Below, one piece after another: positions 1 through 64,000 of a stretch of 64,000 nt of DNA. This stretch comes from a virus. The stretch lies in the IMG/VR virus record IMGVR_UViG_3300030090_007211, positions 87,932 to 151,931 of that record; one strand, written 5' to 3'. The notes under the pieces were generated by a model. It worked only from the letters and a program-made list of their open reading frames with translations. It searched no databases and was not told the DNA's origin. Numbering within the stretch: position 1 is the stretch's first letter; each line of letters begins with the position of its first letter. Position numbers and translations under genes: made by a program.

Positions 1-270
1 ATAATTAGGATACTTTGTATGCATAAATTTAATTATTTCTATTACATCTTTATCTCTAGTTTGGGGGTCACAGATAGTCAGAGTTATTTCTCTAACTAAC
101 TTTCCTTCATAGAGTTCCCATTCCATTTCCCTTATATTAGCGATACATTCTCCTTTTTTAAGTACGTCCCATCCATCGACCTCATAACCTTTCTCCACAA
201 TTTGTTTCCCTGTTAACTTATAACATGTACAACTACTTAGAATAATAATCAATAACAGTATCTTACTCAT
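1..270 (-). CDS. Partial small lipoprotein (C-terminus outside window)
   Basis: An open frame of 90 codons runs from an ATG at 268-270 off the left edge with no stop. The N-terminus is a short hydrophobic stretch followed by SSC, a plausible lipobox, so the product is probably a lipoprotein exported by the host. The rest is mixed charged sequence that I do not recognise. Its ATG overlaps the stop of the upstream gene (ATGA), which suggests translational coupling. Confidence 0.6.
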   Translation of the reverse strand, partial: MSKILLLIIILSSCTCYKLTGKQIVEKGYEVDGWDVLKKGECIANIREMEWELYEGKLVREITLTICDPQTRDKDVIEIIKFMHTKYPNY

Positions 271-509
271 CTTTGTTGTTTTAATCTTTCTTCTATTACC
301 CAGTTATGTTTTTTAAATATTATTACTGGTTTTTCTTCATTAGATATATTATCCCATGATTTATATATCATATAACCCATATGTGTCTTTGCAAGAAATA
401 GGGTATCTCTGTTTGGACTTATGTGTGAGAATATCACACTACTATCTACACTTTGTGCTCCGATGGTTTGGGTAATTAATAACCCCATCATTAAAACTAT
501 TTTTTTCAT
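267..509 (-). CDS. Small exported protein, unknown function
   Basis: 80 residues. The first 19 form a clear signal peptide ending GAQ, with Gln right after the expected cleavage, a common form in Bacteroidota. The mature part is about 60 residues with a basic C-terminus and no recognised domain. It is coupled by an ATGA overlap to the downstream lipoprotein gene, so the two may make a small envelope-directed pair. Function unknown. Confidence 0.6.
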   Translation of the reverse strand: MKKIVLMMGLLITQTIGAQSVDSSVIFSHISPNRDTLFLAKTHMGYMIYKSWDNISNEEKPVIIFKKHNWVIEERLKQQR

Positions 510-526
510 CTATTTTGTCTATATTG

Positions 527-1030
527 TTAATTTTTATTTGTTAAAATTTTTCTAATACTCCATTTTGCTCTATGGTAAGTAGATTTGGAGGTACCTTCAG
601 TAATATTCAATTCATCCGCCACTTCTTTATGTTTATATCCGTTAAGTACCATATCAAAAACCTTTAATTTAACTGGGGATAACTGATTTTTAACTTTTAA
701 TACATCTTCAATAGTAAATCCATATTCCTCATGAATATTATCATCTTTACATAAAGCACGATCACCTATAATTTCTAAAGGTATTTCCGTATTAACTGGT
801 AAAGTTTTTTTACGTTTAGCGTCAAGAATTGTGTTAATTATTATTCTCCTCACCCATCCCTCAAATGAACCTTTTTCCTCGTAGTTAGATAAATTATGAT
901 ATACTTTTATAAACCCTTGTTGACACCATTCCTGTGCTTGATCCAAATCTTGTGTGTATTTCATCCCTACTTGGTATAACATTTTTTCCCATAGTGCGGA
1001 ATACACTTCTTCCATTCGTATTTCACCCAT
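527..1030 (-). CDS. ECF-type RNA polymerase sigma factor
   Basis: 167 residues, the usual ECF size. A sigma-70 region 2 spans about residues 15-75 (DLDQAQEWCQQGFIKVY, then GSFEGWVRRI and the DAKRKK end), and a region 4 helix-turn-helix spans about 115-163 (LSPVKLKVFDMVLNGYKHKE, EVADELNITEGTSKS, YHRAK). Regions 1.1 and 3 are absent, as expected for ECF factors, which bind core RNA polymerase and redirect it to particular promoters. No anti-sigma gene is adjacent. ATG at Met1 is used here; Met6 is a possible start. In a phage it could switch host RNA polymerase to phage promoters (inference). Confidence 0.88.
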   Translation of the reverse strand: MGEIRMEEVYSALWEKMLYQVGMKYTQDLDQAQEWCQQGFIKVYHNLSNYEEKGSFEGWVRRIIINTILDAKRKKTLPVNTEIPLEIIGDRALCKDDNIHEEYGFTIEDVLKVKNQLSPVKLKVFDMVLNGYKHKEVADELNITEGTSKSTYHRAKWSIRKILTNKN

Positions 1031-1081
1031 ATTATTAAATTTAATATAAAAATAATAATAATATATGAGAAAAACAAATCT

Positions 1082-1807
1082 TTATACCATATTTTCTTTA
1101 ATAGATAATCTTTCCCTACTAGGTTGGCAATCTCCAATCTCACTCCCAATATATCTTCTATTGGTTTGTTGACATGCTAATGCAGTAGTTCCGCTACCCA
1201 TAAATGGATCGTAAACTATATCGTTCTCATCTGTGCACGATAGAATACAATTTAAAGGTAATTCTATAGGGAAAGGTGCAGGAAATTTATTATCCTTATC
1301 AGGATTAAATGTCCATACCACCTTATTAAAAATACTATTCTTCCTATTAAATTTAACTCTACTATCTTTAGTTTTTTGTAACCAAAAAATATATTCTATT
1401 GTTGGGAAGAAATAAGATTTATCTAATTTAGGGGTATTTTTTCTATCCCATATTATAGTTTGTTTTAAAGGAAAATCAAATATATAAGTAGGAAATATTT
1501 CTTGATGTAATTTTTGTATTGGTTGGTGGTTATAGAAAAATGATCCTGTAGGTTTTAAAACCCTTAAACACTCTGTTATAACCTTACGTTGCCATTCATC
1601 ATATTCGTGAGGTAACAAACAATCATTATAACCATCATATTCTATTCTTCTAGATTTGGTACCGAAACCATTTTTCATATTTCTATTACTACTCCAGTAC
1701 CCTTTATTATACGGTGGTGAGGTAACTATCAAGTCAATAGAACTATCTTCCATTCTTGATAGGGTTACTAAACAATCCTCATTATAAATTGTATCTTTTT
1801 CAATCAT
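1082..1807 (-). CDS. Site-specific DNA methyltransferase (N4-C or N6-A)
   Basis: 241 residues with the catalytic TSPPYN motif at 29-34 and the SAM-binding DPFMGSGTT motif at 200-208. Catalytic motif before SAM motif is the order of beta-class amino DNA methyltransferases. The S-P-P-Y form is common among N4-cytosine enzymes, but N6-adenine activity cannot be ruled out. No restriction endonuclease is next to it, so it is likely an orphan enzyme, perhaps protecting phage DNA from host restriction. Its start overlaps the stop of the upstream gene by 8 bases. Confidence 0.9.
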   Translation of the reverse strand: MIEKDTIYNEDCLVTLSRMEDSSIDLIVTSPPYNKGYWSSNRNMKNGFGTKSRRIEYDGYNDCLLPHEYDEWQRKVITECLRVLKPTGSFFYNHQPIQKLHQEIFPTYIFDFPLKQTIIWDRKNTPKLDKSYFFPTIEYIFWLQKTKDSRVKFNRKNSIFNKVVWTFNPDKDNKFPAPFPIELPLNCILSCTDENDIVYDPFMGSGTTALACQQTNRRYIGSEIGDCQPSRERLSIKENMV

Positions 1808-2066
1808 CTCTTAATAAATCAAATTCTTCACATTTAACTTTTTCTCTAACCCAGTCTTCTTGTAACGCATCCGCCAATGTCATAGAATATTTTTCACCTT
1901 CTTCTTTCTTCATTTCCAACTCCCACATATTCTCACTTAAATATTCAAAGGCTTCTTCGTCACTCATTCCTTTTAATTCTTCGTAATCATCAGTATCTAT
2001 CTCAATAGTATGACTATTCCGATAAGTGTACCAACTTTCTGCCATATATACTTTTAATTTACTCAT
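1800..2066 (-). CDS. Small acidic protein, unknown
   Basis: 88 residues, strongly acidic, rich in Glu, Asp and aromatic residues, with no signal peptide or membrane segment. No family recognised. Its end overlaps the start of the methyltransferase gene by 8 bases, so they are probably translated together, which does not by itself imply a shared function. Confidence 0.6.
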   Translation of the reverse strand: MSKLKVYMAESWYTYRNSHTIEIDTDDYEELKGMSDEEAFEYLSENMWELEMKKEEGEKYSMTLADALQEDWVREKVKCEEFDLLRDD

Positions 2067-2078
2067 CTTTGTTTTGGT

Positions 2079-2246
2079 TTATATACAATGATCCACTATT
2101 GGACCATCAGTGTTAGTATTTAATAATCCTTTAATCAAATGAACGTCTCCTTTGATGGTATGGGTATTATTATCTTCATAAGTGATATAAATTATACCCT
2201 TTTCTATTTTAATTTCTTTTATATTGTCTAAGGATAATTTATTCAT
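2079..2246 (-). CDS. Small protein (55 aa), unknown
   Basis: Read directly: ATG at 2244-2246, TAA at 2079-2081. The product begins MNKLSLDNIKEIKIEK and has alternating hydrophobic and charged residues that suggest a small beta-rich protein. Its start overlaps the stop of the next gene upstream by 8 bases, giving a tight chain of small genes. No family recognised. Confidence 0.5.
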   Translation of the reverse strand: MNKLSLDNIKEIKIEKGIIYITYEDNNTHTIKGDVHLIKGLLNTNTDGPIVDHCI

Positions 2247-2385
2247 CTAACTCTTTTAAAATTTCTTTTAATTCAAAACACCATATTTCTACCATATCTG
2301 GTTCGGTCGAAATAGCACAGCATGCACTATTATTTTCTTCTATCTCTTCTACTATTTCAAGTGCTCTTTTAATATTGGATTTCAT
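2239..2385 (-). CDS. Small acidic helical protein (48 aa), unknown
   Basis: Read directly: ATG at 2383-2385, TAA at 2239-2241. The sequence is amphipathic and helical, with an Ala-Cys-Cys pair in the middle and an acidic end. It overlaps its neighbours on both sides, as expected for a phage operon. No family recognised. Confidence 0.5.
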   Translation of the reverse strand: MKSNIKRALEIVEEIEENNSACCAISTEPDMVEIWCFELKEILKELDE

Positions 2386-2509
2386 CTTCTAAAATATTAC
2401 CTATCTCCACTATATCACTTACTACACTATTATAAAATTGTATTAACATCATAATAATAAACAAAAAAATTATAATACTCAATAATATTTTAATTTTATT
2501 ATCCTTCAT
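2369..2509 (-). CDS. Single-span membrane miniprotein (46 aa)
   Basis: Read directly: ATG at 2507-2509, TAA at 2369-2371. A basic N-terminus (MKDNKIK) is followed by about 20 hydrophobic residues (ILLSIIIFLFIIMMLI) and a short acidic tail, so one transmembrane helix is expected. It overlaps the end of the GH16-like gene by 11 bases. Function unknown; such miniproteins are common in large phages. Confidence 0.5.
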   Translation of the reverse strand: MKDNKIKILLSIIIFLFIIMMLIQFYNSVVSDIVEIGNILEDEIQY

Positions 2510-3215
2510 ACTTAAAATAATCTACAATGAATTCAGAATAGGTAGGATTGTTAATATCCACCCCATCATCTACTGCATTGTTAATGATAACATTCATATG
2601 TTTATCATTGAGCTCGTCTAGTATTTTTTTATCTTTTATTACTCTAACTTTCTTTTCGTTATAATAGATACTTACTTTATTAGGTGTCCATTCACAAGCA
2701 TACTTTAAAAAATGTTTAGAGGGATTCTTAAACCCCATCCAGTGAGATTTTGCACCTATACTATAGTTATTGGGGGTAATACCTAAATGAACATTAGTAT
2801 TAACATGCCAAAATCCTAATGGATTAGTAATGTCAAACCTAAAATAACCTTTTCTATTTCTCGTATATCCCTCAAATACATCAATTTCTGGTGGCCAACT
2901 ATCAAATGACCACATCCAAAATGCTGGCCATAAATGTTTACCCGCAGGTAATTTAGCTTTTATCTCAAAATAACCATGTTTAAATTTAGTAGTATTCGAA
3001 ACCAAACCTACCCCTATCTCACTCTTTACACCTAAATGTGGAAAATATTGTGAATTTTTATGTGTCTTTAAAACTAATTGTTCTTTTCCATCCGCACAAT
3101 ATATCATTTCTACCGCACTAGGATCATACCAACAAAACGATTTATTGGGATGTATCTGACCCCATCTTTCTTGAGTTATCCATTCATACCCCGACCATTG
3201 AAACCTGTCTTTCAT
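2499..3215 (-). CDS. GH16-like glycoside hydrolase
   Basis: 238 residues. The GH16 active-site signature ExDxxE is present as EIDVFE at 110-115 (Glu110 nucleophile, Asp112, Glu115 acid/base), preceded by a substrate-cleft stretch rich in Trp and Phe (LWPAFWMWSFDSWPP). The GYFEIKAKLP segment at 81-90 is also typical of the family. GH16 enzymes cut beta-1,3/1,4-glucans and galactans such as laminarin, agar or carrageenan; which one cannot be told here. There is no signal peptide, unlike host secreted GH16, so it could be virion-borne or released at lysis. It is essentially a lone catalytic domain. Confidence 0.85.
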   Translation of the reverse strand: MKDRFQWSGYEWITQERWGQIHPNKSFCWYDPSAVEMIYCADGKEQLVLKTHKNSQYFPHLGVKSEIGVGLVSNTTKFKHGYFEIKAKLPAGKHLWPAFWMWSFDSWPPEIDVFEGYTRNRKGYFRFDITNPLGFWHVNTNVHLGITPNNYSIGAKSHWMGFKNPSKHFLKYACEWTPNKVSIYYNEKKVRVIKDKKILDELNDKHMNVIINNAVDDGVDINNPTYSEFIVDYFKYEG

Positions 3216-3358
3216 TATCTATGATTTCTTTTTCTTTTAAATTTATTTATAATTTCATCCGCCTCCTCAATTTGTGATTGTAATTCATCATGGAGAAATA
3301 TCACCCCCATAATTGCAATAATAACACCACATGACCCAAAAATAATAATAAATTCCAT
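3215..3358 (-). CDS. Single-span membrane miniprotein (47 aa)
   Basis: Read directly: ATG at 3356-3358, TAA at 3215-3217, giving a one-base TAATG overlap with the GH16-like gene. Residues 3-23 are hydrophobic and the C-terminal half is charged and ends in a basic patch (KRKRNHR). Probably a small inner-membrane protein with a cytoplasmic tail. Because it sits just before a glycosidase without a signal peptide, a role in its release is conceivable but unsupported. Confidence 0.5.
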   Translation of the reverse strand: MEFIIIFGSCGVIIAIMGVIFLHDELQSQIEEADEIINKFKRKRNHR

Positions 3359-3364
3359 ATATTT

Positions 3365-3757
3365 TTATTCAGGTAAATGTTCCCACTTACCGTTATTTAA
3401 TAATTTAAAACTCCCAACATATTTTTGTTTCCATTCATTAGGGGAGATAATACTTAAAAAATCACCACCATCTTTTCTTTCATACAAAAAATAAATTTCA
3501 CCCACTATTGGGTCAAAAGCACATTGTGCCTCATATACCCTATTATTCCATTTATACTCTTCCACTAGTTTGTCATATTCATTTTTAATTTCTGTTAGTT
3601 TACTTTTAAAATATTGGGTTGCTTTAATACAATTTTCATCATCAATTACTAAAGGTTTAAAATTAGGGGAACCAATCGTAGTAGGATATTCTTTTTTAGA
3701 AGCATCATACTGATGTGTTTCTTCATTATAAACTATGTAATCCGGTTTCTTCTCCAT
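3365..3757 (-). CDS. DUF2452 family protein
   Basis: 130 residues. The second half (GEIYFLYERKDGGDFLSIIS, then PNEWKQKYVGSFKLLNNGKW) matches my memory of DUF2452, a small cytosolic family of unknown function found in bacteria and eukaryotes (human C1orf50 belongs to it). There is no signal peptide. The assignment comes from remembered family sequence, not a search. No biochemical role is known to me. Confidence 0.7.
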   Translation of the reverse strand: MEKKPDYIVYNEETHQYDASKKEYPTTIGSPNFKPLVIDDENCIKATQYFKSKLTEIKNEYDKLVEEYKWNNRVYEAQCAFDPIVGEIYFLYERKDGGDFLSIISPNEWKQKYVGSFKLLNNGKWEHLPE

Positions 3758-3769
3758 GAAGTATCTTCT

Positions 3770-3898
3770 TCATATATCAATTGTTATTTTTATAAGTGCA
3801 ATTATAATTAAAAAGGGTAATATACATAGGGTACCAATAAAAGTACCTGTTAAATACGCCAAAGTCCAAATAAGAGACCCAATTTTTTTAATAGTCAT
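3770..3898 (-). CDS. Hydrophobic miniprotein (42 aa)
   Basis: Read directly: ATG at 3896-3898, TGA at 3770-3772. After MTIKKIG the sequence is almost wholly hydrophobic (LIWTLAYLTGTFIGTLC, then ILPFLIIIALIKI), so one long or two short membrane helices. Function unknown. Confidence 0.45.
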   Translation of the reverse strand: MTIKKIGSLIWTLAYLTGTFIGTLCILPFLIIIALIKITIDI

Positions 3899-3928
3899 AT
3901 ATAAATATAATATAATAAAATTAAAGTG

Positions 3929-4546
3929 TCAATATTGTTTTTTAAACAACGTAATGGGCATTTCAGACGCTTGTTTATTATCCCACAATTCTTTTCTTTC
4001 AGGATGCCATTGTACCAACACTACTTTCTCACCTATTGCCGCCTCTATTGTGTCATCATACGCCCATAAAATTTTCTCTAATCCCTTACCTAATTCTTTA
4101 CAATGTTGGTGATGTCTGGAATTGATCATAAATTCATTACCTTCTTTATCATATACCTCATGATATAAACTTCGTAAATTATGGGTTTTAGTTTCTCCTT
4201 TCACTAACAGACTAGGACAATGATCCCCTTCCACTTTTAAATCTTCTACTACACCCCCTAAGTATATATTTACTAATTGCATTCCTCTACATATCCCTAA
4301 AATGGGTAACCTCCGCATAAACGCTTGTTCAGTTAATTGTAATTCAAAAGTATCCCTTTTTGGTTTTGTTCCTACGTCTGCACCCCCACAAAGTAATAAT
4401 CCACCTTCAATTATATCATCTAATGTAGTAAGAATTTTATAAGAAAAATTATGTTTAACTACCCAATCAATATAACTTTGGGTTTTTTCTTTGGAGCTAG
4501 CAGGTGCAATACTAATGACATAATTAAATTCATCCAAGTCCCTCAT
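3929..4546 (-). CDS. Class I glutamine amidotransferase-like hydrolase (C26)
   Basis: 205 residues with a full glutamine-amidotransferase triad: nucleophile Cys86 in LGICRGMQ, and His181 and Glu183 in VQWHPE. The early GGADVGT motif and INSRHHQ before the catalytic His are typical of peptidase C26 / gamma-glutamyl-GABA hydrolase (PuuD-like) proteins, which hydrolyse gamma-glutamyl amide bonds. No synthetase partner is adjacent. It may act on polyamine or glutamyl conjugates; what a phage gains is unclear. It is somewhat shorter than the usual 240-250 residues. It overlaps the upstream gene by 17 bases. Confidence 0.85.
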   Translation of the reverse strand: MRDLDEFNYVISIAPASSKEKTQSYIDWVVKHNFSYKILTTLDDIIEGGLLLCGGADVGTKPKRDTFELQLTEQAFMRRLPILGICRGMQLVNIYLGGVVEDLKVEGDHCPSLLVKGETKTHNLRSLYHEVYDKEGNEFMINSRHHQHCKELGKGLEKILWAYDDTIEAAIGEKVVLVQWHPERKELWDNKQASEMPITLFKKQY

Positions 4547-5054
4547 AATTTTGTTCCACAGTTATCCACGTACCTAAGGCTTTTAATAAAGGAGATTCTG
4601 CCCGTAGAATATCTCTAATTACCTCCTTAATTTCACTTTCTATTTCCCACCCAATGTCTGGATTGTCTATGGCGTCCCATAATTTCTCTTCTTCTCCTGT
4701 AGTAAATAAAGTAACAGTTGCCCCATCTAAATTAACGTAGGCATCTATTTCCCATAATATTTCTTTTACATAAACATCCTGTTCCAGTACATCTGTTAGG
4801 GTATAAGTTACATCGGTAATACTAAATTTAAAATCATAACCACCACTACTTGGATAGTCAGCCGTATTAAACTCTATTCCTTTAAATCTCTCTAGAATTT
4901 CTCCCTCTACCTCATATAAATAATCTACTTCTTCGTCAGTTAGGGCGTAGGCAGCAACTAAATTATGTTTATTAGGTATATATTTGAGACTTTTGGCTTC
5001 TCTTCCCAACGCATTTATAACTTTATTAATATATTCCCTACGTTTTTCTTCCAT
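4530..5054 (-). CDS. Hypothetical acidic protein (174 aa)
   Basis: No recognised family. The N-terminus is basic and helical (MEEKRREYINKVINALGREA), the middle looks beta-rich (YDFKFSITDVTYTLTDVL) and the end is acidic. No signal peptide or membrane span. It overlaps the amidotransferase-like gene downstream and is probably cotranscribed with it. Confidence 0.6.
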   Translation of the reverse strand: MEEKRREYINKVINALGREAKSLKYIPNKHNLVAAYALTDEEVDYLYEVEGEILERFKGIEFNTADYPSSGGYDFKFSITDVTYTLTDVLEQDVYVKEILWEIDAYVNLDGATVTLFTTGEEEKLWDAIDNPDIGWEIESEIKEVIRDILRAESPLLKALGTWITVEQNYEGLG

Positions 5055-5082
5055 ATTAATAAATATAAAGAAATATACTTAC

Positions 5083-5298
5083 TTACCAACCCCTCTTTTT
5101 AATATCACGATATAACCATATCAAAGTTCCAATAAATCCACCATAAGCAGCAATCCCTACAGCAATTTTTAAATACCAAGTAGTCAAATACCCTTCTTTT
5201 ACCCAACCAGGATATAATATACAAAACATTAAATTTAAGAGAAGTGCAAAGATATCAACTCCACGTAAAAAAGGTGATTTCTTATTTTTTATACTCAT
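5083..5298 (-). CDS. Two-span membrane protein (71 aa)
   Basis: After a basic start (MSIKNKKSPFLRG) there are two hydrophobic segments, about residues 14-30 and 42-63, and a basic end. Probably an inner-membrane hairpin with both ends in the cytoplasm. No family recognised. Upstream lies an AT-rich stretch with a TATATTTATA-like box about 30 bases before the start. Confidence 0.55.
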   Translation of the reverse strand: MSIKNKKSPFLRGVDIFALLLNLMFCILYPGWVKEGYLTTWYLKIAVGIAAYGGFIGTLIWLYRDIKKRGW

Positions 5299-5358
5299 AT
5301 TTATATTTTTTATATAATATTATTTTATATATATAAATATGAACAAAATATTATTTTG

Positions 5359-5739
5359 TTATAACCACTTATGTTTTTTAAAATAAAACCACATTCCTGC
5401 TGCGGTACCTATAGTTAAAAGAGTAAATATCCAAAATCCATGATGATTACTAAGAAAAGGTACATCATCAAAGTTCATCCCAAAAATTCCAGTATAAAAA
5501 GAAAGGGGTAAAAAGATAGTTGACCAAATAGTTAAAAGGTTTAATCTTTTATTCATTAAATCATTATTAGATTTCTCAATCATTGCCTCCAATATTAAAT
5601 GTAATTCTAATAAATCTTTATGGGCTTGTCTGTTATCTATTAATTCTTTTTTTAATTTATAAAATTCTTTAACATCTATTTCTTTCCCTGCAAATATATC
5701 CTCCTCAAACTCAGTTAATTTTTTCTCTAATTTATTCAT
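5359..5739 (-). CDS. CorA-like transmembrane domain protein (truncated form)
   Basis: 126 residues carrying only the membrane end of a CorA metal-ion channel: a long helix (about 25-67), TM1 (about 68-87) ending in the family's signature GMN at 87-89 (IFGMNFDDVP), a short loop, and TM2 (103-119) with a basic tail. Normal CorA proteins have about 315 residues with a large N-terminal cytoplasmic domain, which is missing. The ORF is intact and begins with its own ATG, so this is a miniature form, not a pseudogene. Whether it conducts Mg2+ alone or modifies the host channel is unknown. Confidence 0.8.
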   Translation of the reverse strand: MNKLEKKLTEFEEDIFAGKEIDVKEFYKLKKELIDNRQAHKDLLELHLILEAMIEKSNNDLMNKRLNLLTIWSTIFLPLSFYTGIFGMNFDDVPFLSNHHGFWIFTLLTIGTAAGMWFYFKKHKWL

Positions 5740-6718
5740 GAAACATTTCTTTTTTCCACATTCTTATTAAACAATCTTTATCTAATTGATTATATTTTAA
5801 ATATTTATCTTTCCATTCTTGTGACATCTCTCCATTATAATTAGGCCAACTTCCATCCAAATACGCTTGCCATCGGAAACCTTCTCTTGGTTCATATCCA
5901 TCAATTTCTTCTGCAGTTACCGTTTTATCGCCTAATAAAATTCTTAATAAGTAATTTTCTTTCTCACAATAATTTAATAATATTTTTCTTAATATTTTTT
6001 TAGTAATAGGGTTATAACCTGCAGGTAAAGTATAATATTGCCAACAGGTTAAATGAAAGGCATAACCAGAATAATATGCCATCGCTAATTGTTTTTGAAA
6101 CCAATTATGTTTTTGTTTAATATTATAATGAACTCGGGAAGTATAATCATTATTTTTAATAGAATTTCTTTTATATCCGTTTATTTTTGCAATAATTTTA
6201 TTTAAGGTAAGTGCAATACTTTTTTCTGCAATTTGGGCTAAACAAAAAATATTGGTCCAAAACTTTTTATTTGTTTTAAATTGGAAAGTTTTAATCCACG
6301 CAAACATATCAGGAGTCATATTAAATTTTCTTGATAATTTATAGGGGAGATTTTTACTTAATTCATCCAACTCATGTAGATTGTTATTAACATGTAATGC
6401 CGCTAATGACATTAATACTTGATCTCGCGAAACATCATCTTCACCATATCTACCAGTGTGTCTCATTGCTTGATAAAAAGGTTTTTTAAAATGGTGACCA
6501 GCAGGTATATATCTATAACATTCTAATATACCTTCTTTCATCAGAGGTTCTTTCCACGTTATATAAGCTAATGCTGTTCTCCATAAGGCGTCTCCCTCAC
6601 CTACATTAAGTGCACCTTCTTTTTTTGCCCACTCCCATGCATGTTCGCACATCATTTTACTTTTAGTATCAAAATATTTTTTTGACGTTATCCGTTTACC
6701 AGATTTAAAACTATTCAT
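5732..6718 (-). CDS. Hypothetical protein (328 aa)
   Basis: A cytosolic-looking, mostly helical protein rich in Trp, Tyr and His (GHHFKKPFYQAMRHTGRYGE, HLTCWQYYTLPAGYNP, EPREGFRWQAYLDGSWP). No signal peptide, P-loop or metal motif seen. The aromatic-rich helices could fit an alpha/alpha toroid, but I cannot assign a family. It overlaps the CorA-like gene by 8 bases and the upstream small membrane protein by 8 bases, so they form one transcript. Confidence 0.65.
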   Translation of the reverse strand: MNSFKSGKRITSKKYFDTKSKMMCEHAWEWAKKEGALNVGEGDALWRTALAYITWKEPLMKEGILECYRYIPAGHHFKKPFYQAMRHTGRYGEDDVSRDQVLMSLAALHVNNNLHELDELSKNLPYKLSRKFNMTPDMFAWIKTFQFKTNKKFWTNIFCLAQIAEKSIALTLNKIIAKINGYKRNSIKNNDYTSRVHYNIKQKHNWFQKQLAMAYYSGYAFHLTCWQYYTLPAGYNPITKKILRKILLNYCEKENYLLRILLGDKTVTAEEIDGYEPREGFRWQAYLDGSWPNYNGEMSQEWKDKYLKYNQLDKDCLIRMWKKEMFHE

Positions 6719-6911
6719 CTTTTTTCCATAAATCTAATGTCCACAAAACTGATTCTATAAAATATAAAACACCAACCATTATCATCCCATAATGTGTCCA
6801 ACTACCTTGATGCCCATAAGTAATATCTTGATATATAGAAGGGATTGCAGACCCCATAATTGAGATACTGAAGAGTAATTTTACCCATTTATTATCTAAA
6901 AACTTTTTCAC
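6711..6911 (-). CDS. Small membrane protein (66 aa)
   Basis: Two hydrophobic segments (about residues 10-25 and 42-60) follow a basic N-terminus; the tail is LWKKDE. Probably an integral membrane protein, function unknown. It overlaps the 328-residue gene downstream by 8 bases. Confidence 0.55.
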   Translation of the reverse strand: MKKFLDNKWVKLLFSISIMGSAIPSIYQDITYGHQGSWTHYGMIMVGVLYFIESVLWTLDLWKKDE

Positions 6912-6925
6912 TATAATAAATAAAT

Positions 6926-7174
6926 TTAATTATATGCGTAAAGTGCTTCTTCATGTACTTCTTTAACGCCCTCAACCGTTTCAAATCTTTCAGCGTTATA
7001 TCCTTGCCAGGGTAAACCATATTTAGTTCTACCTAAATTTCTCACACCAACTAACATATAGGCTCTTTGATCGAAAGTATTGACAAACGCTTCTCTCACT
7101 ACGTAAATCTCTCCTTCAATTACTTCTGCACCTGCAGGTAATTGTTTATCATTTATACAAACTACTTTTTTCAT
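6926..7174 (-). CDS. Small SH3-like barrel candidate (82 aa)
   Basis: Begins KKVVCINDKQLP and continues with alternating hydrophobic residues and WQGYNAERFE near the end. This resembles small phage proteins of Bacteroidota viruses with an SH3-like fold (VVCIN at the start and an [AN]xRF motif late). The match is from memory and weak. Function unknown. Confidence 0.5.
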   Translation of the reverse strand: MKKVVCINDKQLPAGAEVIEGEIYVVREAFVNTFDQRAYMLVGVRNLGRTKYGLPWQGYNAERFETVEGVKEVHEEALYAYN

Positions 7175-7672
7175 CTATTTTTTAGATTTCTTCTTTTTCT
7201 TACTAGTTCGTTTATTTAATTGACAATCAGAAATCGTTTCATAAACACAATTTGTGCTATCATATTTCAAGTTACCACCTTTTTGATCATCATCACATTG
7301 ATGTTTGAATTTACCATTCTTACATTTTTTACAACACATTGGTGATCTTCCTAATTTAGCTTCGTAAGATCCTGGTTTAGGATATCGATTAGGGTCATCA
7401 GGATCATATGGATCATATGGATCAGGGTTATCTTCTTCATATGGATCCGGATAATCATCATCGTCTTGTGATAATACTAACGCTGTTGGTGTAACATATG
7501 CCCCCGCACTGGCAGTGCTAGTTCCCCCTCTTGCGATATTGTTAGATGTGGTAGGATTAGAAGGAGGAGTAGGTGTTTGTTCTTGTAAAGACTCTTTTTT
7601 ACTCTCTTCTTCTATTACTTGTTGTATAATACGATTTAATTGACTTTCAGTTAATTTTATTGTCCTTCCCAT
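7175..7672 (-). CDS. LTESQ-leader protein with Cys-rich, basic C-terminus
   Basis: 165 residues in four parts: a leader MGRTIKLTESQLNRIIQQVI; a low-complexity Pro/Thr/Ser region; an Asp/Pro/Tyr stretch at about 70-97 (repeats of DPYDPYDPDDP type); and a Cys-rich tail (MCCKKCKNGKFKHQC, CVYETISDC) ending in Lys repeats. The leader resembles those at 60975-62708 and has L-T-E at residues 7-9, fitting T4-type prohead protease sites. The Cys pairs suggest zinc binding. A packaged virion protein is possible but unproven. Confidence 0.6.
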   Translation of the reverse strand: MGRTIKLTESQLNRIIQQVIEEESKKESLQEQTPTPPSNPTTSNNIARGGTSTASAGAYVTPTALVLSQDDDDYPDPYEEDNPDPYDPYDPDDPNRYPKPGSYEAKLGRSPMCCKKCKNGKFKHQCDDDQKGGNLKYDSTNCVYETISDCQLNKRTSKKKKKSKK

Positions 7673-7715
7673 TATATATTATTTAATATATAAATATAGG
7701 AAAAATAATAAAAAA

Positions 7716-7943
7716 TTACTCATTAGTAGTTAAACGGCGTATTATTTCTTCGTAATATTTTTGTTTATCGTCACCAAGTAATATTAAGTCTAATAATTTA
7801 TCTATTTGTTCTTCTAAAGGTAACCAACCACCAATGTAAATTACTAACCCCTCATGTAGATACCTATCATAAGGATCAATCCCAGTTTCTAATATCCAAA
7901 TATCGTAAGCTTTATGATATACTATTTTATAATCTTTTTTCAT
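7716..7943 (-). CDS. Hypothetical protein (75 aa)
   Basis: Small, soluble and acidic, with many aromatic residues in the first half (YKIVYHKAYDIWILETG) and a helical end. No recognised domain. It lies just downstream of a pair of related small genes. Confidence 0.5.
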   Translation of the reverse strand: MKKDYKIVYHKAYDIWILETGIDPYDRYLHEGLVIYIGGWLPLEEQIDKLLDLILLGDDKQKYYEEIIRRLTTNE

Positions 7944-7944
7944 T

Positions 7945-8121
7945 TTAATAATCTAAATCTAAATCAGTGAGTGGAAACTCATCATCGTTATAAGTTTCTA
8001 GTAATTTTTCAATCTCATATTTCCAAGATCGATAAAATTCAATGTCTTCGGCTGAATCCATAACTTCCCCAGCCATCAATCTTAATACAAACATCCTAAT
8101 TTCTAAAAATGTGTCTTCCAT
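7945..8121 (-). CDS. Small acidic protein (58 aa), member of a three-copy family
   Basis: Read directly: ATG at 8119-8121, TAA at 7945-7947. It shares the pattern FVLRxxAGxxMDSxEDxxFYxxW with the next gene upstream (8186-8359), and more weakly with 24065-24220. All three look like short amphipathic helical proteins. Function unknown; the tandem placement points to gene duplication. Confidence 0.55.
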   Translation of the reverse strand: MEDTFLEIRMFVLRLMAGEVMDSAEDIEFYRSWKYEIEKLLETYNDDEFPLTDLDLDY

Positions 8122-8185
8122 ACTGATAAGTACAGAGGAGAGTAGAGGTAATTAAGTTGATTATGTAAGAGTTTTGTAATTAATT

Positions 8186-8359
8186 TTAGTCGTCTTTGGG
8201 AATATCATCAAAAGGGTTTTCCCCTTCATGATAAAGTAAAAGGTATTCTTCTATCGTAGTTCGCCAATTCATATAAAATTGTAAATCTTCAGGAGAATCC
8301 ATTTTATCTCCAGCAATAATACGTAAAACAAACTCCCTTATATTGTTTTCATCACTCAT
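8186..8359 (-). CDS. Small acidic protein (57 aa), member of a three-copy family
   Basis: Read directly: ATG at 8357-8359, TAA at 8186-8188. The core FVLRIIAGDKMDSPEDLQFY matches FVLRLMAGEVMDSAEDIEFY of the neighbour at 7945-8121. This is similarity at the protein level; the DNA has diverged considerably. Function unknown. Confidence 0.55.
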   Translation of the reverse strand: MSDENNIREFVLRIIAGDKMDSPEDLQFYMNWRTTIEEYLLLYHEGENPFDDIPKDD

Positions 8360-8419
8360 CTTTAATAAATAAGTGAAACAAGGGGAAATAAGTAATAAGA
8401 AATGTAAAATAAATGTAAA

Positions 8420-8860
8420 TTAGTCAGGAGTAACTTCAAAATCCTCACCCAATACTAATTCTCCTGATTGGGCTTCTTTCATAGAAATTTCTTCTCCTTT
8501 AAATCTATCGCCCACATCTTTTATTAAATGCTCTCGGATTGCATTAGATTTAGAAAATTTTTCTTTTTTCATTATCTTATCGTAAATATTCTTTTTATGA
8601 GTATCCTCTAATTTTAAAGGAGATGGTTCTTCTCCTTCACATAAAGAAGAATTAATTTCTTCATACTCCGCACCCTCAAAACTATAGGTAACACTATCGA
8701 TAGGGTCACCTTCTTCTAAACGTGCCTCTAATGAAGCAAAAGTAATTACGTTTACTTTTATTCTATTATTAATTAAATCTACTCTATAGTCACTAATCAT
8801 ACTATATGCTTCACTATGTATAGATTTAAATCTTGTAATAAGGTTTGATATAATTGCCAT
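8420..8860 (-). CDS. Hypothetical protein (146 aa)
   Basis: Soluble and acidic. The middle (RIKVNVITFASLEARLEE, then DSVTYSFEGAEYEEI) looks beta-rich and the C-terminus has VLGEDFEVTPD. No signal peptide, membrane span or known motif. It is headed by a TATATTTATA-type box about 14 bases upstream. Function unknown. Confidence 0.6.
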   Translation of the reverse strand: MAIISNLITRFKSIHSEAYSMISDYRVDLINNRIKVNVITFASLEARLEEGDPIDSVTYSFEGAEYEEINSSLCEGEEPSPLKLEDTHKKNIYDKIMKKEKFSKSNAIREHLIKDVGDRFKGEEISMKEAQSGELVLGEDFEVTPD

Positions 8861-8886
8861 AATATTTTTTTATTATAAATATATTT

Positions 8887-9948
8887 TTATTTCCAATAAC
8901 TTTCTGTTAAAGTATCTCTTTTAGTCATTGCCCATACAGGAGCACTAGTTTTACCCCCATCACTTCCATGAATAACCACAATATCAAAGAAATCTTCTAA
9001 AATTTCTTTAGCATCTTGCGCAGTTTCAAAGTTATATCTAGGTGATCCGGGAAAGTTAGCAATAAATACCCCATCATCTTTTAGGGCTGTCATCACATCT
9101 TGTATAGTTCTTCTCATCATTAAAGGGGATCCTTGTACGTTTAAAACATTACTAGCAAATATGATATCATATTCTCTATTCAATGCATTCGGATCATGAT
9201 GTTCATCATTTACATTACTATGAAAATCATGGGCAGTAACATCTAAACCTAACTCTCTCAAAGCGTAGGTATGTTTTGCATCTTTACCTGAACCAAAATC
9301 TAAAATTTTAACATCTCTATTACCACTATCTTTTATATATTGGAGAACCATTCTAGGGGTAACTGCATTTGGTCCAACTGCCCCACTACTCCTACTGGAT
9401 CGATTTGCTTTTTCAATTTCTTCTGGAGAAATTGACTCATAACTCATTTCTAATATTGTTTCTTTCATTTTACTTTCTATTAAAGGAATTATATTATTTT
9501 CCCAATAATTTTTATAACCTATTTTATTAAATTCTATATTGGGAATTTTTAACCATTTTTTACTTCTAGTTTTAGCATCCTCAACATTAAATCCACCGTA
9601 ATTATCGTTTACGAATAACCATTTATGATGATATATTTGTGGGGAAGACTTTTGTTTCATATATCTCATACTCCCATCCCCTCGTATAAGAATTGCGTCT
9701 CCTACTATAGGTTCATCGGAAGTATCCCAATCTGGGGAAGAAATAAAAGTTACGTTCCCATTTTTTACATCATATTTTATGATATCATAAATAAAATCAG
9801 AAGGTATCTCACGTTTAGCAAACTCTAAAACGGCATGGGGTAGTTTATCTTCTACAGATTTATGTAGATATATTGTATTACCTACCTGTTTCCCAACACC
9901 ATATTTAGGTGACCTTTTTATAATACTACCTTTCTCGGTTTTAATCAT
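8887..9948 (-). CDS. SAM-dependent methyltransferase with extra N-terminal domain
   Basis: 353 residues. The C-terminal half is a class I methyltransferase: motif I at about 214-222 (VKILDFGSGKD), acidic motif II near 236-241 (DVTAHDF), and DIIFASNVLN as motif IV, with ANFPGSPR later. There is no NPPY or SPPY DNA-amino-methyltransferase motif, so the target is unclear. The first 200 residues are not recognised and could hold a binding domain. A promoter-like box lies 13 bases upstream at 9962-9971. Confidence 0.78.
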   Translation of the reverse strand: MIKTEKGSIIKRSPKYGVGKQVGNTIYLHKSVEDKLPHAVLEFAKREIPSDFIYDIIKYDVKNGNVTFISSPDWDTSDEPIVGDAILIRGDGSMRYMKQKSSPQIYHHKWLFVNDNYGGFNVEDAKTRSKKWLKIPNIEFNKIGYKNYWENNIIPLIESKMKETILEMSYESISPEEIEKANRSSRSSGAVGPNAVTPRMVLQYIKDSGNRDVKILDFGSGKDAKHTYALRELGLDVTAHDFHSNVNDEHHDPNALNREYDIIFASNVLNVQGSPLMMRRTIQDVMTALKDDGVFIANFPGSPRYNFETAQDAKEILEDFFDIVVIHGSDGGKTSAPVWAMTKRDTLTESYWK

Positions 9949-9961
9949 TATTTGTTTATTA

Positions 9962-9971
9962 TATAAATATA
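9962..9971 (-). promoter_or_regulatory. TATATTTATA box before methyltransferase gene
   Basis: Coding-strand TATATTTATA, 13 bases before the ATG of 8887-9948. One of many such boxes; a candidate phage promoter. Confidence 0.4.
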
Positions 9972-9974
9972 TTA

Positions 9975-10157
9975 CTATTTCTTATTACCCCATTTTATAA
10001 TAAACAAAATATTATATTTTTTTATCCATGATAATTTTTCACCACCTTTAGTAGTATTAATCTTTTCTTTGATATCACTTTTAAGTTTAAAGTGTTGAGA
10101 GAAGGTTTTTAAAAGACTTTTATATAGTTTATTACTATTATGGTGGTCAAATAACAT
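9975..10157 (-). CDS. Small basic protein (60 aa), unknown
   Basis: Very basic (pI clearly high), with KLYKSLLKTF and LSWIKKYNILFIIKW segments; the latter could be a short membrane-associating helix. Its ATG overlaps the stop of the LOG-family gene by one base (TAATG), which is the main reason to accept it as real. Function unknown. Confidence 0.45.
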   Translation of the reverse strand: MLFDHHNSNKLYKSLLKTFSQHFKLKSDIKEKINTTKGGEKLSWIKKYNILFIIKWGNKK

Positions 10158-10819
10158 TAGAAGTTAGGTGCATTAGTATTAAGTTTAGAAAGGATATATT
10201 CCATAGCTTCTTCAGGCGAATCTACTAATTTATACATTTCTAAATCTTCTTTACTAATTTTACCCTGACTCAACATCGTATTTTTTATCCATTCGAATAA
10301 TCCACCCCAAAAATTAGAATCCATAAATACTATAGGTACTGATCTCATATGTCCGGTTTGAATTAGGGTTAAGGTTTCAAATATTTCATCAAATGTACCA
10401 AATCCACCCGGAAACGCGACAAATGCTTGGGAATATTTTAAGAAGAATACTTTACGAGTAAAGAAATATCTACAACTTACTAATTTATCTACATATTCAT
10501 TTGCAGAAGATTCGAAGGGTAACTCTATTTGTAACCCTACAGAATTACCATTTAAATTACTCGCCCCTAAATTAGCGGCTTCCATTATCCCCGGTCCACC
10601 ACCAGTTATTATACCATATCCGTTTGAAACTATTAACTCTGATAATTTAGTTGCTTTTTGATAAAACTCATCATCCGGTTGCGTACGAGCAGATCCAAAG
10701 ATGGAGATACAGGGACCGATAGTAGTTAATTCATCAAATCCTTTAATAAATTCTCCATGTATACGTAATGCTTGCCACGCGTCTGTAGCTTTATCGTGTT
10801 TCCATAATTGATTTTTCAT
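10157..10819 (-). CDS. LOG-family phosphoribohydrolase (TIGR00730 type)
   Basis: 220 residues with both LOG-family motifs: GGGPGIMEAAN at about 73-83 and PGGFGTFDE at 137-145, plus the FGSART start of the Rossmann-like fold. Family members cleave the N-glycosidic bond of nucleoside 5'-monophosphates (AMP or cytokinin nucleotides) to a free base and ribose 5-phosphate; many are mislabelled lysine decarboxylases. In a phage it may feed nucleotide salvage or change a signalling nucleotide pool (inference). It overlaps the upstream small gene by 4 bases. Confidence 0.88.
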   Translation of the reverse strand: MKNQLWKHDKATDAWQALRIHGEFIKGFDELTTIGPCISIFGSARTQPDDEFYQKATKLSELIVSNGYGIITGGGPGIMEAANLGASNLNGNSVGLQIELPFESSANEYVDKLVSCRYFFTRKVFFLKYSQAFVAFPGGFGTFDEIFETLTLIQTGHMRSVPIVFMDSNFWGGLFEWIKNTMLSQGKISKEDLEMYKLVDSPEEAMEYILSKLNTNAPNF

Positions 10820-11034
10820 AATCCTCCAATTCCTGTTTTAGTGCGTAAATGTGTGTCCATCTCATTATATTTTTTTTCTTCCGCTTTTTTCCATTCATAA
10901 TATGCATGTAAAATATCCGGCATATCTAATTCATAATACATTTTAAATTCGCTATTACCATTGTAGCTCATATACTCAGTCTCATAATCTTGTTTCTTCA
11001 ACCAAGCCCATATTTCCATTTTATTTATTTTCAT
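10816..11034 (-). CDS. Hypothetical protein (72 aa)
   Basis: Small soluble protein with a high aromatic content (EIWAWLKKQDYETEYMSYNG, DILHAYYEWKKAEEKKYNEM). No recognised motif. Coupled to the LOG-family gene by an ATGA-type overlap. Confidence 0.55.
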   Translation of the reverse strand: MKINKMEIWAWLKKQDYETEYMSYNGNSEFKMYYELDMPDILHAYYEWKKAEEKKYNEMDTHLRTKTGIGGL

Positions 11035-11182
11035 TTCTTAAATTTTTATTGCCTTTGTTATGGGAAGGAATGTAAGGACAATTTCTACATCCTGAACCAC
11101 AACAAAAACCTCTTTTAATTAAAAACTTTTCTGTTAGTACCATTTTACCATTTTCTAAATAATAATCACTATTGTTTTTCAC
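11021..11182 (-). CDS. DUF5522-like Cys-rich protein (53 aa, GTG start)
   Basis: Read directly: the frame has a TAG nine bases upstream of a GTG at 11180-11182, so the start is GTG or a later ATG; stop at 11021-11023. The sequence FLIKRGFCCGSGCRNCPY matches the DUF5522 pattern (RGxCCxxGCxxCPY), a short Bacteroidota-typical protein of unknown function that probably binds a metal through its four Cys. It overlaps genes on both sides by 14 bases. Family assignment is from memory. Confidence 0.7.
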   Translation of the reverse strand: MKNNSDYYLENGKMVLTEKFLIKRGFCCGSGCRNCPYIPSHNKGNKNLRNENK

Positions 11183-11537
11183 ATTTCTTTTCTAAATCTA
11201 CTATCCTCATTAAAACTTCATCATTAATGAAAGTTAAACTATATTTCTCCCCCCATTTTTTCTGCAGAGCTTTAATAATATTTTCTAATTCATCATATTT
11301 TAATCCATGATGCTCAATTAAATAAGTATGTAATCTCCTCATAGGATTATATAATTTAAACATATTACAAATTCCTTGACCACCATTATATTGGATGGTA
11401 TGATATCTCTCTTCACCAAAGTTAAACGAGAACCAAGTGTCTGTAACCCCATATACATTAGTAGTAGTATGAAAAATAGTTTTTTCATCCACATCTTCAA
11501 TAATATAATTATAATATTTAGTGTGGTCTTTACCCAT
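11169..11537 (-). CDS. Hypothetical protein (122 aa)
   Basis: No family recognised. The first half looks like beta strands (YNYIIEDVDEKTIFHTTT, WFSFNFGEERYHTIQY) and the second half helical (YDELENIIKALQKKWGEKY). Soluble. One-base overlap with the upstream gene at 11537. Confidence 0.55.
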   Translation of the reverse strand: MGKDHTKYYNYIIEDVDEKTIFHTTTNVYGVTDTWFSFNFGEERYHTIQYNGGQGICNMFKLYNPMRRLHTYLIEHHGLKYDELENIIKALQKKWGEKYSLTFINDEVLMRIVDLEKKCEKQ

Positions 11538-11827
11538 TATTTAATCCAATCGTTGTATGCATGATTATATGCGGTAACTATATCAACTTTTGTTGAGTTA
11601 TTTAAATAATTCTGTGCGGTTACTTCTACTTCTTCCCTTAACCCATATTTATCGGCATCTTGTAATATTAAATCTACATGGTCGTAGTCTTTACTGGTGG
11701 GAGAATTGTTAACTTTACAAAAATGGTAGTAATGGGCGTAATCTTCCATTAATTTACTGGTAGGTGTGGCATTCCCATATACTCTCTCGTTATGATTCAA
11801 CCAATCTTTCGCATCTAAAATTTTCAT
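11537..11827 (-). CDS. Hypothetical protein (96 aa)
   Basis: Soluble, helical-looking, rich in Tyr, His and Asn (MEDYAHYYHFCKVNNSPTS). No motif recognised. First gene of a short run of overlapping genes reading down to the LOG-family gene. Confidence 0.55.
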   Translation of the reverse strand: MKILDAKDWLNHNERVYGNATPTSKLMEDYAHYYHFCKVNNSPTSKDYDHVDLILQDADKYGLREEVEVTAQNYLNNSTKVDIVTAYNHAYNDWIK

Positions 11828-11888
11828 TATCTTTTGAATTTAAGATAAATATAAATAATAAATTTTAAAAAATCTACCCTTTTTTTAA

Positions 11889-12011
11889 CTATCTTCCTTG
11901 ACCTCTATATTTTTTTGCGTAAAATTTAGATTGTTTGTTGTTAGAAGTACGTTTTTTAGAGTGAATTCCTTTACGTTTCTTTGGTTTACTTTCGGTTGCT
12001 TTTGATCTCAT
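11889..12011 (-). CDS. Small, very basic protein (40 aa)
   Basis: Read directly: ATG at 12009-12011, TAG at 11889-11891. About 40 percent Lys plus Arg (KPKKRKGIHSKKRT at the middle, ending KKYRGQGR). Similar short basic proteins with a KGIHxK core and RGQG end occur in Flavobacteriia as I recall them. Nucleic-acid or ribosome binding is likely from charge alone. A long inverted repeat abuts its start codon (12012-12057). Confidence 0.6.
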   Translation of the reverse strand: MRSKATESKPKKRKGIHSKKRTSNNKQSKFYAKKYRGQGR

Positions 12012-12057
12012 AAGTAGGTTGTTATAAGAATAAATAGATCATTCTTTTAACCTACTT
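12012..12057 (-). promoter_or_regulatory. Stem-loop abutting a start codon
   Basis: Left arm AAGTAGGTT (12012-12020) pairs with AACCTACTT (12049-12057), and inside it AAGAAT (12026-12031) pairs with ATTCTT (12041-12046), leaving small internal loops and a nine-base apical loop. On the minus-strand RNA the outer stem ends at the base just before the ATG of the 40-residue basic protein. It could control its translation or process the transcript. There is no U-run, so a terminator is unlikely. Confidence 0.55.
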
Positions 12058-12075
12058 TTAAAAGTTATGTCTTTT

Positions 12076-12477
12076 TTATGTAAGGATTTTTTTAACTACT
12101 TGAGAAACTAGTTTATTATCTGCTTTACCACCATATTCTTTATTAAAATCTCCCATAATTTTTCCCATATCTTTCATAGTAGAATAATTATTGGTTACAA
12201 TGATAGACTGAATGACTTTTTCTATATCACTTTCTGACATTTGAATTGGTAAATATTCATCTAATATTTTTATTTCCTCTTTGGATTTATCATCATTTAC
12301 TGTCTCCAAATTCTTTTTAAATTTTTGTAATAACTTAATAACTTCGGTTTCTGTTAATATTGTCGTACCATCTTCCAATCTCCCTATTTCTCCCTTAATT
12401 ACTCTTAATAAATTTAATCTTACTTTATCTCCATTCCGTAAAGATGTCTTTATTTCTTCATTTATTCTCTCTTTCAT
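12076..12477 (-). CDS. GatB/YqeY-domain protein
   Basis: 133 residues, close to the usual length of about 147. The start (INEEIKTSLRNGDKVRLNLL), EIKILDEYLPIQMSESDIE and KDMGKIMGDFNKEYGGKAD are hallmark YqeY segments. The domain is related to the tail of the GatB amidotransferase subunit and binds tRNA-like partners, but free-standing YqeY has no firmly established function. It is a host-type housekeeping gene that is unusual in a phage. Confidence 0.88.
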   Translation of the reverse strand: MKERINEEIKTSLRNGDKVRLNLLRVIKGEIGRLEDGTTILTETEVIKLLQKFKKNLETVNDDKSKEEIKILDEYLPIQMSESDIEKVIQSIIVTNNYSTMKDMGKIMGDFNKEYGGKADNKLVSQVVKKILT

Positions 12478-12482
12478 TGAAC

Positions 12483-12737
12483 CTATTTTTTATATTTCTT
12501 TTTTATTTTTTTTATGTCTTTAGTCATTTTCTTTTCCCATAACGTTTCATGGGTATAATATAAAAATAATTTTACGATTGTGTCCACTGCACCAATACTT
12601 AACGCAATATAAGGATTACCGGTTACTAACCACCCCACTAAAACCGTTACTAAAGTACTTATTACTCTTGCACTAATCGCTCGTTTAATCCTAGTTATGG
12701 TTAAATATTTTTTTATTTTTTCTCTTCTTTGCTTCAT
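12483..12737 (-). CDS. DUF2061 membrane protein
   Basis: 84 residues with two hydrophobic segments (about 26-41 and 44-58) and the family-like ending YYTHETLWEK. The pattern ISARVISTLVTVLVGWLVTG followed by NPYIALSIGAVDTIVKLFLYY matches DUF2061, small membrane proteins of unknown function common in marine bacteria and their phages. Basic at both ends, so both are probably cytoplasmic. Confidence 0.75.
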   Translation of the reverse strand: MKQRREKIKKYLTITRIKRAISARVISTLVTVLVGWLVTGNPYIALSIGAVDTIVKLFLYYTHETLWEKKMTKDIKKIKKKYKK

Positions 12738-12836
12738 ATTAACTATTAAAAATAAAGTACAACAATCCCCACCATAGAAGTTTATAAATAAGAAAATAAA
12801 ACCAATACTTCTTACTTAACTCCCATAATCTTTTAT

Positions 12837-13160
12837 TTATACTGAGAAACTTTCGCCACACCCACATGTTCTTACTGCGTTTGGATTTTTAAATTGGAAT
12901 CCTTTCCCATTTATTCCACCTGAAAAATCTAAGGTGGTATCCATTAAATACAGTAAGCTTCTTACGTCACATACTATTTTTATTCCTTTATCTTCAAAAA
13001 TCTCGTCCCCTTCTTGATGTTTATCATCAAAAGTTAAATCATATGATAAACCAGAGCATCCTCCTGCTTTTACCGCCACTCTTACAAAATGTGACTCTTT
13101 ACCCTCCTCTTTTAATAAAGAAAGTATCTTTTTTTCTGCAGTTTCCGTAATAGTAATCAT
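12837..13160 (-). CDS. A-type Fe-S cluster carrier (IscA/SufA/ErpA)
   Basis: 107 residues, full family length, with the three conserved cysteines: Cys35 in GGCSG and Cys99 and Cys101 in CGCGESF at the C-terminus. A-type carriers accept Fe-S clusters from the IscU or SufB scaffold and pass them to apo-proteins in the cytoplasm. No other Fe-S assembly gene is nearby, so it would plug into the host machinery, perhaps to mature phage Fe-S enzymes. A promoter-like box lies at 13180-13189, 19 bases upstream. Confidence 0.93.
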   Translation of the reverse strand: MITITETAEKKILSLLKEEGKESHFVRVAVKAGGCSGLSYDLTFDDKHQEGDEIFEDKGIKIVCDVRSLLYLMDTTLDFSGGINGKGFQFKNPNAVRTCGCGESFSV

Positions 13161-13173
13161 CTAATGGTGTTAT

Positions 13174-13386
13174 TTATTTATAAATATCTAGTAATAGAGT
13201 ATCTACTACGACAATATGAAAAGTGTCTGGTGGGACACAATAAAAATTATCAAAATGCATATGTTCAATATAAACAGTTATTGTATCTTTTATAATCATA
13301 GGATGAGTAGTATAAGGAACAGGTTTAATTGTTTTACACCCAATACATACTAATAATAGTAATATTAATTTACCTACTTTTATCAT
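13174..13386 (-). CDS. Small lipoprotein (70 aa)
   Basis: The frame is open further upstream, but the ATG at 13384-13386 is preferred because it starts a good signal sequence: MIKVGKLILLLLVCIGC, with Cys17 as probable lipid attachment site. The mature part is about 54 residues with several His and Tyr and a beta-rich look (IIKDTITVYIEHMHFD). This start overlaps the upstream gene by 17 bases. Function unknown. Confidence 0.6.
   Translation of the reverse strand: MIKVGKLILLLLVCIGCKTIKPVPYTTHPMIIKDTITVYIEHMHFDNFYCVPPDTFHIVVVDTLLLDIYK
13180..13189 (-). promoter_or_regulatory. TATTTATA box before the Fe-S carrier gene
   Basis: Coding-strand GATATTTATA, 19 bases before the ATG at 13158-13160. Confidence 0.35.
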
Positions 13387-13561
13387 GGGCGAATAAATTT
13401 CTTTGGGAGGAGGAAATATACCGACCACCCCAATTAACTAACCCTAATGCGGCATGAATTAAATCCTTTTCTAACTCGCTGAGCATTACATTTTCTTTAG
13501 GATTGGTGTAATACTTTTTAAAGTGACGATCTAACCCATAATATGAATCTGTATTTTTCAT
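13370..13561 (-). CDS. Hypothetical protein (63 aa)
   Basis: Small soluble protein; central segment VMLSELEKDLIHAALGLVNW is helical and amphipathic. No family recognised. ATGA overlap with the upstream gene at 13558-13561 supports its reality. Confidence 0.5.
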   Translation of the reverse strand: MKNTDSYYGLDRHFKKYYTNPKENVMLSELEKDLIHAALGLVNWGGRYISSSQRNLFAHDKSR

Positions 13562-13731
13562 AAATGTGCCAACTCCTTTCGCATATCTAACCTCATCTGT
13601 TTACCAAATGATTGATCATTAGGATGATTTCTAAAATTAGAGATTAAAAAATAAAGTAATTTATCTTTTTGTTCCTCACTTAACCCCTTAATTAGTGTTT
13701 TAATATCCTTTTTATACATAACTTCTTTCAT
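13558..13731 (-). CDS. Hypothetical protein (57 aa)
   Basis: The frame stays open further upstream into the neighbouring gene, but the ATG at 13729-13731 gives a compact basic helical protein (MKEVMYKKDIKTLIKGL, SEEQKDKLLYFLISNF) and avoids a 62-base overlap with the QueC-like gene. No family recognised. Confidence 0.55.
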   Translation of the reverse strand: MKEVMYKKDIKTLIKGLSEEQKDKLLYFLISNFRNHPNDQSFGKQMRLDMRKELAHL

Positions 13732-13774
13732 TTTTAGGTAAAGATAGTAAAAAAAAATTAAAAAAACAAATATT

Positions 13775-15397
13775 TTATTTAATCTCTCCCGGTTTTTTAG
13801 ATTGATTTCTTTCACCACACATTTTACATTTACCACAGGGTTGATTAGTAACTGGATTAGGGTACCAACATGTCCAAGTTATATTAAGAACATCCACAAA
13901 TCCTCCATTGTGTGCTAACCACCACATATCAAATTTATTCATGTGGATAACAGGGAATATAAAATCTTTAAAAATATCTAATTTATGATCTAATTCGGTT
14001 TTAAATAAGGAAGGATCTATATGTGCTGCTCCTGACTTACCTTTTATAAGATGTTTTATTAATTTTTCAAAACGACCCCCTATTTCAACACCTATTTCTA
14101 TTTTAGCACCAAAAGTTTTTATAAAATGTGCAAAATTTCTATATTGGACACCCATCCTCTCTTTAATTAAATGGGTACCATATTTAATAAATTCACATTT
14201 TTTTTCTATTTCAGGATCAATCTTTATATAATGGGGGTACACATAAATAGTAGGTAATATTTTATCTTTATATCGTGGGTATTTTTCATTTATAAAATGT
14301 TTAATTCTAATCATTGCTTCTATTTCATGACCAATATTCTGTCTCACATCAATATTGGTAAAATAAAGTGGTTGGACTGTAAAACCATATTGTAATAATT
14401 CCATCACCCTAAAGGTCGAATCAAATCCGCCAGTCCATAAAATATGTTTAATTTTTCCTTCATTTCTTTTATTCCATATGTATTGAGTTACATTTATAGC
14501 AGAACGAAGTATTTCTTTATCTTCTTCTGGGGTTAAGTACGTGGGGGTTGATCCCTTAGAAAGATTAGTGAGAAATCTTCCGTTTTCATTTAGTGGGACC
14601 CTTCCTTCATTAAGAGAAATAGGAAGAGGGGACTGGGTAACCCTTTTTACAGAAAAAAGGGGGTACCATTTACCGTTAGTAATTGCAATAGTATATCTTA
14701 CATCCGCCAAATGTGTATTCTCTAGATTTTTTATTTCATATTTTCCATCCCCTAAATAAGTTTTAATTGTTTTAACTTCTTTACTTTTCACAAAAGTTTC
14801 TGCGAATTTATCTTTTATTATAATCCCATCTATATTACCAGTAAGTTTTAAATTTTTAAGAAAAAATATTTTTTCTCCACACGTTCCTCTAAGAGGTTTC
14901 ATAACTACATTTGGGCAATTTTCATAAACTTTATTTTTAAAAATAACATCGGAAGGTTGTTTAATATCTCCCTCATAATTTTCTAATTCTTTTAGAAGTG
15001 CCATTTTATCTGACAACAATTCAAAAATAGCGGTGGGAGCGCCAGTTTTTTCATACCGCATCCAATTATCTAATATTTCTTTATTATTAAGACTTTTAGT
15101 TGATATCATCACCGGTATATTATAAGATTCTAAAAATTCTTTTAACATTTTAACCTGTGGGTGATCAATATCATGGTGTATAATAGCAATCCCTTTTTTA
15201 TCCTCACCATTTTCTTCCCATATTTTTTTTAAATTTTTACTAGTAGTGAGTGCTCGTTCTTCTGAGGCTAATAAAAAACTTTTTTCATCATTAAAATTTG
15301 TAGATTCCATATATAATGCAGGACCAGAATTTATTTCCAATAAACATAATCCTTCATCAGTTATAATAAAATCACATCCATAACTATCAATTAACAT
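13775..15397 (-). CDS. ATP-grasp / QueC-like (PP-loop) fusion protein
   Basis: 540 residues. Residues 8-30 look like the metal-binding end of an ATP-grasp fold (DEGLCLLEINSGPAL); residues about 70-275 resemble a further ATP-grasp module (MKPLRGTCGEKIFFL near 166-180, ADVRYTIAI near 231). From about 318 there is a PP-loop ATPase domain (WTGGFDST at 321-328) ending in four Cys (510, 521, 524, 527: TCWYP...CGKCKMCGER), as in QueC, which makes 7-cyano-7-deazaguanine. The canonical SGG of the PP-loop is TGG here. The N-terminus begins abruptly inside an ATP-grasp end, suggesting loss of an upstream part. Substrate unknown: a deazaguanine, or another carboxylate activated for amidation. Confidence 0.75.
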   Translation of the reverse strand: MLIDSYGCDFIITDEGLCLLEINSGPALYMESTNFNDEKSFLLASEERALTTSKNLKKIWEENGEDKKGIAIIHHDIDHPQVKMLKEFLESYNIPVMISTKSLNNKEILDNWMRYEKTGAPTAIFELLSDKMALLKELENYEGDIKQPSDVIFKNKVYENCPNVVMKPLRGTCGEKIFFLKNLKLTGNIDGIIIKDKFAETFVKSKEVKTIKTYLGDGKYEIKNLENTHLADVRYTIAITNGKWYPLFSVKRVTQSPLPISLNEGRVPLNENGRFLTNLSKGSTPTYLTPEEDKEILRSAINVTQYIWNKRNEGKIKHILWTGGFDSTFRVMELLQYGFTVQPLYFTNIDVRQNIGHEIEAMIRIKHFINEKYPRYKDKILPTIYVYPHYIKIDPEIEKKCEFIKYGTHLIKERMGVQYRNFAHFIKTFGAKIEIGVEIGGRFEKLIKHLIKGKSGAAHIDPSLFKTELDHKLDIFKDFIFPVIHMNKFDMWWLAHNGGFVDVLNITWTCWYPNPVTNQPCGKCKMCGERNQSKKPGEIK

Positions 15398-15401
15398 TTT
15401 A

Positions 15402-15974
15402 TTATTTTTTTTTAATATTTTTATGTTTTAAAGAACTATCAATAAATTTTTTCATAAATTCATCCTTTTCTTTATCAGTTTTTAAGTTATACCAATAATA
15501 GGAACTTCTTTTACAAAATTCATCGATCTGTTCTTTAATCTTATTACAGGTGATATTAATTTCCTCAATCTCATCCTTAAAGTCTTCTACATCTATACCT
15601 AATTCAATTGCAATTATTATCAATACACCTTTTTCACCATCTTGTGAAGCATTAACTGCCGTTTCGTACATAGTCCGAAGTTCTAATATTGTTTTTTCAT
15701 CCTCATCCTTTAATTTGTCAGGATGGGTTAAAGAAACTATCTTTCTAAAAAGTTTTTTAAATTTAGTGGGTAATTGATCACTAACTGCAGCTTCTTCACT
15801 TTGAGTGTCCCCTGAAGAAATAATAGGTATTATAAATTCATACCCAGATTCTATGATATTTTGTTTAAAATCTCTTTCGTATTCTCCACGCAACTCATTA
15901 AAATATTCTAATTCTTGTTGTAAATATTTGTATTTACTTACTAATCGCTTAAGTTCAATAGAGTTGGTTGACAT
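15402..15974 (-). CDS. J-domain (DnaJ-like) protein
   Basis: 190 residues. The J-domain signature HPD is at 84-86 within KLFRKIVSLTHPDKLKDEDE, preceded by a helix matching J-domain helix II. The N-terminal 60 residues form a coiled-coil-like region and the C-terminus is basic and helical. J-domain proteins stimulate the ATPase of Hsp70 (DnaK); a phage version could steer host DnaK to phage proteins. There is no Gly/Phe or zinc region, so it is not a complete DnaJ. Four bases separate it from the downstream ATP-grasp/QueC gene. Confidence 0.78.
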   Translation of the reverse strand: MSTNSIELKRLVSKYKYLQQELEYFNELRGEYERDFKQNIIESGYEFIIPIISSGDTQSEEAAVSDQLPTKFKKLFRKIVSLTHPDKLKDEDEKTILELRTMYETAVNASQDGEKGVLIIIAIELGIDVEDFKDEIEEINITCNKIKEQIDEFCKRSSYYWYNLKTDKEKDEFMKKFIDSSLKHKNIKKK

Positions 15975-16040
15975 TTATAGTGTTTAACCATAAATATCTG
16001 AAGATTGTAATAAAAAGGTATAATTCTAGTAATAGAAATG

Positions 16041-16268
16041 TCATTTTTTAGTAAGTGCGATTAATAACTCCTCTACCAAGTCTAACACTTCTCTTCTATT
16101 GGAGTCTTTGTAGTTACCAAATAGATCATTATGAATATTCAGTAGATTATCTGTTACTCTTTCTATACAATTAATTGTACGTTGTTTTTCATGTGATAGA
16201 GGTGCATAATAAACTGAATCTTTTACTTGACGTAATTCCGCCATACTGCGCTTTTTTACTTTTGCCAT
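16041..16268 (-). CDS. Hypothetical basic protein (75 aa)
   Basis: Basic N-terminus (MAKVKKRSMAELRQVKDSVYY) and a helical, acidic end (REVLDLVEELLIALTKK). Soluble. No family recognised. Confidence 0.55.
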   Translation of the reverse strand: MAKVKKRSMAELRQVKDSVYYAPLSHEKQRTINCIERVTDNLLNIHNDLFGNYKDSNRREVLDLVEELLIALTKK

Positions 16269-16299
16269 AATACTTTGATTTTATTTAAAGATAAGGAAA

Positions 16300-17079
16300 T
16301 TATATTTTAAAATCAACAGATGTAAGCACATTATATCCCTTTTCTGTGATTACTACCGTATGTTCCCATGAAGTTCCCACACTTAAATCTTCATTTACTA
16401 CACTCCATCCATCTTGTGTGGTTATTAAAACATCATTAGTTACTAAACCAGGTTCAATTGCTAAAACATTACCCACTTTTAATTTATAATCATTGTAAGG
16501 GTTATCTTCTTTAACGTAGTAAGGTATTGCAGGAGGTTCGTGTAAATTTCTTCCTACACCATGCCCTTGAAAATCTTTTATTACTTTAAAACCATTTTCA
16601 TTCGCATATTGTTGTTGTCTTTCACATATTTCTCTTATGGTAACTCCCGGTTTTAAAATTTCTAAAGTTTTATAAAGACATTTTTTACTAACTTCATTTA
16701 AACGTTTTTTATCTTCACTTACTTCACCCACTTCTACATTAATGGCGCCATCTGCATACATTCCTTGATAAATGACCGGACAATCTATACCTACTAACAT
16801 CCCGTTTTTAATGACTTGATCAGAAGGGATACCATGTAATAATACTTCATCTATAGAAATACTACAATGCCCTGGAAATCCATTATATTGATATGAAGCG
16901 GATATTCCACCCCATTTTGCAATGTATTTTGCGGCTAATTCGTCTAATTGTTTAGTAGTAATTCCTTCCTTACATTGGATTGAAAGTCCTGCCAATACTC
17001 TTGCCACTATATCTCCGGCAGCACGAATTTTTTTAATTTGATTTTTACTATAGATTTTAGGATGTTTTGGCTTCTTCAT
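16300..17079 (-). CDS. map: Methionine aminopeptidase, type I
   Basis: 259 residues, normal length. All five metal ligands are present: Asp99 (GIDCPV), Asp110 (YADGAIN), His173 (GHGVGRNLHEPP), Glu209 (AIEPGL) and Glu239 (TSWEHTVV), plus substrate-contacting His82 (LLHGIP). It removes N-terminal Met from new proteins in the cytoplasm. Phage copies of host-like Map are uncommon; it may help process abundant virion proteins or survive an inhibitor of the host enzyme (inference). Divergent from the plus-strand 694-residue gene. Confidence 0.95.
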   Translation of the reverse strand: MKKPKHPKIYSKNQIKKIRAAGDIVARVLAGLSIQCKEGITTKQLDELAAKYIAKWGGISASYQYNGFPGHCSISIDEVLLHGIPSDQVIKNGMLVGIDCPVIYQGMYADGAINVEVGEVSEDKKRLNEVSKKCLYKTLEILKPGVTIREICERQQQYANENGFKVIKDFQGHGVGRNLHEPPAIPYYVKEDNPYNDYKLKVGNVLAIEPGLVTNDVLITTQDGWSVVNEDLSVGTSWEHTVVITEKGYNVLTSVDFKI

Positions 17080-17147
17080 TTTATAATAAATATACTTTAC
17101 TCTTATTAAATGGTAAGTATTTATAGTAATAAAATATTTATTAATAG

Positions 17148-19232
17148 ATGGAAGAGGATAAACAAGAAAAATATCTTAATCGTGTAATTCAAGAGTTGGT
17201 GGATAATACTTATGCAGATGTTAGAGATCAAAAAATATGGCATCCATATGATGAACATTATTCTCGTCATCTAATTGGTGGTGCTCCATTGCAATTTTTT
17301 GATTTTGTTCATGACTCTTATGGTATTTTTCCGGAAGAAGTGGAATCATTATGGTCACAATATAAACATAGGATTAAAAAGGAAAATGGATGGGTACAAA
17401 TTTATCCATTCGATAGTCGTGGTGAAGCAGTTAGATTTGCAATGAATGAAGATTACGATAAGTTTAAAAAAATAGATAATCCTAAACAACATAAATTTTA
17501 TCATAAAATCGCAGATAAAATAGTAGACTTAATTGAGGTGAGAGAAACAAGAGACTATGGGTATGATGAAATGGTAGAAGAAATATTTTTAACGGATTTA
17601 TTAAATCCTAAATTTCCACGTCAAGGAATGAGTTTACCCCCTAATATTAATATTCCAGATTATGATACATTCCACGACAGAATATTACGTAGGGTATCAG
17701 ATTTTTTCCCTATGTTGGAAAACTATTGGTTTATAGATGATATATTTACCCAACTATTTATTCTAACTAAATTTGTATTCCCTAAAATATGGAATAAATT
17801 TTATAAAGGAGAAGATCAACCAGAAGAATCTACAGATTATGGTGAACATGTGTTAGATTATGAAGAAAAGAAGAAAGAAATAAATGAATCTACTTCTTTA
17901 ATAGACGTAGTAGTTAAAGATATGATTAAAAATACTACTACTGAGGTAAGTAAATTTAGTACTCGTACTGTCTATGTCCCTACTAATAATGCAATTTATA
18001 ATTTTGGTTTACTCAATAATTTAGAGCGTTGCCCTAACTATCTTTACAATTACATACAAGATACTTATGGGTTAACTCCCCAAGAAATTGAGGAGGTGTG
18101 GATACATTATAAAGACGCAATTATGAATATGTTAGAGGATACGGATAGTAATAATCCCTTTGCTATTAGAGAAGCAGAAGGAAACATCATTCCTCACTTA
18201 ACTGAAAAAGAGAAGGAAGACCTTTATTCCTTTGCGTGGCATCCCGACCCAAAGAAAGGAAAATTTTACGAAGCTATATTACGGGATGTGATAGGTGCAT
18301 CTGCAATAAGTTGGGATGGAGTAATAACTGTGGGGGATCCTAATCTAGCTCCCGGTAGAGGCTTGGAATTTCATAATATTTCTCTCGCTTATGATGTCAA
18401 TCCCTTCTTCCGCTATTTAAAAGATACTTATGCGTTATTAGATAACGAGATCCACCCTATTTGGTCCCGCTGGGAACATATTATGGAAGAGAAGATAAAG
18501 AAATGGTTAGAGGAGAAAAATATTTCGTGGAATGATGGTCATTATGCTATTGGTGTTGACTATACTGATGACCATATCTGGGATGCTAATAATTTACCCC
18601 CACCTGACCACCCAGACTGGGTGGAGGAATCGACTATTAAAGTAGATGATGAAACGGGAGAGTTTTATGGTTGGAAATCTAACGAACAAATAGATAAAGA
18701 ATATAGTGAAAAATCCAAATTACAAAAAGGTTACTTACAATGGGCAGTAGAAGAAATAAGAGATCAAATAGAAAGTGATCCCATATCCAAAAATCCTTAT
18801 CGATATGGGTCTGCAGATAGTTTACCACCAGCTTGGATACGCATACGTTGGCAAAATTTAGGTTTAGACGCAGATGAGATGGATTGGGCGTGGAGACAAG
18901 TGTTAAACCATTTTAAACCTATCCCTTTAACTGAAAATTTTCCACGTTTAAATAAAAATAAATTTAATTATATATTTAAAGATTTACATAATAAAACAGT
19001 AAAATTACATGGGAGTAATAAACCTCTATGTACAGGAGGTATGTCACCCACATTATCCGATGGTAAAGCAGTACAAATTTATTTCCCCTCTTCCGATTTT
19101 CCTTATTATGTAGAACTAGATGAAAAAGTAAGATCACCTTTTTATCATTATTTAGAAACCACTTACAATCTAAGTGAAGACGAAATAGATGAAGTATGGG
19201 AGAAATATAGACGATATATCTGTCACACATAA
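17148..19232 (+). CDS. 694-aa repeat protein with FxxY..YGL..EI..W modules
   Basis: No known family. It contains at least four copies of a 25-27 residue motif: about 50-76 (FFDFVHDSYGIFPEEVESLW), 299-325 (LYNYIQDTYGLTPQEIEEVW), 420-446 (FFRYLKDTYALLDNEIHPIW) and 664-691 (FYHYLETTYNLSEDEIDEVW), with a degenerate copy near 564-588. Consensus F-x-x-Y-hydrophobic-x-x-x-Y-G/A-L-x-x-x-E-I-x-x-V/I-W. Each copy follows a longer variable stretch often beginning with a YxxxV/I helix. It is acidic, with no signal peptide. The nearby 130-residue gene carries one more copy. A TATTTATA box lies 22 bases upstream. Confidence 0.7.
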   Translation: MEEDKQEKYLNRVIQELVDNTYADVRDQKIWHPYDEHYSRHLIGGAPLQFFDFVHDSYGIFPEEVESLWSQYKHRIKKENGWVQIYPFDSRGEAVRFAMNEDYDKFKKIDNPKQHKFYHKIADKIVDLIEVRETRDYGYDEMVEEIFLTDLLNPKFPRQGMSLPPNINIPDYDTFHDRILRRVSDFFPMLENYWFIDDIFTQLFILTKFVFPKIWNKFYKGEDQPEESTDYGEHVLDYEEKKKEINESTSLIDVVVKDMIKNTTTEVSKFSTRTVYVPTNNAIYNFGLLNNLERCPNYLYNYIQDTYGLTPQEIEEVWIHYKDAIMNMLEDTDSNNPFAIREAEGNIIPHLTEKEKEDLYSFAWHPDPKKGKFYEAILRDVIGASAISWDGVITVGDPNLAPGRGLEFHNISLAYDVNPFFRYLKDTYALLDNEIHPIWSRWEHIMEEKIKKWLEEKNISWNDGHYAIGVDYTDDHIWDANNLPPPDHPDWVEESTIKVDDETGEFYGWKSNEQIDKEYSEKSKLQKGYLQWAVEEIRDQIESDPISKNPYRYGSADSLPPAWIRIRWQNLGLDADEMDWAWRQVLNHFKPIPLTENFPRLNKNKFNYIFKDLHNKTVKLHGSNKPLCTGGMSPTLSDGKAVQIYFPSSDFPYYVELDEKVRSPFYHYLETTYNLSEDEIDEVWEKYRRYICHT

Positions 19233-19331
19233 TTACAAAACTATTACACAACTTTTTTTTTACGTAGTTTTTAGAAAATATTTATGTATAGGATAACACC
19301 TATAATAACAACTAAATAAAAACTAATAACT

Positions 19332-19667
19332 ATGAGTCGAGACGAATTATTTGAATTATTGGATAATACTGCGGAAGAATGGACAATAGATTACGTACAA
19401 AAGTTAAGAGGCGTAGCTAGAGACATTCTAAATGGTTTATCAGATTCAATCATTACACAAGAAGAGATAGAAGAATATCTCAGAAAACAAGAAGCACTTT
19501 TTGTTGAAAGAATGGAATCATCAATAGATGACATTAAAGCAGAAATTGAAAACTTGATCGAAAATGGTGGAGATCAAAAAGAGGGAATCCTATCTCAACT
19601 ATCGGAAACATTTAACGATATCTACCATAAAATGGTTGCGAATTTACGCAAGCTAGTCAATAAATAA
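19332..19667 (+). CDS. Acidic coiled-coil-like protein (111 aa)
   Basis: Mostly helical with heptad-like spacing of Leu and Ile (YLRKQEALFVERMESSIDDI, KAEIENLIENGG, LSQLSETFNDIYHKMVANLR). Soluble, acidic. It sits between the 694-residue repeat protein and its small relative on the same strand and is preceded by an AATATTTATGTA box. This size and composition fit a scaffold or chaperone-like phage protein, but nothing specific supports that. Confidence 0.6.
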   Translation: MSRDELFELLDNTAEEWTIDYVQKLRGVARDILNGLSDSIITQEEIEEYLRKQEALFVERMESSIDDIKAEIENLIENGGDQKEGILSQLSETFNDIYHKMVANLRKLVNK

Positions 19668-19737
19668 TTTCCCATTTTTTTTCGACCACGTACTTGTAAA
19701 TTGATTTTGTAAAAAATATTAATTATTATTATTAATA

Positions 19738-20130
19738 ATGAAAACAGAAAATTTTTATACGTATGTGGTCGAATCTTTATTTAACTCCACACATTTAATT
19801 GAAAAAGGAACTCGACCCTCTGAAATTGTTATTGGGGGTAATTTCCACACGTCACCTACCAACTATAATGAAAATTACTCACTATCCTTTGATTTTATTA
19901 ACGGTGAAGTGCCTGATCTTACTTATTCCTTAGCACTATTACAACGATATCATACCTCTAGCATGAGTTTCATATGTTTCCATTCTCAATTTCCTAAGTA
20001 TGTTATGGATAACTTCGGAGTACTAGAAGACGAAGTAGAATTTATATGGGAAAGATTAAGGAAAAGAATAATTGCTACTATTCTCCAAGATCCGGCAAAG
20101 TGCCCAATGCTGGGATCGCTCTCCGCCTAA
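19738..20130 (+). CDS. Single-module relative of the 694-aa repeat protein (130 aa)
   Basis: Begins with a helix like the one that opens each module of the 694-residue protein (MKTENFYTYVVESLFNST), followed by a variable middle and one copy of the C-terminal motif (FPKYVMDNFGVLEDEVEFIW). So one full module is about 130 residues. It overlaps the minus-strand gene 20078-20299 tail to tail by 53 bases. Function unknown. Confidence 0.65.
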   Translation: MKTENFYTYVVESLFNSTHLIEKGTRPSEIVIGGNFHTSPTNYNENYSLSFDFINGEVPDLTYSLALLQRYHTSSMSFICFHSQFPKYVMDNFGVLEDEVEFIWERLRKRIIATILQDPAKCPMLGSLSA

Positions 20131-20299
20131 CACCACCATATCCACCAGCAGAACCACCTCTTACTACCACATCATAAATACGTGTTAACATTTCTCTATC
20201 TTCTGCAGTAAACGATACAGGTTTATTGTCTATTTCTTCTGCCCAAGATTGTTCGGCAATTACTTCTTTAATTATATTTCTGATTTCTTTTTTTTGCAT
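20078..20299 (-). CDS. Hypothetical protein (73 aa), Gly/Arg-rich end
   Basis: Begins MQKKEIRNIIKEVIAEQSWA, a helical leader with I-A-E at residues 14-16. The middle is acidic (FTAEDREMLTRIYDVVV) and the C-terminus has GGSAGGYGGVRRR. It overlaps the plus-strand repeat gene end to end by 53 bases, which is unusual; a box TATAAATATA lies just upstream of its start, supporting it as a real gene. Confidence 0.5.
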   Translation of the reverse strand: MQKKEIRNIIKEVIAEQSWAEEIDNKPVSFTAEDREMLTRIYDVVVRGGSAGGYGGVRRRAIPALGTLPDLGE

Positions 20300-20332
20300 T
20301 AGAATTCTTTTTTATATAAATATATTCTATTA

Positions 20333-20752
20333 TTAAAAACGAATTAAAAACGTAGCATTAACTCTAGTTTCAGGAAAATTAGGTGGTATAGATAATTCCA
20401 AATCTACCCCAAAGTAATCTTTAGCAAAAGGATACATACATATCCCTATAGGAATTACTTCATAATAATAGTAAAGATTTCCAAATACACCCCAGTAAGT
20501 AATTTGTGCACTACTACGTATCCCACCCCTTTCTGCCAAATACCAAACATACCCTAATTGTGATGTACTACTCCATGCAGTAATACTTGGCATCACACTA
20601 GTTATGGACACTTTACTATGAGCATATACATGCCATTCGTGAGGTGTCTGAATTCCAATGGAAGATTCAGTAGGATCAAAACGTAATATCTGAGCATTAC
20701 ATACTAAGGCACTAAATATCAGTACACATAGAAATAAATTTTTAAAAAACAT
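20333..20752 (-). CDS. Exported, possibly outer-membrane protein (139 aa)
   Basis: A 20-residue signal peptide (MFFKNLFLCVLIFSALVCNA, then Q) is followed by a sequence of alternating hydrophobic and polar residues rich in Tyr and Trp, ending in Phe (NATFLIRF). An aromatic last residue is typical of outer-membrane beta-barrels, but at about 119 residues it would be a very small barrel. Function unknown. Promoter-like box at 20771-20780, 18 bases upstream. Confidence 0.6.
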   Translation of the reverse strand: MFFKNLFLCVLIFSALVCNAQILRFDPTESSIGIQTPHEWHVYAHSKVSITSVMPSITAWSSTSQLGYVWYLAERGGIRSSAQITYWGVFGNLYYYYEVIPIGICMYPFAKDYFGVDLELSIPPNFPETRVNATFLIRF

Positions 20753-20770
20753 AATGATTGTATTCTATTA

Positions 20771-20780
20771 TATAAATATG
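20771..20780 (-). promoter_or_regulatory. CATATTTATA box before exported protein gene
   Basis: Coding-strand CATATTTATA, 18 bases before the ATG of 20333-20752. Confidence 0.35.
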
Positions 20781-20789
20781 TGGAAATAA

Positions 20790-20984
20790 TCAATTCATCT
20801 TACAACGCTCCGAATACTCTTCCTCATATAGTAGTATCGCATCTAACAATTCATACTTTTCGAAATCATACTCATTCGCATATTCCCCAATCACATCAAT
20901 GTGAACATCCAACATTCCACATTCCATTCGTTTAATTTTTCCCGTTTCTATCAATTCTTTCGCAATTTCGTTTGGTTGTTTCAT
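20790..20984 (-). CDS. Hypothetical acidic protein (64 aa)
   Basis: Small soluble protein with EIAKELIETGKIKRM near the start and an acidic, Tyr-rich end (DAILLYEEEYSERCKMN). ATGA overlap with the upstream gene 20981-21160. No family recognised. Confidence 0.5.
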   Translation of the reverse strand: MKQPNEIAKELIETGKIKRMECGMLDVHIDVIGEYANEYDFEKYELLDAILLYEEEYSERCKMN

Positions 20985-21160
20985 AACTTTTCAATGTTTC
21001 GATATGCCTTAAAAGACATTTTATTTTTGTGTAACCATCTTTCAGCGTTTTTCCAATCACGTCTGTAACAATATTTCATTACTTCTTTGTTTTCCTCTTT
21101 CATCAGTAATAACAAACGTCTCTGTCTAAACACCTTTTTAAAACATTTCAACATAGTCAT
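20981..21160 (-). CDS. Small basic protein (59 aa), unknown
   Basis: Read directly: ATG at 21158-21160, TGA at 20981-20983. Very basic (KVFRQRRLLLLMKEE, YCYRRDWKNAERWLHKN), so nucleic-acid binding is possible. Four bases upstream of the ATG lies an exact TATATTTATA box (coding strand). Confidence 0.55.
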   Translation of the reverse strand: MTMLKCFKKVFRQRRLLLLMKEENKEVMKYCYRRDWKNAERWLHKNKMSFKAYRNIEKL

Positions 21161-21164
21161 CTTT

Positions 21165-21174
21165 TATAAATATA
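21165..21174 (-). promoter_or_regulatory. TATATTTATA box, 4 bases before ATG
   Basis: Exact match on the coding strand, 4 bases upstream of the ATG of 20981-21160. If it is a -10-type element the transcript would be nearly leaderless. Confidence 0.45.
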
Positions 21175-21207
21175 TAAAAATTATTTAAGAAAATCTACCA
21201 CTTCCTT

Positions 21208-21217
21208 TATATTTATA
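21208..21217 (+). promoter_or_regulatory. TATATTTATA box before ParB-like gene
   Basis: Exact match on the plus strand, 17 bases before the ATG at 21235; it shows the box keeps its orientation relative to plus-strand genes. Confidence 0.4.
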
Positions 21218-21234
21218 ATAAAAGGTTATTTAAA

Positions 21235-22512
21235 ATGAGACAATCTAAAAAACATAATATTATGGATTCGGTTAATGAATCAATGAAAATGATTATTTCT
21301 GAGGGTATTGTAAATGAAATTTTTAAGAAGGAAAAAATTAAATACCCCGATAATTTCATAAATAAAATAATAGAGTATATTAAACGTAACTACCCAGAGG
21401 TAGTGAAGATAGAAAAAGATAAAGACTCTTGGTTTTCAAGATCATCGAAAGAATTTCTTCACATCTATGTAGATGAAGATGATGGACAACCTACTAATCT
21501 AGTGCAACATCCTTTAGAATGGACAATACACTGGGATTTAACAGATAATCTATTATCAGGATTACCACACCCCATAGATATAAAGGTGACTAATCTTAAT
21601 AAGGATACTAAATTAAGAGGGCATACAGGTGAAGGTATAAATGAAGTTTTTAGTCCTCTCGATGATCGTATACCCAACGAAGATATTAAAAAATTTATAG
21701 ATAGGGTAGTTAAAAGGATGGTGGATAGAACTGAAATTAATTTATATATGGAGGATTATGATCCTTGGAAAACGGGTAGTCCTTGGTTTGGTGATTTTAT
21801 CACCCCACAATTCCCTAACGATAAAAAATATAAATTTAATATATCTTGGTTACTACAAGAACATTTTGAAAAAAATTTTACTTTTGTTAAATACTTTGCC
21901 AGTGAATTAATTGAGGCTTATGGTTTCTCTACTAGAGGGGAATTAGAGTATTTCGATTATGAATACCTTAAAAAATTAAAAGAAAAAGTAAAGTTGTTAC
22001 AAATCCCTTTTATAAAAGAGAGACAAAAACAAAAGGAAGAATATCATAAAAGATATAATTTAAGTGAATCAAGAAAAGATATAAAAAAGGAGAGAGATGA
22101 TATTGAAAGGGCAGTGCAAGATCTGAATAGATTACATAATTTTGATGTATCATATGAGGAAATGACCCGCGGAATTGAAAACTCCTCTCCCCAGCCCCTC
22201 TCCTCTGATATATGGGATGAATTAGAGAATACTGAATCTAATGAAATATCTGTAGGAGACTTCGATAAAGTATTCGACATCTCTAACAAATATAATAAAA
22301 GTAACCCACTTAAACTTAAAAAGAAACTAAGTGATGGTACCTACAATTATCCTATCATAGTAAGATTCGATGATAGATACTGGTTAGTCGCAGGTAACAC
22401 AAGATTATGTACTGCAGCAGCAATGGGAATAACTCCTGAAGTAATAATTGCAGATATTAATAAACCATACCCTGTAGATGAATCATTAAAACATAAAAAT
22501 AAAAGATTATGA
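21235..22512 (+). CDS. ParB/Srx-like domain protein (425 aa)
   Basis: The last 45 residues carry a ParB/sulfiredoxin-like nucleotide-binding motif (YWLVAGNTRLCTAAAMG at about 382-398, followed by ITPEVIIADI), preceded by PIIVRFDDR. The first 300 residues are mostly charged, with a central helical region and no recognised domain. In phages such domains occur in proteins that use CTP or ATP to act on DNA or protein. The N-terminus has a basic stretch and then MKMIISEG. It overlaps the exported metallopeptidase gene by four bases (ATGA). A TATATTTATA box lies 17 bases upstream. Confidence 0.7.
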   Translation: MRQSKKHNIMDSVNESMKMIISEGIVNEIFKKEKIKYPDNFINKIIEYIKRNYPEVVKIEKDKDSWFSRSSKEFLHIYVDEDDGQPTNLVQHPLEWTIHWDLTDNLLSGLPHPIDIKVTNLNKDTKLRGHTGEGINEVFSPLDDRIPNEDIKKFIDRVVKRMVDRTEINLYMEDYDPWKTGSPWFGDFITPQFPNDKKYKFNISWLLQEHFEKNFTFVKYFASELIEAYGFSTRGELEYFDYEYLKKLKEKVKLLQIPFIKERQKQKEEYHKRYNLSESRKDIKKERDDIERAVQDLNRLHNFDVSYEEMTRGIENSSPQPLSSDIWDELENTESNEISVGDFDKVFDISNKYNKSNPLKLKKKLSDGTYNYPIIVRFDDRYWLVAGNTRLCTAAAMGITPEVIIADINKPYPVDESLKHKNKRL

Positions 22513-23048
22513 AAGTACTAGCTTTACCATTCATATTACTATTCTTAAATTTTAATTTAATATCACAACATTTAATGTCACCCCCTAATGCCTCGAGAAA
22601 AGAAGTGAAACTTATTAAAAGTATTTTAAAAGATTACGTAAATGATGAAGAAGCTTTACTAATATATAATCCTTATGCCCCACTATACTTTGGGATATAT
22701 GGTATAACCTACCAATATACTCCTAATATGTGTTTGATTAGTATCTCTGCCTCCATTGCAGATAGAGATAAACGATACTACGTTATATTACATGAACTGG
22801 GACATGTATTAGATATTTTCTATGGTGATCTAAGTGAATACCCTCCAATGTGGAAAGGTAAAAGAATGGATCACACATTAGATTGGAATGAAAGACCTTG
22901 GGAAATACATGCAGATGAATGGGCAAATAGATTATGGAAAAAATATTTACCAGGAGATCCACCACCAAATGATTTATTTGATAATGTTAGTTTCCCTCAT
23001 GATTGTATTTTCCAAAGATGGGGTTCCATCAAATTTAAAAGTGAGTAA
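22509..23048 (+). CDS. Exported zinc metallopeptidase (HExxH)
   Basis: 179 residues with a signal peptide (first 20, ending ISQ) and the zinc motif HELGH at 95-99; a third ligand is probably Glu132 or Glu137 (RPWEIHADEWAN), as in gluzincin-like small peptidases. It should act in the periplasm or outside the cell. The family is not recognised beyond that. Translationally coupled to the ParB-like gene by ATGA. A role in cell-wall or surface-protein cleavage is inference only. Confidence 0.75.
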   Translation: MKVLALPFILLFLNFNLISQHLMSPPNASRKEVKLIKSILKDYVNDEEALLIYNPYAPLYFGIYGITYQYTPNMCLISISASIADRDKRYYVILHELGHVLDIFYGDLSEYPPMWKGKRMDHTLDWNERPWEIHADEWANRLWKKYLPGDPPPNDLFDNVSFPHDCIFQRWGSIKFKSE

Positions 23049-23234
23049 TTAAGTATTAATATCCCCTCTATGTGCCACCCTATAATTATTGGGATTTAAA
23101 TAGATAAGTTGTTTATGAACTTTCCTAATATAAAGAAAAACTTTATCTGCTTCTTTATCATACACTAAAGTTTTATCTTTAAAAATATCATCTATCTTAT
23201 AATATGCTGGTTTTGCAGGAAATGGGGACATCAT
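23049..23234 (-). CDS. Hypothetical protein (61 aa)
   Basis: Small, soluble, charged protein with Tyr-rich stretches (KPAYYKIDDIFKD, HKQLIYLNPNNYRV). It meets the plus-strand peptidase gene stop to stop with no spare bases. ATGA overlap with the upstream membrane protein gene supports it. Confidence 0.5.
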   Translation of the reverse strand: MMSPFPAKPAYYKIDDIFKDKTLVYDKEADKVFLYIRKVHKQLIYLNPNNYRVAHRGDINT

Positions 23235-23401
23235 AAATCATTTTGTTTATCTTTAATCCCTTGTATGAATCCCTTAGTAAAATTAAAAAGAAACCCAATA
23301 ATCAACGGCAATAATACTACACCAAAAGATAAATGGGGATATAAAGTAAGTTTAAAAATTAATAAAACTAATACGATACTTAAATCTATTCGTATATCCA
23401 T
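23231..23401 (-). CDS. Small membrane protein (56 aa)
   Basis: Two hydrophobic segments (LSIVLVLLIFKLTLYP, then FGVVLLPLIIGFLF) and a basic end (KGFIQGIKDKQNDL). The ATG at 23399-23401 is preferred; a second ATG 15 bases upstream would add MYLCN. ATGA overlap downstream. Function unknown. Confidence 0.5.
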   Translation of the reverse strand: MDIRIDLSIVLVLLIFKLTLYPHLSFGVVLLPLIIGFLFNFTKGFIQGIKDKQNDL

Positions 23402-23437
23402 ATTACAAAGATACACAAAATAAATGACTAAAACAAA

Positions 23438-23887
23438 CTAAAGAGATTTAATATCAATAAGGGTGGTACCTTTTCCTTTATTTTGAAGAGTAATTTCTTG
23501 TTCGTGGGGATAATAAATATTATTATGTAAAGTATTAAAAATATCAATTTGATCCTTATTAACACCCACAGTTATCAACACTACTTTATCTCCCGCATCA
23601 CTATATATTGATCCTTTATTATAGTGATTATATAATAGTTCTTTTTTATTGGGGGAATAATGATCACCTAGGGATTCTGTGTCTATTTCCTCTCCCTCAT
23701 GTAAATATAATAAACGATAGAGGGTAATAGTCTCAGGTAGAGTATTTAACCACTCTAAGAGTCTATTTAAGTCTTCCATACCCCACTCATTATCTAACCC
23801 CATTTCTTCATAGGCATTAGACAATTGAGTTAGTTCGTCACCAGTTAAAGTAACTTCTTCGTTTAATAATTTTATAAATGATATCAT
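23438..23887 (-). CDS. Candidate ADP-ribosyltransferase with [L/I]xE leader
   Basis: 149 residues from the ATG at 23885-23887 (a GTG directly before it is possible). It fits the R-S-E clade of mono-ADP-ribosyltransferases: Arg58 in ITLYRLLYL, Ser in GDHYSPNK or SIYSDAGD, and ExE as Glu129-Gln-Glu131 in PHEQEITLQNKG, the order and spacing of the Arg-modifying toxins and T4 Alt/ModA. These enzymes transfer ADP-ribose from NAD+ to host proteins such as RNA polymerase. The leader MISFIKLLNE has L-N-E, matching a prohead protease site. The box TATATTTATA is 4 bases upstream. Confidence 0.62.
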   Translation of the reverse strand: MISFIKLLNEEVTLTGDELTQLSNAYEEMGLDNEWGMEDLNRLLEWLNTLPETITLYRLLYLHEGEEIDTESLGDHYSPNKKELLYNHYNKGSIYSDAGDKVVLITVGVNKDQIDIFNTLHNNIYYPHEQEITLQNKGKGTTLIDIKSL

Positions 23888-23891
23888 CACT

Positions 23892-23901
23892 TATAAATAT
23901 A
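23892..23901 (-). promoter_or_regulatory. TATATTTATA box before the ADP-ribosyltransferase-like gene
   Basis: Exact match, 4 bases before the ATG at 23885-23887. Confidence 0.45.
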
Positions 23902-23913
23902 TAAAAAATATGT

Positions 23914-24075
23914 TTAATCCCAATTAGGTATAGAGTAATACCTTTGTACCATTATTTTTTTTATCTGTGATAAATGTCTTGCATTGTTGAGTTTTAATCC
24001 GTATTCGAAACATATTTGTTTCATGTGTGGTAACAATTCACTAATTGTATGTTCACCTAAAGTTTTAATTGCCAT
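23914..24075 (-). CDS. Small basic protein (53 aa), unknown
   Basis: Read directly: ATG at 24073-24075, TAA at 23914-23916. Helical, basic second half (HLSQIKKIMVQRYYS). It overlaps the upstream gene's end by 11 bases. No family recognised. Confidence 0.5.
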   Translation of the reverse strand: MAIKTLGEHTISELLPHMKQICFEYGLKLNNARHLSQIKKIMVQRYYSIPNWD

Positions 24076-24220
24076 TCTTTTTTCCTTTTTCTATTAATAA
24101 ATGTATTATTTCTTTATAATCCAAATAAATTTGGTAATCGCTGGAGGAATCTAAAGGTTTACCGTCTTGTATACGTTGCACTATCAATTTTATTACTTCA
24201 AACGGTACTTCCTCCTTCAT
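24065..24220 (-). CDS. Small protein (51 aa), third copy of a small family
   Basis: Read directly: ATG at 24218-24220, TAA at 24065-24067. The segment LIVQRIQDGKPLDSSSDYQ aligns with FVLRIIAGDKMDSPEDLQ of 8186-8359 (and 7945-8121), sharing the hydrophobic start, Gly, Asp-Ser and Asp positions. Divergence is clear, so it is a distant paralog. Function unknown. Confidence 0.5.
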   Translation of the reverse strand: MKEEVPFEVIKLIVQRIQDGKPLDSSSDYQIYLDYKEIIHLLIEKGKKNGN

Positions 24221-24812
24221 TGTGTGTTAAAAAATTTTCTCTCTTCTCTAAATAACTATCAAAAGATTTACCAGTGGTATCAGAATCCCACATTATTTCT
24301 TCCCCATCATAAATGATGTCGGTTATCAAAGACTCTTCATAATTTTTAAATAAAATATCTTTTATTTTTATATGTAATTTCTTTAAATCCAATTCTTCAT
24401 CGTCTTCTAAATTCCAACCCCCATACATTATCCATCCTTTTTCATAAGATATAGAAGTGATTATATTACTGTTAGGATCAAAAGAATCAAATTCCTCACT
24501 CTCTACACTTCCTAAATGTGGCTCGTCTTCTAAATCCCATACATTGTCTAACATAATTTCTCTCTCACCATCCACTATTTTTACGTGACAATTAAATGCA
24601 GATGCACCATAGACATGAGTAATGTCATCACATTCATACCAATCAAATTTATCAGGTAAAATAGAATTAAGATCATAAGACATAATAACCCCTATAGGTT
24701 CGTCTCGGTTCTCCATTTCCTTTTCTAAAATGTCTATTTCTTCATCAGTAAATGTGCCCTGCACTAATTCTTGACCATACCCAACCACTTGTATACTAAT
24801 ATATCTACTCAT
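24198..24812 (-). CDS. Hypothetical acidic protein (204 aa)
   Basis: Strongly acidic soluble protein; opening MSRYISIQVVGYGQELVQGT looks beta-stranded and the C-terminal third is helical. It overlaps the small gene 24065-24220 by 23 bases. No domain recognised. Confidence 0.6.
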   Translation of the reverse strand: MSRYISIQVVGYGQELVQGTFTDEEIDILEKEMENRDEPIGVIMSYDLNSILPDKFDWYECDDITHVYGASAFNCHVKIVDGEREIMLDNVWDLEDEPHLGSVESEEFDSFDPNSNIITSISYEKGWIMYGGWNLEDDEELDLKKLHIKIKDILFKNYEESLITDIIYDGEEIMWDSDTTGKSFDSYLEKRENFLTHNEGGSTV

Positions 24813-24859
24813 AACTTTTTAGTAAAAATAAGGATTTATAATGATATAATCAAATAAAA

Positions 24860-26137
24860 TTATTTTTCTTTACCTTCTTCTTTTTCTAATTCCGTACCAA
24901 AAGGATTACCCTTAGCAATGGTAATCTTTTGTGAAAATATCTCATCATTTACACCCAAAACGTGTAGAAGATATAATCCATTAGATAATTTAGATAAATT
25001 TATTTTAGTTTCTTTAACCATACCAACAGTAGATGTATGAACAATACTACCTTTCAAATCATAGACTTTAATAGTTTTTGGGGTTATGTCCTCTCCCCAT
25101 TGTATATTAACTTCACCACTAGTAATAGTAGGGAATATTTTATAACCTTCTTTTATTAATTCTGGTGTATCTACTGGTGGATTGGGTGTAAAAGAATCTA
25201 TCATAGTTTGTCTGTAAGTATATAGAGAAGCTAACCCTCTTTCTACTTGTCCTTCAGTAAACATAACCATACATGAATCACCACAATAATCCATATATAT
25301 TTTAACTATTTCTCTTTCCGAAGGAGTACAATTACTGAAACTGGTATCGGGACATCCAGCATTAGGAAAAGTTGGGCCATCCTGTATACCTGTATCATCA
25401 ACACCGTCATCTCCACACCATGAAGCTCCTCCACCCCACCAAGGATGGTATAAATTTAACCAATGACCAATTTCATGAACTAAGACTCTCCCCATTGCGT
25501 AATTTGGACCATATGTCCATGGATACATTTTATTTCCGGTTACTGCATAATCAATTACATTACCATCTGTTAAAATTGGTCCACCAGGGAATTGAGAATA
25601 TCCTAAAAGTCCACCACCTAACTCAGCAACCCAAATATTTAAATAGAGTTTAGGATCCCAAGCATTTTTACCACCTAAAGAATCAAACTTAACTGCATTG
25701 TTACTATAACTAAAACTTAAGTTAGATGTATAGGTGCGAGTAATACCATTAGTAGGGTTACCACTTGGGTCAGTATGGGCTAATTCAAAACGTATTCCAA
25801 AATTACCCGGTAAATTTTTTAAGGTGTCTGTTAAAATAGTGGTATCACCATTTTCTAAATTAAAACATTCATTCAATACTTCTAATTGAGCATGTAATAT
25901 ACTATCATGTAAATTGTGTACAGTATCATGCCATACTACATGATAAACTACAGGTAAAACTATACTACCACTTTTTTTATGTCTATACTTTAAAAAATCT
26001 TGTAAATCCTTTTCAATTTGTTGATATTTTTTAGGGTTTGCATCGATAAATTTTTGGTTGTATTCATCTGCTCCACATACATGTTGCCCATTTATTAATA
26101 ATGGGATAAATAATAAAATAAATAATAGAGATCTCAT
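24860..26137 (-). CDS. Exported M43 metalloprotease with T9SS sorting domain
   Basis: 425 residues: signal peptide (1-17, ending NGQ); a pappalysin-like M43 catalytic domain with the zinc motif HEIGHWLNLYH at 221-231 and a Met-turn near 282-290 (IYMDYCGD); and a C-terminal T9SS type A domain at about 340-410 (INLSKLSNGLYLLHVL, FSQKITIAKG) followed by a short charged tail. It would be exported through Sec, moved over the outer membrane by T9SS, and cut proteins at the cell surface. The conserved Cys pairs around the zinc site (SWCGDDG, NAGCPD, SFSNCT) fit M43B. Family members are bacterial secreted proteases; a phage copy is unusual. Box at 26153-26162. Confidence 0.9.
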   Translation of the reverse strand: MRSLLFILLFIPLLINGQHVCGADEYNQKFIDANPKKYQQIEKDLQDFLKYRHKKSGSIVLPVVYHVVWHDTVHNLHDSILHAQLEVLNECFNLENGDTTILTDTLKNLPGNFGIRFELAHTDPSGNPTNGITRTYTSNLSFSYSNNAVKFDSLGGKNAWDPKLYLNIWVAELGGGLLGYSQFPGGPILTDGNVIDYAVTGNKMYPWTYGPNYAMGRVLVHEIGHWLNLYHPWWGGGASWCGDDGVDDTGIQDGPTFPNAGCPDTSFSNCTPSEREIVKIYMDYCGDSCMVMFTEGQVERGLASLYTYRQTMIDSFTPNPPVDTPELIKEGYKIFPTITSGEVNIQWGEDITPKTIKVYDLKGSIVHTSTVGMVKETKINLSKLSNGLYLLHVLGVNDEIFSQKITIAKGNPFGTELEKEEGKEK

Positions 26138-26152
26138 AATAGTTGTTTATTA

Positions 26153-26162
26153 TATAAATATA
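26153..26162 (-). promoter_or_regulatory. TATATTTATA box before M43 protease gene
   Basis: Exact match, 15 bases before the ATG at 26135-26137. Confidence 0.4.
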
Positions 26163-26184
26163 ACAACAACCTAGTTAATCCTAT

Positions 26185-26625
26185 TTATTTCTTCCCATTA
26201 TGTAAAACTAATGCAATATCAGGATTAGGCATTAACATAAGAAATGAATTTGCACTATCCGTAAATAATAAAAATTTATCCGAATAATGTAGGGACTTGA
26301 AATTTAATTTATAAACTACGTCTATACTGTCCCTATCTGCTTGTTCCACAGACCCATATTGTTCAAAAGTGCGAATAGTAGACATATCAAAAACTGCTGA
26401 GGGAGAGATCATTTGTAAAATTTTAGGATCTTCGCTATTAATAACTAAAAATTGTTTTTTACAAACTCTTTGAGTAATTATCTCACTATGGGTTTCACTT
26501 TCCCATTTATGTATAGTTTCACCTTCAGCATTAATCAATTCTGCATAACTCCACGCTTGTTTTAAGGATTGGGAAAAAATTAAATTACTTGTTAATAAAC
26601 ATAAGAAGACTATTATATTTTTCAT
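26185..26625 (-). CDS. Exported protein (146 aa), unknown
   Basis: The ATG at 26623-26625 begins a clean signal peptide (MKNIIVFLCLLTSNLIFSQ); a further upstream ATG gives ten unlikely extra residues. The mature part is about 127 residues, mostly beta-like with one Cys. No family recognised. It lies between the M43 protease and MarC genes and may be cotranscribed. Confidence 0.55.
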   Translation of the reverse strand: MKNIIVFLCLLTSNLIFSQSLKQAWSYAELINAEGETIHKWESETHSEIITQRVCKKQFLVINSEDPKILQMISPSAVFDMSTIRTFEQYGSVEQADRDSIDVVYKLNFKSLHYSDKFLLFTDSANSFLMLMPNPDIALVLHNGKK

Positions 26626-26661
26626 ATTCATACCTTTTTTAACAAAGATACACAAAATATA

Positions 26662-27240
26662 TTATAATACCAAATTAGTCTTTATCATTTTTATTGCAAT
26701 TGCAATAAGTATGATACCAAAAATCTTTCTTAGCATCATCATACCAGATTTACCTAATAGGTTGGATAGTTTGTCTGTACTCTTTAATGTTATATAAACT
26801 ACTAATAAATTTAATACTATACCTATTAAAATACTCCATGTAGAATAAAGAGATTTAAAAGATAATATAGTAGTTAAACTACCAGGACCAGCAATTAAAG
26901 GAAACGCGAGTGGGACAATAGAAGATCCTTTAGTATCTGGTTCAGTTTTAAAAAAAGTTAAACCTAACACCAACTCCAAACCCATAAAAAATAATATCAG
27001 ACCCCCTGCTACTGAAAATGATGCTACATCTATCCCTAAAAAAGATAATGCATGTTCCCCACTTAATAAAAATATAATCATAATACATAAAGACACGAGG
27101 GTTGCTTTAAGACTCTCTATCTTACCAAACCTTTGTCTTAAGTCCATTATAATGGGAATTGACCCAAATATGTCGATGATCGCAAATAGCGTCATACTAA
27201 TCGTTAATACTTCATTCCACATAATACCACTAATATCCAT
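26662..27240 (-). CDS. MarC-family membrane protein
   Basis: 192 residues with six hydrophobic segments; family features are the early IDIFGSIPIIMDL and PLAFPLIAGPGSLTTILS at about 110-127. MarC proteins (UPF0056) are inner-membrane proteins, once linked to multiple antibiotic resistance in E. coli but later found not to be involved; their transport role is unknown. Full-length for the family. A phage-borne copy may alter host envelope or metabolite export. Confidence 0.88.
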   Translation of the reverse strand: MDISGIMWNEVLTISMTLFAIIDIFGSIPIIMDLRQRFGKIESLKATLVSLCIMIIFLLSGEHALSFLGIDVASFSVAGGLILFFMGLELVLGLTFFKTEPDTKGSSIVPLAFPLIAGPGSLTTILSFKSLYSTWSILIGIVLNLLVVYITLKSTDKLSNLLGKSGMMMLRKIFGIILIAIAIKMIKTNLVL

Positions 27241-27261
27241 ATAAGAATTTTATTACTCTCT

Positions 27262-27465
27262 TTAAATATGCATCTCTAGCGGAAAAGTATCTAATTTATT
27301 AAGATTTTTTTTAGGTAAAATTATTGTATTTTTAAAAGTCTGAACGTCACCGATAATATAATTAATATAGGTTTCGTAACCAATTTTGTATCTTAATACA
27401 ATTTTATCATTAGAAGTTATATAAAAACTATGAAACTCCTTCAGGAATACCGACATTATTTTCAA
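27262..27465 (-). CDS. Hypothetical protein (67 aa)
   Basis: Small protein with alternating hydrophobic segments (FYITSNDKIVLRYKIGYE, YIIGDVQTFKNTIIL). It overlaps the dNK gene by 38 bases at its start; a start at Met4 (27456) would shorten this slightly. Reality is supported by the compact frame but remains uncertain. Confidence 0.4.
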   Translation of the reverse strand: MKIMSVFLKEFHSFYITSNDKIVLRYKIGYETYINYIIGDVQTFKNTIILPKKNLNKLDTFPLEMHI

Positions 27466-28051
27466 TTAAGTCAATAATATAATCTTTATCATTGGGGTTA
27501 TTAACAAAATCTAAATTATCTACATCAATAACTAATAGTTTACTCCAACTATATTCCCCAAAAAATACCTCATAATTACTATTAAGGTCATACCAGTAAT
27601 TAATACTTTGTTCTAGTTCATATTTTCTACCTCTACGTTTAATACGCTCAATAACATTTTCTGTTTTGATTCTAAGATAAACCATTAGTGTGGGAGGATT
27701 TACATGCTCCATCATATTATTAAAAAGATCGACATAGATATCATATTCCTTATCATTTAATTCTCCTTGATCCCTTAACATCTTAGCAAATATTCTATCT
27801 TCTACAATACTTCTATCCATAATAGAGGCAGGATGATGCATAGAATCTTTATACATTTCAAACCTTTTATTGAGAAAAAATATCTGTAAAGGGAAAGCGT
27901 ATTTTTCCTTATCATAATAAAATTTTTCTAATAATTCATTATCAAATACTGGTTCATGATATACTTTATAACCTAATTCATTAAATATGTTGCATAGGGA
28001 ACTTTTTCCCACTCCAACAACTCCCGCGATATTAATTACTTTATCTCTCAT
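27428..28051 (-). CDS. Deoxynucleoside kinase-like protein
   Basis: 207 residues with the P-loop GVVGVGKSS at 10-18, the DRS motif at 79-81 (MDRSIVEDRIF), and an Arg-rich lid at about 136-145 (ERIKRRGRKYE), the pattern of deoxynucleoside kinases. The family transfers the gamma phosphate of ATP to deoxynucleosides for dNTP salvage, which fits phage DNA synthesis. Which deoxynucleoside it prefers is unclear. No thymidylate synthase or ribonucleotide reductase is in the window. Confidence 0.85.
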   Translation of the reverse strand: MRDKVINIAGVVGVGKSSLCNIFNELGYKVYHEPVFDNELLEKFYYDKEKYAFPLQIFFLNKRFEMYKDSMHHPASIMDRSIVEDRIFAKMLRDQGELNDKEYDIYVDLFNNMMEHVNPPTLMVYLRIKTENVIERIKRRGRKYELEQSINYWYDLNSNYEVFFGEYSWSKLLVIDVDNLDFVNNPNDKDYIIDLIENNVGIPEGVS

Positions 28052-28105
28052 AGTTTCTTTTTAATAAACCTACACATAAGTTCTCATATTGTCAATTATT
28101 AAGCA

Positions 28106-28133
28106 TAAAAAAACCTCAAATAAATGAGGTTTT
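28106..28133 (-). terminator. Intrinsic terminator
   Basis: Complementary arms AAAACCTCA (28110-28118) and TGAGGTTTT (28125-28133) with a six-base loop; on the minus strand the stem is followed by a T-run (28107-28113). It terminates the minus-strand unit that includes the holin candidate at 28179-28343. Confidence 0.8.
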
Positions 28134-28178
28134 ATAAGGCTGGAGCTATCCTCCGAGCATTTAAATCTTTCGATCACC

Positions 28179-28343
28179 TTATTTTTTCTTCGCTTGGTAT
28201 GACCAAACTACACCTACTAGCGTCATTACCGCACCTACTACTTCAGGTACTACATCCGCATCCAGATATCCTTTGGTTACTAATGCACCACCTAATACAG
28301 TTAAGGTATGTCTAATTAGTCCATAAATTTGTTCTTTTTCCAT
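28179..28343 (-). CDS. Pam3-gp28-like putative holin (54 aa)
   Basis: Read directly: ATG at 28341-28343, TAA at 28179-28181. Charged ends surround hydrophobic runs; the sequence MEKEQIYGLIRHTLTVLGGA, later VVPEVVGAVMTLVGVVWS, resembles the small phage holins of the Pam3-gp28 type. Holins permeabilise the inner membrane at lysis. It is followed directly by a strong terminator, as if highly expressed. No endolysin is adjacent. Assignment is from memory. Confidence 0.65.
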   Translation of the reverse strand: MEKEQIYGLIRHTLTVLGGALVTKGYLDADVVPEVVGAVMTLVGVVWSYQAKKK

Positions 28344-28367
28344 AATTATGATTTTTAATTATTTTTA

Positions 28368-28535
28368 TTAGTTTAGAGTAACAGGTAAATTATAAAATAT
28401 TAATTCTTTGGGACCTGTTAACCCAAAAGGTCTTCTATATAATGTTTTACCCTTATCTGGACTCTCATATATCCATTTAATATTTGCAATCCAAGTGTGG
28501 GGAGTAAACTTCACTTTCTGTTTCTTGTTTTTCAT
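28368..28535 (-). CDS. Small basic protein (55 aa), unknown
   Basis: Read directly: ATG at 28533-28535, TAA at 28368-28370. Basic and Trp-containing (MKNKKQKVKFTPHTWIANIK). It overlaps the upstream 43-residue membrane gene by 59 bases in another frame, so one of the two may be a chance ORF. Confidence 0.4.
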   Translation of the reverse strand: MKNKKQKVKFTPHTWIANIKWIYESPDKGKTLYRRPFGLTGPKELIFYNLPVTLN

Positions 28536-28608
28536 TAGAAGTAGTTAATTCAATAATAGATGCTATTACACCTATAATAATTAATATCCAGAGTATTTTA
28601 AATTTCAC
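28477..28608 (-). CDS. Single-span membrane miniprotein (43 aa, GTG start)
   Basis: Read directly: GTG at 28606-28608 overlapping the stop of the upstream gene (GTGA); stop 28477-28479. Sequence begins KFKILWILIIIGVIASIIE, a membrane helix, then an acidic tail. The 28368-28535 ORF overlaps it by 59 bases, so certainty is limited. Function unknown. Confidence 0.4.
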   Translation of the reverse strand: MKFKILWILIIIGVIASIIELTTSNEKQETESEVYSPHLDCKY

Positions 28609-28844
28609 GAGTCATTAAGTTTAGATAATTCAATACATCTTTCAAAATCTTGTTGATCTTTAAAATAAGTTAATAAACTTTCAATGTCATTATTAGTAGG
28701 TGGTAATTCTATATTATGGGCAAATACTAACCCTTCACCACCTTTATTAACCATTAATTCTTCTAAAGTAGCATTTCCTACAATGACATCATAAGAATTA
28801 CACATCGCTTCATCTAAACTTTTTAATGCTTGTAACTCATCCAT
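28605..28844 (-). CDS. Hypothetical acidic protein (79 aa)
   Basis: Soluble protein with an end motif YFKDQQDFERCIELSKL; a similar pattern (KYFVSIEDYEMCDTVEKL) occurs in the protein of 30717-31028. This may be a short helical repeat seen in Bacteroidota phage proteins. Function unknown. Confidence 0.55.
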   Translation of the reverse strand: MDELQALKSLDEAMCNSYDVIVGNATLEELMVNKGGEGLVFAHNIELPPTNNDIESLLTYFKDQQDFERCIELSKLNDS

Positions 28845-28903
28845 AACCTAACTTTTAAACAAATATAAGATTATAAAATTATATTATCAATAGTTAATAA
28901 AAG

Positions 28904-29266
28904 TTATTTAAATATTGGAGAAAATAATAATACCATTTTATCTTTAATAATAAGGTGTCCACCTCCTCTTACTTCACACCATTGACCTTCTATATTGATA
29001 GAAAATTTTTTATCTTTAAAAATTAAAGGATAACCTTTAGTAATGGGAATAGATGTCTTCCTAAGAAATATACCTTTAGTTGTAGGGTAACTAGGCATCT
29101 TATATAATTTACCATGTTCACTTACCCATCCATTTGCAAATCCGTTAATATCTAACTGTTGAAATATTACTTGGTGTAGATGTATTTCTTTAGTATAAAC
29201 GAACGCAGGGGTTTGGTAATTATCCCTTACCAATATTAATCCGTTTTTATATGAAATACTATACAT
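28904..29266 (-). CDS. Hypothetical protein (120 aa)
   Basis: Predicted beta-rich (YSISYKNGLILVRDNYQT, SINIEGQWCEVRGGGHLII), without signal peptide or membrane span. It overlaps the PrsW gene's end by 8 bases. No family recognised. Confidence 0.55.
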   Translation of the reverse strand: MYSISYKNGLILVRDNYQTPAFVYTKEIHLHQVIFQQLDINGFANGWVSEHGKLYKMPSYPTTKGIFLRKTSIPITKGYPLIFKDKKFSINIEGQWCEVRGGGHLIIKDKMVLLFSPIFK

Positions 29267-30008
29267 CTTTGGAACTCTTTTTCCCTAGAGTCCTTCTGTA
29301 TTGAGTATTTAAATCACTTATACCAAATTTACATGTTATCAATCCTAAAATAATAAGTAATATCATAAATGGTATAGTAGTTTTTCCATATAAAGAAAGG
29401 TTAAAGTTCCATAAACCATGAATACTCGCCCCACATATTAAACCTATGAGTGTATAAATTAATTTACGTATTTTAGGGTATTTCTCCATAAAAACTCCAA
29501 ATACCGTTCTACTTCTGTTACCTAAAGAAGTTGCAATGTCTGATAAAGCATACCAGTAACCAACAAACATAGAAAATATCATATGCCCTAGTGTAGAAGT
29601 GAATGATCTTATTATTAATACATCTTCCCCATATCGATAAGTATAACTTAAGTTTTCATATAACGCAAACCCTAATCCTACCATACCTAATGATAACATA
29701 GTAGAAACAGGATGTTTACTCGTACTTTTTATACTTAAACTAACTAGTAAGAAAGCTAAAAACTTTGATAACTCTTCTCGTGGCCCAACAATAAAGAAAT
29801 GTTGTTTAAATGCGTCATACGCATTCATTTCAAAAAATGCTGCAAACATAAATACAAAAATAATTGAGAGTAGTCCACCAGCCACGTAAAATAGAGACTT
29901 CTTCAGATCGAAAGTCCCGTAAGGTGTTGTAAGGTATAAAATAAAAGCATAGATTAATGGAGGTAAGAGTGTCCATAATAATAATCCTATGTGAAATTCA
30001 ATAAACAT
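29259..30008 (-). CDS. PrsW-family intramembrane protease
   Basis: 249 residues with about eight hydrophobic segments. The family catalytic motifs are present: EExxK at 78-82 (PREELSK), FALYEN at 114-119 and His142 (STLGHMIFS). PrsW proteases cut membrane-bound anti-sigma factors such as RsiW of Bacillus subtilis, releasing an ECF sigma factor; this phage also encodes an ECF sigma factor at 527-1030, but no anti-sigma gene is seen, so a link is speculation. A TATTTATA box lies 5 bases upstream. Confidence 0.88.
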   Translation of the reverse strand: MFIEFHIGLLLWTLLPPLIYAFILYLTTPYGTFDLKKSLFYVAGGLLSIIFVFMFAAFFEMNAYDAFKQHFFIVGPREELSKFLAFLLVSLSIKSTSKHPVSTMLSLGMVGLGFALYENLSYTYRYGEDVLIIRSFTSTLGHMIFSMFVGYWYALSDIATSLGNRSRTVFGVFMEKYPKIRKLIYTLIGLICGASIHGLWNFNLSLYGKTTIPFMILLIILGLITCKFGISDLNTQYRRTLGKKSSKDV

Positions 30009-30075
30009 ACGATTATAAATAGGGATAAATGTTACCCTTCTTCTATTGCTTTTGTAAAAGTTTTGTAAGGAAGAA

Positions 30076-30300
30076 TTATTTTAATTTAATAGAAAGAGTA
30101 GTATTAGATAAAAAATTATACGTGGAAGATAACCCATAATCCACTAATGTTTCATCCACTATCTTCTTCATAGTGTCACTATGCCCAATTATAATATTAA
30201 CTTCACCAGTACCTTTCATTAAGTGTTCACCAATAAATTGATCCACTTTGCGAGGTACGTCTCCATGACGCACCCCATGCAAATCTAATTTATAACTCAT
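30076..30300 (-). CDS. Stand-alone Smr-domain protein
   Basis: 74 residues matching an Smr domain: LDLHGVRH at the start, VPRKVDQFIGEHL, then VNIIIGHSDTMKKIVDETL. The usual TGxG loop is replaced by IGHSD. Smr domains nick or bind DNA and RNA, in MutS2 and in ribosome-rescue nucleases. ATGA overlap with the phasin-like gene. Substrate unknown. Confidence 0.8.
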   Translation of the reverse strand: MSYKLDLHGVRHGDVPRKVDQFIGEHLMKGTGEVNIIIGHSDTMKKIVDETLVDYGLSSTYNFLSNTTLSIKLK

Positions 30301-30545
30301 TTTTTAAGTGTCTGTAAAAAAGATTCTACCTTTTCAATATTCTCGTTCAAAACTTCTGAATATTTTTGATTGGTAGTGTCTTTTAATTCATCTAATGACT
30401 TAAATAAATCACCCACAATATTTTTTCCTTCAGCATCTACTTGTTTACCTTTCTCTACTAAAGTATTAAAATTTTCTTTCATTTTGTCTTCTGTATGTTG
30501 TGCTAATCCTACACCTGCATACAAAACATTTTTTAAAGTTTCCAT
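30297..30545 (-). CDS. Phasin-like helical protein (82 aa)
   Basis: Fully helical and amphipathic: LKNVLYAGVGLAQHTEDKMK, FNTLVEKGKQVDAEGKNIV. The YAGVGLAQxTExK start resembles PhaF/PhaI-type phasin or apolipoprotein-like stress proteins of Bacteroidota. Phasins coat polyhydroxyalkanoate granules, but no pha gene is present, so a general surfactant or chaperone role is as likely. Sandwiched in an operon with ATGA and 13-base overlaps. Confidence 0.6.
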   Translation of the reverse strand: METLKNVLYAGVGLAQHTEDKMKENFNTLVEKGKQVDAEGKNIVGDLFKSLDELKDTTNQKYSEVLNENIEKVESFLQTLKK

Positions 30546-30730
30546 TTAATTATTTTTTCTCTTTTGTTATTTAATAGAAGTTGTAATTTGGAAAAAGAAT
30601 ATTCATCTCTAAACAAAATTCTAAATCCATCAATAAATTGTTGAGCCGCTTCTAATTGCATTTCATTTTCACAACTTTCTATTACTGCTACTGATTTATT
30701 TTCAGCATCTATTATCTTATATATTTCCAT
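30533..30730 (-). CDS. Hypothetical protein (65 aa)
   Basis: Small soluble protein, beta-like start (YKIIDAENKSVAVIESCENE) and a basic end (NNKREKIIKWKL). Overlaps neighbours by 13-14 bases, typical of this operon. No family recognised. Confidence 0.5.
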   Translation of the reverse strand: MEIYKIIDAENKSVAVIESCENEMQLEAAQQFIDGFRILFRDEYSFSKLQLLLNNKREKIIKWKL

Positions 30731-31028
30731 TTTTAATTTTTTTTCTTAATTTCTCCACAGTATCGCACATTTCATAGTCTTCTATAGATACAAAATACTT
30801 AACACATTTTTCTAAACTCTCATCCCAATTTTCTTTATCTACCATTAAAACCATCGTATAATCTCTTAAATTATTTATGATTTTGAATAATGTTAGATTT
30901 TCTATGTCATTTTCATATGCATGATCAATGTTCTTTACTATTTCACTATGTATATGATGTCTATTATTAGTTAATAAATTCTCCTCTTCTTCTTCAGTAT
31001 TAATAATAATTGTTGGTACTTTATCCAT
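30717..31028 (-). CDS. Hypothetical protein (103 aa)
   Basis: Acidic, helical; contains KCVKYFVSIEDYEMCDTVEK, similar to the end of the protein of 28605-28844. One-base overlap upstream (31028). Function unknown. Confidence 0.5.
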   Translation of the reverse strand: MDKVPTIIINTEEEEENLLTNNRHHIHSEIVKNIDHAYENDIENLTLFKIINNLRDYTMVLMVDKENWDESLEKCVKYFVSIEDYEMCDTVEKLRKKIKNGNI

Positions 31029-31270
31029 TAATTATAAATTGATGTTATTATTTCTATTTTTTTTATAATTTCTATACGTGCTTTAGGGTCATCAACTATT
31101 AATAATTGTTTTCTTAAATATCGTAAATCTTCCATGACTTTTTTATCACTTACCTTATCTATTTTATTATATTTTGGCATACGAATACTATTTAATTTTT
31201 TAAATTGTTTAATTATGTATATTACACCAATAAGTATAAGTAAAATTATTGATAAAATAAAATAAATCAT
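31028..31270 (-). CDS. N-terminally anchored membrane protein (80 aa)
   Basis: Residues 1-20 form a membrane helix (MIYFILSIILLILIGVIYII), followed by a basic, helical cytoplasmic part (KKVMEDLRYLRKQLL). ATGA overlap upstream. Function unknown. Confidence 0.55.
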   Translation of the reverse strand: MIYFILSIILLILIGVIYIIKQFKKLNSIRMPKYNKIDKVSDKKVMEDLRYLRKQLLIVDDPKARIEIIKKIEIITSIYN

Positions 31271-31740
31271 TTAATAATTTTAATTTTAAATAGTTTATAA
31301 GTGTAGAGTAAATGGAATAAACATATCAAAAATACTTGAAAGACTTCAAACATCATTAACCCACCAAAAAATAAAAGATAACCAAATAAAGACACTCTCC
31401 CAAATCCACTCACTCTTTTATCATTCCACATAGCATAAGTAGATGTTATAAAAAATATGACAGCACTACTATAATGAATAATAGGGAAATCATGCATATT
31501 AAATAATGCTAGTAAGATAAGAAAAAAAGAGGGATATTTCCATTCATTATTTCGATGTATCAACAATCCTATTGCTAATGTATTAAAAATAACTGTGAAA
31601 AGGATAGGGGAATGAGTATAATATCTACTATAACTTTGTTCCCACCCAAAATATAAAGGAAACCCAAACATAGCAATTACACCAATAGTGGATAGCACAA
31701 ATCGGGTAAATAAATTTAAATATGAAGGTAAATTTTTCAT
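31267..31740 (-). CDS. Multi-span membrane protein (157 aa)
   Basis: Four to five hydrophobic segments with Tyr/Phe-rich loops (YFGWEQSYSRYYTHSP). No family recognised with certainty. Promoter-like TATTTATTTATA sequence upstream near 31757. Confidence 0.6.
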   Translation of the reverse strand: MKNLPSYLNLFTRFVLSTIGVIAMFGFPLYFGWEQSYSRYYTHSPILFTVIFNTLAIGLLIHRNNEWKYPSFFLILLALFNMHDFPIIHYSSAVIFFITSTYAMWNDKRVSGFGRVSLFGYLLFFGGLMMFEVFQVFLICLFHLLYTYKLFKIKIIK

Positions 31741-31794
31741 GTAAAACTGGTTGGTTTCTATAAATAAATATGGAAAAAAACCAGTTTTTAAATA

Positions 31795-32088
31795 CTACAA
31801 AGATAAAATAAAATCTTTATATTCTTGATACTTGATTTTTAAATAATATTTAGATAATTCTTCCGCTTCTGTCAACCCAAAATACATCTCTTCTTGTAGT
31901 GCTCTAGATATCGCTTTTTGTAACATAAAACGGGTTTGTGAAAGAGTTAGAGATAATTTACGAGTATCACTCTCTTTCATTAAGGTAGGTCGTCCCTCCA
32001 TATCATTTACTACAGGATACCTACTATTAAAAAACTTTTCAGATTTTTTAAAAAAATTTTCTAGTTGTATGTTGGTATATAAAGACAT
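31795..32088 (-). CDS. Hypothetical basic protein (97 aa)
   Basis: The ATG at 32086-32088 (MSLYTNIQLENFFKK) is preferred; an upstream ATG adds ten hydrophobic residues of uncertain value. Basic, helical, soluble (LSLTLSQTRFMLQKAISRAL). Function unknown. Confidence 0.55.
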   Translation of the reverse strand: MSLYTNIQLENFFKKSEKFFNSRYPVVNDMEGRPTLMKESDTRKLSLTLSQTRFMLQKAISRALQEEMYFGLTEAEELSKYYLKIKYQEYKDFILSL

Positions 32089-32120
32089 ATTTGTTTGATT
32101 TAAACAAATATACAACAAAT

Positions 32121-32543
32121 TTATTTATTATCCAAATTTATCTCATTAATTAATTCAAACACTTGTTGATCATTTAACGCAAAAGTTTCTTTAAGATCGG
32201 AAATATCCGGAGAATCAAACTCCAAATTTTGAGTATATTGCTCAAATAGTATTAAAAATTTATTAAATTCTTCAGTAAAATCAAAAAATAATTCTTTATT
32301 ACGAGTATTTTTAATCATCTTAATTACTTCTTCATTCTCCCCCTTAAATATCCTGTCCACTATTAAATGTAAATTAGAAGAAATAATATGTTTTTTTAAT
32401 TCTAATAAACCATTATCTACATCTTCACGTAAAGCATTTAACTGATTCGCATCATTCACTAAACCCGCATAATAACTACCATCTAAAGTATTATTCTTTT
32501 GTAGATGTTTAGTTATGGCTTCTTTAATTGCATCATTTCCCAT
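32121..32543 (-). CDS. Hypothetical helical protein (140 aa)
   Basis: Soluble, acidic, mostly helical (LREDVDNGLLELKKHIISS, FTEEFNKFLILFEQYTQ). First gene of a minus-strand unit diverging from the plus-strand genes at 32665; the 121-base gap between them holds promoter-like AT-rich sequence. No family recognised. Confidence 0.55.
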   Translation of the reverse strand: MGNDAIKEAITKHLQKNNTLDGSYYAGLVNDANQLNALREDVDNGLLELKKHIISSNLHLIVDRIFKGENEEVIKMIKNTRNKELFFDFTEEFNKFLILFEQYTQNLEFDSPDISDLKETFALNDQQVFELINEINLDNK

Positions 32544-32633
32544 ATGATAAAGATAACTATTATTTTTTTCATTTTCAATGTTTATTTATTCTTTTTTTTT
32601 TCGTATGTTTATAATGATTTTAATCGATAACCA

Positions 32634-32643
32634 TATATTTATA
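32634..32643 (+). promoter_or_regulatory. TATATTTATA box before plus-strand unit
   Basis: Exact plus-strand match, 21 bases before the ATG at 32665. Confidence 0.4.
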
Positions 32644-32664
32644 AAATAGAGAATGGTTTAAAAA

Positions 32665-32880
32665 ATGGATAAACACATTGATAATTTAATACTTGAACTT
32701 CAAAACGCCCTTTCAAAGAAATACGGCAGACACTTCAAAAGATTTTATTTAATAAAAAATATGGAAGAGTCTGAAGATTGGCAAGGATTAATTCATTATT
32801 CTGATGAAGGTGAAAGACAAGTGGAGTATTATAATATTGAAAACCAAGAAGTCGTAAAAGACAGTAAAATATTTCATTAA
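32665..32880 (+). CDS. Hypothetical protein (71 aa)
   Basis: Small soluble protein with a helical start (NLILELQNALSKKYGRHF) and an acidic end. Headed by an exact TATATTTATA box at 32634-32643. First of three plus-strand genes. No family recognised. Confidence 0.55.
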   Translation: MDKHIDNLILELQNALSKKYGRHFKRFYLIKNMEESEDWQGLIHYSDEGERQVEYYNIENQEVVKDSKIFH

Positions 32881-32887
32881 AAAGAAC

Positions 32888-33106
32888 ATGAGAAAAGATA
32901 AATTAGTGGGCAAAAATGTCATACTAAAAAATGTATACTGCGTTGATAATCAAAATGGGGTTATTACAGAAGAATATAAGGACATTACTGGAACATTAGA
33001 AAAAATAGGTCCTAATTCTTTTTTTGGATGGGATTTATGTGCATTAGTAAATGGTGTGAATTATAAATTAGAGTCGTTATCTCAAATTCAGGCTATTTAT
33101 AGATAA
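32888..33106 (+). CDS. Hypothetical SH3-like protein (72 aa)
   Basis: Beta-rich pattern (KLVGKNVILKNVYCVDNQNG, DITGTLEKIGPNSFFGWD, ESLSQIQAIYR) suggestive of a small barrel. Seven bases after the previous gene and one before the next, so clearly cotranscribed. Function unknown. Confidence 0.5.
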   Translation: MRKDKLVGKNVILKNVYCVDNQNGVITEEYKDITGTLEKIGPNSFFGWDLCALVNGVNYKLESLSQIQAIYR

Positions 33107-33107
33107 G

Positions 33108-33848
33108 ATGAAAGCTATTGTATTTAAGAAAAACGGTGACCTTACCTTATTAAATCGTATAACTAAAGAAGAGGAGAAAATTAATACTATAATCCATTCT
33201 TTAGATTGTCCGACAATACTTGAGGAAGGCATTACTTTTGAGACTTTTTTTAATCATTTAATAAAAGAGAAAGACTTCTTGAACACTGTCTATAAAGAAA
33301 CAATGGGAGAAGCTAATTTAGATAATTTCTTAAAAGAATGGAAAAAACTTCCCACTAAAAAATTAAAAGATCATGGAATAGAATACTTAAAAACTTATAA
33401 AGTGTTTGACTATATAGAATTAGTGGAAGATAATAATTTTATTGATATACGGATTGACTTTGATGGGATTGGGGAAGAAGGAGATTTATTTAATGTAGAG
33501 TTTATCCCTTTAAATGATTTAAAACCAATACCTTTAGTATTATCTAATAAAATTTCTATTTATCGCACCGTTTCAAATATAAAAGGTGAGGAGTTATTTT
33601 TTGAAGGAAATACTTTTACTTTATTATTTGAACTAATTGGAACAATATTATATGTATTAACTATCCATAAAACGCCAGAAGGAAGAGAATCTGCAAAACA
33701 TAAATTTATTAAAATTATAAATGAAACTAATATAATAGAGATGTTAGAAATACAAAAAGAAGAGGCGGTAGAAGTTCAAAATTACGAGGAGGCAGCACAA
33801 CTTAAAAAAATATTGGATCGATTACGAAATGGGTTTATTGATGACTGA
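33108..33848 (+). CDS. UVR-motif protein (246 aa)
   Basis: The last 35 residues contain a UVR motif (EAVEVQNYEEAAQLKKILDRL), the helical hairpin through which UvrB and UvrC bind each other and which also occurs in Clp-type adaptors such as McsA. The N-terminal 200 residues are not recognised, so this is not UvrC itself. Possible adaptor of host UvrB/UvrC or of a Clp protease. It ends inside the tail of a minus-strand gene (27-base overlap). Confidence 0.6.
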   Translation: MKAIVFKKNGDLTLLNRITKEEEKINTIIHSLDCPTILEEGITFETFFNHLIKEKDFLNTVYKETMGEANLDNFLKEWKKLPTKKLKDHGIEYLKTYKVFDYIELVEDNNFIDIRIDFDGIGEEGDLFNVEFIPLNDLKPIPLVLSNKISIYRTVSNIKGEELFFEGNTFTLLFELIGTILYVLTIHKTPEGRESAKHKFIKIINETNIIEMLEIQKEEAVEVQNYEEAAQLKKILDRLRNGFIDD

Positions 33849-34136
33849 TCCGACTTCGATATTGGTAATCTCAATCCTTTTTAATTTGTGGGTATCAATA
33901 TAATTATTCCTCATCAATTGGTGAAAATTAAAAATTACTTCATCTTCACTATAACCAGTTAATTGCATCAACCCTAAAAAATCCACTATATTACCCCATC
34001 TATCGTAAGATTCTTTTATGTATTCTGCATAATAAGGATTTAACTCATAATCATACGTAATAGTATACAATTGCATAGTAGATAAAATTTCTTGCCTTTT
34101 TTCCTTATTTTGTTTTTGAAACGTTTTGGGTAACAT
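33822..34136 (-). CDS. Hypothetical protein (104 aa)
   Basis: Soluble, Tyr-rich (YTITYDYELNPYYAEYIKES), helical second half. Its end overlaps the plus-strand UVR gene by 27 bases, tail to tail. A TATATTTATA-type box is 4 bases upstream at 34141-34150. No family recognised. Confidence 0.55.
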   Translation of the reverse strand: MLPKTFQKQNKEKRQEILSTMQLYTITYDYELNPYYAEYIKESYDRWGNIVDFLGLMQLTGYSEDEVIFNFHQLMRNNYIDTHKLKRIEITNIEVGSVINKPIS

Positions 34137-34140
34137 ATTA

Positions 34141-34150
34141 TATAAATATG
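34141..34150 (-). promoter_or_regulatory. CATATTTATA box, 4 bases before ATG
   Basis: Coding-strand CATATTTATA, 4 bases before the ATG of 33822-34136. Confidence 0.4.
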
Positions 34151-34153
34151 TAA

Positions 34154-34324
34154 TTATCCTTCAGGGTTTGTATTATTCCATTCTTCAAAATAACGCACAA
34201 TTGGTTCGGGGTATTTTTTTAAAGCACTTTTTAATCCAGATTCCACAATATGTTCTAGTACTTCATAATATAATGCCCACCACCTTAATTGAGTTTCTTG
34301 GGGGTATTTGGGGTTATTTAACAT
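34154..34324 (-). CDS. Small protein (56 aa), unknown
   Basis: Read directly: ATG at 34322-34324, TAA at 34154-34156. Helical, with a Trp-rich core (TQLRWWALYYEVLEHIVES). No family recognised. Confidence 0.5.
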   Translation of the reverse strand: MLNNPKYPQETQLRWWALYYEVLEHIVESGLKSALKKYPEPIVRYFEEWNNTNPEG

Positions 34325-34470
34325 AATCGATAGTTTAGTTGTTAGTGATACTACAATTTACGAAAAAATATTCACAAAAAAAAGTAAATCGGTTGTTATT
34401 CATAAATATCTTAATAAATATCAATAACTTTACCAAACTGTCATTGTTATGTAACGTATTTAAAATACGA

Positions 34471-34647
34471 TTATTTCTTTTTCAATCCATCCAAAAACTT
34501 AGGGTCTTTTACCTTATCTTTTCTTTCACAATTAACTACTTCTAACTTGTTATTATAATAAGTAACTATAGGGTTACCTAACACGTTATCTTGTGAATAA
34601 TAAACCGCTTTTGTTTTCCAATCTAAATCTTTTTTATTTTTTCTCAT
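34471..34647 (-). CDS. Small basic protein (58 aa), unknown
   Basis: Read directly: ATG at 34645-34647, TAA at 34471-34473. Very basic ends (MRKNKKDLDWKTK, LDGLKKK) with a beta-like centre (NPIVTYYNNKLEVVN). It lies just past the terminator of the DUF932 gene, so it would need its own promoter. Confidence 0.5.
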   Translation of the reverse strand: MRKNKKDLDWKTKAVYYSQDNVLGNPIVTYYNNKLEVVNCERKDKVKDPKFLDGLKKK

Positions 34648-34658
34648 TTTATTTTTTT

Positions 34659-34686
34659 AAAAAAAAAAGAGGGGAATATCCCCTCT
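34659..34686 (-). terminator. Intrinsic terminator after DUF932 gene
   Basis: GAGGGGA (34669-34675) and TCCCCTC (34679-34685) form a perfect seven-base stem, and on the minus strand it is followed by ten T residues (34659-34668). It ends the transcript of the DUF932 gene at 34710. Confidence 0.85.
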
Positions 34687-34709
34687 CTTCAACCAAATCA
34701 AACACTATA

Positions 34710-35501
34710 TTACATCATAGCTTCAGATAAACTCCACAACATTTTGTTAACCTTTAGATTTTCATCTATCGACTTAACTGCTCTGGTTTTATTATATTTA
34801 ATTTTTCCATCTTTCTTAACGTAGGTATTTAAACCTCCTCTAATCATTCCTTCTTGTATTCTGTTGAATACTGTCCACAAATCATTTCCTTTGTCTGCGG
34901 CTCTGTTAATGGTTAGTAATTCGTCTAAGTTAACGTGTCTGTCTTTACCCCATCTTTCGATTACCGCTTGTTGTGCGAAATCTCTTCGTTGTTGAGGTGT
35001 TAATTCAACACCCATCATACCTTGTACTTTACCAACCACCTGTGGAATATGGGTAGTAATTTGTCCCACAGTTTCTAAAATAGAAGATTTTTTAAATCCT
35101 TTATGTCTAATACTGTATTGATCAAAAGTTTTATCTGCCACCACTAAACCATTACTACAAACTAACCTAAATAATCCTACATGAAATTTAAAAGAAGAGG
35201 TACCATTGTGAGAATTAGTCAGTACAATCTCAGGATGTGTATCACCTATTTCTGCAGATAAGTTATCCATTTCTTTATTTCTGAATCTTATAATATGTTT
35301 TTTATAAGGAATAGTGTTTTCATAACCAGTACGTGTACCAGTTTGTAAGGCTTGAGTTACCCCCCAATTCTTTTCTTCTAAAATATCTATAATCCTAGTA
35401 GTAGGAATATGTTTATAAATATGAGATAAATGTTTAGAAGGTTTTTTAGTAAATACTGAAGGACAACTTTCTTGAATCTGTTCTAAATTTAAATAATCCA
35501 T
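34710..35501 (-). CDS. DUF932 phage/plasmid-like protein
   Basis: 263 residues. Family features include HIIRFRNKEM, EIVLTNSHNGTSSFKFHVG, FRLVCSNGLVVAD and FDQYSIRHKG, which match DUF932, a family found almost only on phages and plasmids and of unknown function. Normal length. Its own strong terminator suggests a separately controlled, well-expressed transcript. Confidence 0.9.
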   Translation of the reverse strand: MDYLNLEQIQESCPSVFTKKPSKHLSHIYKHIPTTRIIDILEEKNWGVTQALQTGTRTGYENTIPYKKHIIRFRNKEMDNLSAEIGDTHPEIVLTNSHNGTSSFKFHVGLFRLVCSNGLVVADKTFDQYSIRHKGFKKSSILETVGQITTHIPQVVGKVQGMMGVELTPQQRRDFAQQAVIERWGKDRHVNLDELLTINRAADKGNDLWTVFNRIQEGMIRGGLNTYVKKDGKIKYNKTRAVKSIDENLKVNKMLWSLSEAMM

Positions 35502-35561
35502 AATTTTCTTTTTTTAGTGTTTTTATATTTGATTAACTTATACAAATATACGACAAATATT

Positions 35562-36047
35562 TTAAACTGCCAAACATTTTTCCATAAAAAATGGAATTTC
35601 TCTATTTTTCCACTTACTAAAATGTTTTTTTTCTCTAATATAATACTCTCTGTAAGACTCCACTGCATTACCTATCTTACATTCTTGAGGCATCGCCAAT
35701 TTAAATGGGGTTAGATTACCATTTTCTTTTAATGTAGGATGATTTATTATACACCATTCTATTATATCCTGTGATTTATGTCTTTTACCATAACGATAGG
35801 TATATTCTAAACATAATTCCATACCTAAATCACATAACCATACATAATTTTCTAAACATTCTCTTGCCCATATTGAACAAGGATGATTCTTATGAGATAA
35901 TCTATAAGGTATGTCTAAAGAGGAATGTAACATATGATGTACCCCACATAATAGTTGGGCGGTTTCTAATATCATTTTTACTACATGTTTATCATTATGA
36001 TATTGGGCGCACTTTTTTGGGTCTTCATCTAAAATAAAAATATTCAT
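35562..36047 (-). CDS. Conserved large-phage protein, unknown (161 aa)
   Basis: Opens MNIFILDEDPKKCAQYHNDK followed by HVVKMILETAQLLCG and NHPCSIWARE. I recall similar proteins in many T4-like phages, often annotated only as hypothetical and sometimes labelled pyrimidine dimer glycosylase-like; the latter label is not supported here by any DenV motif. Rich in His and Cys, so metal binding is conceivable. Confidence 0.65.
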   Translation of the reverse strand: MNIFILDEDPKKCAQYHNDKHVVKMILETAQLLCGVHHMLHSSLDIPYRLSHKNHPCSIWARECLENYVWLCDLGMELCLEYTYRYGKRHKSQDIIEWCIINHPTLKENGNLTPFKLAMPQECKIGNAVESYREYYIREKKHFSKWKNREIPFFMEKCLAV

Positions 36048-36149
36048 ACAATTTTATAATTTATGTTTTTACAAACATAACATATTTTTTTTAGAAAACC
36101 AATTATTTATTCATTTATTTTTGATATTTATTAGTATAAATTTATCTTT

Positions 36150-37961
36150 ATGAGTAAATTAACAAATTCAGAAATAAAAATATTACGTTTATTGGATAAG
36201 CATGTGGGGACACCAGATAAAGATCGCACTGTTAAATTTTTAAGAGATACCTTAGCATTTAACCATACAGACTCATTGGATTGGTGGAAGTTATGGTACC
36301 TCAATAAAGAAACTCAAGAAACTCCTTATGAACAAATGGAGAACATCAACAGAGGATTTTCCTTTTTAGTAGATGCTATAAAAGAGATAATATCCAATGA
36401 AGAGTTTTCCCCTATGGTAATGGTAGATAAAATGTATGATGATGACATTGAAAAATATGAAAAAATAATTGGCCCTTATTTTCGTGAAAGTGGGAAGGAC
36501 ATTACTTTTGACTCCGAGGGGGTACAATTACATCTACCTCGAGAAGAATGGGCGGAATATTTTTCAGGGATGGGAGATGACGACATATGGAGATATGAAG
36601 GGGCTAAAACCCACCATGATGGACAAGATGATGAAAATTTTGAATATGAGGAATTTGATTATATAAATCCTAATGAGGAATTATTTGATGAATTCAATAA
36701 ATTAGGTGAAGCAGTAGGAGATAATAGAAAATGGAGTGTTGATAATAGACCAAATGATACAGACATTACTGATTGGTTATACTCAAATTTAACTCGGGAA
36801 GATGCTGAAGACATCATACAACAATATATTTGGTCACTTGGTACAGCAGTAACACAAGCTCGCAACAATGAGTTACTAGAATGGTATGAGGAAAAGGTGG
36901 ATTATCCGGAAAGTAGATGTGATTCCTATTCTGATGATGAATGTATAACTATACCCTATGAAGATTTATTATTAATGATAAAAGAAAATGAATGGATAAC
37001 CCTAAGTCAACTAAAGGACGCTGGACTTAACGATGGAGTTGAAAATATTGCTGATGCATATTATGATTCTTGGTTGGATGATGAGGGATATGAGGAAGTT
37101 ATGACTCACACGCGTGACACCGTAGAAAACATTATTACAAAAATTGAGGATGATGAAGACTATATGGTACTAATTACAAAAAGAAAAGAATTTTTAAAAT
37201 TACTTGAAAAATTTAAATTTAAAGAAGGTAGCTACGATTGGAAGTGTAAAGATAGTAGTTATGTAAGTGAAAATGGGAAAATTAGAGTATGTGTTAGAGA
37301 TTATGACGCACAAAATGAAAAAGTTAAGTTTTTCTACGATGGAGAAGCCCACTTAACCCCCTTAAATGATTTCATTGCGTGGGCACAAGGTAGTATATTA
37401 GAACTTAGTGAAAATATTAGAATAGGAAAATATAGACTTATAATGGAAAGTATTGCTTCCGATGCAGAAATAACTAAAATTGCAATATTTGATTTTGACG
37501 GTACACTCATGAATACTCCTCAGGCAGAAGAAGGTAAAAAACAATGGGAAATTAAAACTGGGAAACCTTATCCTCATATTGGATGGTGGGGAAGACCAGA
37601 ATCTTTAGACACTGACGTATTTAACATTAAACCTATAGTCTCTACTATTTTAGATTATAATATAGAAATAGATGATCCCAATACTTTAGTTATTATGTTA
37701 ACTGGTAGATTACCTAAACAAGCACCTCAAGTAGAAAATATATTAAATGATTATAATATAGTATTTGATGAATATCACTATAAAGAAGATGGTGATACCT
37801 TAAAAAGTAAAATAAATACTATTAAAAGTCTTTTACTTAGATATCCTAATGTGAATTTTATTGAAATGTATGAGGATAGAGTCCCTCACGCTATTGCATT
37901 TGAAGAATGGGGTGAAGAAAATAATATGCCAATAAAGGTAAATGTAGTTACACCTAGCTAG
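36150..37961 (+). CDS. Fusion: acidic domain plus HAD (Swiss Army Knife RNA repair type)
   Basis: 603 residues. The last about 160 form a HAD domain: DFDGTL at 448-453, GWWGRPESL just after, and MLTGRL later, matching the HAD family found in Swiss Army Knife RNA repair proteins, where it should act as a 3' or 5' polynucleotide phosphatase. The first about 430 residues are acidic and begin SKLTNSEIKILRLLDKH, similar to the starts of the proteins at 39902, 53338 and 54484, but without their leaders. A 2H phosphoesterase at 43921 is another component type of such repair systems. RNA or DNA end repair is inferred. Confidence 0.72.
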   Translation: MSKLTNSEIKILRLLDKHVGTPDKDRTVKFLRDTLAFNHTDSLDWWKLWYLNKETQETPYEQMENINRGFSFLVDAIKEIISNEEFSPMVMVDKMYDDDIEKYEKIIGPYFRESGKDITFDSEGVQLHLPREEWAEYFSGMGDDDIWRYEGAKTHHDGQDDENFEYEEFDYINPNEELFDEFNKLGEAVGDNRKWSVDNRPNDTDITDWLYSNLTREDAEDIIQQYIWSLGTAVTQARNNELLEWYEEKVDYPESRCDSYSDDECITIPYEDLLLMIKENEWITLSQLKDAGLNDGVENIADAYYDSWLDDEGYEEVMTHTRDTVENIITKIEDDEDYMVLITKRKEFLKLLEKFKFKEGSYDWKCKDSSYVSENGKIRVCVRDYDAQNEKVKFFYDGEAHLTPLNDFIAWAQGSILELSENIRIGKYRLIMESIASDAEITKIAIFDFDGTLMNTPQAEEGKKQWEIKTGKPYPHIGWWGRPESLDTDVFNIKPIVSTILDYNIEIDDPNTLVIMLTGRLPKQAPQVENILNDYNIVFDEYHYKEDGDTLKSKINTIKSLLLRYPNVNFIEMYEDRVPHAIAFEEWGEENNMPIKVNVVTPS

Positions 37962-38295
37962 ATTTCAGATATAACCCAAATAGGGTTGCAGCAATACCAA
38001 AAATAATTTGTACCACTACCCACACTGTTGTAGACATAGTTTTAAATGTCTTTAAATCACTTACTTCTTTTTGCAATTCTTTTAATTGGGTAGGAGAAGA
38101 AACTTCATCAATATTGTTCTTCCAATTTTTAAGTGTATTTATTTCGTCTTTTATCTGTTCACTTTTTGCAATATCTTGACGTATTCCATTAGTCTCTTGA
38201 CTTAATTCATCCACTCTCTTATTGAGTTTTTCTAATTCTGCTAATACAAGACGGGAATATTCGTTCCACCCGTTCTGTTTTCCGTTACCACTCAT
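37954..38295 (-). CDS. Coiled-coil protein with C-terminal membrane anchor (113 aa)
   Basis: A long heptad-like helix (ELEKLNKRVDELSQETN, DEINTLKNWKNNIDEV, LKELQKEVSDLKTF) followed by a single membrane span at the end (VWVVVQIIFGIAATLFGLYL). The layout is like phage XhlA/holin-associated or tail-anchored proteins. ATGA overlap with the PAS gene. Function not known. Confidence 0.55.
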   Translation of the reverse strand: MSGNGKQNGWNEYSRLVLAELEKLNKRVDELSQETNGIRQDIAKSEQIKDEINTLKNWKNNIDEVSSPTQLKELQKEVSDLKTFKTMSTTVWVVVQIIFGIAATLFGLYLKSS

Positions 38296-38714
38296 GATTT
38301 ATCTCTTTCCACTTCACAGGTACAAAATAAAATATCTTTGTTTTTCACTTTTTGTATAGTAAATTTAGAAGTAAAAACATCACCACTTTTATGGGGGCAT
38401 TTGATTACCCCATTCCACACACCTGTCTTATTTAATTGTTCATTAATTTTGTCAATTGGTCTTTCCGGTATTTTACAAAATAATTCATAATGTCGTTTAC
38501 CGACCATATCATCAGGGTCTTCAAACCCATATATTTCAGCAAATAGTTCATTTACTAAAACATATTTCCAATCCTCTTCCATTATTGCCATGGCTCGTGG
38601 AGCAGTTAAAAATACATGTTCTAAAATATCAAAATGTTGTACTTTTTCTAACAAATCTTGATCTCTGAGAGATAAATCTTCTACTAGTTGTCTTAATTTA
38701 TCTAAATTGCTCAT
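38292..38714 (-). CDS. PAS-domain protein
   Basis: 140 residues. A coiled-coil start (LRQLVEDLSLRDQDLLEKV) leads to a PAS core: APRAMAIMEEDWKYVLVNE, LFAEIYGFEDPDDMVGKRHYELF and a closing strand. PAS domains bind ligands or cofactors and pass signals in sensor kinases; there is no kinase or output domain, so it probably senses and signals by protein contact. Rare in phages. Box at 38726-38735, 11 bases upstream. Confidence 0.75.
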   Translation of the reverse strand: MSNLDKLRQLVEDLSLRDQDLLEKVQHFDILEHVFLTAPRAMAIMEEDWKYVLVNELFAEIYGFEDPDDMVGKRHYELFCKIPERPIDKINEQLNKTGVWNGVIKCPHKSGDVFTSKFTIQKVKNKDILFCTCEVERDKS

Positions 38715-38725
38715 TCCTTTTTATA

Positions 38726-38735
38726 TATAAATATA
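38726..38735 (-). promoter_or_regulatory. TATATTTATA box before PAS gene
   Basis: Exact match, 11 bases before the ATG of 38292-38714. Confidence 0.4.
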
Positions 38736-38751
38736 TAAAAAATGTCTTATG

Positions 38752-38952
38752 TTAAAGAATATTAGAGATATACCATTTTTTAACGTTGTTTCTCGGTTTT
38801 TCATTTTCATTAATGTTTGCAATAATTCTATGTGCTTCATCTTCATTCTCAACTTTAAAAGATAAAGTATTGATAATCTTGCTAACTGATTTGCCGTCTA
38901 TAACCTCGGTTTTCTTTGGTACCCTTTTCAGGTGAATAGTTAATCTTTTCAT
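38752..38952 (-). CDS. Hypothetical basic protein (66 aa)
   Basis: Basic, beta-like start (MKRLTIHLKRVPKKTEVIDG) and an acidic helix in the middle. No family recognised. Three bases after the upstream gene, so cotranscribed. Confidence 0.5.
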   Translation of the reverse strand: MKRLTIHLKRVPKKTEVIDGKSVSKIINTLSFKVENEDEAHRIIANINENEKPRNNVKKWYISNIL

Positions 38953-38955
38953 TAA

Positions 38956-39282
38956 TTAATAAATTGCATCAGGTAAATCTTCTATTAAAGGAAAGTTAGA
39001 TTCTAAGAAATTCATCACACTCTCTTCGCCATGTTGGTCAAGTAACCATTCACCGAAAGTAACTGGCATATCCATATCTTCTTCATTATCCCAATCATCT
39101 ACTACATCATCGAATGTGAACGTATCTTCGATAAAATTATCCATTACCCAATAGTAATAATCATCACTCTCTACTCTACGATAAAATCCTGCATCGTCCC
39201 CTTCTATTTTGAAGTCGACCACAAGATTTCCTAAATCATCACATTCGATATTTAAGAATTCGGTAATAAAATATTTACCCAT
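38956..39282 (-). CDS. Acidic protein (108 aa), unknown
   Basis: The ATG at 39280-39282 (MGKYFITEFLNIECDD) is preferred over one 39 bases upstream because the extra residues are basic and unlike the rest. Very acidic (DFKIEGDDAGF, DDVVDDWDNEEDMDM). Soluble. Function unknown. Confidence 0.55.
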   Translation of the reverse strand: MGKYFITEFLNIECDDLGNLVVDFKIEGDDAGFYRRVESDDYYYWVMDNFIEDTFTFDDVVDDWDNEEDMDMPVTFGEWLLDQHGEESVMNFLESNFPLIEDLPDAIY

Positions 39283-39324
39283 TTTAATTTTTTTTGTTAA
39301 TAAATATGTCTTTATTAACAAAAA

Positions 39325-39576
39325 TTATTGTTGTAAGTCAAATAAGGGAGAGTTTTCCCCTATTTTCTTACTACTGGTTAGTGTTTCTAACTCAATAAGT
39401 TTATTCAAATATTGTTGTGCTTTTAATAAATCTTCTACACCATTTTTATCTTTCCATCTAGTCACATACTTAACAATATTACCCTCAAAAAAATCTAAAT
39501 TTTGTGAATGGGCATAATCCCACATTTCAATTCCCCTGTTATAATGATGGGGATGTTTTACTCTTTCTTTACTCAT
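39325..39576 (-). CDS. DUF3310 protein (nucleotide kinase-like label)
   Basis: 83 residues with the full DUF3310 pattern HYNRGIEMWDYAHSQNLDFF, then EGNIVKYVTRWKDKNGVEDLLKA. This phage family is often labelled nucleotide kinase but has no P-loop; its function is unproven. ATGA overlap with the upstream gene. Confidence 0.87.
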   Translation of the reverse strand: MSKERVKHPHHYNRGIEMWDYAHSQNLDFFEGNIVKYVTRWKDKNGVEDLLKAQQYLNKLIELETLTSSKKIGENSPLFDLQQ

Positions 39577-39863
39577 TTATGTTCCGCAATTAAAGTTATT
39601 AATCCTACTATCGTTACTGTTACCCCACACCCAAATGCAATGGTATTAGGGGAAATACCTAAACCTTTATGATTAGTTTTTTTAGGAAATGGTTTACCAT
39701 ATCTTGTAATATCCGATATTAATGGGGCGGCAGTAAATGTTAAACCACCAATGGTTAATATTGCCCCTTTACTAATTTTTTTTGGTTCTTTATAATGTCT
39801 GTTATACTGACTTGGTATTAACAAGGGTGTTAGTAGAAAAAATATGATTATTATTTTTTTCAT
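39573..39863 (-). CDS. Small exported or membrane protein (96 aa)
   Basis: The ATG at 39861-39863 gives MKKIIIIFFLLTPLLIPSQ, a signal peptide; two more hydrophobic segments follow (ILTIGGLTFTAAPLIS, IAFGCGVTVTIVGLITLI), so it probably stays in a membrane. Coupled to the DUF3310 gene by ATGA. Function unknown. Confidence 0.5.
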   Translation of the reverse strand: MKKIIIIFFLLTPLLIPSQYNRHYKEPKKISKGAILTIGGLTFTAAPLISDITRYGKPFPKKTNHKGLGISPNTIAFGCGVTVTIVGLITLIAEHK

Positions 39864-39901
39864 ATAACCCAACAATAATGATAAAAATAATAAATGTCAA
39901 T

Positions 39902-41152
39902 TTATATCTGGTAAAAATAATATTTTTTATCCTCATATTCCACCTCATCTTCTATACCATTATAAGTGGCAAGAAAATGTGGTACCCCATCATAAGAAAT
40001 TGCATTATCTATCAGGCTACTTACATTTACATCAGCATAACCATACTCTATAGCATCATCTAAATCATATCCCAGATAATCTTCAAGATATAAGAATGGA
40101 TCATCCTCAATATCAGTCAGCCATATTTCTTTTCTTAATTCCCAATATTGGGTTTGTAGTTCATCTCCCTCATAGGATTTCTTTTGTATTTTATACTCTT
40201 TCAGTTCGTCAGATAATTTATTTTTTTCTTTATACGTCATTTCAATCATAGTTTGGATTTCCATAAAAAATCTTTCCGCTTCATTCAATTTAATTTCTAA
40301 TCTTTCAACCTCCTCCCCAAATTCTTCATACCCATAAGCTTCATCTTCATACTCAATATGACCACTTAATTTTTCAATTTCTTTCTCTAAAATTATTTTT
40401 TCTTTTTCTATGTTATCTCGTTGAAACTCTAATTCTTGTATTTCTCTTAATGTTACAACTATTTCCTTTTTAAGGAATTCCATTTCCTCTTCTATATCTT
40501 CGTAGTCTTCTTGTAAACCTAACTGATCACGCATAGTAAAAGGGCTCATTCTCCCCATGTCGTCATCCGCTCGATATTCTGCCTGTTCTTCAATCCACCA
40601 ATACAACCAATTAACCTCATCTACAACCCAACTGCTATTAAAAGCATTTAACCCCTCATTATTATAATCATCTTCAATTATAGTGGAGGCTGCATCATAG
40701 GATTGTTGTTCGCTATTACTCACCAAATATTCTTGAGTGTGTGATGTATGAAATTGCGATGGATTATCATCTATTATAAAAGCTTCGTATTGGGGTAAAT
40801 AAACTCCTGTGGGATCTCCCGCATCTATTTCCTCAATAAAAAAAGGGTCAATATCTAAGAACTTACTTAATGCTTCTATGTTTTTATTTTTTGGGGACTT
40901 TTTATCTAAAATGGCACTTTCCATTTCACTAAATTTTTGATCACCCTTATCTTTATTGTTAATATATAATTTTATTAATTGGGTGAGCATATATGGATTA
41001 GTAATAGATAACACCTTAACTAAAAAGTGTAATACATCCTTCATTGAGGTTTCTACCCCTTTCTTCTCCATAATAGATAACATTTTTTTCTCTATTGGAG
41101 TTAATTTAACTTTTTTTTCTTCGCCTTCTACTAATATGTTAGAAAATTTCAT
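39902..41152 (-). CDS. Acidic protein with [L/I]xE leader (416 aa)
   Basis: Starts MKFSNILVEGEEKKVKLTPI, with L-V-E at residues 7-9; a Met directly before it is equally possible. After the leader comes LTPIEKKMLSIMEKKG, almost the same as ITPKERKMLNLLNKLG at 53338. A long central coiled coil (about 225-330) is strongly charged. No catalytic motif recognised. Together with the three genes upstream it forms a tandem run of leader proteins, probably internal virion proteins (inference). Confidence 0.6.
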   Translation of the reverse strand: MKFSNILVEGEEKKVKLTPIEKKMLSIMEKKGVETSMKDVLHFLVKVLSITNPYMLTQLIKLYINNKDKGDQKFSEMESAILDKKSPKNKNIEALSKFLDIDPFFIEEIDAGDPTGVYLPQYEAFIIDDNPSQFHTSHTQEYLVSNSEQQSYDAASTIIEDDYNNEGLNAFNSSWVVDEVNWLYWWIEEQAEYRADDDMGRMSPFTMRDQLGLQEDYEDIEEEMEFLKKEIVVTLREIQELEFQRDNIEKEKIILEKEIEKLSGHIEYEDEAYGYEEFGEEVERLEIKLNEAERFFMEIQTMIEMTYKEKNKLSDELKEYKIQKKSYEGDELQTQYWELRKEIWLTDIEDDPFLYLEDYLGYDLDDAIEYGYADVNVSSLIDNAISYDGVPHFLATYNGIEDEVEYEDKKYYFYQI

Positions 41153-42024
41153 CATGCAATATTATTTCTACTAAACTTTTTTAAATCTTCTAGATTATCT
41201 ATTTTATATTGAATGGCGTAATCCACTTCTCCTCTCTCGTCTTCTAACTGGGTTTGTTGACCTGGCTCATCAATTTCTACTACTTCCTTATCATGAGTAA
41301 CATTATAAATAATATCGAATCTATATTTATTTTCCTCCACCCATAATAAAAATTCACTCCCATCTTTGGGTAATTCTATTTTTTCATCACTTACTACTAT
41401 AACCTCTCTTCTCCATAAAGTTGCAGTATCAAACTCTCTCCAATGTCTGGTTTCTCCCCCACATTCCCGACAATCATACGATATCTCTCCCACCCCTTCA
41501 CAATCAGAACAATCTTCCGGACCTTCTTCTTCATCATATATTACACTTCCATCTCCATCACAATAATTACATTCTTCATACTCCCAACCAGAACCCTCAC
41601 AATTCTCACAATCCCACGATTCTTCATCATATCCTTCCACTATCTCATCTTCATAATAATAAACTTTAGTTACCCAAAATGGGTCATCTAATCTTAAAGG
41701 GTCTTTCTTAAAATCTTTAACATCTATGTTTCTATATAAAAGATATAAAATAGATGCAATATCACTTTCAGTCAAATCACTAAAAATATTCTGTAACCAC
41801 GTACGTAATGGTACTAACTGATCATATTCTTTTCTCTTCAGTGGCCACATATTTCTAAATAAATCACTCAAATCCTGAGTTATTGCCTTATTAGGGTCTT
41901 TTATCTGTTGGGAGATACGATTTAAATCAAAAGTCTTAGATATCATATCTAATGCCCTCCTATAGAATTTATTATCTAAAGGGGTTTCTCTTCGTTGTTC
42001 ATTTAATATATCTAAAAATTTCAT
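41152..42024 (-). CDS. Leader protein with DnaJ-type zinc-finger repeats (290 aa)
   Basis: Leader MKFLDILNEQRRE (L-N-E at 7-9). Residues about 139-190 hold four CxxCxGxG-like repeats (CENCEGSG, CNYCDGDG, CSDCEGVG, CRECGG), as in the zinc-binding domain of DnaJ, expected to bind two Zn2+. There is no J domain. The flanking helices and end (EEVEIDEPGQQ region) are acidic. A chaperone-like or structural role in the virion is inferred. It overlaps 39902 by the stop and start codons. Confidence 0.65.
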   Translation of the reverse strand: MKFLDILNEQRRETPLDNKFYRRALDMISKTFDLNRISQQIKDPNKAITQDLSDLFRNMWPLKRKEYDQLVPLRTWLQNIFSDLTESDIASILYLLYRNIDVKDFKKDPLRLDDPFWVTKVYYYEDEIVEGYDEESWDCENCEGSGWEYEECNYCDGDGSVIYDEEEGPEDCSDCEGVGEISYDCRECGGETRHWREFDTATLWRREVIVVSDEKIELPKDGSEFLLWVEENKYRFDIIYNVTHDKEVVEIDEPGQQTQLEDERGEVDYAIQYKIDNLEDLKKFSRNNIA

Positions 42025-42026
42025 AT

Positions 42027-42992
42027 CTAATAATGTAAATAATCGTTTAATATTTGACCAATGTAGGTAAATGTTTCATCCGTATCCCCATCAGTCTCAA
42101 AATGAATCTCCGGATGTTCGTCAACATATTTTTTAATATCTAACCCAATTTCTTCATTAACGTCTAACTCTTCGTCATCATACTGCCAACTAGGTTGAGA
42201 TCTTATATAATCTATTACTTTTTTAGCATCCACATCAGTAAAGTACTGATTTAATTGATCTATTGCCATCTCCATTTCCACTCTATCAATAAATAATAAC
42301 ACATCTTCCTCATTGTCCGCATCATACATCAACGGCTCATCTGCATGACTTGTCTCTAAATAAGAACTAGTAACATAAATTTTATCCCCCATCCCATGAG
42401 TATTAAATGTTTTCCAAAAATTTCGTTGTCCAAATTCAGGATTATATGGTTTCCAATTAGGATTAGTGTAACCCATAAAATCACCGCTACTAATAGGTAT
42501 TAAACTTTTACCACCAAAATTTCTTTCTCTTCTAAAAGATTCTGGATCATAAACTTCTTTTTTCCATCTTTCCCATAATTCTATCATTATACCTGGAGGT
42601 ACGGAATAGATTTCCATAAAATTTCCTTCACTACTAGAACCAGAACCAAACAAGTTTTTTAAATGTGCCACTAAACGTAAATTATCATTAATTAACGATT
42701 CCTTTTCAATCAATTTTGACCTTAAGGATAAAATGTCATCTATCTCCATATCTAATACATTTTTATGTGTATCCAATAATTCTTTTAGATTTTGGATTTG
42801 TATATTCGCATTCATTGCTGCGGCCCTATACTCATATGCTTCATTATTACTATACATAGTATTATATGCAGCATTAAACCAATCGGTATCCACATAAAGG
42901 TTCTCATACCATTGAGTAAGTTTAGGTATTAATGCATTGATAAATCTTTCATTACCTTTAGTATTTTCATATAGTATCTCAATTATTTTCAT
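42027..42992 (-). CDS. Acidic protein with [L/I]xE leader (321 aa)
   Basis: Leader MKIIEILYENTKG with L-Y-E at 7-9. Mostly helical and acidic with no known domain; the middle is a coiled coil (QNLKELLDTHKNVLDMEIDD, ILSLRSKLIEKES). It shares the position and style of its neighbours but lacks the zinc repeats. One-base overlap upstream. Confidence 0.6.
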   Translation of the reverse strand: MKIIEILYENTKGNERFINALIPKLTQWYENLYVDTDWFNAAYNTMYSNNEAYEYRAAAMNANIQIQNLKELLDTHKNVLDMEIDDILSLRSKLIEKESLINDNLRLVAHLKNLFGSGSSSEGNFMEIYSVPPGIMIELWERWKKEVYDPESFRRERNFGGKSLIPISSGDFMGYTNPNWKPYNPEFGQRNFWKTFNTHGMGDKIYVTSSYLETSHADEPLMYDADNEEDVLLFIDRVEMEMAIDQLNQYFTDVDAKKVIDYIRSQPSWQYDDEELDVNEEIGLDIKKYVDEHPEIHFETDGDTDETFTYIGQILNDYLHY

Positions 42993-43894
42993 TATACTTT
43001 TCCTAATATATCAATTATTATCATATCCATTACTCCTGGTTCACTTACTTTTTTCTTTTGAAATTCTTCTATTTTATTGGCGTCATCTTCTACATATGAT
43101 ACATATTCTTCTGTCACATCATCCATAAAAATCTCATCTAATATTATAACATCATCACTATATTTATCCATAAAATCATTATAATTTACCGGTGGAACCA
43201 TAATATGTGTAGAACCGTCGTCAAACTTCGCTTTACGAGTAGGTGAAATAATAGTAGATGGTGTAGGAATATCTTCTAAACTTAACATAATCCACTCATA
43301 TAGATTAATAGTATATTCCTCATAATCTTCGGGCACTTCGCCGCCTCCACCACACTCTTCACAATCATTGGTTACTTCTCCGCTTCCCTCACAGGAATCA
43401 CAAGATATCATGATAGGGTTACCCTCATCGTCCGTATCTGTTTCTTCTTCCCCACTTCCATCACACATTTGACACTCTTCGTCATTACTACCATAACCAT
43501 CACATTCATAACATTCCTCATAACGAGTATCCCATTCTTCTTGAATATCCCCATACGCACTTATATGATATAAATAACCATCCCAGTTGGTGGTTATATC
43601 ATCAACTAAATAATTTTTTTTCCCATTTAATAAAAGTATCCATATTAATTGCCCTATTCTTGTGGGTTCACTTATATAAAGAACATCTCTTATGAATTTT
43701 TGTATGGGTAAAATATAACTTTTAATAAAAGTCTTATAACGTGAGTTCCCATTAAAAGCATCGTACGCTATCTCAATTTTCTTAGGTAGTTGTTTAGAAA
43801 TAATACTTAACAACCTTCTATTAACCTTACTATCTAAGTCAGAAAGAGGAGATTGTGGAGATTTTTCTTCTAATATCTGTGTGAACTTTATCAT
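42992..43894 (-). CDS. Leader protein with DnaJ-type zinc-finger repeats (300 aa)
   Basis: Leader MIKFTQILEEKSP (I-L-E at 7-9 or L-E-E at 8-10). Cys-rich section at about 128-181 with CYECDGYG, CQMCDGSG, CDSCEGSG and CEECGGGG, paralogous to 41152-42024, and a similar helical opening. First gene of the leader run; its exact TATATTTATA box at 43899-43908 is 4 bases upstream of the ATG. Confidence 0.65.
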   Translation of the reverse strand: MIKFTQILEEKSPQSPLSDLDSKVNRRLLSIISKQLPKKIEIAYDAFNGNSRYKTFIKSYILPIQKFIRDVLYISEPTRIGQLIWILLLNGKKNYLVDDITTNWDGYLYHISAYGDIQEEWDTRYEECYECDGYGSNDEECQMCDGSGEEETDTDDEGNPIMISCDSCEGSGEVTNDCEECGGGGEVPEDYEEYTINLYEWIMLSLEDIPTPSTIISPTRKAKFDDGSTHIMVPPVNYNDFMDKYSDDVIILDEIFMDDVTEEYVSYVEDDANKIEEFQKKKVSEPGVMDMIIIDILGKV

Positions 43895-43898
43895 ATAC

Positions 43899-43908
43899 TA
43901 TAAATATA
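43899..43908 (-). promoter_or_regulatory. TATATTTATA box before leader-protein run
   Basis: Exact match, 4 bases before the ATG of 42992-43894, the first of four consecutive leader-bearing genes. Confidence 0.45.
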
Positions 43909-43920
43909 TGGGAAATAGTA

Positions 43921-44376
43921 TTAAGATGTTATTTCACTAACCTTCCCTTTTAAAATTATGTCTTCGTCTATTGGTCTCCAATCTGTGATGTAATTAGAGT
44001 TAACTGGTTTTCCATCAGGAGGTATTGCAATAGTAATATGAGGGATATCTTTAGTAGTGGGATAACCTTCTACTTCTACGGCAATTGCATCTTCTGATAC
44101 CCCCACTTTTTTTACTAATAAAGATACTCTTTTATCTAAATCATCTTTTAATTCAGGTGGTAAAGATTCTTTAAACACTATAGTCATATGTTCCCCCATT
44201 TTATTCCAATGCAAAGGAATATCTACATAATTTTTGACTAACATAAGAAGATGGTCACGAGCGTCATCATCTAAAACTACGGCAGAATATAAAACCTTAT
44301 TTTTACCTTCTTTAATGAATTTAGATTTTTTCTTTATTAATCTTACACCTGCTTCTATAATATGTTTCTTTTTCAT
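43921..44376 (-). CDS. 2H phosphoesterase-like protein (151 aa)
   Basis: Two H-x-T motifs of the 2H phosphoesterase fold: HMTI at 63-66 (Thr65) and HITI at 113-116 (Thr115), with hydrophobic strands on either side. The family cleaves 2',3'-cyclic phosphates or cyclic nucleotides (LigT, CPDase; the phage anti-CBASS protein Acb1 is also 2H). The surrounding sequence resembles the 2H module seen with Swiss Army Knife RNA repair proteins. Cannot be decided which. Basic N-terminal 25 residues. Confidence 0.7.
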   Translation of the reverse strand: MKKKHIIEAGVRLIKKKSKFIKEGKNKVLYSAVVLDDDARDHLLMLVKNYVDIPLHWNKMGEHMTIVFKESLPPELKDDLDKRVSLLVKKVGVSEDAIAVEVEGYPTTKDIPHITIAIPPDGKPVNSNYITDWRPIDEDIILKGKVSEITS

Positions 44377-44397
44377 ATATAAATAAATAGTCTATAA

Positions 44398-44823
44398 TTA
44401 CGAATAAGGTATATATAATATACTATACCCTAATAAAAATAAAACTAATCTACCAAATGCATAAAGATCAATAATTGTGGTATTCTTAATAGGAATTAAA
44501 GAATTAATGGAATGGGAAAAGAAATGAAAATCTTCTTCTGCCAATCCCATTCTTCTAAGTTGAAAGAATACTCCTTTATGAAAACTTATCCCCATGAAAT
44601 AAACCCCAAAGCCATTAATAAATATTTCATTACTAAATTCATAGTTAGTATAAAAATATGCAACAATAAATGCCACCATCAATTTAAAAAAAGGTAAAAT
44701 TATTTTCCTTACCCACAAAAAACTTTCTTTTTGTTGTATAACTTGTTGATTATATAACAAATATTCTACCCCACCAATAATACTATTAAATAATGCCCAT
44801 ATTAAAAATATACATATATTCAT
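44398..44823 (-). CDS. Multi-span membrane protein (141 aa)
   Basis: Starting at the ATG 44821-44823 (MNICIFLIWALFN), which avoids overlap with the upstream gene. Four hydrophobic segments with a basic middle loop (QLRRMGLAEEDFHFF). No family recognised. Together with the next two genes it forms a cluster of three membrane genes. Confidence 0.55.
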   Translation of the reverse strand: MNICIFLIWALFNSIIGGVEYLLYNQQVIQQKESFLWVRKIILPFFKLMVAFIVAYFYTNYEFSNEIFINGFGVYFMGISFHKGVFFQLRRMGLAEEDFHFFSHSINSLIPIKNTTIIDLYAFGRLVLFLLGYSILYIPYS

Positions 44824-44827
44824 TTTT

Positions 44828-45217
44828 TTATCTTTTAAAAATTTTACTGAAAAATAATTCAAAAACTAAAGAAAAAGTAGTTTTATAAATTATAAAATCT
44901 ATTATTAAATTCAACCAACTTATCCCTATATCAATAAAAGGTTGATAAAACACAATCCCTAAACAAAAAAACGTAATCATAAAAGATTGTGCTAAATGCC
45001 ATAAATCTGTTGTCCATACAAAAATGGTTGATGATCCTATGAATCTTTCCCCATTTTTTCTATCCCCGTTTTTCCATTTATTTTTCCAACTTAATTTAGG
45101 GTTTGCCCATTGTTCAATGGAAGTATTTTTAAAAATAGAATTATCATAATGGAAAGAAATTTTATCCATTATTGCATTACTTATACCTGCTAATATTATA
45201 CAACTTAACGTTATCAT
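44828..45217 (-). CDS. Membrane protein (129 aa), unknown
   Basis: Hydrophobic ends (ITLSCIILAGISNAIM; SFMITFFCLGIVFYQPFIDIG, IIDFIIYKTTFSLVFELFF) surround a basic, Trp-rich loop (NPKLSWKNKWKNGDRKNG). No family recognised. TAATG-style join to the upstream gene. Confidence 0.55.
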   Translation of the reverse strand: MITLSCIILAGISNAIMDKISFHYDNSIFKNTSIEQWANPKLSWKNKWKNGDRKNGERFIGSSTIFVWTTDLWHLAQSFMITFFCLGIVFYQPFIDIGISWLNLIIDFIIYKTTFSLVFELFFSKIFKR

Positions 45218-45585
45218 TAATCAGGATTTATTTTATATCCATCACCAAAAATAAATTTAGCTAATTCTTCAAATACTTGAATGTCATGTACCTTTGCAAG
45301 ATAAAAAGAAAAAAACAAACCTACCCCTAATATAGATAACCAAAATCTATATACTCCAGACCAATCATCTGCCCACGCATTTCTTCCTTGACCAAACCCG
45401 TATTCCATAGGTGCATCACATTTTTCACAATATTTAGGAGCACTTTTAGTTTCCCATGGCTTTTCAATAAACTTACCCCTAAATTGGATATGTTCATAAT
45501 CATATTTCCCAATATAATTACATTTATGACACCGATACTGTTGTTTTATTAAAAGGTTTAAAGATGTTACTTTTTTTAATTTCAT
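45217..45585 (-). CDS. Zinc-ribbon membrane protein (122 aa)
   Basis: An N-terminal zinc ribbon (CHKC near 19-22 and CEKC about 35 residues later) is followed by one membrane span (FWLSILGVGLFFSFYLA) and an acidic end. Possibly regulates or anchors its two membrane-protein neighbours. A promoter-like box sits 10 bases upstream. Confidence 0.6.
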   Translation of the reverse strand: MKLKKVTSLNLLIKQQYRCHKCNYIGKYDYEHIQFRGKFIEKPWETKSAPKYCEKCDAPMEYGFGQGRNAWADDWSGVYRFWLSILGVGLFFSFYLAKVHDIQVFEELAKFIFGDGYKINPD

Positions 45586-45681
45586 ACCTTTTTTATATAA
45601 ATATAATAAAAGTTTAACTATTTGTGTATTTTTTAAAATAAAATGTTTATATTTAATTTATAAATAAAATTAAATTACAAT

Positions 45682-46011
45682 ATGGATAAAGGAAAAAATT
45701 TATTAATACTATACTTTCATAAGTATAAAACACATTTATTAGGTCTAGAAGAAAACGATTTAATAGAATTTTTAGATATGTCATTAACTGATATAAAAAA
45801 ACATGCCTCTAAATTTAGTAAATTAAAAACTAAACGAGGAGAATTAAGTGAAGATGAAAAACTACAACTTTCAGTATACGAAACCCATAAAGATTTAAAA
45901 AGATATAATCTATTGAGTGAAATTAAGTCTAATACTAATATTGATAAGTATATAAGTAGTAAAATCGCAAGATTAAATTATCCTCACCGAAATTTGAGAC
46001 CACTTAATTAG
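45682..46011 (+). CDS. Hypothetical basic protein (109 aa)
   Basis: Soluble, helical, Lys-rich (SLTDIKKHASKFSKLKTKRG), preceded by TATATTTAATTTATAA. It ends inside the tail of the giant minus-strand gene with an 8-base overlap. No family recognised. Confidence 0.5.
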   Translation: MDKGKNLLILYFHKYKTHLLGLEENDLIEFLDMSLTDIKKHASKFSKLKTKRGELSEDEKLQLSVYETHKDLKRYNLLSEIKSNTNIDKYISSKIARLNYPHRNLRPLN

Positions 46012-49000
46012 TTTTTACTATATTGGCAGAATAGATTTCATATCTATTGTTTAAGGTAACAAAATAACTTCCGGCAGATAAGTTACTTATATTAACTACT
46101 TGTTCATTCTTTCCTTTTACATTATAAGGGGAAATTTCTTTTATTATTTTACCCATCATATCATAAATAAAGATATTATATTCACCAATAGAGGTTAAGT
46201 TATATTGGATGTGTATATTATCTCCAACCTTAGTGACATTATATTGATTCACATTAGAAATATAGTCATTTTGTAATTCCACTATATTAGAATATTCAAA
46301 GCTACCATCATAATCTGTTTGTTTTAATCTATAATAAGAAATCCCAGGTAAAGGATTATTATCGTATGTGACATAGGTTATAGGATCAAAACTATTGCCC
46401 GCACCAGGTATCTCCTCGATTTCTTCAAATTCAATACCATCTAAAGTTCTTTCTATTGTGAAAAAATCATTATTAATCTCTGTGGCGGTAGTCCAATTTA
46501 TTAAAACTTTATCTTGAACAAGATTAACATTAAAAGATAAAAGTTCGATTGGTAAGGCAGAACCACCCCCATCACCAAACCCAAAATCAGAAAAGGAAGT
46601 TAATCCATATGATTTTATTTTACCATGTACTGATGTTCTATATTCACTATTATCTGAAGCTAAGTCGCCAGCAATTGCCCACCCATTAATAGATGTGTTG
46701 GAAGTATCGGTTTTAATAGGTGCAAGTTTACCAGACGTACCCATTTCATCAAATACATTAGTATATAACAAAAGATCATAAGTACCGGACGTAGGTTGAT
46801 TATTAGGGTGTATTCTCCAATACCCTTCTTCTAACATTTTAGAAAGATTAAAAGCTTTAGTAGAATCCGTTTTAGGGACACTATATCCTGCATTTGCAAA
46901 ATCAGAGGCGGAAGAATAAGAAGGATGTTTACCCACTATAAATCTAGTGGTTATGTATGATACTCCTTCTAAATCTTTAAAATCTACCCTTGCTCGATAA
47001 TATCTTGGTGTTGACCCCCCATTTGGTGGAATGATACCCACCGGAAATTCATATTTTTGTTTACCTAAATAACCACTTGATTTAGTATGTCTTCTTAAAT
47101 TCCCCCAAACATACGATTTAGATTTTAAATTATGGGTAGTCCCATCCGCACCAACAATTGCGTTTGGATTTTTGTTTTTAATTACTACACGAGAAAATGG
47201 GTTTGTACCCACAGTTTTAATTACTCCATCGGTCAATTTAAGTTTACCATTAGTACCTATTATCAACCCATCTATAACATTAATGGAAACGGGATCCTTT
47301 GTATTGTTTATTTCAACATTATTAAATTGTTGCCCTTTACTAGTAACAGATTGGATGTCCGTTCCTGCAAATGTTACTGTATTAGTACCAGGAATAAATG
47401 TAGCACCCGCGGTTACTACGAAGTTACCTTTAAGAGTTATATCTTTATTCTGACAATTTAACTCTCCAGATGATAATCTTAAGTTACCATTTACCGTAGT
47501 ATTATCTGCTAGTAATACTCCACCTGAACCATTTATTGTTAGGTTATTTATTGTGTTACCATTTGTAGTTAAAGTAATAGAATTCGTACCACCCAATGTT
47601 ATATCTGCCGTCCCATAATGATCTGCAGAGAGAGTCATATCTTCCGTTACTTTTATTGGTGTTGACCCTAAACAAGAAACACTTATATCATCTAAACAAA
47701 TATCACTTGCATAGTTTGATCCTGTTATACCTTTAAAACGTATCACCAATGATTTTTCAGATTGGTAGGTAGTTAAATCTAATACTCCTTGCCTCCATTC
47801 TTTACCCATATCCCCTGCAACTGCACCACTACTCATAAAATCTAAATCATTTGTCCAATTCATCCCATGATCTTTACTTACTTGGACGGTTAGGGATCCC
47901 ATATCAGTACCATACATATGGTATTGAAATGTTAATACAGGGTAGGTTAGGACACTTAAGTTAAATGGTGGTGACCATAATTCAAATGTTTTATTCGGGT
48001 AATTAGGAGAGGATGCTTCTATATATAAAAACGTACTTGCACCTGATGGTCCTGTACTTGGAGATGGTGTTGATGATGAATTAGCTCTCCAATCTCCATT
48101 ATCGCCTGTTTTGTTTCTCCATGCAGTTGCAACAAATTCAAATCCTATATCTCCTGCTGTAGTTGAGTGATCTGTTTCTGATTCGAAATCAACCGATGCA
48201 GGAAACGATGATACTACGTTAGCTGATTTAACTGCAGTTGATTTAGTAGATGAATTACCACCAGTATTTGAAGCATATACTTCAACATTACCATTTTGTT
48301 TTCCAACGGTTACTGTAAGTGATTTTGTTCCTTGACCTGCAGTTATATTCCAGTCGGATGGTACTGCCCAAGTATAAGATGTAGCATTAGCAACTGGGTC
48401 AATTGTATATGTTTGGCTTGATGTTTCATTCGGATATGAATCCCCAGTTATTGCAACAGGTGCACTTGGGGGTGGAGTATAATTTGATGTTACAAGAGAT
48501 ATTTCATCAATGTGTACTACGTCTCCTCCACATCCTGCACTTTTACTTGCATTACTATATTTGGTACACGCTTCCCAAGCAACTGTAAAATTAGATCCGC
48601 TGTAAGCAGATAGATCATACTCCATAGTTTCCCATGTACCACATGTACTATTATTTTCCCCACTAAAATATATATCACCATTTTTATCAGCAACGGGAGT
48701 ACCATTTACTGTTAACCTAAACCAACTGTATAATTTATTATAGGTGTATTGTTGACGTTTCTTAAACTTTAAAGTAATAGTATTATCGTTAGTTGAACAT
48801 ATTTCTCTACTCACTTTAGAAACGTGGGTAGGTGAATTTTTAAATGCGTCTGGTCCGGTACCATAAGATGAACTCCAACCTGTACTTGTCCCCCCATCCA
48901 TTAATAAACCATATTTACCTGCAGAATAAGCATAACCGGATATACCCGCACCAGATTGGGAATTGGTGGTAGCAGACATTAGTGTAGTGCCCTCAAAGTC

Positions 49001-49606
49001 TTGAGTAAATGGTGTTTGTGCACATGGTGTAGGTCCATATCCTCCACAATCTGACGCACTACATACTACTATATCATCTAAACAAATATCACTAGTATAA
49101 CTAGGACCTAATTCCGCATAAAATCTAAGATAGGTTTCTACCCCTGCTAATACGTCTAAATCTATAGTTTTACTATACCATACATCTCCTTGATCCCCAC
49201 TAGCAATAGTTTTTAAAGTTATCCAATATGCACCATCAAGAGAAAATTGTAGTTTTAATGTTCCCATATTAGTACCATACATATGATAATAAAAACTTAT
49301 CTGAGGATCCGCAATCGCAGTAAAGTCTGCTTTAAATTCTATTCCTGCCGTACTACTATAATTTCCAGTTGCTTCTGTGTAGATGTAAAAATTTCCCCCA
49401 TTCGCACCTGCCGGTCCAGTTCCACTACTACCTGTTTTTCCTGAATGGAGAGTCCAATCCATATCATCCGATATTGATTGTTTCCAATTACCAAATCCTC
49501 CCCCTTCAAAACCTTCACTATCCGGTAACTGACCTAGCGTTACTCCACCATTGAAAATAAAAAATAAAATGATTAATTTATATAAGACTGTTTTAATCCA
49601 CTTCAC
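46004..49606 (-). CDS. Giant T9SS surface protein with MAM-like domains (1200 aa)
   Basis: Signal peptide (1-25), then two MAM-like jelly-roll domains (about 28-185 and 470-650; each closes with SDICLDD), a domain after the first MAM resembling the second half of a MAM (about 200-375), a PKD-like domain (about 385-460; SYTWAVPSDWNITAGQGTKS), beta-solenoid-like repeats of Asn/Gly (LTTNGNTINNLTINGSGGV), and a C-terminal T9SS domain (VVNISNLSAGSYFVTL). All are typical of Bacteroidota adhesins. It would be placed on the host cell surface or released. A phage gain could be surface change or superinfection exclusion (speculative). Confidence 0.85.
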   Translation of the reverse strand: MKWIKTVLYKLIILFFIFNGGVTLGQLPDSEGFEGGGFGNWKQSISDDMDWTLHSGKTGSSGTGPAGANGGNFYIYTEATGNYSSTAGIEFKADFTAIADPQISFYYHMYGTNMGTLKLQFSLDGAYWITLKTIASGDQGDVWYSKTIDLDVLAGVETYLRFYAELGPSYTSDICLDDIVVCSASDCGGYGPTPCAQTPFTQDFEGTTLMSATTNSQSGAGISGYAYSAGKYGLLMDGGTSTGWSSSYGTGPDAFKNSPTHVSKVSREICSTNDNTITLKFKKRQQYTYNKLYSWFRLTVNGTPVADKNGDIYFSGENNSTCGTWETMEYDLSAYSGSNFTVAWEACTKYSNASKSAGCGGDVVHIDEISLVTSNYTPPPSAPVAITGDSYPNETSSQTYTIDPVANATSYTWAVPSDWNITAGQGTKSLTVTVGKQNGNVEVYASNTGGNSSTKSTAVKSANVVSSFPASVDFESETDHSTTAGDIGFEFVATAWRNKTGDNGDWRANSSSTPSPSTGPSGASTFLYIEASSPNYPNKTFELWSPPFNLSVLTYPVLTFQYHMYGTDMGSLTVQVSKDHGMNWTNDLDFMSSGAVAGDMGKEWRQGVLDLTTYQSEKSLVIRFKGITGSNYASDICLDDISVSCLGSTPIKVTEDMTLSADHYGTADITLGGTNSITLTTNGNTINNLTINGSGGVLLADNTTVNGNLRLSSGELNCQNKDITLKGNFVVTAGATFIPGTNTVTFAGTDIQSVTSKGQQFNNVEINNTKDPVSINVIDGLIIGTNGKLKLTDGVIKTVGTNPFSRVVIKNKNPNAIVGADGTTHNLKSKSYVWGNLRRHTKSSGYLGKQKYEFPVGIIPPNGGSTPRYYRARVDFKDLEGVSYITTRFIVGKHPSYSSASDFANAGYSVPKTDSTKAFNLSKMLEEGYWRIHPNNQPTSGTYDLLLYTNVFDEMGTSGKLAPIKTDTSNTSINGWAIAGDLASDNSEYRTSVHGKIKSYGLTSFSDFGFGDGGGSALPIELLSFNVNLVQDKVLINWTTATEINNDFFTIERTLDGIEFEEIEEIPGAGNSFDPITYVTYDNNPLPGISYYRLKQTDYDGSFEYSNIVELQNDYISNVNQYNVTKVGDNIHIQYNLTSIGEYNIFIYDMMGKIIKEISPYNVKGKNEQVVNISNLSAGSYFVTLNNRYEIYSANIVKTN

Positions 49607-49728
49607 ATTTCTCCTTTGCGGTATTTAGTTAAATAATATAAGTTTAATGTATTTCCAACACTTCCTATATTTTTATACCTAAAAACAAAAAAAGTAAACT
49701 TCTTTTATATAAATATGTAAAATTACTA

Positions 49729-49752
49729 GAAAAGGGGGTGAGACACCCCCTT
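49729..49752 (-). terminator. Intrinsic terminator after giant T9SS gene
   Basis: AAGGGGGTG (49732-49740) and CACCCCCTT (49744-49752) form a nine-base perfect stem with a three-base loop, followed on the minus strand by TTTTCT. It sits five bases after the stop of the gene at 49757. The 150-base gap 49607-49756 holds this terminator and AT-rich promoter-like sequence. Confidence 0.85.
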
Positions 49753-49756
49753 CTTA

Positions 49757-52700
49757 CTATTCTTTTATGAAACGCAATGTTCCTTTGCGTTGATTATGAT
49801 CTACTTCTAATAAGTAATATCCTTTACGATATTTTTCTACATTTAAATGGAGAACTTTGTATTCCCCTATAAATCCTTTAGTATAAAGTTTTTGCCCTTT
49901 TGTATTAAAAATAGTTAAATGAGTCACCCCACGTAAGGTTTCTTCTAAATAAAGGTGTAATTCATCTTTTACTGGATTAGGGTTAATACTTAATATGATT
50001 GGTTTATCATACATAATACTTATAGGATTAAATATTTCATTTTTACCATCATAATCGGTTTGTGATAATCTATAATATGATACCCCATTATAAGGATTCT
50101 CGTCAAATATTTTATATGTCATTAAAGTATTAGTATTACCTCCACCAGGAATTTTAGAAACTTTTTCCCAATTTTCACAATCTAAACTCCTTTCAATTTC
50201 AAAATAATCATTATTTACTTGACTAGCAACTACCCATTCTAATTCTACATTACCATTATTTAATTCACCATTAAACGACACTAATGTAATTGGTAGTGCT
50301 GTACCCCCAGTACCACCGAAACCGAATAGACTAAAAGAGGTAAATCCACTTTTTTGTCCATATCCACTTGCAAGTGTTCTGCCGGGTTGTCCAGCAGCTG
50401 GGATAGAAGTGGTAGATTCATATGTTCCCCAATCTGCCCAGGTTGTAGAATTATCATCTCTTTTAATAATCGTAAAATTATCATCTTGCATAAATCCACC
50501 TGACACCCCATTTAAATATAAATTTACACCATAGGTTCCACCAGTAGGTTGATTATTAGGTGTTAATTGCCATTGTTTATCAAATACTTCAATTAAAGGG
50601 CTAGTCATCTGATACGCATTTAAATCATTATAATTTCCTACAGGCATTCCACCAACCGAAGCGTCTATGTACGACACCCCTGTTAAAAAATTATTTATTA
50701 AATCTACTTTATGATAATCATCAGTGGTTGTACCGTTCCCTATAGGGAATTCATAAGTACCAGAACTACTAGCAATATACCTTCTTAAATTACCATTAAT
50801 AAAAGAAGTTGTACTTCCTCCCGCAATTGCACCTGTTGGGGTGGCTTTGGTTATTATTTTATTACTACCTGTAGTTATTACCCCATCTGTTAAAGTAAGA
50901 ATTCCATCGATTTCTAAATCTCCACCACTTAATGTTACCCCATTTGTGTTGGATATAATTAAATTAGAAATACTATAACCATTAGGGTTTATGGTTTGAG
51001 CCGCACCCCCACTCAAAATTAAACTATGAGCATTACTATAAGAGTTAGACCCTAACGTGATATTTTCTCCTACGTTTACTGCAGTGCTTTGAGCATCTAC
51101 TAACTTGATGTCATCCAAACACACATCACTATCCCAATTAGAACCGGTAGTTGCAATAAATCTAAACATAATATTAGATTGATTACCATAGGAGGATAAA
51201 TCAATAAATCCTTGTCTCCAACCTGATCCCATATTTTGGTAGATGACTGCATTAGCACAAACAGAATTACACATAAAAGGTATATTACTAGACCATGTAC
51301 TACCGTTGTCCGTACTAGATTGTAATGCTAAAGTAGCACCAGAGGCACTTTGTAAATTAAACCAAAATATTAAAGTTGGTGAATTTAATGAAGTAAGATT
51401 ATATGGGGGTGACCATAATATGAACTCTTTGGAGGGGAAATTAGGTGTAGAGGCCTCTACATATAGATATTTACCTGTAGAAGTGCCTGGATTATGATCG
51501 GATTGTCCACTAGAGGTAGTACCAGGACCAGTACCTGATGAACCAGTACCTCCCGCATCTGCTCGCCAATCACCATCATCTCCACTTACATTTCTCCATC
51601 CATTAACACTAAATTCAAAACCTGATGTCGATGCACTAGTAGAATGTTGTGTTTCATTTTCAAATGCTGTTTCATAAGGATAAGAAGTTACTAGAACTGC
51701 AGTTTTAATACTCAATGTTCTAGGGGTAGATGTACCTGCCATATTAGTGGCAGTAACACTCATTGACCCATCATTATCATCAGTTTGAACATTTACTGAG
51801 GTAGTACCTTGACCATTTATAATTAACCAACCATTAGGGGCTACCCAAGTATAAGTATCAACATTAGACATAGGACTAACACTATATGTAACTATCTCCC
51901 CTGAATTTGGATAAGTATTACCGCTGATAGCACCAGGAGTAGATGGTGGTGATAATCCTGCCGCTTGACTTATTAAAATATTATCTATATACGACGCATC
52001 ACCACCCATTCCTGTACTCGTATAACCAGTATAATATTTATTACAAGTTTCAAACGCTATAGTGAATGCACTTCCACTATACTGAGATAAATCATAAGTC
52101 ATTGTTTCCCAAGTGTTATTACTTCCATTAAAGTAAGTATTACCATTTATATCAGCAATGGGATTTCCATCTACCGTTACCCTAAACCAAGAGTAGTTAA
52201 CATTATATGTATAAGTTTGTTTTTTATCAAAAGTAAGAGTGACTGTGGGTAAAAGAGGTGCACATATTTCTCTACTTACACTAGCAATGTGTGAAGGAGA
52301 GGATGAAAAAGTTATCGCCCCAGTACTATAAGATGAACTCCACCCTGTATAACTATTACCCTGCATATGTAACCCATATGAACTAGCATTTGCACCTGTG
52401 GCGTCTAAGGCTATTTGGGATCCTGAACCAGTAGTTGCAGTCATTAAAGTGGTTCCACTTTCAAAATCTTGATTATAATCTAATGTAGCACAAGGAGTAG
52501 GTCCTGGACATGCGCCCACTCCTACGTTTTGTGTTCCCCATACTCCCATTGCGATGGTATTACCACCACCGTCAGTACAGTCCCACGATATTTCACTATC
52601 CCAATCTCCGGAAACCCACAATAATTTTATATCGTCTCCAGCGGTTGCTTGAAAAGTAACTGCCTGAGATGATCCTGTGAGTAATTCTAAAAATGCTGCA

Positions 52701-52897
52701 GGAGCACCATTTACTGTGATTGATACACTAGCACCATTCCAACCATCCCCATAAGAATCATATCCTGTGAATGTATGTGTACATTGTGAAAAACTTTGTC
52801 CACTTATTAAAGATATTACTAATAGTAAACCCCACAAATTATTAGTAAATAAATTACTTATTTTTTTTAAAAACTTATTATTCTTCATCTTTTCCAT
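49757..52897 (-). CDS. Giant T9SS surface protein, paralog of 46004-49606 (1046 aa)
   Basis: Signal peptide in the first about 38 residues (LLLVISLISGQSFSQ). Domains: a CUB-like or Asp-rich beta domain (FTGYDSYGDGWNGASVSI), a MAM-like section (GYTSTGMGGDASYIDNI), PKD-like TWVAPNGWLIINGQGTTS, a second MAM ending VCLDDIKLV, a beta-rich section and a T9SS domain (KVLHLNVEKYRKGYYLLEV). Same layout as the neighbour, so the pair arose by duplication, with a different first domain. The ATG at Met1 or Met4 could be used. Confidence 0.85.
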   Translation of the reverse strand: MEKMKNNKFLKKISNLFTNNLWGLLLVISLISGQSFSQCTHTFTGYDSYGDGWNGASVSITVNGAPAAFLELLTGSSQAVTFQATAGDDIKLLWVSGDWDSEISWDCTDGGGNTIAMGVWGTQNVGVGACPGPTPCATLDYNQDFESGTTLMTATTGSGSQIALDATGANASSYGLHMQGNSYTGWSSSYSTGAITFSSSPSHIASVSREICAPLLPTVTLTFDKKQTYTYNVNYSWFRVTVDGNPIADINGNTYFNGSNNTWETMTYDLSQYSGSAFTIAFETCNKYYTGYTSTGMGGDASYIDNILISQAAGLSPPSTPGAISGNTYPNSGEIVTYSVSPMSNVDTYTWVAPNGWLIINGQGTTSVNVQTDDNDGSMSVTATNMAGTSTPRTLSIKTAVLVTSYPYETAFENETQHSTSASTSGFEFSVNGWRNVSGDDGDWRADAGGTGSSGTGPGTTSSGQSDHNPGTSTGKYLYVEASTPNFPSKEFILWSPPYNLTSLNSPTLIFWFNLQSASGATLALQSSTDNGSTWSSNIPFMCNSVCANAVIYQNMGSGWRQGFIDLSSYGNQSNIMFRFIATTGSNWDSDVCLDDIKLVDAQSTAVNVGENITLGSNSYSNAHSLILSGGAAQTINPNGYSISNLIISNTNGVTLSGGDLEIDGILTLTDGVITTGSNKIITKATPTGAIAGGSTTSFINGNLRRYIASSSGTYEFPIGNGTTTDDYHKVDLINNFLTGVSYIDASVGGMPVGNYNDLNAYQMTSPLIEVFDKQWQLTPNNQPTGGTYGVNLYLNGVSGGFMQDDNFTIIKRDDNSTTWADWGTYESTTSIPAAGQPGRTLASGYGQKSGFTSFSLFGFGGTGGTALPITLVSFNGELNNGNVELEWVVASQVNNDYFEIERSLDCENWEKVSKIPGGGNTNTLMTYKIFDENPYNGVSYYRLSQTDYDGKNEIFNPISIMYDKPIILSINPNPVKDELHLYLEETLRGVTHLTIFNTKGQKLYTKGFIGEYKVLHLNVEKYRKGYYLLEVDHNQRKGTLRFIKE

Positions 52898-53174
52898 AAT
52901 TAATCATTGGTATTATTACTGGTTCAACTAAACAATTATCGTCTTTATTTCTTTCCGGTATTGTAAAAAATATTGGTGTCCATAAATCTTTTTTGTCAAT
53001 TGCTAAAATAAAACTTTTTGCAATTTTAACTTCTTTTTGTAATTGTTGGTGTTTTAGAATGTCCGTATATTCTTGTTGAGAAACACCTAATTCTTCGATT
53101 GCTTTACTTTGTGAATAAGCACTAGTGAATATAACTAGACAGACTCCAGCTATATAATATCTTAATTTTTCCAT
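52878..53174 (-). CDS. Small exported protein (98 aa)
   Basis: Signal peptide MEKLRYYIAGVCLVIFTSAYSQ, then a short acidic helix and a beta-like end with two Cys-poor strands. It precedes the giant T9SS gene and overlaps its start by 20 bases, so it may be a helper or a separate small surface protein. Function unknown. Nested palindromes lie just upstream. Confidence 0.55.
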   Translation of the reverse strand: MEKLRYYIAGVCLVIFTSAYSQSKAIEELGVSQQEYTDILKHQQLQKEVKIAKSFILAIDKKDLWTPIFFTIPERNKDDNCLVEPVIIPMINYGKDEE

Positions 53175-53180
53175 AACTTT

Positions 53181-53260
53181 TATTTTTTTAGATATATTTT
53201 CGCACCGAAAATATATTATGTATATATTATATAAGTATAATGATAATATCTAAAAAAATA
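53181..53260. repeat. Nested inverted repeats (cruciform-like)
   Basis: Outer arms TATTTTTTTAGATAT (53181-53195) and its exact reverse complement (53246-53260) enclose an inner perfect hairpin ATATATTTTCG (53192-53202), loop CAC, CGAAAATATAT (53206-53216). The outer and inner left arms share four bases, so they are alternative structures. It is in the 163-base gap between the genes at 52878 and 53338. It may be a regulatory site, a terminator of the upstream gene or an origin element. Confidence 0.6.
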
Positions 53261-53337
53261 AAATAATCATCTAATTTTTATACTAAATGATAATTTAACC
53301 CTATAAATCTATTATTTTATCGTTTGAATTGAATCTT

Positions 53338-54483
53338 TTATAATTCAAATGTGAAGTATGTCTCGTTTCCTATATCGTGTTCATTATAGTCTCCTGTACC
53401 AGTACTAAGAACTTCGCCCCAATCTGCTTCACCAGCAAAATCTGATATTGCACTTTCGGCATCAAAATCAAAATAATACTGAATGGCATCCTCTCTGTCC
53501 ATACCATAGTTATCAGTAAAAAATGATAAACCTTCTGTTTCAATATCACTTATCATATCTTCCATATATTTCTCTTTTAATTCTTCTGTGGCAGTTTCTT
53601 CTAAACCATATAGTTTATCTCTAAGGTCTTGAGCTTCTTCCTCCCATCCAGTCATAGCACTTTCTTTGTCGTCTCTCTCGTATTCTTTATCACTTATCTC
53701 TTCTTCTAATTCTTGGTATTCATCGGAAATGAATGCTTCTTCGTCTTCTTCTTCCATTTCTTCTAATAGTTCTCGTAACTCTTCTATTTCACTTTCTAAC
53801 TCCTCAATTTCCTCTTCCAACTCCTCTTTCTTACCTTCATACTCCTCAATGGTATTTTCCATATCCTCCGCATCATAACCCGCCTCCTCAATAATTTCAG
53901 ACTCATCCATGTCCCTTAATCTATTCTCTACATAATCTTCCACAAACTCTTCTATAGCATAGTCATCGGGGGATAGGTATTGTTCTAACCACCATTCTTC
54001 AAAATTATCCAGATATTCCATTTCATCTCTAGCATAAGTTTCTAACGCATCATCTACCTCTATATCTGTACCTATAGCCCATTCGTTATTCTCTAATAGG
54101 TCTCTATAAACCGGTAATTCATAATGTCTATAATCTGCCCTTTCAAACATAAATGGAGGGGTACCTGTTTCTATAGATAATGCCCTTATCTCATCATCAT
54201 AATCTTCAAGCTTAGTAAAATTACTTAAATCAATACTAACTAAATCGTTAAAAGTTTCATCTTCATCATCGGGGTCTCTCCAATGTTGGGTGAAAATATA
54301 AATTAATCTTAATGCTAATTCTTCATCTCCAATATATAAGGGTTCACCTACTAACGCACCCCATACCTCTCCTGGATCTAAAGGGTCAACACCCAATTTA
54401 TTAAGTAAATTAAGCATCTTCCTTTCTTTAGGAGTTATCTTATGCATCTCTGCCTCTTCTTTTATTAATTTAAATAATTTCAT
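53338..54483 (-). CDS. Acidic leader protein with coiled coil (381 aa)
   Basis: Leader MKLFKLIKEEAEMHKITPKE, with I-K-E at 7-9, then ITPKERKMLNLLNKLG as in 39902. The middle (about 200-290) is an extreme Glu-rich coiled coil (EYEGKKEELEEEIEELESEI). Very acidic overall. It lies next to the related 54484 gene with no gap. Inferred internal virion protein. Confidence 0.6.
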   Translation of the reverse strand: MKLFKLIKEEAEMHKITPKERKMLNLLNKLGVDPLDPGEVWGALVGEPLYIGDEELALRLIYIFTQHWRDPDDEDETFNDLVSIDLSNFTKLEDYDDEIRALSIETGTPPFMFERADYRHYELPVYRDLLENNEWAIGTDIEVDDALETYARDEMEYLDNFEEWWLEQYLSPDDYAIEEFVEDYVENRLRDMDESEIIEEAGYDAEDMENTIEEYEGKKEELEEEIEELESEIEELRELLEEMEEEDEEAFISDEYQELEEEISDKEYERDDKESAMTGWEEEAQDLRDKLYGLEETATEELKEKYMEDMISDIETEGLSFFTDNYGMDREDAIQYYFDFDAESAISDFAGEADWGEVLSTGTGDYNEHDIGNETYFTFEL

Positions 54484-55641
54484 TTAATAATCTGTTTCAT
54501 ATACATAATAAATATCTCCTTCTTTATCTTTATGCGTTTCCATATATCTAACATCACTTAAAATTTCAAAATCTTTATATTTTACTTCCTGGTCAATTAT
54601 CTTATCTACATCAATATGTAACCATCCTGGTAATAAATCAGGGTCAAACGTACTGCTCGTAGTTCCATATGATGATGAAGATACCCTCAGAGTTCCACCA
54701 AATTGTAAATCCCCTCTACTAGTTTTATCAATATATCCCAACTCCCATAAATAATCGATCAAATTATTTTCTAATCTATCATATATGTCTTCATAAATTC
54801 TTTCTCTTACACTTTCTCGACCTTTTTGTAATATTTTATCTAATTTATTTTCTAAAATAGTAGTATCTTTATCTTCTTCTTCATATTCTTCTATTTTCTC
54901 CTTAGTCTCCATATATTCCTCCCATATTACATCTTCATCATCTAATTCATTAATGATATCTTCATCACTCATTTCAGATTCTAAATGATCTGATTCGTCA
55001 ATCGCAATTAATCTCTTATCAGTATCAGTTACTTCTAACCTATGGATTAATTCTTCTTCACCAATATACTCTACTAACATTCTATCATCAATATATAATC
55101 CTTCAAAATAATCCCTTAATGCATCTTCCGATTCATCTTCATCTCCTATAAAATAATGTGCTTGTCTTACCATATCATAAATTATGGGCATACCATACGT
55201 AGTCTCCTCAGTAGGTATTACCCATAAAGGAGAAACACCCACTAATTCCGAATAAAGTTTAGATTCAGGTGAAATAACTAAATCTCTTTCTTGTTTATAT
55301 AATTGATTTTTATAATTTCCTTCTACATTAAAATTGTTGAAGAATAAATCTCCATAATAATCAACGTCTTTAGGTGATAAATGTAAGGTATCTTTTAAAA
55401 ATTTTACAACTGCCCTAACAATATCTTCATCCACATTAATCATTGCGTCTTCAATATATTTTTTATCTTCATCGTCCCATGTATCGCTAGAGGTTTTTTG
55501 ATTATTAATACCATGACGTACTTGAAGTATTAATGAATATACTTTGGGTAGTGCTTTAGTGTGTAAAAGATTTAGTATTTTTTTATCACTATTACTTAAT
55601 TCTGGATCATTAATATCAGATTCATGAAGAAGTATACGCAT
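54484..55641 (-). CDS. Acidic leader protein (385 aa)
   Basis: Leader MRILLHESDINDPELSNSDK with L-H-E at 5-7, then LSNSDKKILNLLHTKALPKV, again the leader plus KKILxLL pattern of 39902 and 53338. Acidic, helical, with VSSSSYGTTSSTFDPD low-complexity near 300. Same transcript as 53338. Function unknown. Confidence 0.6.
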   Translation of the reverse strand: MRILLHESDINDPELSNSDKKILNLLHTKALPKVYSLILQVRHGINNQKTSSDTWDDEDKKYIEDAMINVDEDIVRAVVKFLKDTLHLSPKDVDYYGDLFFNNFNVEGNYKNQLYKQERDLVISPESKLYSELVGVSPLWVIPTEETTYGMPIIYDMVRQAHYFIGDEDESEDALRDYFEGLYIDDRMLVEYIGEEELIHRLEVTDTDKRLIAIDESDHLESEMSDEDIINELDDEDVIWEEYMETKEKIEEYEEEDKDTTILENKLDKILQKGRESVRERIYEDIYDRLENNLIDYLWELGYIDKTSRGDLQFGGTLRVSSSSYGTTSSTFDPDLLPGWLHIDVDKIIDQEVKYKDFEILSDVRYMETHKDKEGDIYYVYETDY

Positions 55642-55721
55642 AAGTTATTTTAATAATAAATATTGATATTTATTTAAATATACTTTATTATTACAATAAT
55701 AATCCATAAAATTATATCACT

Positions 55722-55910
55722 ATGTTAAAAGTAGAAGTTAAAAAAGGAAATATAGAAGCCGCACTCAAAAAACTTAAAAGTAAATTTATAAAAACTAAAG
55801 TTGCGAAGGAATGTAGAGAGCGATCAGAATTCACTAAACCTTCAGTTATAAGAAGAGCAGAAAAAATTAAAGCAAAATATGTTGAGAAAAAGAAAAGAGA
55901 AGATGAATAA
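55722..55910 (+). CDS. rpsU: Ribosomal protein bS21 (phage-encoded)
   Basis: 62 residues, family length: KVEVKKGNIEAALKKLKSKF, then KECRERSEFTKPSVIRR, RAEKIKAKYVEKKKRED. bS21 binds the 30S subunit near the anti-Shine-Dalgarno end of 16S rRNA; it is the ribosomal protein most often found in phages. In Bacteroidota, bS21 helps hide the anti-Shine-Dalgarno sequence, so a phage version could change which mRNAs are translated. No Shine-Dalgarno is seen upstream. Coupled to the ferritin gene. Confidence 0.93.
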   Translation: MLKVEVKKGNIEAALKKLKSKFIKTKVAKECRERSEFTKPSVIRRAEKIKAKYVEKKKREDE

Positions 55911-56418
55911 GAGTCTATTAAGTAAGGAAATTATCTCATTAATTAATGAACAGATATGGTTAGAAAATAACGCGTCTTTTTATTACCTACAATTATCTGT
56001 TGAATTTGACCAAGAAGGTTTTGGTGGGATATCTACTTTTTTTAAAAATCAATCCGAGGAAGAAAGAACTCATATGTTAATGTTAGTAGATTATCTTTTA
56101 GAAAAAGATGCAACCCCTCATTTACCACAATATAATTTTATGGAAGAAAAAGAAGAGCCTTTCAACATTTTAAATCATTTTGAAAATTCTTTATCTAATG
56201 AAAGACATGTGACAGATTCCATAAATAAGATAGTTTCTAAATGTAAAGAAGTAGGCGATTATACTACAGAAAATTTTATGCAATGGTTTGTTACTGAACA
56301 AAGAGAAGAAGAATTAAAATTTAAAACTATTATAGATGATTTAACTATAATTGGTGATGATGGTGTAGGATTGTATAAAATTAATAAAGAATTAGGGAAT
56401 TTACCACCAGAAGAATAA
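55903..56418 (+). CDS. Non-haem ferritin
   Basis: 171 residues from the ATG at 55903-55905, which overlaps the bS21 gene's end by 8 bases; an upstream TTG frame start is unlikely. Ferroxidase ligands are visible: early Glu16, ExxH at 54-57 (EEERTH), Glu100 (SNERHVT), and Glu132, Gln133 and Glu136 (FVTEQREEE), as in bacterial FtnA. Ferritin oxidises Fe2+ and stores iron in a 24-mer shell. In a phage it may hold iron during infection or limit oxidative damage. Placement behind bS21 suggests joint expression. Confidence 0.9.
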   Translation: MNKSLLSKEIISLINEQIWLENNASFYYLQLSVEFDQEGFGGISTFFKNQSEEERTHMLMLVDYLLEKDATPHLPQYNFMEEKEEPFNILNHFENSLSNERHVTDSINKIVSKCKEVGDYTTENFMQWFVTEQREEELKFKTIIDDLTIIGDDGVGLYKINKELGNLPPEE

Positions 56419-56419
56419 A

Positions 56420-56617
56420 TTATTCTACTAATACATATATCCATACTATTCCATAGGATATAACAAATTTTATATCCCCAAAAAATCCCCTTTTATTAGA
56501 AATATCCCGATATTTATCATAATAGAAGTCAAAATTATTTTCAAATTCTTCTACTGGGTGTTTACCTAAAAACAATAAACTACTCTCTGTTCCATATTCA
56601 TCACTAAAAATCGGCAT
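56420..56617 (-). CDS. Hypothetical protein (65 aa)
   Basis: Aromatic-rich, acidic start (SDEYGTESSLLFLGKHPVEE), hydrophobic end (IKFVISYGIVWIYVLVE), so a C-terminal membrane association is possible. It ends one base after the ferritin stop. Function unknown. Confidence 0.5.
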   Translation of the reverse strand: MPIFSDEYGTESSLLFLGKHPVEEFENNFDFYYDKYRDISNKRGFFGDIKFVISYGIVWIYVLVE

Positions 56618-56672
56618 ATAAGCATTTTTATTTATAAATATTGGATTTTACTGTTATAACCTAGTGGGTGGG

Positions 56673-57173
56673 TTAATTATTTATATAAGGTAGCCAATCG
56701 GAATTTTTACTTATACTTATATTTTTAACAAACTGAATATAAGTGGGTCGATAAGGGGGGTATGTAAGTTCCATACCCGCTTCTTCAGGAGTCATATCAT
56801 TCTTTTTATTATTACAAGTTTTACAACAAGTTACTAAATTTTGCCACACGTTTTTTCCACCTCTAGACTTTGGGATGACATGATCAATAGTTAAATTTCG
56901 TTTTGCCCCACAATATAAACATCTATTTCTATCTCTCCTAAATAAATTATGTCTATTCAAAGTAACTTTCCTAAAAGGTATAGAAATATATTTTAAAAGT
57001 CTAATAATAGTTGGTCTAACATAATTTTTTAATTCAGTAAAAATAGGTTTATTTTTATTAAAAGTGATTACCTCCGCTTTTCCTTTATAGATAAGATTAA
57101 ATGCTCTTTTGAGGTTGGTGATGTTAAGGGGGGTATAATCATTATTCAGTACTAATATACTTTCCATATCCAC
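56673..57173 (-). CDS. HNH endonuclease
   Basis: 166 residues. An HNH/zinc core lies at 85-120: CLYC (85-88), IDHVIPKSRGG with catalytic His98, Asn112, and CCKTC (116-120). The first half (ILVLNNDYTPLNITNLKRAF) is the known N-terminal domain of this HNH subfamily, which is widespread in bacteria and phages. It nicks or cuts DNA; homing, packaging or repair cannot be told apart. Met3 is a possible start. Confidence 0.85.
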   Translation of the reverse strand: MDMESILVLNNDYTPLNITNLKRAFNLIYKGKAEVITFNKNKPIFTELKNYVRPTIIRLLKYISIPFRKVTLNRHNLFRRDRNRCLYCGAKRNLTIDHVIPKSRGGKNVWQNLVTCCKTCNNKKNDMTPEEAGMELTYPPYRPTYIQFVKNISISKNSDWLPYINN

Positions 57174-57206
57174 TCTTTAAAAATAAATATGTGACTATCT
57201 AAGAAA

Positions 57207-59381
57207 TCAATCACCAAATCTGTCAGGATCCATTGGATCTAACTCGTCTTCTATTTCTAAATTTTCTGTATCTTCATTAGTGAGATAATGTCCCAGAGGT
57301 CTAGGTGGTTCTAACTCATTGAATCGTGTTGCCAGTTCCCTTAATGCGATTAAATCCCCAATAGTTTCTGGGCGCTCTGTCACTAATTCTTCACCAATTA
57401 TATTTCCTTGACGACCATAAATATTTCTTAATCTTGTTTCCTCTATTTCAGGTGGAACTTCAGTTATCTCATCATCAATAACGTGCTCGATAAAATCGTT
57501 TCCTATATCCATTCCTTCCCTATCAAAGATATAACCAAATTCATTATCAACAGGAACTGCTTCCAACCCGTAAGTTATTTCATTATTTTTAGTAGATAAA
57601 TCTTGAGTAGTTGCTAATAAGGCATTATTTAAAACCATCATATCTTCATAATTTTTTAGTCTAGATTGGTACACCATTTTCAATAAGTTAGTATTGAGAT
57701 GGGTTATTAAGAGTTGGGAAATAACCGTATGATACAAACTAGGTTTTTTATTACACGTAGATAATAATTGTTGTATCCCATAACTTAAACCATTTTTTTC
57801 TACAAAAATTTCAAATGCAGAAGTGCTGTTAATAGTTTTAATAATAAAAACTTTTACCTTACCTTCTTTAATTTTATCTGCATAACCTTGACCTTCATTA
57901 TTTAAACAATTTTTTAATTTTTGTCCTGACCATTGTAACTGACACTCACTGATTATTTCCTTTATTTCTACATTGTCAGGTAACTCTAATCCACTTATAT
58001 CTTGAGGTTGGATTAAAGGTTTATCCATTTCTTTCTTTTTAGCTTCTACCCATTTCATCATATTCTTATGGGTAGGTAAAATAGAAGAATTAGACTCCTC
58101 TAGTGCCTGTGTTAAAATATTTAAAATAAAAAACCCTTCCTTCTTAATTATTCTCTCAATATCATTAACAAAGGTAAGGGTTTGTTGTAGATTCATTTCA
58201 TACTTACCAATAAATCTAGTTATAATAGGATTTTTCCTTATAACCTCATCAATATTATTAACATGTTCTAGAGTAAAATCACAATTATAGAAATTGGGGT
58301 TTACTAATGCCAATAATTTGGTATATGAACCATTTTCTATAATTAATTTCGCCTTATTTATTTGAGTCTTTTTCATTTTCCCCCTAATTAAATTATATGC
58401 ACTCATAAATGTGAGGGGATTAGGTACAGTACCTTTTAATATATCACTCATGGATAAATTTCTCTCACTATATTTGGTAGGAGTTAATGTCCATAATCTA
58501 TCATTTAGATTCGCCCATCTTTCTAATACACCTTGTGGGGGTGTACGATGAGGATCTAACCAATTAACTGCATGATCTTTATCTAATTTTTTATTATGCT
58601 GTTTTGTTCTATATTGATACCTTGCATCCCATACCCTTCTTTTATGGTCAAAAAATTTAATCATTCGGAAATAATGTTTTAGTTCACCATAATACCGAAT
58701 ATACATATCTTTATACTTATCCGTAAAATAAAATCCGAATTGAGACCTATCTAAATGTATAATATTATCACTCAATAATGGTTGTGATAATAATTCCATA
58801 CATGCTTCTACATTACAATAACAATTAAGTTCCTTTTTCTTTTTAAATAATCGTATGGCGGTATGGGCAGGAGTATAAACTGAAGTAACATCCAACTGTT
58901 TAGTTTCCAAAAATTCTTCAAACTCTGTAGTATAATAAAGTGTATTAGTTGATAGGTCGATTCCCACCTGACAACAATTAAGGTCAAACCCTTTTAAAAT
59001 ATAAGTAGGGTTAGATGCTCTATTTCTATTATCTATGGCAGAAATATCAATAATATTATAAAACCCCTCATATCTTACACCAGTAATTCTATAGGTAGTA
59101 TCTCGTTGGTAACCTATTGTACCCCCATAATAACCATCTTCTACAATTAGACTGTCTGAACGTAAAGGTGCACTACTGGATCGTGTCGGACCATCTGGGT
59201 CTTCCTCGATGTAAATATCTAAATCATTAATGGGATACTCTATGTCCCCATATTTCATCCCTAATAAAGTATTAGCAACTGCCCCACCTGCCAAAAACCC
59301 TTCTTTTGGAATGGGGGCAATCTCATTTAATCTACGTAAAATTTGTTCAACAATATTAGACTCTTTTAAAATATTTTCCAT
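57207..59381 (-). CDS. Nucleotidyltransferase-like plus PcfJ-like fusion (724 aa)
   Basis: N-terminus: leader MENILKESNIVEQIL (L-K-E at 5-7), then a nucleotidyltransferase fold with GG at 32-33 (FLAGGAVAN) and Asp53 and Asp55 (INDLDIYIEE), and a possible third carboxylate near 150 (GFDLN). About residues 480-560 resemble PcfJ (SGQKLKNCLNNEGQGYADKI, VKVFIIKTINSTSAFEIF). The last 100 residues are acidic and basic mixed. PcfJ-like domains are common in mobile elements. The enzyme substrate (RNA tailing, nucleotide transfer) is unknown. Confidence 0.72.
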   Translation of the reverse strand: MENILKESNIVEQILRRLNEIAPIPKEGFLAGGAVANTLLGMKYGDIEYPINDLDIYIEEDPDGPTRSSSAPLRSDSLIVEDGYYGGTIGYQRDTTYRITGVRYEGFYNIIDISAIDNRNRASNPTYILKGFDLNCCQVGIDLSTNTLYYTTEFEEFLETKQLDVTSVYTPAHTAIRLFKKKKELNCYCNVEACMELLSQPLLSDNIIHLDRSQFGFYFTDKYKDMYIRYYGELKHYFRMIKFFDHKRRVWDARYQYRTKQHNKKLDKDHAVNWLDPHRTPPQGVLERWANLNDRLWTLTPTKYSERNLSMSDILKGTVPNPLTFMSAYNLIRGKMKKTQINKAKLIIENGSYTKLLALVNPNFYNCDFTLEHVNNIDEVIRKNPIITRFIGKYEMNLQQTLTFVNDIERIIKKEGFFILNILTQALEESNSSILPTHKNMMKWVEAKKKEMDKPLIQPQDISGLELPDNVEIKEIISECQLQWSGQKLKNCLNNEGQGYADKIKEGKVKVFIIKTINSTSAFEIFVEKNGLSYGIQQLLSTCNKKPSLYHTVISQLLITHLNTNLLKMVYQSRLKNYEDMMVLNNALLATTQDLSTKNNEITYGLEAVPVDNEFGYIFDREGMDIGNDFIEHVIDDEITEVPPEIEETRLRNIYGRQGNIIGEELVTERPETIGDLIALRELATRFNELEPPRPLGHYLTNEDTENLEIEDELDPMDPDRFGD

Positions 59382-59399
59382 CTAAATAGATTTATGGTG

Positions 59400-59585
59400 T
59401 TATACAATAGTTTTCCCTAAAAAAAGTGGCCCCTCATCTTTATGTTTTAAAATTTGGAAGTGGTTACCCTTATCTTTAATAGTTAAAGTCTTCCCATAAA
59501 AAGATTTATAATTTTTATAAACATATTCGGTTACTTTTTTTGCCACCTCTGGCGACACTTCTTCTTCTTTAGTTACTTTAGTCAT
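59400..59585 (-). CDS. Hypothetical protein (61 aa)
   Basis: Soluble, mixed charge; helical start (EEEVSPEVAKKVTEYVYKNY) and beta end (KTLTIKDKGNHFQILKHKD). Overlaps the next gene's stop by 8 bases. No family recognised. Confidence 0.5.
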   Translation of the reverse strand: MTKVTKEEEVSPEVAKKVTEYVYKNYKSFYGKTLTIKDKGNHFQILKHKDEGPLFLGKTIV

Positions 59586-59748
59586 TGTTTTCTTTTTTAT
59601 TTTTGTTATAAAGTATATATGCAGGTACCGTAATACCCACTATTATAAGAATGTATTTAATAAATGGGAATATTTCAATTAGTGCGAATAAACTAAATAC
59701 CACTAATATTACCCATAATCCTATTTTAAATATTTTATCTTGATCCAT
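59578..59748 (-). CDS. Small membrane protein (56 aa)
   Basis: Read directly: ATG at 59746-59748, TAA at 59578-59580. Two hydrophobic segments (LWVILVVFSLFALIEIF, YILIIVGITVPAYILY) with a charged tail NKNKKENND. Its start overlaps the peptidase gene's stop by one base. Function unknown. Confidence 0.5.
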   Translation of the reverse strand: MDQDKIFKIGLWVILVVFSLFALIEIFPFIKYILIIVGITVPAYILYNKNKKENND

Positions 59749-60722
59749 TAATCAAATTTCAACATGTCTTTCATGTAAAGTAAATCACCAACTTGATAGA
59801 TGATTTCTTCTTTACTATACCCTTGTTCTTGTAAAGAAATAATTGATTCTACTATTTCTTTAGCGTCACTTTCATAATCATCCTCAAATCCATCAATATC
59901 TAAAATATTAGGTATTGGTGTGTTATCAACTTCCTCTTCAAAATGAATATACTTCTCATTTCTCAAAAAGAGAATAAGATTATAACCCATTTTTAAAGAT
60001 TTTTCTACTTCATCTACTACCACATATTCTCTATCACTATGTTGTTGATAATATCCACACCCTAAATTAAGACAATTAAAATCGAATTTTTGTGCTAATT
60101 GATTAACATCAGTAAAGGGATCATTACTAAATTTTTTATATCCTCCTTCTGCCAAAATAGGGGTAATTTTTTGTTTAAACCCTTCATCTAAAATTTTAAC
60201 ACCTGAACAAACTTCCGTAATCCAATCTGCACTAGGCGCATCAAATTGGATAGCATACCCTACATTATTAAAAAATTCTCTTTCTGCCACCCTAGAACCT
60301 AACATACCAATCTCTTCCTCAACAAAAAATGCCCCTTTTAAGACATCTAACTCTTCAAACAAAGAAAGACATACAAATACTCCACATTTATCATCCCCAC
60401 CAATACCAGTCTGTTGTCCAGTAATTGGGTGATAAGCTTTTAATTTACCTTCTTCATCTTCTACAATTGCTAATCTTTCATTATTTTCAATTAATTGATG
60501 GTGGTGACGATGAACAGTGTCAATATGTGAAACTACACAAGGGTAAAATTCCCCAGTAGTCATTTTTTCTTCTCCTTTTATTAAGTAAACGTTTCCTTTT
60601 ATATCTACTTTACTTTCTATCCCATTATCTGCGGCGAACTTTAAAATAAAATCCCTCATTAATACTTCATTAGTAGAATAAGTAGGGACTGACAATACTT
60701 CTTTTAAAAACTTTTTATCCAT
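59748..60722 (-). CDS. M20/M42-type zinc aminopeptidase-like
   Basis: 324 residues from the ATG at 60720-60722. Metal-ligand motifs of peptidase T/M20/M42: HIDTV near 66, GGDDKCGV near 110, EEEIGMLGS near 136, a later Asp (QFDAPS) and His in YYQQHSDREYV. Cytosolic, no signal peptide. It should trim small peptides or N-termini with two metal ions. Such a general peptidase is odd in a phage and may recycle amino acids. Confidence 0.78.
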   Translation of the reverse strand: MDKKFLKEVLSVPTYSTNEVLMRDFILKFAADNGIESKVDIKGNVYLIKGEEKMTTGEFYPCVVSHIDTVHRHHHQLIENNERLAIVEDEEGKLKAYHPITGQQTGIGGDDKCGVFVCLSLFEELDVLKGAFFVEEEIGMLGSRVAEREFFNNVGYAIQFDAPSADWITEVCSGVKILDEGFKQKITPILAEGGYKKFSNDPFTDVNQLAQKFDFNCLNLGCGYYQQHSDREYVVVDEVEKSLKMGYNLILFLRNEKYIHFEEEVDNTPIPNILDIDGFEDDYESDAKEIVESIISLQEQGYSKEEIIYQVGDLLYMKDMLKFD

Positions 60723-60868
60723 TTTATTAAATATTATAAACAAATATACAAAAAAATATTTTAATATCCAAACAATATTATTACTTTTTTATTACTATTA
60801 TTCTTTACAAAAAGGGTTTGAATAAGTATTTATTAACAAAGATAACAAATAAATAAAGATATTATATT

Positions 60869-60973
60869 ATGGGATGTGGATGTAAAAAGAAAAAAGCTGC
60901 GAAACCAAAAACTACTACAACTACTAAAAGTACACCAACTAAACCAGTAACACCAAAACCTAAATCTAAGTAA
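60869..60973 (+). CDS. Tiny Cys/Lys/Thr-rich protein (34 aa)
   Basis: Read directly: ATG 60869-60871, TAA 60971-60973. Begins MGCGCKKKKAAKP, then Thr-rich repeats (KTTTTTKSTPTKP) and a Lys/Pro end. MGCGCK-type tiny proteins occur in phages of Bacteroidota as I recall. It meets the minus-strand gene 60975 with a one-base gap. Metal binding through the two Cys is possible. Confidence 0.5.
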   Translation: MGCGCKKKKAAKPKTTTTTKSTPTKPVTPKPKSK

Positions 60974-60974
60974 A

Positions 60975-61442
60975 TTAGGTTAACTGATTGGCGGGTCCTC
61001 GTGCAGGACTTACTGACCATGGAGAATTATCTAAAGTATTATCCGGACCTCTTTGAGGGCTTACTGACCATGGGGAATTATCTAAAGTATTCGCCGGTCC
61101 CCTAGTGGGTGAAACTAAATCATCCCATTTGGTGTAACTACCTGTGGAGGCGCTTTCTCCACCACCTTCTTCTTGTTCCTCAATAGGTTCTTCTTCTTCT
61201 AAACCAATACCATATTCATTTACTACAAACCCCGAGTCTTGCTCTTTATCATAATAACCTAAATAAACCCCATAATGATCATATACTATTACTTCATATT
61301 CATTACTACTAAAATTTAAATCATTAGGTGAGTCTACCCAACTTAGAATATGAGTATACCATTCTTTAGGGTCATTAATTATTTCCCCGAACTCTCTCAG
61401 TAACACTTTTTTGTATTGGGACTCTGTAAGTTTAATTTTCAT
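60975..61442 (-). CDS. LTESQ-leader protein with C-terminal RGP repeats (155 aa)
   Basis: Leader MKIKLTESQYKKVLLREFG (L-T-E at 5-7), then an acidic middle, an E-rich spacer (LEEEEPIEEQEEGGG), and three copies of a 17-residue repeat: RGPANTLDNSPWSVSPQ, RGPDNTLDNSPWSVSPA, RGPANQLT. The repeats are encoded by nearly identical 51-base units. Possible receptor or packaging peptide. Belongs to the LTESQ group. Confidence 0.6.
   Translation of the reverse strand: MKIKLTESQYKKVLLREFGEIINDPKEWYTHILSWVDSPNDLNFSSNEYEVIVYDHYGVYLGYYDKEQDSGFVVNEYGIGLEEEEPIEEQEEGGGESASTGSYTKWDDLVSPTRGPANTLDNSPWSVSPQRGPDNTLDNSPWSVSPARGPANQLT
61001..61110 (-). repeat. 51-bp tandem repeat inside the 60975-61442 gene
   Basis: The 31-base segments starting with TTACTGACCATGG at 61010-61040 and 61061-61091 differ at one position and recur with a 51-base period, in frame, encoding 17-residue RGPxN.LDNSPWSVSP units. 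Copy number could vary between isolates by slippage. Confidence 0.75.
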
Positions 61443-61444
61443 TT

Positions 61445-62098
61445 CTATCCTATATTACTTAATAACTTCTGAAAATTATACCTTGATAAATCAAAGTCAT
61501 TATCCTCATCATTTTTATATGGTAGAACCTCATACTGATTGTCTTCATCATAAAAATCATCTTTAACCATTTCTTTTTGGGGATTGATTTCCTCTATGTC
61601 ATCCAAATCAAATACATTTTCTATAGTTTTAAAGTTTAAATCCATTTCTCCTACTACAAAATCTTCTACATCACCAATTCTAATATTCTTTAATGCTTCT
61701 TGTGGGGTTTTCCCCATTACGTATATATTGGCATCAGGATATCCTCTACCAACTATTTCAATAGTTGTAGGTACAGAGGTAGGTATTTTCCATACCCCCA
61801 TATACTCTAAAGGTTTACCTATTAACTCCTTCAAATCATGTTGTGAGTGGAAATCTACCATTATTTTAAAATTATGTGCCAAAATGATTGCCTCCTCTTG
61901 GGTTAACACTAAATCCTCCATTATATAGTCAACAATGTTATAATTCATTTTTAACTCTCCGTTTTGTATTTTATCTCTAATTTTTTCAAATACCTTTACC
62001 ATGAACGGATTTACTGTCTTACTCACTCTTCCCCAGTTCTCACCAGTGTCCTCAGTTAATAATCTATTATATTGGCTTTCTGTTAATTTAATTTTCAT
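61445..62098 (-). CDS. LTESQ-leader protein (217 aa)
   Basis: Leader MKIKLTESQYNRLLTEDTG. Paralog of the next gene (62100-62708): both share a helical part (FMVKVFEKIRDK against FIIKCFNFIRKR) and ELIGKPLEYMGVWKI against EFLGEPLEFYGEFEF. Acidic, no known domain. Probably made in the same transcript as 60975 and 62100. Inferred virion protein. Confidence 0.6.
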   Translation of the reverse strand: MKIKLTESQYNRLLTEDTGENWGRVSKTVNPFMVKVFEKIRDKIQNGELKMNYNIVDYIMEDLVLTQEEAIILAHNFKIMVDFHSQHDLKELIGKPLEYMGVWKIPTSVPTTIEIVGRGYPDANIYVMGKTPQEALKNIRIGDVEDFVVGEMDLNFKTIENVFDLDDIEEINPQKEMVKDDFYDEDNQYEVLPYKNDEDNDFDLSRYNFQKLLSNIG

Positions 62099-62099
62099 T

Positions 62100-62708
62100 T
62101 TAATTATTTACTAAATTTACATCATGAACAATATCCTCCCAATCCTGATCATAGATTCTATCAGAAATGTAATCATCTATATAACCTTCATCTATCTCCC
62201 ATTGAATATCCATCACCTCATACTCTACATATTGTCTATCGTCTACATCATAATCATAATAATCACCATTTTCTAATTGAGTTAAAAACTCTTCTTGATC
62301 AGTAGCATATCCCGTATACGTACCCATTTGGTATCCACTTAAAAACCCCCTCAGCGGAATATCTTGATTAAATTCAAACTCCCCATAAAACTCTAATGGC
62401 TCACCTAAAAATTCACTAAAGTCTCCTTCATAATTTTCAGGATTTATTTTTAAAAAATAGTTATAACAGATAACTAAAGATACTGCGTTTGGTATTGCTA
62501 AATCTTGTGCTACCTTTTTTGATATCATAGGTATATCCCTTAATTCTTTAAAATTAGGATATCGTTTTCTTATAAAATTAAAACATTTTATAATAAACTT
62601 ATCAACCTTATTACCTATCTCTTTAAAGTTAACAGTACCATCAAGAAAATCTTTATCATTTTCTTTTAATAATCTATTATATTGGCTCTCCAGTAATTTG
62701 ATCCTCAT
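62100..62708 (-). CDS. LLESQ-leader protein (202 aa), paralog of 61445
   Basis: The ATG at 62706-62708 gives MRIKLLESQYNRLLKEN, matching the leaders of its neighbours (L-L-E at 5-7), so it is preferred over the open frame that continues 69 bases upstream. Acidic, helical. Its paralogous relation to 61445 shows in GEPLEFYGEFEF and in the conserved helices. Function unknown. Confidence 0.6.
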   Translation of the reverse strand: MRIKLLESQYNRLLKENDKDFLDGTVNFKEIGNKVDKFIIKCFNFIRKRYPNFKELRDIPMISKKVAQDLAIPNAVSLVICYNYFLKINPENYEGDFSEFLGEPLEFYGEFEFNQDIPLRGFLSGYQMGTYTGYATDQEEFLTQLENGDYYDYDVDDRQYVEYEVMDIQWEIDEGYIDDYISDRIYDQDWEDIVHDVNLVNN

Positions 62709-63120
62709 AGTCTTCTTCAGTTTCATTATCACCATCTTCTTTTTTAAGAGTTTCTCCAATAATATAGGAACCAACAAATGGTGTTAATGCCGCAAAATAT
62801 GCACTCATACCCATTAAATCGGCTTTATTTATTATTGTAAAAATTCCTATTAATAACCATAACCCTACTGTTACATAAATAACAATTTCTCTTTTACTAG
62901 ATTTACCTGGTCGAAATATAGATGCATCATTACTTTGTCTAACTGATTCACCATACATATATGCCCCAGCAAAACCTGTTAATGAAATAAAATAAGCCGC
63001 CAATTCAGTAAAATCAGTTTCATGGTAAGTACCTAAAATACCAATTCCTACCCAAATTAAAATTATAATATATGTTAAACATTCTCGTTTAGAATCACAA
63101 CATCTTCTTAAAAAATTCAT
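62677..63120 (-). CDS. Duplicated two-span membrane protein (147 aa)
   Basis: The ATG at 63118-63120 (MNFLRRCCDSKREC) is preferred over an upstream one. Four hydrophobic segments in two similar halves: (IIILIWVGIGILGTYH, AAYFISLTGFAGAYMYGES) and (VIYVTVGLWLLIGIFTI, SAYFAALTPFVGSYIIGETL). The repeated AYFxxLTxFxGxYxxGE points to internal duplication. It may be a holin-like or channel protein. It overlaps 62100 by 32 bases. Confidence 0.6.
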   Translation of the reverse strand: MNFLRRCCDSKRECLTYIIILIWVGIGILGTYHETDFTELAAYFISLTGFAGAYMYGESVRQSNDASIFRPGKSSKREIVIYVTVGLWLLIGIFTIINKADLMGMSAYFAALTPFVGSYIIGETLKKEDGDNETEEDYEDQITGEPI

Positions 63121-63153
63121 AATGTTTTTTTTTAATAAATATCTATGGGGCAT

Positions 63154-63180
63154 AAAAAAACCCACCTACTTGGTGGGTTT
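63154..63180 (-). terminator. Intrinsic terminator
   Basis: AACCCACC-type arms: CCCACC (63161-63166) and GGTGGG (63172-63177), extended by A and T runs on both sides; on the minus strand it reads AAACCCACC, AAGTA, GGTGGGTTTTTTT. It lies after the small membrane gene 63199-63357 and before the unit beginning 63120. Confidence 0.82.
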
Positions 63181-63198
63181 AATTTTAAAGGGTTGGTA

Positions 63199-63357
63199 TT
63201 AAGCGCTTTTAAATGCTAATAAGAATTCTCTTACACCAACACCAATAGCAATACCTGCATATAATACACTTCCATTAATAAATAATGCAGTTGCAATTGC
63301 ACCACATAGGCCAGCTCTAAATAAACTGTTATTTACTATTTTACTAATTGTTTCCAT
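63199..63357 (-). CDS. Small membrane protein (52 aa), possible holin-like
   Basis: Read directly: ATG at 63355-63357, TAA at 63199-63201. Two hydrophobic segments (RAGLCGAIATALFING, VLYAGIAIGVGVREFLL). The organisation, small hydrophobic gene followed at once by a strong terminator, is the same as for the holin candidate at 28179. Box TATATTTATA at 63390-63399. Confidence 0.5.
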   Translation of the reverse strand: METISKIVNNSLFRAGLCGAIATALFINGSVLYAGIAIGVGVREFLLAFKSA

Positions 63358-63389
63358 ATTTTAATATTAATTATATGTTATTTTCAACA

Positions 63390-63399
63390 TATAAATATA
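63390..63399 (-). promoter_or_regulatory. TATATTTATA box before small membrane gene
   Basis: Exact match, 32 bases before the ATG of 63199-63357, which ends in its own terminator, so a one-gene transcript. Confidence 0.4.
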
Positions 63400-63424
63400 T
63401 AAAATATATAATGAAAGTAAATAA

Positions 63425-64000
63425 TTATATAACTTCGGTTGTGGTTGAGGATAACTCATTAATACATTTACTTCGAAGAGTAGACCTTGTTTCATATATT
63501 AATTCATAAAATTCTTCCATTGCATTATCATATACGTCATAATCGGTTTCCCCTTCTTCATTAATATAATTCTCTTCATCTGGATACTCAAAATCATCTT
63601 CATCTTGTTGATGGAATCCGTTTTTATTAATTGCAAATGCACCTACAGGTGAATAACTTTCATCTTCATAGTCACCATTTATATTACATTCGGGATCAAT
63701 TTTACTACATACTTCAAAAAGATGTTTAACAAAGTGTTCAGGATAATACCAAGCAGAAGTGGTAGATATTTCTGCTTCTTCCCCATCTACCCAGAAATCA
63801 TCATGATAACACCATTTAGCACCTACATTTTCCCCAAACCACGATATATTATTTTCCATATCATCATAAAATGCCCCAATTAAGGCGAGATAGTTATCTT
63901 CTTTATTTCTTTCTTCAGTTAATTTTCTTTTTTCTTCTAAAAATTTCATTAATTTTTCATTACCTTCTATGGTAATATTTGTCATTACATGATTTGCCAT
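63425..64000 (-). CDS. Api92/YubB-like protein
   Basis: 191 residues beginning with MANHVMTNITIEG and later SWFGENVGAKWCYHDDFWVD; this resembles the YubB/Api92-like (DUF1281-type) phage and plasmid proteins of ferredoxin-like fold. The ATG is at the very edge of the window, so an extension upstream cannot be excluded, though MANHV is the usual start. Acidic, soluble. Function unknown. Confidence 0.7.
   Translation of the reverse strand: MANHVMTNITIEGNEKLMKFLEEKRKLTEERNKEDNYLALIGAFYDDMENNISWFGENVGAKWCYHDDFWVDGEEAEISTTSAWYYPEHFVKHLFEVCSKIDPECNINGDYEDESYSPVGAFAINKNGFHQQDEDDFEYPDEENYINEEGETDYDVYDNAMEEFYELIYETRSTLRSKCINELSSTTTEVI

What the first reader, a model, noticed from the sequence alone, without database searches (positions are those of the whole stretch)
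39902..43894. A family of short [L/I]xE N-terminal leaders on otherwise different proteins: candidate capsid-targeting peptides
Four genes in a row start MKFSNILVE, MKFLDILNE, MKIIEILYE and MIKFTQILE; elsewhere in the window MKLFKLIKE (53338), MRILLHE (54484), MISFIKLLNE (23438), MKIKLTE (60975, 61445), MRIKLLE (62100), MGRTIKLTE (7175) and MENILKE (57207). Each has a Glu at position 7-10 preceded by L/I-x. In T4, internal proteins and Alt carry a short capsid-targeting sequence cut by prohead protease gp21 after (L/I)-x-E. The match suggests a set of at least ten internal or injected virion proteins, most of unknown function, in a phage of Bacteroidota.
Basis: partly seen in the sequence, partly recalled or inferred. 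Interest (0 to 1): 0.85.

Follow-up and report, generated by a model that had tools for sequence, protein, structure and literature searches.

The report
Phage head-packing tags on many proteins
This marine phage, probably infecting Bacteroidota, appears to put short removable address tags, of the kind phage T4 uses on a handful of proteins, on roughly forty different proteins, so that they are loaded into the virus head and probably injected into the host.

Summary
[LI]xE with Glu at residues 7-10 occurs in 42 of 196 proteins of the 152-kb contig, against about 14 expected from shuffles and 11-12 from internal windows. Three Bacteroidota phages that lack a T4-type protease show no excess. The phage encodes a Peptidase_S77 (gp21-type) prohead protease with its His and Ser motifs intact, and a gp23-type capsid protein whose LL(N/T)E|(A/S) site aligns with T4's FLTE|A cut. 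Leaders are conserved while cargo diverges: the nine-residue leader MKIKLTESQ sits on 14 unrelated cargo families. That leader gives 73 IMG/VR stretches against 4 for a scrambled version, and 4 in 257 Gb of cellular genomes, one of them genuine, beside phage genes. Leaders look two-part: a class-specific targeting stretch, then a hydrophobic-x-Glu processing site. T4's own tagged proteins are recovered by the same test.

One correction: of the four flagship genes, two are paralogues, and two families share a post-leader region. Targeting and cleavage are inferred; no virion proteomics exist. Best filed as a strongly expanded, diversified T4-type capsid-targeting system.

The parts
43868..43894 (-). 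leader MIKFTQILE (class D) of the 300-aa gene 42992-43894; DnaJ-type zinc-finger protein
   Evidence: orthologues MIRFKDILKE|S and MIKLTQILNE|S keep it at 28-35% identity
42966..42992 (-). leader MKIIEILYE (class D) of the 321-aa orphan gene 42027-42992
   Evidence: no homologue found in the relatives searched
41998..42024 (-). leader MKFLDILNE (class D) of the 290-aa gene 41152-42024, paralogue of 42992
41126..41152 (-). leader MKFSNILVE (class D) of gene 39902-41155; coiled-coil protein
   Evidence: orthologues MKLYNLISE|S
54457..54483 (-). leader MKLFKLIKE (class D) of gene 53338-54483, same superfamily as 39902
55621..55641 (-). leader MRILLHE of gene 54484-55641
   Evidence: orthologues have MYKLRDYIIE|S or MYKLRDYITE|S; homology begins only after the leader, at residue 12/13
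59361..59381 (-). leader-like MENILKE of gene 57207-59381 (nucleotidyltransferase/PcfJ-like)
   Evidence: orthologues MKNLLEE, MNSDILKE; the weakest of the set
61392..61442 (-). leader MKIKLTESQYKKVLLRE (class A) of gene 60975-61442
   Evidence: same leader on a relative (66% identity)
62051..62098 (-). leader MKIKLTESQYNRLLTE (class A) of gene 61445-62098
62661..62708 (-). leader MRIKLLESQYNRLLKE (class A) of gene 62100-62708
7607..7672 (-). leader MGRTIKLTESQLNRIIQQVIEE (class A, long form) of gene 7175-7672
23858..23887 (-). leader MISFIKLLNE (class D) of gene 23438-23887
   Evidence: the G012 homologue is fused to another N-terminal part and homology starts at residue 14, just after the leader

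Best explanation
These are capsid-targeting sequences of the T4 kind, greatly multiplied. Each leader has a class-specific N-terminal part (for example MKIKLTESQ, MKxIIxx or MKFxx) that docks the new protein to the prohead core, followed by a hydrophobic-hydrophobic-x-Glu site where the phage's S77 prohead protease cuts during head maturation. The freed cargo stays in the head with the DNA and is probably ejected into the host. About 40 proteins of this phage carry such a leader. Shown here: the leaders, their non-random distribution, their conservation, their modularity, the protease gene and the matching capsid-protein site. Inferred: docking, cleavage, packaging and ejection.
For: Enrichment against shuffles and internal windows. 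None in three Bacteroidota phages without S77 (phi14:2, phi38:1, crAss001), while the same test on T4 recovers IPI, IPIII, Alt, gp22, gp24 and gp21 N-termini. S77 protease with conserved GExxHP and G(V/I)SSRG blocks aligned to T4 gp21. Capsid protein LL(N/T)E|(A/S) with L57, L58 and E60 invariant in 18 relatives and aligned with T4 FLTE|A. Core-type gene 28035 with mostly I(L/V)xE|S in 39 relatives. In family 22097 the leader is nearly invariant (L10, E11 at 4.3 bits) while the rest averages 2.6 bits. MKIKLTESQ on 14 unrelated cargo clusters, 13 of them with a second hydrophobic-x-E site at 12-24 against 3.4 expected. 73 viral stretches against 4 for a scramble; 22 of 33 contigs over 40 kb carry S77. 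Terminase, portal and protease families lack it at the N-terminus. Orthologues share leader status: 22/30 against 2/20, p = 1e-5, in G012. An apparent exception in a relative turned out to have an upstream start giving MIKFINIMEE. Literature: T4 CTSs of 10-19 aa, the L/I-x-E cut, separable targeting and processing residues (PMC9026906).
Against: No virion proteomics or protease assay. Rhodothermus phage RM378 has an S77 protease but no excess of the motif, so protease presence alone does not predict it. P1' residues are less restricted than at the capsid-protein site: A/S/G in 20-30% against 13-15% internally. 11 of 33 leader contigs show no S77, though they may be fragments. Several individual matches, such as the ferritin-like gene at 55903 and the peptidase at 59748, are probably chance.
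Confidence: 0.86

Rival explanations
1. The leaders target proteins to another virion site (tail, baseplate) or hold them on the scaffold, and the Glu motif is part of a docking helix rather than a cleavage site.
For: Some cargo are cell-wall enzymes (NlpC/P60 with PG-binding, SleB-type hydrolase, PG_binding_1), which in many phages sit in tails.
Against: The leaders end in the same [LI]xE motif as the capsid protein's and core protein's expected cut sites. The spacing of the second site varies while the motif is kept, as expected for a protease site. In AlphaFold the leader is of low confidence and separate from the folded helical domain.
Confidence: 0.08
2. Shared ancestry only: an old N-terminal helix duplicated many times among paralogues, without a common function.
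For: Two of the four flagship genes are paralogues and a shared post-leader region exists.
Against: 14 cargo clusters with one leader show no detectable homology to each other. One cargo family carries different leader classes in different phages (70161, class C against LTESQ type). Leader residues are kept while flanks diverge.
Confidence: 0.03
3. A nucleotide-level signal at the gene start (translation enhancer or RNA element) that happens to encode these residues.
For: A+T-rich MK-type starts are common in such genomes.
Against: In class A leaders same-residue positions use the same codon in 362 of 545 pairs against 325 expected from genome codon usage, so there is little conservation beyond the protein. 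Long forms and shifted sites keep the residues, not the DNA register.
Confidence: 0.02
4. Chance matches in an A+T-rich, Lys/Ile/Glu-rich proteome.
For: About 7% of proteins do match by chance.
Against: Enrichment z = 7-16 and absent from three control phages of Bacteroidota; conservation.
Confidence: 0.01

Closest known systems
T4 capsid-targeting sequences (IPI, IPII, IPIII, Alt), cut by prohead protease gp21
   Same: Short N-terminal leaders ending in [LI]xE; T4-type head genes (terminase, portal, S77, gp23); different cargo sharing near-identical leaders (MKTYQEFIAE on IPI and IPIII); two-part layout of targeting then processing.
   Different: About 40 leader proteins rather than a handful; at least five leader classes unlike T4's in sequence (LTESQ, IIxxILKEE, KxKRQLIEEANKR, MKFxxILxE, EExxRMRxLM); mostly unknown cargo including cell-wall enzymes; hosts probably Bacteroidota.
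phiKZ / 201phi2-1 / SPN3US giant-phage head proteins with propeptides
   Same: Many different head and ejection proteins processed after Glu by a gp21-like protease (19 in 201phi2-1; PMC9026906).
   Different: phiKZ sites are S/A-x-E (PMC9026906); here the leaders are short, of the T4 L/I-x-E type, and repeated nearly verbatim on unrelated cargo.
Flavobacterium phage vB_FspM_immuto (cultured; capsid protein 41% identical over aligned pieces)
   Same: Same arrangement on a smaller scale: MKKSQLRQIIKEA, MISIYNILKE and MENFDLKKFLVENKLTxNSK leaders, mostly in its late half; S77 protease.
   Different: Weaker excess (18/206 against 6 with the stricter motif) and different leader sequences; the proteins are mostly annotated hypothetical, without mention of leaders.

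Membership tests
T4-type capsid-targeting sequence (CTS) | Short N-terminal leader (7-19 aa) ending in L/I-x-E | tested here: met
T4-type capsid-targeting sequence (CTS) | Genome encodes a gp21/S77 prohead protease with catalytic His and Ser motifs | tested here: met
   PF03420 at G000:26577-27041, E = 1e-25; HP and SSRG blocks aligned with T4 gp21
T4-type capsid-targeting sequence (CTS) | Major capsid protein of the same phage is cut at the same motif | tested here: inconclusive
   The motif LL(N/T)E|(A/S) is present, invariant and aligned with T4's cut site; cleavage itself not observed
T4-type capsid-targeting sequence (CTS) | Same leader on proteins with unrelated mature parts | tested here: met
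   MKIKLTESQ on 14 cargo clusters
T4-type capsid-targeting sequence (CTS) | Leader directs cargo into the prohead | not testable with these tools
   needs fusion experiments
T4-type capsid-targeting sequence (CTS) | Leader absent from the mature virion protein | not testable with these tools
   needs N-terminal proteomics
Homologue of T4's own CTS sequence (MKTYQEFIAE) | Leader sequence similar to MKTYQEFIAE beyond the motif | tested here: not met
   Only the length, the Lys near the start and the terminal hydrophobic-x-E are shared, by inspection of the gene list

The most novel reading that the evidence does not exclude
A widespread marine phage group has turned T4's minor internal-protein trick into a general delivery platform: dozens of proteins per phage, sorted into heads by several distinct, interchangeable address tags with one shared protease-cut ending, so that about a fifth of the proteome is carried in the particle and delivered at infection.
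Probability: 0.6. Interest if true: 0.8.

Novelty: new variant of a known kind. Interest (0 to 1): 0.7.

Why it matters
If true, a short leader read straight from sequence flags which hypothetical proteins of a very common marine phage group (307 IMG/VR stretches encode a relative of its terminase) are likely carried in the particle and possibly delivered into the cell. That would give a testable candidate list of early host-takeover and anti-defence proteins in phages where most genes have no known function. It would also provide natural head-loading tags beyond T4's, and a case to study how one protease and one core sort many cargoes.

Tried and rejected
Chance and N-terminal composition bias: rejected by shuffles, internal windows and control phages. 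Nucleotide-level signal: rejected by codon diversity. Leader E7 (LTE|S) as the only cut site: less likely than the second site, because relatives of 32693 lose E7 (MKVIINNRQHLLLVED) but keep the second one; not decided. Protein scan of IMG/VR with gene 42992: no relatives by peptide patterns, but the genome search found them in five records. Gene 42992 by tblastn in cultured phages: none. AlphaFold of the 42992 family gave pLDDT 57, usable only for the helical domain at 23-90; Foldseek gave no significant match, best a DnaJ-type phage protein at E = 0.012. RM378 as a leader-rich relative: not so. A search for prior mention of these leader sequences in 5.39 million papers found none; the capsid-targeting literature found concerns T4, P1 and giant phages.

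Full report
What the window is. The window is positions 87932-151931 of a 151,931-base virus record. Its head genes lie outside the window, on the minus strand at 22-33 kb: a gp23-type capsid protein (Pfam Gp23, E = 4e-73), an acidic scaffold-like protein, a Peptidase_S77 prohead protease (E = 1e-24), a core-type protein, a portal (PHROG 213, E = 5e-62) and a large terminase. The closest named records by capsid protein include the Flavobacterium phage immuto group and Rhodothermus phage RM378. The terminase finds 307 IMG/VR stretches. A Bacteroidota host is likely, not proven.

Check of the observation. A simple gene caller gave 234 genes. [LI]xE with the Glu at residues 7-10 occurs in 42 of 196 proteins of at least 60 aa. 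Shuffling residues 2-25 gives 14.5+-3.6, and internal windows of the same proteins give 11.6+-3.2; none of 1500 trials reached 42. The excess is in the minus-strand genes and absent from the first 22 kb. A stricter form (two hydrophobics, x, Glu; E at 6-24) gives 59 against 19+-4 and 13+-3. The same test gives z of 8-14 in two leader-rich relatives (G012, G022), about 5 in immuto and 1.6-2.4 in T4 (2.8-3.3 with E at 6-12). It gives nothing in phi14:2, phi38:1 and crAss001, which have no S77 by profile search. In T4 the short form recovers IPI, IPIII, Alt, gp22, gp24 and the N-terminus of gp21, so the test sees the known cases (gene names assigned from general knowledge of T4). RM378 has an S77 protease but no excess, so the expansion is not automatic.

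The leaders come in classes. In the contig: class A, MKIKLTESQxxRLLxE and longer forms, 14 genes. Class B, MKxIIxxILKEE, 4. Class C, MSRLGKLKRQLIEEANKRLLGE, 5. Class D, MKFxxILxE, which includes the finding's genes. Class E, EExxRMRxLM, 2. Relatives add MKKIIRLTESDLxRIVKRVIxE and MNLQEEIQRIREMMGxxxE. The excess over background is about 40 proteins. Two parts can be told apart. The nine-residue leader MKIKLTESQ (a few MKIKLTETQ) sits on 14 cargo clusters with no detectable mutual similarity. In 13 of these 14 a second hydrophobic-x-Glu follows at residues 12-24, at varying spacing, against 3.4+-1.6 expected. Some relatives of gene 32693 lose the first Glu (MKVIINNRQHLLLVED) but keep the second. 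This layout fits T4, where targeting lies in the N-terminal part of the ten-residue leader and processing at residues 8 and 10 (PMC9026906). That the second site is the cut site is an inference.

Specificity. The DNA pattern for MKIKLTESQ gives 73 stretches in IMG/VR; a scramble of the same residues gives 4. In 257 billion bases of cellular genomes there are 4 matches, of which only one is a true leader, on a contig carrying genes of this phage group inside a Prochlorococcus single-cell assembly. Of 33 leader-bearing contigs over 40 kb, 22 carry S77; the rest may be fragments.

Conservation. In the 22097 family (17 sequences) the leader M(R/I)IKKKxxLLE|(A/S) is nearly invariant, while the rest averages 2.6 bits. 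The capsid protein has LL(N/T)E|(A/S) ending at residue 60, invariant in 18 sequences except at x and P1', and this aligns with T4's FLTE|A and immuto's IVSE|A. The core-type gene has mostly I(L/V)xE|S in 39 sequences. Terminase, portal and protease have none at their N-termini. Orthologues of the finding's genes in four relatives keep the leader at 27-36% overall identity: MIKFKDILKE|S, MIKLTQILNE|S, MKLYNLISE|S, MKLFKLYE|Q. For 54484 homology begins at residue 12, yet both leaders end in [LI]xE|S: MRILLHE|S and MYKLRDYIIE|S. One relative seemed to lack a leader; its true start probably lies upstream and reads MIKFINIMEE. Own genes with leaders have orthologues with leaders in 22 of 30 cases, against 2 of 20 for genes without (p = 1e-5). 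For the peptidoglycan-binding protein 70161, the class C leader is replaced in G012 by an RLTESQ leader on a homologous cargo. Codon use inside class A leaders is close to random for the genome, so selection acts on the protein.

The protease. Own, T4, immuto, G012 and P-SSM2 proteases share G-E-x-x-H-P and G-(V/I)-S-S-R-G blocks and a C-terminal D-x-V-x-x-P-S block. The assignment of these to catalysis follows established knowledge of T4 gp21.

Cargo. Most are unknown. Recognisable ones: NlpC/P60 with a PG-binding domain, a SleB-type cell-wall hydrolase, further PG-binding proteins, a metalloprotease-like protein, a nucleotidyltransferase-like protein and DnaJ-type zinc-finger proteins. Head-packaged cell-wall enzymes have precedents among phage ejection proteins (T7 gp16; general knowledge, not tested here).

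Correction of the finding. The four adjacent genes are not four unrelated proteins: 41152 and 42992 are paralogues, 39902 and 53338 one superfamily, and the two families share a helical region after the leader.

Limits. Gene starts are from a home-made caller. About 7% of proteins match by chance, so single entries (57207, 55903, 59748) are weak. Nothing here shows packaging, cleavage or injection.

Noticed in passing
window 39902-43894 and 53338-54483; family at contig 22097-22903: A roughly 70-aa helical region follows the leader in two window families (hhalign E = 4e-5), and a short motif like (F/L)TPxEKKxLxxLxKK recurs in a third family (weak, E = 0.0015). It could be a second, non-cleaved core-binding part.
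   Followed up: partly
IMG/VR records G008, G024, G025, G027 (loci L102, L128, L135, L138): Records with the MKIKLTESQ leader but a 632-aa protein holding two Peptidase_S77 matches, probably a different phage group with an unusual tandem protease.
   Followed up: no
window 46004-49606 and 49757-52897: Two adjacent large proteins (1200 and 1046 aa) are homologous to each other and match no PHROG.
   Followed up: no
contig 54427-55245, 70161-71039, 81266-82249, 82962-84470 (outside the window): Leader-bearing cell-wall enzymes and peptidoglycan-binding proteins, candidates for head-packaged, ejected wall-acting proteins.
   Followed up: partly
P-SSM2 (NC_006883) 100269, 158143, 169737: The cyanophage has three proteins starting MKSFKQFLEE, MKSFSQFLTE and MKSLSQFIIE, CTS-like leaders close in form to T4's MKTYQEFIAE.
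   Followed up: no
Flavobacterium phage immuto NC_055915, 1803-2318 and 102294-118931: Several immuto proteins share MENFDLKKFLVENKLTxNSKxLxE-type starts, an extra leader class; the phage is cultured and so suited to proteomics.
   Followed up: partly
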